Translations under genes and position numbers: made by a program
DNA from: a virus
Direction: 5' to 3' (one strand)
Length of the DNA: 23,598 nt
IMG/VR virus record: IMGVR_UViG_3300037882_001399
Location: 1 to 23,598 of that record
Shown here: positions 1 to 23,598 of the stretch, in pieces
Layout of the letters: each line of letters starts with the position of its first letter
Position numbering within the stretch: position 1 is the stretch's first letter
The notes under the pieces: generated by a model
Told to the model about the DNA's origin: nothing
Databases searched by the model: none
The model's input: only the letters and a program-made list of their open reading frames with translations

Positions 1-777
1 CTCCTTTTGTTGGTGGTGTTGTTTAAGTTTCTCTAATCCTTCTTTAAACAAAGGACAAGGTTTAGTCAACTCATTTAATCTTTGTAAGACTAATAAGCTG
101 TACCAAATAGGTGAGAGGTCCGTGATAAGTTTCTGCACGTACTTCATGTAGTGAACGGGAGAAGGGTTAGGTTCTCTCTCAGCGATTAAAGTGTAAACCT
201 CTTCTCGGACTAACTTCTCAAAACCTTCGTGGTCATTTTCAAACAAATCTTCTACCAAACCTTGGTCTACCGCAGCTTTCGAGTGATCTATTTTTACGTA
301 GTTGAACATAGGTTTCTTACCAAACTTAAAGAACTCGTGTAAATCATCGTGGGGTAAATCTGTTAAACGTTTAGTCTTATCGTCGAAAAAACCTTCGTTA
401 GGAACATCGTGGTTAATACGGGATTTATCGTCTTGAAACTTTACCTTCCAGAACTCAATAAGGATTTCTAAGAGTTGATAGTTGACGTCTGGGGACACGT
501 GATTTTGGTACCACACTAAATCTTTAGCGTGTTTGTTCCAGTTGTTTCTGTTCCAGAGTAAATGGGATAACTTCCAAGTGTATTGGGTACCAGCCATAGC
601 CCAGTAAGAACAAGCTACAATTTTATCGTAGATTATCGGTGGGACTACGTGGTACTCGTGTAAAGGAACTACCCGAGAAGGTTCAAAAGGACCTGGTACT
701 ACTACGTCCACATCTTTAGGTTCAATTAAAAGGGAGGGGAAAATTTGTTGTTTCGCGTAAGAACCAATGTAATACAT
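1..777 (-). CDS. Nucleotidyltransferase-like protein, 3' end outside window
   Basis: An open frame of 259 codons runs without a stop from ATG at 777 to the left edge, so the C-terminus is missing. The N-terminus reads IGSYA, then about 15 residues later EPKDVDVVV. This GS...DxDxxV arrangement is the signature of the nucleotidyltransferase fold, with the two aspartates as metal ligands; small phage proteins of the DUF7275 kind share it. About 75 residues further on, KLSHLLWN and KHAKDLVWYQ resemble the conserved His-containing helices of those phage proteins. It starts 25 nt after the 3' end of tRNA-Trp and has no clear Shine-Dalgarno site. An in-frame TTG at 792 is an alternative start. It is probably co-transcribed with the tRNAs from the promoter near 1.04 kb. 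The substrate is unknown; a role on tRNA ends is only suggested by position. Confidence 0.72.
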   Translation of the reverse strand, partial: MYYIGSYAKQQIFPSLLIEPKDVDVVVPGPFEPSRVVPLHEYHVVPPIIYDKIVACSYWAMAGTQYTWKLSHLLWNRNNWNKHAKDLVWYQNHVSPDVNYQLLEILIEFWKVKFQDDKSRINHDVPNEGFFDDKTKRLTDLPHDDLHEFFKFGKKPMFNYVKIDHSKAAVDQGLVEDLFENDHEGFEKLVREEVYTLIAEREPNPSPVHYMKYVQKLITDLSPIWYSLLVLQRLNELTKPCPLFKEGLEKLKQHHQQKE

Positions 778-801
778 GAAATCTACTTTCAAAGTTTGAG
801 T

Positions 802-875
802 TGGCGTACCTCCTAGGAATCGAACCTAGACTAACAGTTTTGGAGACTGTTGTGCTACCACTACACTAGCGGCAC
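802..875 (-). tRNA. tRNA-Trp (anticodon CCA)
   Basis: A 74-nt cloverleaf with encoded 3' CCA. The anticodon stem ACAGT/ACTGT is perfect and encloses the loop CTCCAAA, giving anticodon CCA for codon UGG. The T arm is CTAGG-TTCGATT-CCTAG. The D arm has the usual GTGGTAG core. The acceptor stem GTGCCGC/GAGGTAC contains one G-U pair and one G-A mismatch, so it is slightly imperfect. It lies 8 nt downstream of tRNA-Ser on the same transcript. Confidence 0.93.
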
Positions 876-883
876 TTTAACAT

Positions 884-973
884 TGGCGGATGGTGTAGGA
901 TTTGAACCTACGGAACGTTACCGTTCTCTAGTTTTCAAGACTAGCGCATTAAACCGGGCTCTGCCAACCACCC
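884..973 (-). tRNA. tRNA-Ser (anticodon UGA)
   Basis: A 90-nt type II tRNA with encoded CCA. The acceptor stem GGGTGGT/ACCATCC has one G-U pair. The anticodon stem CTAGT/ACTAG encloses CTTGAAA, giving anticodon UGA (codons UCA and other UCN). A long variable arm follows, as expected for Ser, then a T arm GTAGG-TTCAAAT-CCTAC. It is the first tRNA after the promoter near 1.04 kb. Confidence 0.95.
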
Positions 974-984
974 ACTAAAATAAA

Positions 985-1026
985 GACAAGAGATGTTTGC
1001 AAACTACCGAAAGGCCACCCCTTGTC
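985..1026 (-). terminator. Terminator-like stem-loop between promoter and tRNAs
   Basis: On the minus strand, GACAAGGGGTG (1026-1016) can pair with CATCTCTTGTC (995-985) over 11 bp with two G-U pairs, and TTTATTTT follows. This looks like an intrinsic terminator. It begins at the predicted transcription start of the promoter just upstream, so it could end readthrough from the membrane-protein gene, attenuate the tRNA transcript, or be a 5' leader structure. The loop contains the palindrome GTTTGCAAAC. Confidence 0.5.
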
Positions 1027-1062
1027 AATTACTCTTATAAGTGATTCGCTCTAAAAAGTCAA
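1026..1062 (-). promoter_or_regulatory. Sigma-70-type promoter P1 with conserved spacer box
   Basis: The minus strand carries TTGACT (1062-1057), a 17-nt spacer and TATAAG (1039-1034), a near-consensus sigma-70 promoter. The spacer contains TTAGAGCGAATCA, which recurs at the same place in the promoter near 15.5 kb. GACAAGG starts 7 nt after the -10 element in both. The -35 element overlaps the last codons of the upstream membrane-protein gene. It should drive the two tRNAs and the nucleotidyltransferase-like gene. Confidence 0.82.
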
Positions 1063-1629
1063 GAGGGTAATTAATTTTAACATTACGTCAGGTATGTAAA
1101 CAATAAAGGTAGACCAAAGGACCAAACCAAAAGTAAGTTCAGCTACTGTCCAGTTGTTAATAATTTTATTACCAAAAGGTTTTACCCACACACCTACGTA
1201 ACACACCGGCATTAGTAAAGGAACTAGCGCGAGGTAGATTGAAGAGAAAATTAGACCTCCTACAAAATACGCTTGGACTAAAGTAATCGCAGAGAGCCAG
1301 ATTAAACCTCTCAAATAAATAGCTCCTACCCATTTAAGGTAATCTTTATTTAAAATGTAAGTGTCTGTAACTGACTTAAACAAAGCGGGGGCTTGTCCTA
1401 CTAACATCGCAATACCCATAGCTAGTGCGTACTTCCAGTCAGGAATCATCCAGTAAGCGCCCAGACCAAAAAGTAAAGCGTTTATAAACTTACTCGGAAT
1501 GTTAAACGGCTCTTTACCATCTTTCCACAACTGTTTGTACCCACCGCCACGAGCAACATAATTAATAATAGCTCCTACAACTGTAAGAATGATCCCCTTT
1601 TTTATTTGATTTTGTGTTTCTTTTTCCAT
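1051..1629 (-). CDS. Polytopic membrane protein of unknown function
   Basis: A 192-aa hydrophobic protein with about five or six predicted membrane helices, at roughly residues 12-26, 47-62, 66-84, 103-120, 124-148 and 166-188. The short N-terminus is charged (MEKETQNQIKK), and a Gly-rich segment (ARGGGY) follows helix 1. The start ATG has AGAGG 7 nt upstream. The first 28 nt overlap the end of the P-loop gene, suggesting translational coupling. The stop codon is inside the promoter P1 region. I do not recognise the family. It has no obvious transporter motif and is too large for a typical holin, though a role in host membrane modification is possible. Confidence 0.8.
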   Translation of the reverse strand: MEKETQNQIKKGIILTVVGAIINYVARGGGYKQLWKDGKEPFNIPSKFINALLFGLGAYWMIPDWKYALAMGIAMLVGQAPALFKSVTDTYILNKDYLKWVGAIYLRGLIWLSAITLVQAYFVGGLIFSSIYLALVPLLMPVCYVGVWVKPFGNKIINNWTVAELTFGLVLWSTFIVYIPDVMLKLITLLTF

Positions 1630-2108
1630 TGTAAAACCTCTTGAGTTAAATCAGTAATATTGTTTTCTTTATAATCAAAAGTTAAAACATTCTCTACGTT
1701 ATTAGCGAAAATCCCCATTTGATGAGCAGCTCTAGTCGAGAAGTCATCAGAGTGAATACGGCCTGTATCACGTCCAACAACGTTTTTAGAACTAAATACA
1801 ACGGGACAATGAATAATACAATCGTAATTACGCCACAAATCTGAACCAACGCCACCGTAGAATTGACCCATATACGCGCCACCATCTGTAATCCAAATCG
1901 ATTCGGGATTGTTTTTAGCGAGTTCCACATATTGTAATTCCCTTTTTAAGATTTCATTTTGGTCGTTGTACCCAAGTTCTCTTATCACAAACCGAGCTGG
2001 TTCTGGTAAGTACTCAGTTGGGTAACCTTGTAATTTTAAAGTGTAAGCTAAACCGAGGGCTGTTGTTGTTTTACCCGAAGATGGTGCGCCTAGAAATCCA
2101 ATTAACAT
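1602..2108 (-). CDS. P-loop NTPase / kinase-like protein (AAA_28-like)
   Basis: A 168-aa protein beginning with a beta strand and Walker A motif GAPSSGKT (residues 7-14), followed by an amphipathic helix and a YLPEPARFVIRELGY segment. That segment matches the EPAR-type motif of AAA_28/NadR-like P-loop proteins. A strand ending in DGG (about residue 76) may be the Walker B-like position, and NVVGRDTGRIHSDDF looks like the lid with Arg residues. Family members include nucleoside or nicotinamide-riboside kinases, so phosphorylation of a small metabolite is plausible; the substrate cannot be read from sequence. The start ATG overlaps the nrdB stop by one base (TAATG) with GAGG about 10 nt upstream, so it is coupled to nrdB. 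Confidence 0.82.
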   Translation of the reverse strand: MLIGFLGAPSSGKTTTALGLAYTLKLQGYPTEYLPEPARFVIRELGYNDQNEILKRELQYVELAKNNPESIWITDGGAYMGQFYGGVGSDLWRNYDCIIHCPVVFSSKNVVGRDTGRIHSDDFSTRAAHQMGIFANNVENVLTFDYKENNITDLTQEVLQWKKKHKIK

Positions 2109-4036
2109 TAGAACTCAACCTCGTTCCACTCACCTTGTAAAGCGCCTTTACTGTACTCGGTTTCACGATTCTCAAAGAAGTTAGTGTGACCCTTACCGTA
2201 CACAACCCAATCTAACCAAGGAAGAGGATTATCCATCACATTGTAAATCGGGTCTAAACCTAGTTGAGTTAAACGTAAGTTCGCCATGAAACGGATGTAC
2301 TGCTTTACTTCTTCTTTAGTTAATCCTTCAATGTTGTTATTAGCTGTGTTGAACGCGAGGTCTACAAACTTATCTTCTAGGTCTACCGTCTTACGGCACA
2401 TACCTATCAAGTCTTCAGTAACTTTAGTAACTTGTTCTGGGGACAGGTACTCTTTAACAAATTGTTTGTAAAGTTCAATACAACAAGCTACGTGGTCGTC
2501 TTCATCTTTGATAGAGAACTCTACAACTTTACACATACCGTTCATCTTACCAAAGCGACGGAAGTTCATAAGAATAACAAATGAAGAAAACAGTTGTACA
2601 CCTTCAGTGAAAGCGCCGGTGACAGCTAGTTTACGCGCGATGTCTTCGTAAGATTCTGTACCGAACTGTTGAAGGTATTCGTGTTTAGCCGCCATCTCTT
2701 CATACTCGTAAAACGCTTTGTACTCAGTTTCAGGGATACCAATAGTATCTAATAATAAAGAGTAACTCTCCACGTGAATACACTCACGGTCTGCGATATT
2801 AGTTAAACACATAGCCACTTCAGGGTGACCTTTAAACGTGTTAATTAAATCGCCGTAGCCATCTAACACATCACAATTACCTGAGATAGACGTCTTACCG
2901 TTTCTTCGTACCAATAAAAACCCCTCTGGAACGGTTAAACAAACGACGTCACCTTCATATTGAACGATTTCCTGCCCACGTCGAATTGCTTGTCCGTCAA
3001 CTGGGACGTAAGGTCTTAAAGTCACTTTAAACGTATCGTTAAACTTTTCACTACGAGGGTCTGTGTACTGTACGTAGTGACAGGTGTAACCAGCCAATAC
3101 ACCAACAGCTTGTACCATATCTGAGGCTGTCTTGTTGGTATTTGTAAAAATTATTTTACCCCATCTGTCTACATGACTGTCCCAGTGTTGTACCTCTTCG
3201 ATAAACTGACTGGATTTATTTTTTGTAAAAGAGTTTAGATTAACCCAACAGAAATCTTTAGTAAGGTAGTTTTGTTGGTCCAACGGCCAATGTGTTTTAA
3301 AGACACTATAACCCTTTTCATTTACTGTAAAATCAAAACCTATACCTGCGTTGTTTAATAGTTTGTGTAAACGTTCTATCTTACGTTTCTTAGTAAAACT
3401 GAACCAGACAGGCCGGTAACCCAACCGACTACCGTCGGTGTCATTTTTTACATTACCGTCAGCTTGGAAGGCAATCGCTAAACGCTCCATAGGTGTGAGG
3501 TTACTTTCGTCCTCCTGTACCAACACTTTTGAAGGGGCGGTGTGATGTTTGATATTTTGGTAGAACAACATATTTTTAGCGTGAGTAGATTGGTGTACCC
3601 CAAAACGGTCTGTGTAGAACATTTTATGGTTAGGAGTAACTAACAAATCTACATTTCCGTTTATGTCCTTGTAGTGGTACATTTCACCTTGATGTTTGTT
3701 TTTAACGACACGTAGAGGTTTGACGAAACTAAGGGTTCTGTCCATGTCCACCTGAGCTACCGTATCCTCCAAGGTCACGTCTTTGATGAATTTCCAACCG
3801 AATGGGGTCAGGACTTCAGTGTCATCACTAAAGCAATCAGTTTGAGTAAAAAAGCGGAAGATTTGTGTGAGGAGTACGCGCTCATCTTCTGTCAATCTTT
3901 TGTGCCAGTCAGACACATCGTCACTTAATTGAATCTCTTCAGGTACCCAATGTTTAGCTTGGTGTTTCTTGTAAATCGCAAACATTTGTGGGTATTTAAA
4001 CGGTTTGTAAAAACCTCGTGTATCTAATAATTTCAT
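2108..4036 (-). CDS. nrdB: Ribonucleotide reductase class I small (beta) subunit, intein-containing
   Basis: The 642-aa precursor consists of a 322-aa NrdB extein interrupted by a 320-aa intein (residues 68-387). Removing the intein joins FFTQTD to CDVLDGYGDLI. Ligands align with E. coli NrdB: D67 (D84), then ECIH with E418 and H421 (E115, H118), the radical Tyr Y425 four residues after the His, Glu in FTEGVQLF, and E-x2-H in DEDDHV. These appear complete, so the spliced enzyme should hold a di-metal/tyrosyl cofactor. It provides the radical for NrdA, converting ribonucleotides to deoxyribonucleotides in the cytoplasm. The ATG has GAGGAG 10 nt upstream. It sits directly after a methyltransferase gene that separates it from nrdA. 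Confidence 0.96.
   Translation of the reverse strand: MKLLDTRGFYKPFKYPQMFAIYKKHQAKHWVPEEIQLSDDVSDWHKRLTEDERVLLTQIFRFFTQTDCFSDDTEVLTPFGWKFIKDVTLEDTVAQVDMDRTLSFVKPLRVVKNKHQGEMYHYKDINGNVDLLVTPNHKMFYTDRFGVHQSTHAKNMLFYQNIKHHTAPSKVLVQEDESNLTPMERLAIAFQADGNVKNDTDGSRLGYRPVWFSFTKKRKIERLHKLLNNAGIGFDFTVNEKGYSVFKTHWPLDQQNYLTKDFCWVNLNSFTKNKSSQFIEEVQHWDSHVDRWGKIIFTNTNKTASDMVQAVGVLAGYTCHYVQYTDPRSEKFNDTFKVTLRPYVPVDGQAIRRGQEIVQYEGDVVCLTVPEGFLLVRRNGKTSISGNCDVLDGYGDLINTFKGHPEVAMCLTNIADRECIHVESYSLLLDTIGIPETEYKAFYEYEEMAAKHEYLQQFGTESYEDIARKLAVTGAFTEGVQLFSSFVILMNFRRFGKMNGMCKVVEFSIKDEDDHVACCIELYKQFVKEYLSPEQVTKVTEDLIGMCRKTVDLEDKFVDLAFNTANNNIEGLTKEEVKQYIRFMANLRLTQLGLDPIYNVMDNPLPWLDWVVYGKGHTNFFENRETEYSKGALQGEWNEVEF
2876..3835 (-). 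other. Intein in NrdB (320 aa) with LAGLIDADG-type endonuclease domain
   Basis: The in-frame insert starts with Cys at 3835-3833 (block A CFSDDTEVLTPFGW) and ends SISGN before Cys+1 at 2875-2873. Block B is TPNHKMF and block F VVCLTVPEGFLLVRRNG. A DOD-type endonuclease is suggested by LAIAFQADGNV (block C) and AVGVLAGYTCHY (block E), both somewhat diverged, so nuclease activity is uncertain. All splicing residues (Cys1, block B His, terminal Asn, Cys+1) are present; the penultimate residue is Gly rather than the usual His. The insertion lies immediately after metal-ligand Asp67. Confidence 0.93.
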
Positions 4037-4037
4037 C

Positions 4038-4568
4038 TTATAGTAACTCCTCTGGTACTTGGTTATCTACTGGGTCAAGTTTGATGTTAGTTAAGTCCAC
4101 TAACGGACCTTTCTTAATGACAACAAAGCCAAAACTTACACCTAACTCAGGACTAATATCTACAATGTCTTGACCTCTAAAGATTTGTACGATGTGTTCG
4201 GGGTCTAAACGCCAATAATCGTCTGGGTAAGCGTGACGACCTTTACGTTTTGAACAGAGAGTGCAGATGAAAGCGCCGTCAGTTCTCAGTACGGTCCAAA
4301 TACCTTGGATGAACTCGCGCCAATTACGAACGTGCTCTAAAGTTTCACACGAGATAACCGTACCCACATCTTCTGGGTAAAAGTGTTTGGGTAAATCTTC
4401 TCCTGGTAAAACCATATCTACGTCTTTACCTTCTCTCATGTCGATACCAAAATTCACGTTAACAATATCGCGGATGGTCCCGTTGACATTTAATGAACCG
4501 ACTTCCACGGTGTACCCTTCGACAAGGTGTTTGAACTTTGATACGTAATCTTTAATTCCTTGGTGCAT
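4038..4568 (-). CDS. Class I SAM-dependent methyltransferase
   Basis: A 176-aa protein with the Rossmann methyltransferase pattern: motif I region VEVGSLNVNG (about residues 21-30), an acidic strand end FGIDMREGKDVD, VISCETLEHVRNW as the motif IV/V-like region, and VLRTDGAFICTLCS as the strand after a helix. The ETLEHV signature is typical of the Methyltransf_11 group, which methylates small molecules or sugars. The SKRKGRHAYPDDYWRLDPE stretch is characteristic of phage and glycan-cluster relatives. It lies between nrdA and nrdB: its Shine-Dalgarno site (GAAGGG) is inside the last codons of nrdA, and its stop is 1 nt from the nrdB start. The substrate is unknown; DNA or nucleotide modification would fit the context, but nothing in the sequence proves it. 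Confidence 0.85.
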   Translation of the reverse strand: MHQGIKDYVSKFKHLVEGYTVEVGSLNVNGTIRDIVNVNFGIDMREGKDVDMVLPGEDLPKHFYPEDVGTVISCETLEHVRNWREFIQGIWTVLRTDGAFICTLCSKRKGRHAYPDDYWRLDPEHIVQIFRGQDIVDISPELGVSFGFVVIKKGPLVDLTNIKLDPVDNQVPEELL

Positions 4569-4574
4569 TTTTAT

Positions 4575-7343
4575 CTACCCTTCACAAGCTAAGCAAGCTG
4601 AATCTTCCGGCTTACGTTCAGTTGAAATTTGCCCAATGTACTCTGGGCGCGACATTGCGGTTGAACGACAGTAATACAAAGTTTTCAGACCTTCTTTCCA
4701 AGCGTTAAAGTGAACCTTGTTTAAGTGGTTTTTATCACAATCTGCGTAGAAGAATAGATTGATTGACTGCCCTTGGTCAATAGTCTTTTGTCTGTCACTC
4801 GCGTGTTTTACAATCCAGTTCTGGTCTAATTCGTAAGCGGTCTTAAATACATCTTTATCCCAACTATCCATCCACTCTAAGTGTTGAACAGAACCTACGT
4901 TAGTAATGATAGAAGTCCAAGTAGCGTCGTAATTCTGGTCTTTGTACTTAGTCTTCAGTAAGTGGTCGAGGTGTTTATTCTTGATTAAGAGCGAACCACT
5001 CTTAGTATCTTGACGGAAACCATTCGAAGTGTAAGGCTCTACAGAAGGTGAACACTCCCCGCAAATATTTGAGATACTGGCGTTTGGGGCGATAGCTTGT
5101 GTGTGACTAAAGCGGTGACCAGTACCTTCCATATCTGGGGCTTCTCCGCGCTCAGAACCTAATTTCAAAGAAGCTTTATCAATCTCTGTACGTAAGTGAG
5201 AGAAAATCTTAGTGTTTTGGTAAGCCGCAGTTACTGATTCAAAAGGTGTACCATTGCCTTGTAAATAGGAATGAAATCCCATAGCACCTAAACCAATGTC
5301 TCGACCCATACGCGCTGAGAACTTAGCTTTAGACAGATAGTCAGGAGCGTTACGGAGGAAGTGTGAAAGGTTGTTATCCAAGAAACGGCAGATGTCTTCA
5401 ACGAACGTTGGGTGTTTCTCCCACTCACTAAACTTCTCTAGGTTTACACTTGATAAACAACAAACAGCTGTCCTCTCAGTATTAGTAGGTAATAAAATTT
5501 CACAACAATTACCAGTAACTACCCCATTAAACATAAGTTTATGACGTTTGGGTTCTGTAGCGCAGAAAGTTTTATCCACACGCCCCGTAACCTCAACTCT
5601 ATCAACTTTCACAAAGCGAGAAGCGTCTCTATTTGGGTGTTGGTTAGGTTGTACGTTTAGTCTGCGGAACTCGATACCTAGGTCTAAGAGACGTTTTACC
5701 CCAAAACTGTTGATATTTAACATCCAAACCTCTTTACAAGAGAATAAACCGTTCTCCCCAGTACCGTTGTTCAAAGGCAGTAAATACTTACCTTCGGCTC
5801 TACGAGTAAATAAAGAACTAGTTACACCCATCTCTTGTAACATAAGTACAATGTTTTGGAGCAAACCATGATTTACCGAGGTTAGTTGAATGTTTTGACT
5901 GTGGGTGCTCTGTACCACACACGCGTCTGCGTCTAAAAGACCGGCTAACCATTTCAATCTCGAGTTTAAAGAGTACTTAGAGGGTGTTTCGTTCTTGGTC
6001 AAAGACATTGGTCCGTGGTTCCATCGAGCGCGACCGTATGAATCAAAGTCACCGACAGTCCCTAGGTCAAGGTGTGGAATTACGTCTTTTTTAGGCTCGT
6101 AAACCCATGAATGTTCGTAATCGGCGTTACCGTCACCCGACCAGAAACCGTGGGCGTAAGGATGTGGGAGTTCTTCCGTACCGTAAACAAAGTCTTGCGG
6201 GAAGGATTCTGCTTTCTCTATTTTCATACCAGGTAAGAGGTCTTTAGCTTCAATTACTTCGAGAGGTTTGTGGTAGTCTGTTGAAATATAGAATTTGTGG
6301 TAAGGGGTACAATCCAACGTTGTACCTGTGTTGAGGTGTACCCGGATAAGTTCAGATGACTCCGAGGTTTGTCTAACAGTTACTTCGGACCATTCAGCGC
6401 CGTTCCAAACATCTAAAGTTTTATCTTTCAATGTTGAGATTGTTTTATAACCTTTTTTAGTAAATAAAAGTGTCTCAGGAGCTACGCAAAGGTTTGATTG
6501 GGTAACTTTAAGACCTTTATCTTTCAAAGGTTGTTTTACCGCGCGGTTAGTTGTGTCTGTGAAGTGTAAGTAAGGTTCACCTGTTTGAGTGCGGGTCTCT
6601 AGGATTTTAAACCACAACTCTCTAGCTTTCATTGTTTTCTTAACTTGTTTAGAGTTCGGGTCAACTAAATCCCACGTACCATCTTCTTTAACGGCTTCCA
6701 TGAAACTGTCGGGGATGTTAACTGCGTGGTGTAAGTTAAGACACTTACGGTCAATCGAACCACCAGAAGGTTTGCGCATAATCAAAAACTCTTCAATCTC
6801 TGGATGAGAGATGTCTAAGTAAGCAGCGAAAGCCGCGCGACGAACTTTACCTTGTTTAGCAGCTAATTGTAACGAATCGTCTACTTTCATAAAAGGGATT
6901 AAGCCGGTGGTCATGTTGCCCGAGCTTGTCATCTCACCTTCAGAACGGATAGCTGAGTAATCAGTACCTACACCGCCACCCATTGTAGATAACCATAGGT
7001 TTTCAGCCCAGTGGTCAGCTAAATCTTTACGTGAGTCACCCACAACATTTAAGAAACAAGAGATACCTAAGTTCTTGGAGCAACCAATATTAGCTAGGAT
7101 TGGGGTAGCTGCCATAAACCAGTGTTGGCTCATGTAGTCGTACAAACGTTGAGCGTGTCCAGCGTCGTCAGCTAGCTCTGTACACACACGTGCGAATACT
7201 TCTTGGGCGGTTGTCTCACCTAAACCGAAATAGCCCCCTGAGAGTACTTGTAAACCAGCCTTGGTCATTAGAGTCTCTCTGTCTGGAACTACTCGGATTG
7301 TAATTCCGTTGTTTACATTTGTGTAGAGCTGTGTGTTCGTCAT
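4575..7343 (-). CDS. nrdA: Ribonucleotide reductase class I large (alpha) subunit, intein-containing
   Basis: The 922-aa precursor contains a 595-aa NrdA extein and a 327-aa intein (residues 286-612). The extein has no N-terminal ATP-cone, so it is short compared with the roughly 760-aa E. coli enzyme and probably lacks dATP overall-activity inhibition. Visible catalytic parts are C96 in GISCFLNVVGDS (C225 equivalent), the N-L-C-C-E motif formed after splicing (N284, thiyl-radical Cys C613, E615), C628 (C462 equivalent), the LYY radical-transfer tyrosine pair, and the C-terminal CLAC redox pair (C917, C920) that accepts electrons from thioredoxin or glutaredoxin. The start ATG has AAGGA 5 nt upstream, after a 90-nt gap in which I see no convincing promoter. 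It works with NrdB and probably the thioredoxin-like protein at 16.2 kb. Confidence 0.96.
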   Translation of the reverse strand: MTNTQLYTNVNNGITIRVVPDRETLMTKAGLQVLSGGYFGLGETTAQEVFARVCTELADDAGHAQRLYDYMSQHWFMAATPILANIGCSKNLGISCFLNVVGDSRKDLADHWAENLWLSTMGGGVGTDYSAIRSEGEMTSSGNMTTGLIPFMKVDDSLQLAAKQGKVRRAAFAAYLDISHPEIEEFLIMRKPSGGSIDRKCLNLHHAVNIPDSFMEAVKEDGTWDLVDPNSKQVKKTMKARELWFKILETRTQTGEPYLHFTDTTNRAVKQPLKDKGLKVTQSNLCVAPETLLFTKKGYKTISTLKDKTLDVWNGAEWSEVTVRQTSESSELIRVHLNTGTTLDCTPYHKFYISTDYHKPLEVIEAKDLLPGMKIEKAESFPQDFVYGTEELPHPYAHGFWSGDGNADYEHSWVYEPKKDVIPHLDLGTVGDFDSYGRARWNHGPMSLTKNETPSKYSLNSRLKWLAGLLDADACVVQSTHSQNIQLTSVNHGLLQNIVLMLQEMGVTSSLFTRRAEGKYLLPLNNGTGENGLFSCKEVWMLNINSFGVKRLLDLGIEFRRLNVQPNQHPNRDASRFVKVDRVEVTGRVDKTFCATEPKRHKLMFNGVVTGNCCEILLPTNTERTAVCCLSSVNLEKFSEWEKHPTFVEDICRFLDNNLSHFLRNAPDYLSKAKFSARMGRDIGLGAMGFHSYLQGNGTPFESVTAAYQNTKIFSHLRTEIDKASLKLGSERGEAPDMEGTGHRFSHTQAIAPNASISNICGECSPSVEPYTSNGFRQDTKSGSLLIKNKHLDHLLKTKYKDQNYDATWTSIITNVGSVQHLEWMDSWDKDVFKTAYELDQNWIVKHASDRQKTIDQGQSINLFFYADCDKNHLNKVHFNAWKEGLKTLYYCRSTAMSRPEYIGQISTERKPEDSACLACEG
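5508..6488 (-). other. Intein in NrdA (327 aa) with LAGLIDADG homing endonuclease
   Basis: It starts with Cys at 6488-6486 (block A CVAPETLLFTKKGYKTI) and ends VVTGN with Asn at 5510-5508; the next residue, Cys+1, is the thiyl-radical cysteine of NrdA. Block B is CTPYHKF. Two endonuclease motifs are clear: HGFWSGDGNA and LAGLLDADACVV. Block F (KTFCATEPKRHKLMFNG) matches the RNR-type intein C-terminus. Complete motifs suggest splicing is active and that the endonuclease may be too. Confidence 0.95.
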
Positions 7344-7433
7344 AGTAGTCCTTACAACTATTAAGTTAAATATTTGAAATAGATAGATTTTTACCTACTA
7401 GGGGTTTACTAGAGGCGGTGTCGTTGTAATACC

Positions 7434-7946
7434 TTACACGTCTTTTTTGGTATTCACAAGTTCCCGTTCTAACTCGTTGATAAATAGAAGGGAGCAAATA
7501 GCTGCTTCTAAGTGGGTCTCTGTCGGGTGGTCCGAATCAAATAACTCACCGTTGTAGTACGAGGTTAAATGTCTTAAAGCCGCGCTTAAATAGGTTGTCT
7601 TAAAGGTTTCACACTTACGCCAATTATCTTGAGAGTATTTCTCAGCGCCGTGTTGTAAACGTCGGGCTACGAACTCAGTAGTTAAAGGGAAACCTAGAAG
7701 TTGGTGGAGAGGCGCTTTACCTTGGTCATGTTTAACAAAACCTTCCTTTTTACATTTACACATATTCCACTCCTCTTTCAAATCTGTTGTTCCTAAAACT
7801 CCAGACACTTTTATGTTTGTAGGTTTACCACAATCTTGACAGAACGTTGTCTCTCTGGTCTGGCCCCAGTTCAACTTCTCCTCGTCAGATAGGTCTGATT
7901 TAAAAGGAGGTAGGGGTGGGTACCGGAAATTAGGGACGATTGACAT
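7434..7946 (-). CDS. DUF5664-type dATP/dGTP diphosphohydrolase with N-terminal zinc ribbon
   Basis: In this 170-aa protein the C-terminal 100 residues carry the DUF5664 pattern: KHDQGKAPLHQLLG, FVARRLQHGAEKYSQDNW, YLSAALRHLTSYYNGE, and a HLEAAICSLLFINEL helix. This MazG-superfamily group includes phage enzymes that hydrolyse dATP/dGTP to monophosphates. Upstream is a Cys pair CQDC (36, 39) and CKC (63, 65), likely a small zinc site, preceded by a Pro-rich segment (YPPLPPF). The ATG is preceded by AAGGAG with 6-nt spacing. It is the gene immediately before nrdA, consistent with dNTP pool control. Although relatives (MazZ) work in 2-aminoadenine phages, no PurZ is visible here, so the role is probably ordinary pool adjustment. 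Confidence 0.82.
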   Translation of the reverse strand: MSIVPNFRYPPLPPFKSDLSDEEKLNWGQTRETTFCQDCGKPTNIKVSGVLGTTDLKEEWNMCKCKKEGFVKHDQGKAPLHQLLGFPLTTEFVARRLQHGAEKYSQDNWRKCETFKTTYLSAALRHLTSYYNGELFDSDHPTETHLEAAICSLLFINELERELVNTKKDV

Positions 7947-7956
7947 TTTACGCTCC

Positions 7957-8223
7957 TTAATGAATGGTTGGGTTAGTTAAAAGCTTTTCTAACATAGCGA
8001 TGTCCTGTGGGGTTACCCGTCGGTTTAATAGTTTCAACCGTATCTCACACGCCATAACAATTCGAAGTAAAGTGTCACTGATAGCCGTGAACACTCCTAG
8101 TGCTACAGAAGTTAACCCAAAGATAAGTAAGAGTAACCAAAGGGGTAGTCTAAGAGTGTACTTCAGAATCTCTATAAGTAGGTTCTTGATTCTCGTCTGT
8201 GTTGTCGGTTGTAAATATTCCAT
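7957..8223 (-). CDS. Small membrane protein
   Basis: An 88-aa protein with one long or two close hydrophobic helices at about residues 18-50 (LPLWLLLLIFGLTSVALGVFTAI), flanked by basic residues and followed by a soluble tail (RVTPQDIAMLEKLLTNP). The ATG has GGAG 6 nt upstream. Its first 74 nt overlap the end of the upstream gene in another frame. No family is recognised. A holin-like role cannot be excluded on size and topology, but it sits in the nucleotide and replication region, away from any visible lysis gene. Confidence 0.65.
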   Translation of the reverse strand: MEYLQPTTQTRIKNLLIEILKYTLRLPLWLLLLIFGLTSVALGVFTAISDTLLRIVMACEIRLKLLNRRVTPQDIAMLEKLLTNPTIH

Positions 8224-8605
8224 AGTAAACTCCAGGGATTTGAATTAAAGTTTGTTTAAAAGGTTTAGGGCGAACCCAGTTCTTCCCTTGGTGGGAAGTT
8301 TGTAACGCTTCAAAGAAGTTGTCAATAGTCTCCAATACATCCCAAGGGTTTTTACCTACTGCGTAGCAATACGAATCAAAGACAGATGTACAGAAGAACT
8401 CAAGAGCAGCTTCCCTATCTGAGTTACCCGGATTAGCCCCCACAATATCTTTCACCGCTTGATCAATAATCGTACGAATAAAAGTTATGTCTCTTTGGTC
8501 TTCTTCCGAGCGCCGGGCTCTTTCGAAGAAGTCGAACTCCGCTTTGAAGAGGCCGTTGTTGTAGAGGAACGTTTTGACGCCCACACTTTTATCTCTTTTT
8601 TCCAT
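8150..8605 (-). CDS. Conserved phage hypothetical protein, start uncertain
   Basis: Up to 151 aa. The core FIRTIIDQAVKDIVG...DREAALEFFCTSVFDSYCYAVGKNPWDVLETI resembles a small conserved phage family of unknown function with the pattern IIxQAxxDh...AxxFhxS...hCxxxGxxPxxV. The first 40 codons overlap the end of the endonuclease I gene by 121 nt. The ATG at 8605 has no well-spaced Shine-Dalgarno site; a GTG seven codons later is an alternative. The last 74 nt overlap the next gene. The C-terminus is acidic and polar, likely disordered. No catalytic motif is seen. Confidence 0.7.
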   Translation of the reverse strand: MEKRDKSVGVKTFLYNNGLFKAEFDFFERARRSEEDQRDITFIRTIIDQAVKDIVGANPGNSDREAALEFFCTSVFDSYCYAVGKNPWDVLETIDNFFEALQTSHQGKNWVRPKPFKQTLIQIPGVYYGIFTTDNTDENQEPTYRDSEVHS

Positions 8606-9006
8606 TCTTCAGGTAAATCATATCCTATACACCATTTAAACCCGTTACGGTTACACCAGTCACTATACTTCATCTTCTTAGCTTTTGTCAACCAGTTGTC
8701 CCTCATCAAGACTAGACGTAAGTCTAACTTGGGGTAAGTGGCTTTAAAAGCTTTTAAGTGTCTGCGAGTGTCTTGGTCTAGGACCCCTTTTGTCTCTAAG
8801 AGGAAGGGGCCCACCAACCAGTCGGGGGTGTAAGAATACTCGACTTTGTACTTAAAGGAGAACGGTTCATATTCGTAAGGTATTTTTTCAGAAAGTAAAG
8901 TACCTTCAAAACCGTCTTCAAATTTACTCCGTCGGTAAGGTGCTGTCTTCTTCAAGTTTGAAGTACGTTTCCGTGATGTCTTCGACTTTGGGTTCTTTTG
9001 CGACAT
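8485..9006 (-). CDS. Endonuclease I-like Holliday junction resolvase (T7 gp3 family)
   Basis: A 173-aa protein. The core RRSKFEDGFEGTLLSEKIPYEYE followed by YTPDWLVGPFLLETKG matches T7 endonuclease I. Predicted catalytic residues are E30, D62, E71 and K73 (T7 E20, D55, E65, K67). The family cleaves branched DNA, resolves recombination and packaging intermediates, and helps degrade host DNA. It is longer than the 149-aa T7 protein: an N-terminal Lys/Ser/Thr-rich extension and a tail of about 35 residues rich in Ser, Thr and Lys. The tail coincides with the 121-nt overlap with the next gene, so its low complexity may result from overprinting. The start overlaps the exonuclease gene by 83 nt without a clear Shine-Dalgarno site. 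Confidence 0.92.
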   Translation of the reverse strand: MSQKNPKSKTSRKRTSNLKKTAPYRRSKFEDGFEGTLLSEKIPYEYEPFSFKYKVEYSYTPDWLVGPFLLETKGVLDQDTRRHLKAFKATYPKLDLRLVLMRDNWLTKAKKMKYSDWCNRNGFKWCIGYDLPEEWKKEIKVWASKRSSTTTASSKRSSTSSKEPGARKKTKET

Positions 9007-9865
9007 GGGTTAAAAACTTAGCTCCGTTAGAGTATTTGAATACGCGGAGACCCGCGCCGTTATTTGAATCACCCCAACAAAGTTGTTTATGGGGGCAGTA
9101 CTGACACATCTTAGGTAAAGATTTATTACCGTTATCTTCTACAACTTCCTGGTAACAGCGTTCAGGAGGCGTATCTTTCTTTAACATCTCTTTTAAGTAA
9201 ACAATACGAGCCGCCGCGTCAATCTCTTTATGTTCTGGAACGTGAGTGATAGCGAGTTGACCGTTGTTCTTATTAATAGCTAGGAAAGCACCTTGAGGAG
9301 CACCCGTAGCTTGGGTATACCCCGAGATTTGTCCGATGTACCCGTAAGGATCATCGCCGTTAACCAAAGAGTTTGTCTGGAACTTCTTAAAGCCGTAATC
9401 AGAAGCAGTTTTCACATCTACTAAAGCACCGTCAATAAAAGCGTCTAAGTGGCCCACTACACCTTCTAACTCTACTTGGGCTTGTTCGTGCTCTACAATG
9501 TGTCCAGCTTCTCTCACCAAACACAACATAACCGCTTCAAGGATGTGACCGAGTAAGAAGTTTAATAGTTCTTTACCACTCATTTTGTGAGTAGGTGATT
9601 CTAAACGTAAGTCGTACCAAATCTTTCTATCTGGTAAACCAATCTTAGACATACGTAAGTAACGATTCCCTTCACCACGAGAATCCTCCAACGCGCGTTT
9701 GACTGCTAGTTGAACATCGTCCGCCATTCTTTGTAAGTGAACAGGGTCTGCGAGTGTTGGTTCTTCTAAACGTTTGTACACATCTTGAGGGATTGTGTTT
9801 ATACTTTTTGGGTATTGAGTTCGAGAAATAACAGCTCGGTTCAAATCATCGTAGTCGTAACTCAT
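8924..9865 (-). CDS. Cas4/RecB-like PD-(D/E)XK exonuclease with four-Cys cluster motif
   Basis: A 313-aa protein. The nuclease core shows GHILE (H107, E110), GHLDAFIDG (D141), VDVKTA (D150, K152) and YIGQISGY (Q179), the order seen in RecB/Cas4 nucleases (H, D, D/E-x-K, QhxxY). C-terminal cysteines C237, C254, C257 and C263 (last three as CxxCx5C) are spaced as in Cas4/AddB-type 4Fe-4S clusters. The likely role is a 5'-3' or end-processing exonuclease in recombination and host DNA breakdown, filling the place of T7 gp6, which is absent. It lies between the ssDNA-binding protein and endonuclease I genes. The ATG lacks a good Shine-Dalgarno site; TCCTCC actually precedes it. Confidence 0.9.
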   Translation of the reverse strand: MSYDYDDLNRAVISRTQYPKSINTIPQDVYKRLEEPTLADPVHLQRMADDVQLAVKRALEDSRGEGNRYLRMSKIGLPDRKIWYDLRLESPTHKMSGKELLNFLLGHILEAVMLCLVREAGHIVEHEQAQVELEGVVGHLDAFIDGALVDVKTASDYGFKKFQTNSLVNGDDPYGYIGQISGYTQATGAPQGAFLAINKNNGQLAITHVPEHKEIDAAARIVYLKEMLKKDTPPERCYQEVVEDNGNKSLPKMCQYCPHKQLCWGDSNNGAGLRVFKYSNGAKFLTHVAKEPKVEDITETYFKLEEDSTLPTE

Positions 9866-9898
9866 TGGAGGATACTTTCTTTTAAAGTTAATTATCTA

Positions 9899-10468
9899 CT
9901 ATTTAGCAGCTTGTTTGTAAGAAGGTATTTCAAACTTCTTCTTAGGAGTAAATGTATTCGTCGGTTTCTTATCTTCATAAGGAACTAAACTAATAACTTG
10001 TACGTCCATTAAAGCTGGGTACTTCTTACCGTTTGGTGCGGTGTCGTTTGGTACCCAAATCTTAACTTTAACGTCTGAGCCGTTACCGATAAGTTGTTCA
10101 ATGTTGAAAGGCGCACCCTCAGCGTCAAAAGCTTTCGGACGTGAAGCGTCTACGTCACCATTTTTTACTTTACGCTCTAAACGTAAGTAAGGTGATTTAA
10201 TATCGTCACGTGCTGGGTTAACAGTCAAGCCAATGTTTTGGGCAATCTCTTGACCTTTCGCACTTAAACCTAACTCCATACGGAATTGTGGTTTAATTTC
10301 TTCAACGGTACCATCTTTTTTCTTGATACTTGTCAAAGGGTCTTTCAAGCGGGTGTAGTAAGCTTTACCGTAAAGAGTGTAGTACCCTTTATTCTCGTCA
10401 CCACGTAAAGTAGATTTGTTGTGTTCTACTGGACCGTTTGTTGTTTTTTGATAAGTGTTGTTTTCCAT
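9899..10468 (-). CDS. Probable single-stranded DNA-binding protein (gp2.5-like)
   Basis: A 189-aa protein of mixed charge. The segment LIGNGSDVKVKIWV matches the IGNGS...V motif common to phage OB-fold ssDNA-binding proteins, and the middle part (GYYTLYGKAYYTRLKDP, PYLRLERK) provides the aromatic and basic residues expected of such a surface. Its position next to DNA polymerase and exonuclease agrees with the role. Unlike T7 gp2.5, the C-terminus (FEIPSYKQAAK) is basic, not acidic, so contacts with polymerase and helicase may differ, or the family may be a different one. Upstream purine-rich AGAAAGAAA serves as a weak ribosome site. Confidence 0.75.
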   Translation of the reverse strand: MENNTYQKTTNGPVEHNKSTLRGDENKGYYTLYGKAYYTRLKDPLTSIKKKDGTVEEIKPQFRMELGLSAKGQEIAQNIGLTVNPARDDIKSPYLRLERKVKNGDVDASRPKAFDAEGAPFNIEQLIGNGSDVKVKIWVPNDTAPNGKKYPALMDVQVISLVPYEDKKPTNTFTPKKKFEIPSYKQAAK

Positions 10469-10505
10469 CTGATTTCTTTCTATCTAATAAATATGACGTC
10501 GTGCG

Positions 10506-12557
10506 TTAGTGCACATCCGCCCAACTCTTCCCTTCGTGGCCGTCGGCCCCTAGAGGACAGAGAAGTCCGTATTCCTCACCAGTTTCAATGATACATTGTT
10601 TGGCGAGGTCTAAAACATCTTGAGCTAAAGATTTAGGTGCGTCAAAGACAAATTCGTCGTGAACAAAATTCGTAATAACAACGTCCCAACCTTTCCACTC
10701 AAAAAACTTTTGTATCTTACACATAGCTGTCTTCATTACAATAGCTTCACCTGATTGTAAATACACAGACAAAACTTTGTGTGGTTTATCGTGCTCTAAT
10801 TGTATACGTCTACCGTCTAAAGCTTCGAACCAACCTTTACGGTAATCTTCGCGACATTGACCGTCAATCAACTGACGTAACGCGGGAATACGATTAAAGA
10901 AATTCTCTTTAACTTCTCGACCACTACGACCAGTAATTTGTTGTATCTTCTTGTCACCGGCTCCGAGTAAAAAGGCATAGTAGAACGTCTTAGCTTTACT
11001 TCTACCGCGCCACTCAAACCCTAAATCTTTACCGAACTCTTTCTCTAAAGCTTCTTCAACTGAAGGAACGTAACCTAACATCGCGCGAGCTACATCTTCA
11101 TCTAAGTGTTTTAAACCACCTGGGTCAATACCAGCCGCAAACATATTATACGAGTGAATGTCTTGAGCGATAGTAACTTCAGTGTAAACCGGGTCTTTCA
11201 TATAGTGACAGAGGATACGTCCTTGAATACCAGAAGCGTCAACACCTACAATCACTCTTTCCTCATTTACTCTGTAAGGATGTTTAAGGTGAGTTGTTTT
11301 AGTTAAGTCAGGAACTGTCCAGAATGAACGACACTCTTTACCGTAGAACGGCGCGTCAGCTGCGGGAATGTTACCCATATTAGGTTTCTGGTGGGCACAC
11401 CGGTGAGTTCTAGCACCTAGAGATTGTATTACCCCGTGAACACGACTGTCTTCCGGTGTACAAACATCTAACCACTGTTTAATCATGTTAGCGCGTGAAC
11501 GTAATACTAAGTAAGCCGCAATCTTCTTAATAGAATCAGGGGCACTCTCAGGAAGTGTTTGTAAGTTCTCTTCGTCAGATACAATAGGTGACCCACGGTA
11601 AATACCTTTAGCTTCCATTTGCGGAGTAGCTTTACGGAAGTTAACTGGTTTCCACCCCGCTTCGTTTAAACGCTCAACAATCTGTTCGGGCGAACCTGGA
11701 TTAAAGTCTTCCCACACGAGTGGACAGAAATCACCCATAACGTTATCAGGGGTAATACCAAAACGGATAATAACTTTACGAGATACTTCTGACATATCTT
11801 GGTAAGTGTGGTACACTTGATTAAGTTTACCAGTCTCAGGATTACGTGCTTTTATTTTATTACCGTCAGGGTCGGTCTTGGGGACTTTGATTGTCTTTGT
11901 CTTGATTCGGTAACTACCGTTATCGCCATCCCACCCTTGTTTAGGTTTGGCAGGAAAATCGTTACGGAAGCCCAATTCAAGAACTCTGAGTTGCTTTTCA
12001 ATGGTATCGTATAAATCAGACGCACTTTCTTTGTCAAAATAAAAACCTTTCTGTTGTGAACGATTTAAAATCCATTGGGTTTTGTGTTCAAGTTCAATAG
12101 AGAAATCGGACGTACCTTCTAACTCAAACTTCAACATATCGTAAACCCGATAGTTAATCTCTACGTCTTGACGACAGCGGTGTAACATAGCGGGAGAGTA
12201 CACGTCCCATTCATCGTGTTTAGGTTTATCTACACCTACCTTTTTACCAAGGTTATCTAGACCGTGACCACCCAAACGGTGGTACTGAGCCATTTTCGAG
12301 AGAATTAAAGTATCGGTTATTTTAGAAGAATCCAAAGGAACTTTTAATAGTTTGTGAATAACTAAGGGTAAGTCGTACCCAAGGAAGTTGTGGCCTACAA
12401 TTTTATCGGCGTTTAAAAGTAATTGTTTTAATTCGTTTGAGTAACACTGGTTCTGTGTAAATACGTGCTCTTTTTTTGTGCCGTACTCTTGAAACACCGC
12501 ACAGTGAACTTTAGTGGGGTTAAGACCGTTAGTCTCAAAGTCGCCAATTAAAATCAT
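10506..12557 (-). CDS. Family A DNA polymerase (T7 gp5-like) with 3'-5' exonuclease
   Basis: A 683-aa protein from ATG 12557, preferred over an upstream TTG at 12590 because MILIGDFETNG is the natural beginning of the exonuclease domain and AAGGA lies 11 nt before it. Exonuclease residues D6 and E8 start motif I; GHNFLGYDLP and a C-terminal CRQDVEIN motif complete it. The polymerase domain has motif A VGVDASGIQGRIL (D440), motif B RSKAKTFYYAFLLGAG (R519, K523, Y527 region) and motif C VHDEF (H633, D634, E635). The steric-gate Glu of T7 (E480) is Gln here (Q445). It is the replicative polymerase, working with the primase-helicase downstream of promoter P2. A terminator-like hairpin precedes it. 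Confidence 0.97.
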   Translation of the reverse strand: MILIGDFETNGLNPTKVHCAVFQEYGTKKEHVFTQNQCYSNELKQLLLNADKIVGHNFLGYDLPLVIHKLLKVPLDSSKITDTLILSKMAQYHRLGGHGLDNLGKKVGVDKPKHDEWDVYSPAMLHRCRQDVEINYRVYDMLKFELEGTSDFSIELEHKTQWILNRSQQKGFYFDKESASDLYDTIEKQLRVLELGFRNDFPAKPKQGWDGDNGSYRIKTKTIKVPKTDPDGNKIKARNPETGKLNQVYHTYQDMSEVSRKVIIRFGITPDNVMGDFCPLVWEDFNPGSPEQIVERLNEAGWKPVNFRKATPQMEAKGIYRGSPIVSDEENLQTLPESAPDSIKKIAAYLVLRSRANMIKQWLDVCTPEDSRVHGVIQSLGARTHRCAHQKPNMGNIPAADAPFYGKECRSFWTVPDLTKTTHLKHPYRVNEERVIVGVDASGIQGRILCHYMKDPVYTEVTIAQDIHSYNMFAAGIDPGGLKHLDEDVARAMLGYVPSVEEALEKEFGKDLGFEWRGRSKAKTFYYAFLLGAGDKKIQQITGRSGREVKENFFNRIPALRQLIDGQCREDYRKGWFEALDGRRIQLEHDKPHKVLSVYLQSGEAIVMKTAMCKIQKFFEWKGWDVVITNFVHDEFVFDAPKSLAQDVLDLAKQCIIETGEEYGLLCPLGADGHEGKSWADVH

Positions 12558-12592
12558 TTTAGACACTATCCTTCTACTTTTACGAATCAAAA

Positions 12593-12622
12593 TCCACGTT
12601 TTTGTTCAAGTCAGAACGTGGA
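12593..12622 (-). terminator. Terminator-like hairpin between MazG and DNA polymerase genes
   Basis: TCCACGTT and AACGTGGA form an 8-bp perfect stem with a 14-nt loop. On the minus strand TTTTG follows the second arm, a weak U-tract. It lies in the 106-nt gap before the polymerase start. A poor promoter candidate (TTTACA 12661-12656, 17 nt, TACATA 12638-12633) is immediately upstream. It could partially terminate or control polymerase expression. Confidence 0.45.
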
Positions 12623-12663
12623 AACTGCTATCTATGTATCAGACTTTATGGAGATTGTAAAGC

Positions 12664-13047
12664 CTAATAATTCTTACCGTGTAAGCGCGGACGACTACGA
12701 TTATACTCAAGTTTCTCTTGTACAATCTGATCGATGTCGATGTCGAACGCACCTACATAGTCAAGAATACGGATTAACGCGTCAGCTAACTCTACCCATT
12801 TACCTTCGTAGTGAGAGAGTTTGTCGTCGTTTAATTTCTTACGGTCAGCTTCTAAAGCTTCTGATAACTCTGAGTGGATAAGGGCTAACACTTCCCCAAA
12901 GTTACGTTGGCTTGGGTCAAACTCAGCTACAGTATCCACACAACGACCATCGTCTTCACGTACTGGCACTGGAACCGAATAACCATCCCAGAAACCTTTT
13001 TCTTGGGCTAGACCGAAACATTCTTTAGCTAATTTGTTTAAACTCAT
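12664..13047 (-). CDS. MazG-like nucleotide pyrophosphohydrolase
   Basis: A 127-aa protein. The MazG helical pattern is clear: EVLALIHSELSEALEADRK gives the EExxE-type metal site, and GKWVELADALIRILDYVGAF supplies the second acidic motif (E-L-A-D-A). The ending KLEYNRSRPRLHGKNY is typical of phage MazG proteins (NxxRxxxHGK). The family hydrolyses (d)NTPs to monophosphates, and in phages is thought to adjust nucleotide pools or (p)ppGpp signalling. The ATG overlaps the stop of the upstream small gene (ATGA), so the two are coupled. Confidence 0.9.
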   Translation of the reverse strand: MSLNKLAKECFGLAQEKGFWDGYSVPVPVREDDGRCVDTVAEFDPSQRNFGEVLALIHSELSEALEADRKKLNDDKLSHYEGKWVELADALIRILDYVGAFDIDIDQIVQEKLEYNRSRPRLHGKNY

Positions 13048-13265
13048 TTGATGTTCACTTTCTCTTGAAGTTGTTTACTCATTTCTTCTAATTCAACTAG
13101 AAGCTCTTGCGCCATACCACCTAAACGTGTTTGACAATTCTTTAGTAAAGAGTGGAGTTCGGTGACATCCATTCCTCCTTGGTGTGCTTCTGTAGACAGC
13201 GCGTCACGTATGTCGGTAAAGAAACGTAAAGCTCGTAAAGTCTTATCGTGGTTCTTAAACTTCAT
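13044..13265 (-). CDS. Small helical protein, unknown
   Basis: A 73-aa charged protein, likely two helices; the C-terminal part (AQELLVELEEMSKQLQEKV) looks like a coiled coil. ATGA overlaps on both sides connect it to the 51-aa gene upstream and MazG downstream, a tight three-gene unit. The family is not recognised. A helper role in replication is possible only from position. Confidence 0.75.
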   Translation of the reverse strand: MKFKNHDKTLRALRFFTDIRDALSTEAHQGGMDVTELHSLLKNCQTRLGGMAQELLVELEEMSKQLQEKVNIK

Positions 13266-13417
13266 CGGTTTAACTCCTCTTTAAAAGTTTCTAGGATTTT
13301 AGTGACTGCTCTTCTCATATTCGCCACAGCTAAGTCTTGAACACGTTCTGTATACTCAGCCATGTCGTTAGAGGTAAATTTTAAAATTAACTGCTCTTCA
13401 AAAGTTAGGTTAGCCAT
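13262..13417 (-). CDS. Short helical protein (51 aa), unknown
   Basis: Found by reading the gap between the primase-helicase and the 73-aa gene. It begins MANLTFEEQLILKFTSND and ends FKEELNR, charged and helical throughout with no Cys and no membrane segment. The ATG at 13417 is 2 nt after the primase stop codon, and its TGA overlaps the next ATG (ATGA). The exact fit between two genes, and a composition like its neighbours, support it as real although the Shine-Dalgarno site (GCGAG) is weak. No family recognised. Confidence 0.75.
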   Translation of the reverse strand: MANLTFEEQLILKFTSNDMAEYTERVQDLAVANMRRAVTKILETFKEELNR

Positions 13418-13419
13418 TT

Positions 13420-15315
13420 TTAACTCGCTTTCTTGTACGTTTGGTTAGAGTTGCCTTGGCCTTCTTTGGCCCCGGGTTTCTTGTAGAACATATCGTCGTC
13501 AATGTCGTTTACTTCGAACATATCCCCAGAGTGTGATTGGAACTCAATGAAACCAGCGAACCCACACTCACCACCGAAACGGTTCTTACGAACTGTTAGA
13601 CGTGTGATGTTCTTTAAACGCGGGTCATCGTTACGTTCTTTGTTACGTTCCATGTAGATATAAAGGTGTACTAACTTCTCAATGTTACTTGTCCCTCTAA
13701 TCTCATCGTTACGATTAAGGTGGGCTACCATAGCTAGACGAACACCGGCTTTAGCGACGAAACTTTGTAAGCGCGTGGCGATCATATCTAACGCTTGACG
13801 CTCATCGTTGTACCGTTGGTCAGAAGTAATCATAGAGATGTGGTCTAAGATAATTGTTTTACACCCGAACTGGATACTCAACTCACGGATTTTACGTTCG
13901 AGGTACTCAAAGTCTTGAGAGCCACTACCTTCAATCTTAAAGATACGGTTCTTAAGGTCGTACTTATCGATAACAGATTCTACTTCTTCTCGTGTCCACT
14001 TTACACCAGGTAAGCGAATACGTTTGTTTAAGAATAGACCAGCCAAATCTTTGAGGGTAGTACGTGTGTTCTCCTCAAGGATAATCAATCCGATTTTTTC
14101 ATCAGTGTTCATAATTAAATGTTTGATGATGGCTTTAAGAATAGCAGATTTACCTTGACCGGTTTGAGCAGTCCAGCAACTAATTTCACCTTCACCCCAG
14201 CCGTAAGTCATCTCTTGTAAAGATGGGAAAGGGTAAGAGATACGTGTCTCATCAACTTCAGAGAACATCTCTTCCCACAAGTTCTCCCCGTAAAGGATAC
14301 CTTCTGGACACATCTTCTGGGCGTTGTAGAATAAACTCTTGAACTCGCGGTCAAAACCTTTAGTGAGGTAATCGTTAATGTCCCCAATGTTTTCCGCTAA
14401 GTTAATAAACTTCCAACGGGTGTAATCTGCGTACTCCATAATCGCGCTTAACGAAGAACGTCCCGCGTCATCTGGGTCAAAACAGAACACTACTTCTTTA
14501 AATTGGTCGATGTATTGGATAGTGCTTTGGATTGTTTTCTTAGCTGATTGGGCCCCGTTAGAGAGGGATACCACAGGAATAGAGCCACCCAACATTTGAA
14601 AAGCTGATAGCGCGTCTAGTTCCCCTTCAACAATAAGAATAGATTTCTTGTCGTTAGGTGGGAATAAGTTCTGACCGTAAAAAGCTTTAGAGGGAACTTT
14701 ACCGATAATAACACGATTCTCTGTAGATTTGTTACGGAGTTTCTGGCCGATTAAGTGGCCTTGTTGCGCGTCACTGTAGTTGTAAATCTCAGTGATACCT
14801 TTACCGTCTTCACGTAATTCCATGTTGTAGAACTGACGGGTCTTAAGAGAGATACCTCGGTAATCGTGGTCAAACTTTGTACCGAACGTAGGGTTAAATG
14901 GTAAATCTTTAAGAGAGATAATTTTAACTTCTTCCTCTTCTTTAACAACTTCTAGTTCGTCTTCTAACACCACTACTTCATTCTCCTCTAATTCAAAATC
15001 TTCATAATCTTCAATGAACTCTTCTTCAACAACAACAGCTGTTTTAGTTCCCATTACTTTGTTTTCATTAGATGATACTAAATGATTAACCACTTTACCG
15101 TTGTTGTTAAGGAGGATGTCGTAACCGAGTTCTTTAAACTCTTTTTGTAAACGGCTCTTGCCACAAGCGAAACAATGTGATTGCCACACGGGACCGAACT
15201 TTGGGTGACTGTTAAGGTAAAAGGCGTTACCGTCTGAGGAACCACAATCCCCACAAGGTACGTGAATGAGCGAGTCAATCGCTTCTGTCTCAATATTTTT
15301 ATTGAAGGCGTACAC
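13420..15315 (-). CDS. Primase-helicase (T7 gp4-like)
   Basis: A 631-aa protein. The N-terminal zinc domain has C21-x2-C24 and C48-x2-C51. A primase (Toprim) domain follows with LIVEGELDALSAFQ and FCFDPDDAGR. The C-terminal DnaB-like helicase has Walker A TGQGKS and Walker B TIILDHISM. It makes primers and unwinds DNA at the fork. A very acidic linker of about 35 residues (97-131, mostly Glu, Asp and Val) lies between zinc and primase domains, making the protein longer than T7 gp4 (566 aa). The start is GTG at 15315: AAGGAG sits 8 nt before it, after a leader of about 175 nt from promoter P2. An internal ATG at codon 88 could give a helicase-only form as in T7, but no good ribosome site is seen there. 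Confidence 0.96.
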   Translation of the reverse strand: MYAFNKNIETEAIDSLIHVPCGDCGSSDGNAFYLNSHPKFGPVWQSHCFACGKSRLQKEFKELGYDILLNNNGKVVNHLVSSNENKVMGTKTAVVVEEEFIEDYEDFELEENEVVVLEDELEVVKEEEEVKIISLKDLPFNPTFGTKFDHDYRGISLKTRQFYNMELREDGKGITEIYNYSDAQQGHLIGQKLRNKSTENRVIIGKVPSKAFYGQNLFPPNDKKSILIVEGELDALSAFQMLGGSIPVVSLSNGAQSAKKTIQSTIQYIDQFKEVVFCFDPDDAGRSSLSAIMEYADYTRWKFINLAENIGDINDYLTKGFDREFKSLFYNAQKMCPEGILYGENLWEEMFSEVDETRISYPFPSLQEMTYGWGEGEISCWTAQTGQGKSAILKAIIKHLIMNTDEKIGLIILEENTRTTLKDLAGLFLNKRIRLPGVKWTREEVESVIDKYDLKNRIFKIEGSGSQDFEYLERKIRELSIQFGCKTIILDHISMITSDQRYNDERQALDMIATRLQSFVAKAGVRLAMVAHLNRNDEIRGTSNIEKLVHLYIYMERNKERNDDPRLKNITRLTVRKNRFGGECGFAGFIEFQSHSGDMFEVNDIDDDMFYKKPGAKEGQGNSNQTYKKAS

Positions 15316-15376
15316 TACTTTATCTCCTTAAGTGTGTCTAAATGTTTTAAGTGACAAGGGCAGGGTTTGATACCTA

Positions 15377-15481
15377 CTACTTATGGCTCTTACGGATTAA
15401 CCTCCTACTGCTATGCGTGCATACCTCACAATAGAAGGCAAAGTTCCTTATCCGTACTAAACTAAATGTGTCCTTCCACAT
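15377..15481 (-). CDS. Possible leader peptide ORF (34 aa) upstream of primase-helicase
   Basis: The ORF starts with ATG only about 9 nt after the predicted transcription start of promoter P2, and encodes a 34-aa basic peptide (begins MWKDTFSLVRIRNF) with a CEVC pair. AAGG is too near the ATG for a standard ribosome site, so translation would be nearly leaderless. The start codon lies in a small hairpin (ATGTG/CACAT). It could be a leader peptide or chance. The rest of the 15316-15490 leader contains an unused AGGAGG and no other clear gene or tRNA. Confidence 0.3.
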   Translation of the reverse strand: MWKDTFSLVRIRNFAFYCEVCTHSSRRLIRKSHK

Positions 15482-15489
15482 CGCCTTGT

Positions 15490-15526
15490 CGAGTAATTGT
15501 ATAGCTGATTCGCTCTAATTTGTCAA
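15490..15526 (-). promoter_or_regulatory. Sigma-70-type promoter P2 with conserved spacer box
   Basis: The minus strand has TTGACA (15526-15521), a 17-nt spacer and TATACA (15503-15498). The spacer contains TTAGAGCGAATCA, identical to P1 near 1.04 kb, and GACAAGG follows the -10 element after 7 nt as in P1. It begins just after the HNH gene stop and should drive the replication genes starting with primase-helicase. Confidence 0.85.
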
Positions 15527-15530
15527 CCTA

Positions 15531-16082
15531 TTAAATGTTGATGGTGTAAATTAAACCGTTTTTATTGCGGTAACAATGGGTTTGTGGGTCTTCTTCCGTT
15601 AAAGACTCCCACTTACGTGTAGGTACTACGTTCTCGTAAAAGTCTTGGTGAACCTTAGCCGGCGCTAAACCGTGGACGTAAGTGTCCCAATGTTTTCTCA
15701 TACCTAAGTACTCTTCATCCTTCGTAAAGTCCATGAAAGTTCCTAAGAAGGTATCGTCTCTTAAGTTTTCTTTGAAGTGGTAAAGTTTGTGGTGATTCGA
15801 ACAAAGGGGTACACACTTGAGTAACTCATTTAACACCCAACCTCCACTGGTACCCGCGTTCATAAGACCGAATACAGTCCCCGTTTTATCTTCGCGTTTA
15901 ACGTGGTGAAACTCTACGAAAGATTGGTGGTCACCAAACAGAGGGTTATCCCCGTAAGTTTCTGGGGCTAGATGTTTACTACACACAAAGCAAGTACAAT
16001 CGGCTTTAACTTCTCGGTAAAACTGGAATATTTCTCCGTAGTTCACGGGACGTATCTTTCGGTTGTAGTTTATCTGCGACAT
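15531..16082 (-). CDS. HNH endonuclease with zinc-binding cysteines
   Basis: A 183-aa protein. The zinc/HNH module has CFVC (C31, C34), VEFHHV (H59, H60), N85 in LNELL, then CVPLCSNHHKLYHF (C90, C94, H97, H98). This order C-x2-C...HH...N...C-x3-C-x2-HH is the His-Cys/HNH nuclease signature. The family includes free-standing homing nucleases and phage nucleases acting on host or competitor DNA. ATG 16082 is chosen over an upstream GTG (16091), as GAGGGG lies 8 nt before it. That ribosome site can be paired by an upstream ACCCCTC. The stop codon is 5 nt before promoter P2, so the gene could have inserted next to the promoter. Confidence 0.88.
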   Translation of the reverse strand: MSQINYNRKIRPVNYGEIFQFYREVKADCTCFVCSKHLAPETYGDNPLFGDHQSFVEFHHVKREDKTGTVFGLMNAGTSGGWVLNELLKCVPLCSNHHKLYHFKENLRDDTFLGTFMDFTKDEEYLGMRKHWDTYVHGLAPAKVHQDFYENVVPTRKWESLTEEDPQTHCYRNKNGLIYTINI

Positions 16083-16089
16083 AGTAAGC

Positions 16090-16133
16090 ACCCCTCTTTC
16101 CCATCTAAGATAACTTAAAAGAGTCGGAGGGGT
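16090..16133 (-). promoter_or_regulatory. Inverted repeat covering the HNH ribosome-binding site
   Basis: On the minus strand ACCCCTC (16133-16127) is complementary to GAGGGGT (16096-16090), the Shine-Dalgarno region of the HNH gene. A second pairing, CTCTTT with AAAGAG inside the same segment, would compete with it. This may restrict translation of the nuclease. No U-tract follows, so it is not an intrinsic terminator. Confidence 0.4.
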
Positions 16134-16155
16134 AACTTGTATTTAAATCAAAGGT

Positions 16156-16434
16156 TTAGGTTAAGTCGTTGATAATCTTGACAATATCAGCTTTAGGGCG
16201 GAAACCTTGGAACGAGTGTTTAACGTTTTCAGGCGCTAAATCGCCTTCTACAAAGAACAGAGCTGGGACAGTCCGTACTTTAAAGGTAACCGCTAAGGCT
16301 GAACCTTCGTCCGAATCAGCGGCTATCTTAAGAACCGGTATTTGATTCTCGTTAGCGACTTCATCGAGCACCTTATCCATTAACTTACACGGGGCACAAT
16401 TAGCGGTGCCGAATTTGACGATGTTTAAAGTCAT
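16156..16434 (-). CDS. Thioredoxin-like protein (CAPC active site)
   Basis: A 92-aa thioredoxin fold: strand NIVKFG, active site C13-A-P-C16, strand IPVLKIAADSD, and cis-Pro P57 in VRTVPALFF. The canonical Trp before the CxxC is Asn here (NCAPC), closer to some glutaredoxin-like phage proteins. The fold reduces disulfides; the natural partner here is NrdA, whose C-terminal CLAC needs a thiol donor. A T7-like polymerase processivity role is possible but not shown. The stop of the methyltransferase upstream directly touches its ATG (TAAATG). Confidence 0.9.
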   Translation of the reverse strand: MTLNIVKFGTANCAPCKLMDKVLDEVANENQIPVLKIAADSDEGSALAVTFKVRTVPALFFVEGDLAPENVKHSFQGFRPKADIVKIINDLT

Positions 16435-16998
16435 TTATTGTTCTTTCTTTTTCTTTGGTTTAGTGGGGATTTTTACATCAACAAAGTTTAATTGTTGGGG
16501 TAAAGTGAAGTGATGGGAACAGAACCACGCCGTTTGATATTGCGGCGATGAGTTACGTTCTATCCATCCAAATCTTTCAAACTTAATACGACGACTCGGT
16601 ATAAGAACTTTAATACCGTACTTAGTAAATAGTTGAGTGCGCTCTAAACCTTCTAAAGTAGTAAGTGGCATTAACATGGCCCAAGGTTTACCAGACTCGT
16701 AACACTTACGAATGAAGTCAGTCTTCTTAGAGTAAGGTGGGTTAGTGATTGTACACTCGTACTCATCATCACCAAGTTCAGTTGTGAGGAAATCTACCCC
16801 ACCCATAATGTCAGTACCGATAACGTTGAACCCCGCGTTTACTAGACGGTCTACCATCTTACCTTTACCGGCACAAGGTTCCCAAATGTGAAACACGTCT
16901 TTCGGTATGTAAGGAATGATGAGGTCTGTGGCGTAATCTGGGGTGCTCCAATCATCAGGTCGGCCCACACCAATCGGTCTACGGTTAATCGTTTCCAT
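16435..16998 (-). CDS. Adenine-specific DNA methyltransferase-like protein (NPPY)
   Basis: A 187-aa protein. Motif I is EPCAGKGKM (40-48), followed by VIGTDI and GVDFL, and motif IV is NPPY (86-89), the catalytic motif for N6-adenine (or N4-cytosine) methylation. The region after it, AMLMPLTTLEG, fits the family. No clear target-recognition domain and no partner restriction gene are visible, so this is an orphan enzyme that could protect phage DNA. A basic tail (PTKPKKKKEQ) may help DNA binding. It overlaps the preceding gene by 14 nt and runs directly into the thioredoxin-like gene. Confidence 0.85.
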   Translation of the reverse strand: METINRRPIGVGRPDDWSTPDYATDLIIPYIPKDVFHIWEPCAGKGKMVDRLVNAGFNVIGTDIMGGVDFLTTELGDDEYECTITNPPYSKKTDFIRKCYESGKPWAMLMPLTTLEGLERTQLFTKYGIKVLIPSRRIKFERFGWIERNSSPQYQTAWFCSHHFTLPQQLNFVDVKIPTKPKKKKEQ

Positions 16999-17146
16999 TT
17001 ACATCACCTTTCGTTTTTTCTAGTGCGTCTTTAGCTATTTTGGTGGCGTCTTCTAAGCGACTCCCGTAAGACGCAAACATCCCTATTTCACAAATTTTCT
17101 CCAGCGCTTGTACTAGCTCATCTCTTGGTAGTAAACTTTTACTCAT
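16985..17146 (-). CDS. Small helical protein (53 aa), unknown
   Basis: It starts at ATG 17146, with GGAG 9 nt upstream; a longer in-frame reading to 17227 would enter the membrane-protein ORF and is not preferred. The protein MSKSLLPRDELVQALEK...DATKIAKDALEKTKGDVNGND is charged and helical. The ATG overlaps the stop of the upstream 40-aa gene (ATGA). No family recognised. Confidence 0.7.
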   Translation of the reverse strand: MSKSLLPRDELVQALEKICEIGMFASYGSRLEDATKIAKDALEKTKGDVNGND

Positions 17147-17265
17147 CCTATAAAACTCCAGCTTAAGTACGAAAGTATAAACGCTATTGAATACAACAAA
17201 AAGATAGTGGCAAAAGTCGCTCTCCAACCGTATAGTTTATACCCAAATAAATAAAAGTAAGTCAC
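17143..17265 (-). CDS. Short membrane protein (40 aa)
   Basis: Found in the gap between the 117-aa and 53-aa genes. GTG at 17265 has a strong AAGGAGG about 9 nt upstream, within the end of the preceding gene. The peptide begins MTYFYLFGYKLYGWR and continues as one hydrophobic helix (about 16-39). Its TGA overlaps the next ATG (ATGA). The ribosome site and coupling make it convincing in spite of its length. Function unknown. Confidence 0.75.
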   Translation of the reverse strand: MTYFYLFGYKLYGWRATFATIFLLYSIAFILSYLSWSFIG

Positions 17266-17266
17266 T

Positions 17267-17620
17267 TTACTTATCCTCCTTAGTTAAACCTGACATGGCT
17301 TCCTCGAACATTTCTGACAAACAAGTACCTCCGTTGTAAAATCTTAAGGATATTTGGATTGATCCATCAAGATTCTTAGAAGCTAACGACAAGTACTCGT
17401 CTTCTTCAATATCTTTTGTTCCAGAAAAATCGTACAATTCTCCTTTGTACGAAATAAACTCTTTGTAAAACGCGTCTGTAAGTTCCTCAAGGTATGTTTC
17501 CTCGTACCTTAACTCTTTTCCACGTTCTTTCAAAATCCGTTGACACATTAATTCAACGTCTTCACCCTCTTGAGGTTCAACTTTCACGACGCGCCCAACC
17601 CAAAATTCTGTCTGACTCAT
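17267..17620 (-). CDS. Acidic protein, unknown (117 aa)
   Basis: A soluble, strongly acidic protein, with a beta-like N-terminus (WVGRVVKVEPQEG) and a helical Glu-rich middle (ELRYEETYLEELTDAFYKEFI). GGAG lies 8 nt before the ATG, which overlaps the preceding stop (ATGA). It could be a small DNA mimic or host-interaction protein by charge alone, but no family is recognised. Confidence 0.75.
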   Translation of the reverse strand: MSQTEFWVGRVVKVEPQEGEDVELMCQRILKERGKELRYEETYLEELTDAFYKEFISYKGELYDFSGTKDIEEDEYLSLASKNLDGSIQISLRFYNGGTCLSEMFEEAMSGLTKEDK

Positions 17621-17832
17621 TTCTTTTTCTCCGCATAAATAAACTTAGCTGTTTCAAGACCGTCAATGTAAGCTTGTACTTCTTCACTCATTTCAAAACA
17701 TTTGTATTCTTTACTAATGTCTTTGACTATGTGGTTAGATCTATCATAAAAACCCAAAAATACTTGGTATTGGGGTTCGCCGTTCCATTTTTTATGGTGG
17801 ACTACTACTGGCACTCTTTCTTTATCACTCAT
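17617..17832 (-). CDS. Small protein, unknown (71 aa)
   Basis: A 71-aa protein with a beta-rich start (VPVVVHHKKWNGEPQYQVFLGFYD) and a basic end (YAEKKK). It overlaps the preceding membrane-protein gene by 8 nt and the next gene by 4 nt (ATGA), as in a compact operon. A GAG about 8 nt before the ATG is the only ribosome-site match. Function not recognised. Confidence 0.72.
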   Translation of the reverse strand: MSDKERVPVVVHHKKWNGEPQYQVFLGFYDRSNHIVKDISKEYKCFEMSEEVQAYIDGLETAKFIYAEKKK

Positions 17833-18052
17833 TTGGTTTGCTCTTTCTCTTAGTTTTAAATTGGTCTTTTGTTTCGTAAAGGTAAAATGGAAACGCCCAA
17901 GGCCATAATAGAATAAAAATTAACCAAGTCACTAACAGTTTAATAGGAAAAGGCGATTGTAGTTCTACCCCTAAATAAAATCTCTCTACCCCAAAAGATA
18001 ATAGAAAAAGAAATAAACCTATACTTAAATAAATAATTAAACCTAACACCAC
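17825..18052 (-). CDS. Small two-helix membrane protein
   Basis: A 75-aa protein with two hydrophobic segments (about 3-20 and 38-58) and a basic C-terminal tail (KDQFKTKRKSKPNE). The start is GTG at 18052 with AAGGAG 5 nt upstream. A competing ATG two bases further upstream opens a 38-codon hydrophilic frame that I reject. Size and topology resemble holins or small host-membrane proteins, but there is no lysis gene next to it. Located between rtcB and a run of small genes. Confidence 0.7.
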   Translation of the reverse strand: MVLGLIIYLSIGLFLFLLSFGVERFYLGVELQSPFPIKLLVTWLIFILLWPWAFPFYLYETKDQFKTKRKSKPNE

Positions 18053-18070
18053 ACATTCTCCTTCTTTTAA

Positions 18071-19252
18071 TTAATCCTTGTAAGGGTCAGTGACTCCGCG
18101 GGGAGCCATACAAACAACAACCGGTAAAAGTTGTTCTACAATCTCTGTGTACTTCGAGTGGTACCTTAGCACTGATTCGAGGGACTTGTAAACACAAGGT
18201 GATTCGTCTGAATCTCCACCGAATACGTGTATACCGCTATCGAGTAAACTTTGTTTTACCAAAGAGTAATCTACTTGTTTCTTAGCTTGAGTACGTGACA
18301 TCACGCGCCCCGCGCCGTGTACAGTTGAATTACCCATCCGGTAAGATTGTTTAGTACCTTTGATAACGTAAGAGGGGTCTCCCATCGAACCCCCAACAAA
18401 AGCTTCGGTATTCTCGTCGATAAAAGTAGCGCCTTTACGTACCACGTATAAGTTCTCTTTCTTCATACCTACTTTAATCATCTCACGACTTAAGAAGTTA
18501 TGGTGACACTCAACTCTTTTTGTTATTGTAACATCTTTACCTAAAAAAGAATCTAAAACATTCCATACAGATAACATAACTACTTTTCTATTAAGAGCTG
18601 CGTACTCTTGAGCTATTTGTACAGCTTCTAAGTATTCTTGACCTTCAGGGCTATGCGCGTCTAACAAAGTGGGCTCAGCGTCCATAGAGTCCTTAGCGCC
18701 TACCAACTTTAAGAAGTGAGAAGTAATCTTGTGGCCGAAACCTCGAGAACCGAAGTGAGTAGCAATCCACAAAAACCCGTCCTCCCCTTCCATAAGATTT
18801 ACGTAATGGTTTCCTCCCCCAACAGAACCTAACTGCTCTTGTGCTAAAGATTCTAAATCCTTTACAATCTGTGGAGCGTCTTTGGGGACTTGGTACTCTA
18901 ATACTTTTGGGTCTTTTTTACCTTTAGCTCCTACCCCAAAAGAAAGTTCTTGCATAAGTAAACCTCCGAGTGTTTGTTCAAACCCGCGTATCTCATTTAC
19001 TTTAACGTCAGTTTTGAACACAGTGTTACCACACCCGATGTCGTAACCAACACCAGAGATAGACAGTTTGTCTGAGTAACCGACAACACCACCGATGGGG
19101 TGCGCGTAACCGTAGTGACCGTCCGCGCACAGAGCACCGAACCGCGCTGAAGGGTGTTCCATCACTTTGTTCATTTGGTTGATTGTGTTCTCGTCAAACC
19201 ACTCGTAAGGGTTTGTGACAGGTGTCGACCACTTGGTTTTATTGATTGTCAT
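18071..19252 (-). CDS. rtcB: RtcB-type RNA ligase
   Basis: A 393-aa protein from ATG 19252, whose ATG overlaps the upstream stop (ATGA); a longer in-frame start is not needed. Diagnostic motifs are ADGHYGYAHPIGGV, GVGYDIGCGN (D71, C74 metal ligands), SVGGGNH (H149), THFGSRG (H166), ECHHN (H250/H251) and the guanylylated His in VHGAGRVMSR (H312). RtcB joins RNA 3'-phosphate or cyclic phosphate ends to 5'-OH using GTP and manganese. In a phage it probably repairs tRNAs or other RNAs cut by host ribonucleases. It is somewhat shorter than cellular RtcB but all catalytic residues appear present. No archease partner is visible. Confidence 0.95.
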   Translation of the reverse strand: MTINKTKWSTPVTNPYEWFDENTINQMNKVMEHPSARFGALCADGHYGYAHPIGGVVGYSDKLSISGVGYDIGCGNTVFKTDVKVNEIRGFEQTLGGLLMQELSFGVGAKGKKDPKVLEYQVPKDAPQIVKDLESLAQEQLGSVGGGNHYVNLMEGEDGFLWIATHFGSRGFGHKITSHFLKLVGAKDSMDAEPTLLDAHSPEGQEYLEAVQIAQEYAALNRKVVMLSVWNVLDSFLGKDVTITKRVECHHNFLSREMIKVGMKKENLYVVRKGATFIDENTEAFVGGSMGDPSYVIKGTKQSYRMGNSTVHGAGRVMSRTQAKKQVDYSLVKQSLLDSGIHVFGGDSDESPCVYKSLESVLRYHSKYTEIVEQLLPVVVCMAPRGVTDPYKD

Positions 19253-19593
19253 TTTAAAGTACTTTCCAAATCTGTTACTAGTTTTGACCAAAGGTTTTGA
19301 CTTACGAATACCTCATCACCAGCTTTACAAATAAACATTAAATCTTCGACATCATACTTTGTAGACGATCTAAAGTCAAAAGGGGCTGTAAATATTGAAC
19401 AGTGTCGGTTATTGTACCACTCTAAAACTTCTTCTGGTGTGTTTAACTTTTGTCCCCACCAAAAACGTTTACCAAGGTACTTATCTACTACATCTTTTTT
19501 ACACTTATCATTGTACTCTAGCCGTTTCTTGTCCCACAACTCACACATACTAAGACATTTTTTAGCGTCTATTTTTAAGTAGCCGTGTATCAT
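19249..19593 (-). CDS. Unknown protein coupled to rtcB (114 aa)
   Basis: Start chosen at ATG 19593, because AAGGA lies 8 nt upstream; the first ATG (19602) is directly against that site. The protein (MIHGYLKIDAKKCLSMCELWDKK...) has C13 and C17 in CLSMC, later Cys residues, and an aromatic middle (FWWGQ, LEWYNN). Its stop overlaps the rtcB start (ATGA), so its level is tied to the ligase. No family recognised. It could be a small RNA-binding or regulatory partner of RtcB, which is inference from coupling alone. Confidence 0.72.
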   Translation of the reverse strand: MIHGYLKIDAKKCLSMCELWDKKRLEYNDKCKKDVVDKYLGKRFWWGQKLNTPEEVLEWYNNRHCSIFTAPFDFRSSTKYDVEDLMFICKAGDEVFVSQNLWSKLVTDLESTLK

Positions 19594-19614
19594 TCCCGAC
19601 ATCCTTTTAAAAAG

Positions 19615-19911
19615 TTAGAGGTTCTTAAATAAAGTAACCACGAGAGCCGCAGCTACAAAGAGGTACGAGGTCTTTAGTAAGATGAACCAAATGGGACTAT
19701 CTTCGTAAACTTGACAGATACTGTAATTTAAATCCGGATCACCTTCAGTTTGTAAGTACTTCTCAACTTCTCTTAAGTTTTTAAACTTTCCTAACTCTGT
19801 TTCTTGACCGTCAATAGTTACAATGTACTCCGCTTTGTAAGTAAAGTACGATGTCCAAACTACTTCAAACTTTTCAGCTACACTCATGTTATATATTACT
19901 GGATTTTTCAT
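19615..19911 (-). CDS. Tail-anchored-like membrane protein, unknown (98 aa)
   Basis: The N-terminal 70 residues are soluble and beta-like (YIVTIDGQETELGKFKNL), and a single hydrophobic helix (about 74-95, WFILLKTSYLFVAAALVVTLF) ends the protein, the topology of a tail-anchored membrane protein. The ATG overlaps the preceding stop by one base (TGATG). Function not recognised. Confidence 0.72.
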   Translation of the reverse strand: MKNPVIYNMSVAEKFEVVWTSYFTYKAEYIVTIDGQETELGKFKNLREVEKYLQTEGDPDLNYSICQVYEDSPIWFILLKTSYLFVAAALVVTLFKNL

Positions 19912-20111
19912 CAGAAGTCCCTTTCCGCGGGATTAAGTTTTCTATTTATAAAAGAATCTATTTCTCTTTTATCGCGTAAGTGTTTTATCTTGTTGTACCT
20001 TTTAGCGCGAATCGCGTAGAAAAGTTTTCTTCGAGACACACTGTCCCACGAAATACCTAAAATGTCAACTAGAATTTTTACTAAGTAGTAGTCCTTATCG
20101 TCTCTTCTCAT
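19911..20111 (-). CDS. Small basic protein, unknown (66 aa)
   Basis: A 66-aa protein rich in Arg and Lys, with a helix-turn-helix-like spacing VDILGISWDSVSRRKLFYAIR that might bind nucleic acid. It overlaps the upstream gene by 17 nt in another frame, and the downstream gene by 1 nt. The family is unknown. Confidence 0.68.
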   Translation of the reverse strand: MRRDDKDYYLVKILVDILGISWDSVSRRKLFYAIRAKRYNKIKHLRDKREIDSFINRKLNPAERDF

Positions 20112-20403
20112 AAGCGGCTATAGCTTTCCAAAGATTATTAGCCTCGTTTGAGAGATTGATTAAAGCGTAATTAGAAGCGACATAGTTTTCGGGCAGACGT
20201 TGTAAAAGGTTAGTAAACTTATCCTCTAAGTTTTTAACGCGACGAATCATAGCCCCCGCTAAATCCTCTGAGTAACTTTGAGATAAGTCTTGGCTTTTCT
20301 TAATAAGGTTGTTAGTTTTATCGACTAAACTTTTAGGTGCAGTCTCAGTACGTCCGTGGTCATTAGCGGCGCTCTTTTGGGTATTTGTGTTCGTCATCAT
20401 CAT
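20095..20403 (-). CDS. Helical protein, unknown (about 102 aa)
   Basis: First gene after promoter P3. It begins with three ATG codons in a row, so the exact start is uncertain by two codons; no good ribosome site precedes them. The N-terminal 30 residues are polar and likely disordered (TNTNTQKSAANDHGRTE); the rest forms amphipathic helices (NLEDKFTNLLQRL). No motif recognised. Confidence 0.7.
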   Translation of the reverse strand: MMMTNTNTQKSAANDHGRTETAPKSLVDKTNNLIKKSQDLSQSYSEDLAGAMIRRVKNLEDKFTNLLQRLPENYVASNYALINLSNEANNLWKAIAAYEKRR

Positions 20404-20458
20404 GGTTAGAGTTTGAATCCCATTTCTTTTGTTAGAAGGTTTGTTATATAGGATTCAA

Positions 20459-20486
20459 CTTATACTTAAGTTTAAAATAAAGTCAA
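20459..20486 (-). promoter_or_regulatory. Sigma-70-type promoter P3
   Basis: The minus strand has TTGACT (20486-20481), a 16-nt spacer and TATAAG (20464-20459) in the 89-nt gap before the helical-protein gene. The spacer is AT-rich and lacks the conserved box of P1 and P2, and no GACAAGG follows, so it may belong to a different temporal class. It would drive the rtcB-side small genes. Confidence 0.6.
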
Positions 20487-20492
20487 TACAAC

Positions 20493-20930
20493 TTAGGAAA
20501 AGAAGCCTTTAACTTTAGACCAGATAGAACGTGTCACTAACGTTACCTCTTTCACTTCAGGTAGTGTTTCCGCTACTTCCACAAGGTCTACTTCCATATC
20601 GACAACAATCGGTTTACGACGTTCTACGTAAGGCTCTACCTTTGGTGTAGCTTTGGCGTACCGGTGTTTCTTCTTGGCTTCCGCAGCTTCAACTACGTAA
20701 CGTTTGTTCCAATCAACTAAGCGCTCACCGTCTACCGGCCAAGAGATGTGTACGTAAGGTTTTACCACACCTTCGTGGATAGTAAGGTAAGTGCCGATGT
20801 AACGTCCTTTGTTGTTAAACTTCTTTGAGTAGAACCATTGACCCGCTTTAAAGTCAATGTCCCCCGCTTTCATACGGTCTGCGAGTTGGTTAGTGTAAAT
20901 CACTGTGGGTACAAATTTCTGTCGCGTCAC
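20493..20930 (-). CDS. Unknown protein, 145 aa
   Basis: The start is GTG at 20930, supported by AAGGAG 8 nt upstream. The N-terminal half is a beta-rich domain (FKAGQWFYSKKFNNKGRYIG...), the remainder a charged linker with Lys/Arg then Glu/Val-rich stretches. The C-terminus (IWSKVKGFFS) could be an amphipathic helix. It lies immediately upstream of promoter P3. Family not recognised. Confidence 0.75.
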   Translation of the reverse strand: MTRQKFVPTVIYTNQLADRMKAGDIDFKAGQWFYSKKFNNKGRYIGTYLTIHEGVVKPYVHISWPVDGERLVDWNKRYVVEAAEAKKKHRYAKATPKVEPYVERRKPIVVDMEVDLVEVAETLPEVKEVTLVTRSIWSKVKGFFS

Positions 20931-20955
20931 TTTGGTTTCTCCTTCTTGGTTTGGG

Positions 20956-21165
20956 TTATTTTGAAATTTTTATAATACTTAGAATTACAGAATTTTTGAG
21001 GTTCTTAGTTTCTTTTTGGTGTTCGTAAAAAGATGTAAGGAGGGCTTCATCAGGTTTTGGTCTATTGTTGTAGAATATTTGATTACCTAAACGGCCCAGC
21101 GTGTCATAGTAGACTATTAACCAAGTGTACTTACAGTCTTTAGGTTTATTAATTAATAGACTCAT
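20956..21165 (-). CDS. Small protein, unknown (69 aa)
   Basis: ATG 21165 is chosen because it overlaps the upstream stop (ATGA); the longer frame to 21201 lies inside the Lar-like gene. The sequence MSLLINKPKDCKYTWLIVYYDTLGRLGN is soluble and probably alpha/beta. No family recognised. Confidence 0.68.
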   Translation of the reverse strand: MSLLINKPKDCKYTWLIVYYDTLGRLGNQIFYNNRPKPDEALLTSFYEHQKETKNLKNSVILSIIKISK

Positions 21166-21359
21166 TCTTGTTCTTTCTTTAGAGGGTTGTTTCTGTCCCA
21201 CTCTGTGATTAACCAGAGTAAGGCGGGTACCGAGCGTGTGTGGGGTAAACCTACAAGTAAGTTATTACACTCAGGGCACTTAATTTGTAAAGTACAATCT
21301 TCAGTAGTAACGCGTTGATCGTCGGAACCACATTTAGAACAAGGATTAAAATTACCCAT
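21162..21359 (-). CDS. Lar-like zinc ribbon protein (65 aa)
   Basis: CSKC (C7, C10) and CPEC (C28, C31) form a zinc ribbon, followed by a segment ending WLITEWDRNNP. This matches the Lar restriction-alleviation family pattern (PCPFCGS...C...C...AxxxWNxR). Lar proteins from lambdoid prophages reduce type I restriction; many phage homologues are uncharacterised. Anti-restriction is therefore plausible, not proven. It lies in the small-gene early block. Confidence 0.7.
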   Translation of the reverse strand: MGNFNPCSKCGSDDQRVTTEDCTLQIKCPECNNLLVGLPHTRSVPALLWLITEWDRNNPLKKEQE

Positions 21360-21366
21360 ACGTACC

Positions 21367-21609
21367 TCACACCTCCTCTATTTTTGGTAGTGCGCCTAAG
21401 ATGTCGTAAAAGTGGGTCATACCAGCGCTCATGATTATACTCATTCTATCCTTGTTTTTAGAATATTCTTCTAACTCACTAATCGGCTTAGGCTGCAACG
21501 CTATGGCTAGTTCTAGGGCGTGGTTGATAGCAGCAGTCATGGGGTCTACGCATTTGTGCCAATTGGCTGTTCTAAACCATTCCTGCGCTTTTTTATAATC
21601 GTGTGTCAT
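21367..21609 (-). CDS. Small protein, unknown (80 aa)
   Basis: An 80-aa, probably helical protein with MTHDYKKAQEWFRTANWHKC at the start and ITMS-like hydrophobic middle. Its ATG overlaps the stop of the gene before (GCGAATGA), the same junction sequence seen at the next two gene boundaries. No family recognised. Confidence 0.68.
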   Translation of the reverse strand: MTHDYKKAQEWFRTANWHKCVDPMTAAINHALELAIALQPKPISELEEYSKNKDRMSIIMSAGMTHFYDILGALPKIEEV

Positions 21610-22028
21610 TCGCTTACTCCGTATTTTTGCTTGAGTTGTAATTTTAAGTGATGTAGCATAGCCCTTTTACCTTGGTAATATAAACCACCGCCCCAACGTA
21701 TAGCTGGGTCTTGCTTTCTTATAGTTTCCAACAACTCCAGCACTTCGCTAAGCGGCACGACTGGCTCAACTGTGGGGGCTGCTTTCTGAATTTCACCATA
21801 TAAATAATTCCAGTTACCCCAATCTCCCTCAAATAAAACATGTGGATTTTCTGATATATCCACATGTTTGGCGGCCTTTTGAATAGCTAAAAACTGGCTA
21901 TCTGTTAATGGTTTCAAAACATCACTCATTCGCTTTTCACTCTTGCAATTATTAATTCTATGTGCTGCTAATTTACACTCAAGCGATAAACTCCGTGTGT
22001 CTATTATAGGCCGTCCGTGGTTACTCAT
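21606..22028 (-). CDS. Unknown protein with possible N-terminal extension (140 aa)
   Basis: From ATG 22028 it encodes 140 aa, but the first 33 codons may be an acquired extension. An internal ATG at 21929 (MSDVLKPLTDSQFLAI...) is preceded by the same 15-nt sequence as the 22028 start, and the core homology-like part (EGDWGNWNYLYGEIQKAAP) begins after it. The protein from 21929 would be 107 aa. The last codons (VSE) are shared in kind with the neighbouring gene. Family not recognised. Confidence 0.65.
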   Translation of the reverse strand: MSNHGRPIIDTRSLSLECKLAAHRINNCKSEKRMSDVLKPLTDSQFLAIQKAAKHVDISENPHVLFEGDWGNWNYLYGEIQKAAPTVEPVVPLSEVLELLETIRKQDPAIRWGGGLYYQGKRAMLHHLKLQLKQKYGVSE

Positions 22029-22037
22029 TCGCTTTTC
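21924..22037 (-). repeat. 15-nt direct repeat at gene-start junctions
   Basis: The 15-mer actcattcgcttttc occurs exactly at 21924-21938 and 22023-22037, 99 nt apart; a shorter version (tcattcgctt) is at 21606-21615. Each copy spans a start codon (ATG 21929, 22028, 21609). On the coding strand it reads GAAAAGCGAATGAGT. Confidence 0.85.
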
Positions 22038-22324
22038 TCCTGTGCTGCTTTTATTATTGCTTTATAAATATCGCTTTCAGACACACGCTTATAATTACTT
22101 TGGGCAACATGAATAGCTGTTCTTATCGCTATATTCAGTTCTTTAGGCACAACCACATGAGTATCAGGGTTATAAGTCGCCCCTGCGTTCCATGCCTCGG
22201 CTGCTGCTTCGGGGGTGGCGTAACCACCTGCTAATTCAAAGAGCGGACTTACCACAAAATAATCCCTATCATGGCTAAATAAAATCTTAGCCTCACCGCC
22301 AAATGGCACTAGTTTAATTGTCAT
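22025..22324 (-). CDS. Unknown protein, 99 aa
   Basis: It starts at ATG 22324 with ATGA overlap of the upstream stop, in preference to a longer frame. The middle contains GGYATPEAAAEAWNAG, an 'xTPExAxxAWN' segment common at the end of phage Lar-like or DUF551-like proteins, here without cysteines. The C-terminus ends KSE. It is probably alpha/beta. Function unknown. Confidence 0.68.
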   Translation of the reverse strand: MTIKLVPFGGEAKILFSHDRDYFVVSPLFELAGGYATPEAAAEAWNAGATYNPDTHVVVPKELNIAIRTAIHVAQSNYKRVSESDIYKAIIKAAQEKSE

Positions 22325-22515
22325 TCTATAACTCCTATACAAATTCTTTCTGGGTGCGTTTGTGGGGCTACTGGCCCAATATCTAACAGTTGTGATAGTC
22401 TGGCTACAACAAGCCTTTTTGTTTTATAGGTAGTAGTTGGGAATATTGACTCACCTTTTTCAATGCTTAATTCCCAACCATTTGAGGTTTTTTCCATCGT
22501 ATATCTTTCACTCAT
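22321..22515 (-). CDS. Small protein, unknown (64 aa)
   Basis: MSERYTMEKTSNGWELSIEK suggests a short beta hairpin domain; no membrane segment and one Cys. ATGA overlaps on both sides fix its place in the operon. The family is not recognised. Confidence 0.65.
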   Translation of the reverse strand: MSERYTMEKTSNGWELSIEKGESIFPTTTYKTKRLVVARLSQLLDIGPVAPQTHPERICIGVIE

Positions 22516-22742
22516 TCCCCACCACCTTTTCTTGGTTTATCTCGTTGTTCAAAACACTTTCTGCGTTTGCTATGGCATTGCTGGCCTCCGTAATAATCGC
22601 CATATTCTGTTTCACAACAAATCGTTGAAACTTGCTCATCTGTTAAAAGTTCAACTAATTTGTCTATTTGCCAAACACGTAAATTTGACTTTAACCAACG
22701 CCTCATATGCTTTGGCGTTCCAATATCAATTTCAGGGGTCAT
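22512..22742 (-). CDS. Cys-rich small protein, unknown (76 aa)
   Basis: The N-terminal half is helical (WQIDKLVELLTDEQV) and is followed by ICCETEYGDYYGGQQCHSKRRKC, with five Cys residues in all, and a basic tail. A metal site is possible. ATGA coupling to the next gene; a 3-nt gap from the previous one. No family recognised. Confidence 0.65.
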   Translation of the reverse strand: MTPEIDIGTPKHMRRWLKSNLRVWQIDKLVELLTDEQVSTICCETEYGDYYGGQQCHSKRRKCFEQRDKPRKGGGE

Positions 22743-22745
22743 AAT

Positions 22746-23030
22746 CTAATCCTCTCTCGGTGGTTGTGGTATATTAAATTTTAGCCCTTTAAAGCAACAT
22801 GCACACGGCTTTTCGACATACTTCGAATTTAAAGCGTCTATGACAGCTATTGTCTTGCGTCCTTTGCACTCATCACATGTATTTGGCACTAAAACCAACT
22901 CACCCTTGGCAATCTTTTCGGCTTGCTCTAGGGCTGTAATAACTACAGAATAATCACCAAACGCGTTAATGTCTAAAATTCTATAAGCGTTTAACTGGTC
23001 TTGTATTTTCTCAAGTGTTAGGTGTGTCAT
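22746..23030 (-). CDS. Zinc-ribbon-like small protein (94 aa)
   Basis: CDEC (C52, C55) and CACC (C76, C78, C79) about 20 residues apart form a probable zinc ribbon. A helical part precedes it (residues 1-44). It overlaps the upstream gene by 4 nt (ATGA). It may be a nucleic-acid or host-protein binder; no family named. Confidence 0.68.
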   Translation of the reverse strand: MTHLTLEKIQDQLNAYRILDINAFGDYSVVITALEQAEKIAKGELVLVPNTCDECKGRKTIAVIDALNSKYVEKPCACCFKGLKFNIPQPPRED

Positions 23031-23416
23031 AGGCCGTCTCCCTCTTTGCCTGTTAGGATTGCTTTTAGTGTTAAGCCAATGTTAGCGTAGTTTGTCTCTT
23101 GATAAGGGTAAGCATACGTTTTACCGTCAAAAGTCTCATAAACCCACACCTTATATTCTTTTGGTAGTGTATAGGGTTTCATTTCGTCAATAAAGCCGTG
23201 TCTAGTGCAAGCCCAATACAGCTTTTTAGGACATTCGTATTCTGACGCAACTACATGATGCTCATCAACAAATTTTACATACGCTACATTTTTGCGCTTA
23301 TCTGGGTCTTTAGCTACCCACAAACTGCCTACCTCGATTTTCTTTCGAAAGTCGTCTGTTGCTCCGCAACTCGCTTCATTTGGTGCTCCTTGCGTCCGCC
23401 CTAAGTTATCTGTCAT
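23027..23416 (-). CDS. Unknown protein, 129 aa
   Basis: ATG 23416 has AAGGGG 9 nt upstream. The N-terminal 25 residues (NLGRTQGAPNEASCGATDD) are low-complexity and correspond to an unusually GC-rich stretch. The remainder looks like a beta-rich domain (VGSLWVAKDPDKRKNVAYVKFVDEHHVVASEY), perhaps SH3-like as in other phage small proteins. No family recognised. Confidence 0.68.
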   Translation of the reverse strand: MTDNLGRTQGAPNEASCGATDDFRKKIEVGSLWVAKDPDKRKNVAYVKFVDEHHVVASEYECPKKLYWACTRHGFIDEMKPYTLPKEYKVWVYETFDGKTYAYPYQETNYANIGLTLKAILTGKEGDGL

Positions 23417-23422
23417 TTCTTA

Positions 23423-23593
23423 TTACCCCTTATAATTATAAGCCGTGCATTGGCCGTTAGTGTGTTCAAAGCAATTCCATTCTGCTTTTGGTAGGATGAA
23501 GTTACCGCTATAGTATTGGTGTAAAATAAATAAATAGTTAAAAGTTGCAAATAAAAAACCTACGATAAATCCTTTTTTAATATCAATACTCAT
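23423..23593 (-). CDS. Short membrane protein (56 aa)
   Basis: It begins MSIDIKKGFIVGFLFATFNY, one hydrophobic helix (about 8-24), and continues with a polar part that has two Cys residues (WNCFEHTNGQC) likely outside the membrane. The stop TAA is 6 nt before the next gene start, and AAGGGG for that gene is in its last codons. The ATG is 5 nt from the window edge, so its ribosome site cannot be judged. Confidence 0.7.
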   Translation of the reverse strand: MSIDIKKGFIVGFLFATFNYLFILHQYYSGNFILPKAEWNCFEHTNGQCTAYNYKG

Positions 23594-23598
23594 TTTAC

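Follow-up and report, generated by a model that had tools for sequence, protein, structure and literature searches.

Two distant promoter-like sites of a marine phage, P1 and P2, carry the same composite of a −35 element, a 13-nt spacer box, a −10 element and a predicted transcript start. At roughly even odds (a probability of about 0.5), we read them as two copies of one promoter cassette for the host RNA polymerase, in which a regulator site inside the spacer is combined with a transcript-protecting helix at the 5′ end of the RNA. Both sites were found in a virus record of 23,598 bases (41% GC), analysed over its full length and called the window below; its predicted genes all lie on the minus strand.

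A cassette repeated at two promoter-like sites

The ungapped alignment of P1 and P2 (Table 1) reads TTGAC[TTT/AAA]TTAGAGCGAATCA[CT/GC]TATA[AG/CA][AGTAATT/ATTACTC]GACAAGG. The spacer is 17 nt long in both sites and holds the box in equal register. Identity falls into four sharp blocks (5, 13, 4 and 7 bases) set apart by near-random letters; the non-conserved stretches are the 3 nt 5′ of the box, the 2 nt 3′ of it and the discriminator, and the similarity ends beyond the limits of the cassette. GACAAGG follows 7 nt past the −10 element in both cases, which is the usual start distance for sigma70. The first-pass annotation had both sites right in coordinates and letters (TTGAC followed by T or A, a 17-nt spacer, TATA, the common box and GACAAGG); they read on the minus strand. 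Its label of sigma-70 promoter fits the −35 element and the spacer length but not the −10 element: a standard consensus scan rejected P1 and P2 because neither hexamer (TATAAG, TATACA) has a T at position 6. Judged by their letters, the two are plausible as sub-consensus sigma70-type sites, neither being a strong match.

By itself, a repeated 13-mer is not notable: the window contains 25 of them, and TTAGAGCGAATCA occurs exactly twice. The whole cassette is another matter. P1/P2 is the top 45-nt ungapped direct repeat of the window, with 34 identities in 45 positions against 31 for the runner-up, and none of 400 dinucleotide shuffles of the window reached this value (maximum 33). When promoter-like pairs lying on the same sequence were compared across 174 sequences (2.15 Mb, made up of related phage and genome loci together with the window), P1/P2 was the only pair to share 13 of 17 spacer bases; no other exceeded 12. 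The similarity of the two cassettes is real and non-random. Another phage contig also carries two promoters with partly shared spacers (12 of 17 bases; L010:2220 and L010:8440).

A separate peculiarity concerns the stretch from the −10 element to the start, where GAGTAATTG of P1 (1034-1026) is the exact reverse complement of CAATTACTC of P2 (15499-15491), both on the minus strand; GAGTAATT is absent from the rest of the window. The pair GAGTAATTG/CAATTACTC looks like a micro-inversion or a coincidence.

Table 1. Positions in the window of the two cassettes, their predicted RNA structures and neighbouring features.
Feature	Coordinates	Strand	Remarks
P1 whole site	1062-1026	minus	
P1 −35 element TTGACT	1057..1062	minus	
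P1 spacer box TTAGAGCGAATCA	1042..1054	minus	plus strand: TGATTCGCTCTAA
P1 −10 element TATAAG	1034..1039	minus	no T at position 6
P1 predicted transcript start GACAAGG	1020..1026	minus	5′ arm of terminal helix
P1 leader hairpin	985..1026	minus	42 nt, 11 bp, closed by CUUGUC (990-985)
tRNA-Ser(tga)	884..973	minus	first gene downstream of P1
tRNA-Trp(cca)	802..875	minus	downstream of P1
P2 whole site	15526-15490	minus	
P2 −35 element TTGACA	15521..15526	minus	
P2 spacer box TTAGAGCGAATCA	15506..15518	minus	
P2 −10 element TATACA	15498..15503	minus	no T at position 6
P2 predicted transcript start GACAAGG	15484..15490	minus	5′ arm of terminal helix
P2 leader RNA domain	15353..15490	minus	138 nt, multibranched
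T7 gp4-like primase-helicase	13420..15315	minus	first gene downstream of P2; Shine-Dalgarno AAGGAG, GTG start
Family A DNA polymerase	10506..12590	minus	in the primase-helicase operon
P3, TTGACT-16-TATAAG	20459..20486	minus	comparison site without box and GACAAGG
TGATTCG, 11 sites	1042, 7533, 8372, 11903, 12583, 15506, 15793, 16312, 18173, 18200, 20243		

Gene neighbourhood

P1 and P2 occupy two of the few non-coding gaps in a one-strand, tightly packed gene array, with functional modules just downstream of each. P1 overlaps the end of the ORF at 1051-1629, whose TAG stop codon lies inside the box, and is followed by the tRNA genes. P2 has an HNH endonuclease gene upstream of it and is separated from the primase-helicase gene by a 175-nt leader. 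This leader contains an open reading frame some 34 codons long (15481-15377, minus strand), which begins about 9 nt past the predicted transcript start; it has no usable Shine-Dalgarno site and is probably not translated. The third site, P3, does lack both the box and GACAAGG, as had been noted at first (TTGACT at 20486, a 16-nt spacer and TATAAG); the division into two promoter classes drawn from this single site is a guess. P3 is directly followed by an 8-bp inverted repeat, TTGAATCC/GGATTCAA (20458-20413, minus strand), with two GANTC sites inside.

A terminal helix at the predicted 5′ ends

In the predicted RNAs of both P1 and P2, GACAAGG forms the 5′ strand of a terminal helix. The first-pass annotation had suggested that the shared GACAAGG might matter for initiation or transcript stability; its role as a helix arm is new, and the second of these suggestions thereby gains real support. 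The P1 hairpin folds with −15.7 kcal/mol (z −2.96). The P2 domain, with about −44 to −46 kcal/mol (z −3.66 to −3.80), is closed by a perfect 7-bp terminal helix, GACAAGG/CCUUGUC, the 3′ arm of which spans 15359-15353. Given the G as +1, nucleotides 1-6 are paired with a probability of about 1.0 in both RNAs; with the first seven bases held fixed, 1 of 500 shuffled P1 leaders and none of 500 shuffled P2 leaders paired equally well, although most of these fold statistics, like the helix argument itself, are post hoc. CTTGTC appears by chance in 2.8% (P1) and 1.25% (P2) of shuffled leaders, and occurs only five times on the minus strand of the window, two of these being in the P1 and P2 leaders. 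The closing CUUGUC arms lie outside the 45-nt repeat, yet are kept in both leaders. As the two structures have unrelated interiors, what they have in common is the terminal helix.

In E. coli, base pairing of the 5′ terminus is known to hinder decay that depends on RNase E (work cited in PMC3997798). The most economical role for the terminal helix would be to stabilise the transcript in this way. A terminator scan called no intrinsic terminator after the P1 hairpin. The P2 leader was also considered as a tRNA-like element, given a cloverleaf-like closing stem and a stacked hairpin resembling a T-arm, and this was rejected as weak; ARAGORN reported a ‘tRNA’ there only when introns were permitted or the threshold was lowered, and a comparison with Rfam gave no hit that reached the threshold or had a credible E-value.

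Further copies and the possibility of plain duplication

Exact and relaxed searches of IMG/VR revealed no further copies of the composite, nor did searches of genome contigs or, by DNA similarity, of annotated phages. Two looser scans returned 16 and 6 loci, which were discarded as chance matches: none had TTGAC and TATA together and none repeated the cassette. No DNA-level relative was detected among 50,697 phage records, and single-protein searches with the primase-helicase and the polymerase found no close relatives. The polymerase is 35-38% identical to those of cobaviruses and other distant relatives and about 33% identical to its IMG/VR neighbours, and the alignment of the ribonucleotide reductase (RNR) reached 47% identity. 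Among those distant relatives, no promoter pair with a shared spacer was found. Since no close relative was found, the absence of further copies says little; with a record of no more than 23.6 kb, and nearest polymerases that are only 33-38% identical, the search is not a forceful one. Looking for more copies in the genome or in relatives, as proposed in the first-pass annotation, thus neither refutes nor supports its reading of the motif.

With two copies in all, and none found in a relative, the cassette may be a recent duplication rather than an element conserved for long. A short promoter cassette would then have been copied within the genome and have partly diverged, and the box would have no function of its own. 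The two copies do stand in a single continuous 45-nt register and the interiors of their RNA helices differ, as expected for such a history; promoter-stem-loop cassettes (PeSL) of T4-like phages, moreover, mediate gene shuffling according to work cited in PMC4503421. Plain duplication accounts less well for identity that is confined to blocks with near-random letters between them, and for closing CUUGUC arms that are present in both leaders although they lie beyond the repeat. We regard it as unlikely, yet as an alternative to be taken seriously.

The spacer box and its possible reader

On the plus strand, the box (TGATTCGCTCTAA) consists of a core, TGATTCG, followed by CTCTAA. No other heptamer of the window is as strongly over-represented as TGATTCG (11 occurrences against 2.0 expected), and only 2 of 100 simulated genomes reached its top z value. 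With both boxes masked, it still ranks second of 6558 heptamers (9 against 1.9). Within coding sequence it is found 8 times against 1.5 expected, a count reached in none of 1000 synonymous-codon shuffles, and it occurs there in all three reading phases. Most of the other GANTC variants tested are not enriched.

That the box is a site for a regulator, as first proposed, is supported indirectly by its fixed register, by the sub-consensus −10 elements and by the over-representation of TGATTCG. The site stays putative, and its reading by a regulator unproven; Pfam and PHROGs recognised no regulator gene in the window. Given the sub-consensus −10 elements of both sites, any such regulator would most likely activate.

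A repressor might instead shut both operons in one phase, with the box as its operator, comparable to phage operators placed within the spacer between −35 and −10 elements. The fixed register and a spacer position that overlaps the polymerase footprint would suit it, but the 13-mer has no dyad symmetry, no repressor-like gene was recognised in the window, and weak −10 elements are better suited to activation. We therefore consider a repressor operator doubtful.

The best named candidate for an activator, albeit of low probability, is GcrA, a sigma70 cofactor of Alphaproteobacteria that activates transcription in a methylation-dependent manner and for which TGATTCG (YGAKTCK/YGAKTCG) is reported as the extended methylated motif (PMC7987155). 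In an alphaproteobacterial host, the GAATC (GANTC) of the spacer would be adenine-methylated and GcrA would activate the weak promoters. The extended motif YGAKTCK is present, as TGATTCG, in both spacers; the same word is the top over-represented 7-mer of the window and enriched in its coding sequence, and a GANTC adjoins the −10 element of P3 as well. Among annotated phages, those with the most similar polymerases mostly infect Alphaproteobacteria, and alphaproteobacterial phages that use host CtrA are known (PMC9437464). These points have to be weighed against several others. A GANTC falls into a 17-nt spacer by chance in about 3% of cases, and the motif was spotted in hindsight; most TGATTCG sites lie within genes, where activation of promoters by GcrA does not explain them. 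Neither enrichment of TGATTCG nor depletion of GANTC or a class-wide GcrA signal was found in the phage’s relatives, and the spacers of 202 predicted promoters of relatives showed no enrichment of GANTC (7 against 5.9 expected). A survey of phage genomes likewise reported no asymmetry of GcrA sites (PMC9437464). A GcrA/CcrM-type site is accordingly a shade more doubtful than the repressor operator. In a fuller version, both operons of a lytic marine phage, for replication and for tRNAs, would be controlled by the methylation-dependent cell-cycle cofactor GcrA through the spacer TGATTCG, each such promoter would be coupled to a 5′ helix, and the phage would keep the word over-represented across the part of its genome that is sequenced; this strikes us as improbable. 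If GcrA did read the box, phage replication would be tied to the host cell cycle, and the phage offers a concrete, cheaply testable case for the question of whether phages exploit host epigenetic control of transcription.

Origin and phage-polymerase readings

P2, and with it P1, might be a replication origin comparable to the promoter origins of T7, where DNA synthesis is primed by the transcript from the promoter; the leader would then be the primer RNA. P2 does lie in the largest gap, upstream of the primase-helicase and polymerase genes, and its leader is strongly folded, but the cassette at the tRNA operon is not obviously an origin, and we hold this reading to be very improbable. Promoters for a phage single-subunit RNA polymerase, the least credible proposal, were rejected: the replication genes are T7-related, and box plus TATA (in P1, CGAATCAC-T-TATA) resemble the T7 promoter core, CGACTCACTATA, but the initiation bases directly past TATA, which such enzymes require, differ between the two sites (AGAGTAATT against CAATTACTC), a conserved TTGAC stands 3 nt upstream of the box, and no ORF of the window is an RNA polymerase.

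Proposed mechanism and known designs

Under the reading that we prefer, a cassette for the host RNA polymerase, both copies would be used by that enzyme; no gene for an RNA polymerase was detected in the window. Weak sigma70-type −35 and −10 elements would be assisted by the fixed 13-nt spacer site, read by a shared host or phage regulator, with activation as our main reading of the box. The transcript would start with GACAAGG, which would pair with the downstream CUUGUC to give the nascent RNA a fully paired 5′-terminal helix. As a result, expression of the replication operon from P2 would coincide with that of the tRNA operon and the genes following it from P1, and the 5′ ends of both transcripts would be protected. 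If this is right, one compact cassette could be enough for a phage in which no RNA polymerase is recognised to coordinate separate modules, the spacer box setting the control of initiation and the 5′ helix the fate of the transcript.

Such a cassette varies known regulatory designs rather than adding a new kind; promoter, box and 5′ helix are used together, twice. The promoter early stem-loop (PeSL) of T4-like phages also joins a sigma70-type promoter to a stem-loop and is repeated at intergenic places. Its stem-loop is the terminator of the preceding gene, whereas the stem of P1 and P2 is transcribed first, at +1, and P2 has no U-tract; the window holds two cassettes, and none is carried by the related genomes examined. 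GcrA/CcrM promoters of Alphaproteobacteria are likewise sigma70-type sites with TGATTCG in the promoter region, whereas P1 and P2 are phage-borne and have, in addition, the conserved CTCTAA half of the box and the start helix. The stabilising stem-loops in the ompA and papA leaders of E. coli are paired from, or almost from, the first base of the transcript. By comparison, P1 and P2 place one stem sequence in two phage transcripts with unrelated interiors, one opening with a 138-nt multibranched domain (P2) and the other beginning with tRNAs (P1). The stoperators of mycobacteriophage L5 are a 13-bp asymmetric word found at promoters; the box differs in having only two copies, both fixed within a promoter spacer, and no lysogeny genes were recognised in the window.

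In gene order, the phage resembles the cobaviruses (Zobellviridae: SIO1, P12053L, ICBM1), with which it shares the succession of a T7 gp4-like primase-helicase, a polymerase, a hypothetical protein, a Cas4-type exonuclease, T7 endonuclease I, a nucleotide pyrophosphohydrolase and RNR, along with the lack of an RNA polymerase, as stated for SIO1 (PMC6775973). It differs from them in a polymerase that is only 35-38% identical, in RNR genes of the NrdA/NrdB type with inserts, and in the presence of tRNAs and RtcB; no shared-spacer promoter pair was found in the cobavirus genomes examined.

Other features of the window and its relatives

The RtcB RNA ligase gene (18071-19291, minus strand) occurs in a phage genome that also has tRNAs, and a role in tRNA repair is possible. 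Both RNR subunits (4575-7343 and 2108-4036, minus strand) have large inserts: that of the large subunit is a LAGLIDADG intein, and that of the small subunit is probably an intein too. A putative adenine DNA methyltransferase of 187 aa (16435-16998, minus strand) shows EPCAGKG and NPPY motifs, matches phrog_799 (1.3e-35) and is nearest to that of podophage Lau218. In cobavirus genomes (L091, L090, L093), GCGCTGGG-like words are strongly over-represented through the coding sequence on both strands, as with CGCTGGG in ICBM1 (12 against 1.1), and are possibly Chi-like.

Follow-up and report, generated by a model that had tools for sequence, protein, structure and literature searches.

Why are both subunits of a phage ribonucleotide reductase (RNR) interrupted by inteins at the catalytic centre, and does this double interruption control the enzyme or only reflect where such elements settle? 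The question is raised by nrdA and nrdB, two neighbouring genes that encode a class I RNR on the minus strand of the window, i.e. the whole stretch of DNA analysed, which is an entire IMG/VR virus record of 23,598 bases and probably a fragment. No near relative at the DNA level was found among 50,697 phage records. The first-pass annotation had proposed an intein at the catalytic centre of each subunit, and had seen in the double block a possible post-translational switch. The inteins themselves are borne out by the open reading frames, the boundaries, intein profiles and homologues at the same sites. The observation is of an ordinary kind, since RNRs with an intein in each subunit are known in other phages; the NrdB insertion site, however, is probably undescribed.

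Insertion sites, splicing motifs and fold

The two genes and the features within them are listed in Table 1. Both reading frames are open from end to end, and they are separated by a single small ORF encoding a SAM-dependent methyltransferase-like protein (4038-4568). Also near the RNR genes is a dATP/dGTP diphosphohydrolase-like protein (PF18909; 7434-7946).

Table 1. Positions in the window of the two RNR genes, their inteins and the codons flanking the insertions
Feature	Position	Strand	Product or residues	Remarks
nrdA, RNR large subunit with intein	4575..7343	-	922 aa; 595 aa post-splicing	Pfam PF02867/PF00317; NCBIfam PRK09102, E 2e-223
NrdA intein	5508..6488	-	NrdA residues 286-612, 327 aa	C1 ... 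TGN; full-length, LAGLIDADG domain present
NrdA +1 Cys codon	5505..5507	-	thiyl-radical Cys, C439 in E. coli NrdA	alignment to E. coli K-12 NrdA and 6dqw
nrdB, RNR small subunit with intein	2108..4036	-	642 aa; 322 aa post-splicing	PF00268, E 2e-61; NCBIfam NF007186, E 8e-113
NrdB intein	2876..3835	-	NrdB residues 68-387, 320 aa	C1 ... SGN; TIGR01445, E 9.6e-5
NrdB -1 Asp codon (D67)	3836..3838	-	first metal ligand, D84 in E. coli NrdB	alignment to E. coli K-12 NrdB
NrdB +1 Cys codon	2873..2875	-	non-native residue retained after splicing	

The sites were placed in an alignment of the joined exteins, NrdA and NrdB of E. coli K-12 MG1655 (NC_000913.3) and a number of phage homologues; at the junctions the exteins run without a gap against the E. 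coli and phage proteins. Residue 286 of joined NrdA, the +1 Cys that opens the C-extein, aligns with C439, and residue 67 of NrdB, the -1 Asp that closes the N-extein, aligns with D84. The successive spacings from D67 to E98, H101 and Y105 (31, 3 and 4) are the same as in E. coli. Alignment with the intein-free E. coli proteins therefore agrees with both sites as first proposed, namely a NrdA intein whose +1 residue is the C439 equivalent and a NrdB intein directly following the D84 equivalent. As an independent check by phmmer, the NrdA +1 Cys matches the corresponding Cys of 6dqw, and D67 matches position 89 of the C. trachomatis R2 protein, a Glu metal ligand in that structure. Of the span initially given for the pair (2873-6488), the upper end stands; the lower end takes in the +1 Cys codon of NrdB, the intein itself starting at 2876.

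Each insertion separates catalytic residues, so that the unspliced subunits must be inactive and dNTP synthesis by the phage enzyme depends on both splicing events, as the first-pass annotation had supposed. Once joined, the exteins retain C225, C439, C462 and Y730 of NrdA and D84, E115, H118, Y122, E204, E238 and H241 of NrdB (E. coli numbering, by alignment), and with all these catalytic residues kept the spliced RNR should be competent. The NCBIfam intein_Nterm profile matches both inserts (E 3.7e-6 and 9.6e-5); together with the homologous inteins that other phages carry at these sites, this indicates that the insertions are not due to chance. The splicing motifs are intact: C1 in both, a block B reading TPYH in NrdA and TPNH in NrdB, and ends in TGN and SGN, each followed by Cys. 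Extein continuity, C1, the TxxH motif, the terminal Asn and the +1 Cys would make both inserts class 1 inteins, for which self-excision and ligation are predicted.

One departure is common to the two: the penultimate residue is Gly and not His. It could be a sign of decay, one or both inteins having ceased to splice and left the phage RNR dead, as has been suggested for the NrdA of Campylobacter phages, which would be degenerating along with its inteins (PMC3653736). Here, however, the frames are open, C1, TxxH, the terminal Asn, the +1 Cys and every RNR catalytic residue are intact, and Gly-Asn or Gly-Gln ends are common among relatives, which makes such a decay extremely improbable. Splicing in the absence of the penultimate His was reportedly described by Chen et al. 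in 2000, a paper cited in PMC8772380.

The NrdA intein carries a LAGLIDADG domain (PF14528, LAGLIDADG_3; 35.5 bits for a cut-off of 22.5). Its structure model (pLDDT 84.7) resembles TliVMA and PI-SceI (Foldseek E 8e-14), two proteins combining splicing and endonuclease functions, and the modelled chain adopts a Hint fold. Among solved structures, the AceL NrdHF intein 6zgq comes closest to the NrdB intein in profile comparison (E 2.3e-8), which points to a putative Hint-type domain; the structure model, built from too shallow an alignment (pLDDT 44.6), was discarded. The endonuclease signal is weak in this intein (13.9 bits against the Pfam cut-off of 22.5), with AFQADG and VQHWDSH looking motif-like by eye. 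The two inteins do not appear to be recent copies of one another (BLASTP E 0.16, not significant), and their GC contents (42.6% and 40.7%, against 40.7% for the window) give no sign of a recent arrival.

Active sites as the habitual place of inteins

A homologue that spans 80% or more of the NrdA intein was found in 315 phage records, among them Rheinheimera, Vibrio ICP1, Caulobacter, Pectobacterium and Corynebacterium phages, and the insertion lies between SNL and C in every NrdA locus opened for this allele. Full-length inteins 28-41% identical to that of the window occupy this site in the Caulobacter phiCbK-like, Rheinheimera Barba and Vibrio ICP1 phages, and the one of Corynebacterium phage Darwin, also at C439, is 35.5% identical. 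One locus (L197) has at the same site a 140-aa mini-intein without endonuclease, as expected of a homing cycle.

Nor are inteins in both subunits without precedent. They have been published for the Pectobacterium phages CB7 and phiTE (Certrevirus), which, like the window, have a NrdA intein at C439 and a NrdB intein, both adjoining catalytic residues (PMC7344957); that RNR inteins at such sites are known in phages thus holds, from these two phages and from the homologues above. They differ from the window in that their NrdB intein lies between E115 and H118, with Thr at +1, and in having HNH introns as well, in both RNR genes of CB7 and in nrdA of phiTE. Two inteins are likewise present in Darwin and in Tenacibaculum phage PTm1. 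The Darwin NrdB intein is related to that of the window (32.6%), but it sits between E115 and H118 and starts with Ala instead of Cys. This intein (L025:6001-6987), with its initial Ala and a Cys at +1, should, from its sequence, splice by the class 2 or class 3 route; its relatives have Cys1. The Aquifex aeolicus NrdB intein and the AceL NrdHF split intein also interrupt the small subunit of a class I RNR beside metal ligands; unlike the window intein, both are located between E238 and H241, and AceL NrdHF is split and of class 3.

Proximity to catalytic residues is usual for inteins: the mean distance to active-site residues is 8.3 A for native inteins and 21.1 A for other Cys/Ser/Thr sites (PMC3359363). 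The relatives of the NrdB intein outside RNR follow the same habit, since they adjoin catalytic acids in helicases (between DE and CH), in family A DNA polymerases (PolA; between RDF and (C/S)QQE) and in one NAPRTase (L218, L222, L226, L224, L228 and L212). Given this habit, together with the occurrence of NrdB-intein relatives in unrelated proteins, the position is best taken as characteristic of the element, not as a form of RNR control.

The reading we favour, and consider highly probable, is that of two independently acquired homing inteins of the LAGLIDADG type in a phage class I RNR, most likely with constitutive and fast splicing. For splicing, its rate and homing we infer the following course. 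Each intein would be translated within its subunit, fold as a Hint domain and follow the class 1 pathway, from a C1 thioester through branching on the +1 Cys to Asn cyclisation; excision would yield active NrdA, with C439 at the junction, and active NrdB, with D84 at the junction. Splicing would most likely be constitutive and fast. Selection acting on the element would account for the active-site positions: the DNA that homing endonucleases target is the most conserved, a Cys, Ser or Thr is required at +1, and an insertion that can neither be lost imprecisely nor fail to splice persists. The window also contains a thioredoxin gene, whose product is a plausible reductant and is counted in favour of this reading.

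Independent assortment of the two inteins

If the two inteins formed a gate on the enzyme, they would be expected to be inherited as a pair. They are not: the NrdA and NrdB inteins assort independently. The Caulobacter, Barba and ICP1 phages, unlike the window, have a NrdB devoid of intein where checked. Conversely, the NrdB intein at D84 is accompanied by an uninterrupted NrdA in L188/L221, and an intein at other NrdB sites is the only one in L216, L217, L220, L244 and PA-SR01. Where both subunits are interrupted, the sites are mixed: C439 and D84 in the window, C225 and D84 in L186, C225 and E238 in L215 and PTm1, C439 and E115 in Darwin and CB7. About five of ten lineages with a NrdB intein carry one in NrdA too, against 340 of 4,078 phage NrdA records, a comparison based on non-random sampling and a crude base rate. 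This apparent excess of doubles could hint at co-selection, but is a lead only, and the partner sites vary between phages. An intein frequency drawn from two large extein surveys was discarded, the 80 loci kept being biased to uninterrupted genes.

The two contigs L186 and L187 share 99.0% identity across 3,446 bases of their nrdA and nrdB genes, as well as the same NrdB intein; NrdA is interrupted at C225 in L186 and uninterrupted in L187. They form a natural intein-plus/intein-minus pair within near-identical RNR genes, useful for testing the cost or benefit of an intein. In nrdA (L186:822-3674 versus L187:2905-4680) identity is about 90% just to the left of the C225-equivalent site and 98-99% to its right, a step which may be a recombination boundary.

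Independent assortment also bears on the idea of a conditional switch, in which oxidation or high zinc would pause one or both inteins and keep RNR inactive until conditions are suitable. There is a precedent in the mycobacterial DnaBi1 intein, whose internal initiating Cys either enters a disulfide with a second Cys or binds zinc (PMC7360933). Among the NrdA inteins of this family, C1 and C309 never vary and C60 is present in 12 of 13 members, a candidate disulfide set near the active site whose conservation makes redox sensitivity possible. However, C1 and C309 belong to splicing blocks and are accounted for by catalysis, C60 is also close to splicing blocks, and in the NrdB family the conserved Cys are C1 and that of block F, with no others. 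As the two inteins are in addition not co-inherited, we regard such a switch as very unlikely. The broader notion that the double active-site block is special or regulatory is not supported either: active sites are where inteins usually lie (PMC3359363), doubles were already public, and either subunit can have its intein without the other.

The D84 site of NrdB

In public phages, NrdB inteins were seen between E115 and H118 (CB7, phiTE and Darwin) and between E238 and H241 (PTm1 and PA-SR01). The Aquifex intein is at the latter site, and R2 inteins and introns are, according to the same paper, mostly near these two regions (PMC8772380). AceL NrdHF was assigned there from the flanking residues given in the literature (SIRDE and SMHVE). 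The D84 site of the window lies outside both regions. A degenerate pattern (FTQxD, then, across the insertion point, C and an intein start) retrieved three IMG/VR contigs, representing two lineages, with a homologous intein exactly at D84; an intein-profile scan returned the same three and no further occupant of the site among the loci read. These contigs (L186/L210, L187/L211 and L188/L221) have inteins 37-39% identical to that of the window, with Cys at +1; they differ from it in their NrdA, which has an intein at C225 (L186) or none (L187 and L188). In bacterial and archaeal genomes the pattern gave five matches, none of them in NrdB, which were attributed to chance. The D84 alleles may or may not form a single clade, the deep branches of a tree of 12 NrdB-type inteins being without support. 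No published description of the site was found in the literature, supplementary files lying outside the search. D84 is a third NrdB insertion site, likely new to the literature; its occupancy means that a third metal-ligand region of NrdB has been invaded, so that several conserved ligand segments are open to inteins.

A position next to a metal ligand raises the possibility that the NrdB intein helps metal loading, the opened site beside D84 taking iron before the intein leaves. Aquifex NrdB, when expressed with its intein, which lies between ligands E228 and H231, contained more iron and had twice the activity (PMC8772380), and the window intein likewise touches a metal ligand. That result concerns one thermophile protein, expressed in E. 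coli and interrupted at a different site; sequence evidence for such a role is lacking in the window, and most phage NrdBs have no intein. We hold an effect of this kind to be most unlikely. Still less probable is a joint gate, in which the C1, C60 and C309 thiols of the NrdA intein would sense oxidation harmful to RNR radical chemistry while the NrdB intein would keep the D84 metal site open for loading; were it true, the phage RNR would mature only in a reduced, iron-replete cell.

The two +1 residues have different origins. Among 121 distinct contexts without an intein, FTQxD is followed by Val (95), Ile (20), Thr (2), Leu (2), Ala (1) or Met (1) and never by Cys, whereas Cys is found there in all three lineages with a D84 intein. 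The NrdB +1 nucleophile is therefore non-native, and mature NrdB keeps it next to D84. Thus, while the NrdA +1 Cys is the enzyme's own catalytic Cys, that of NrdB arrived with the intein and is a one-residue scar, which offers in mature NrdB a testable mark of earlier intein occupancy.

A few other genes were noted in the window: a pair of tRNA genes at 802-973, one for Trp (cca) and one for Ser (tga), a free-standing HNH endonuclease-like ORF at 15531-16091, and, at 18071-19291, a gene for an RtcB-type RNA ligase (PF01139), possibly serving RNA repair in the course of infection.
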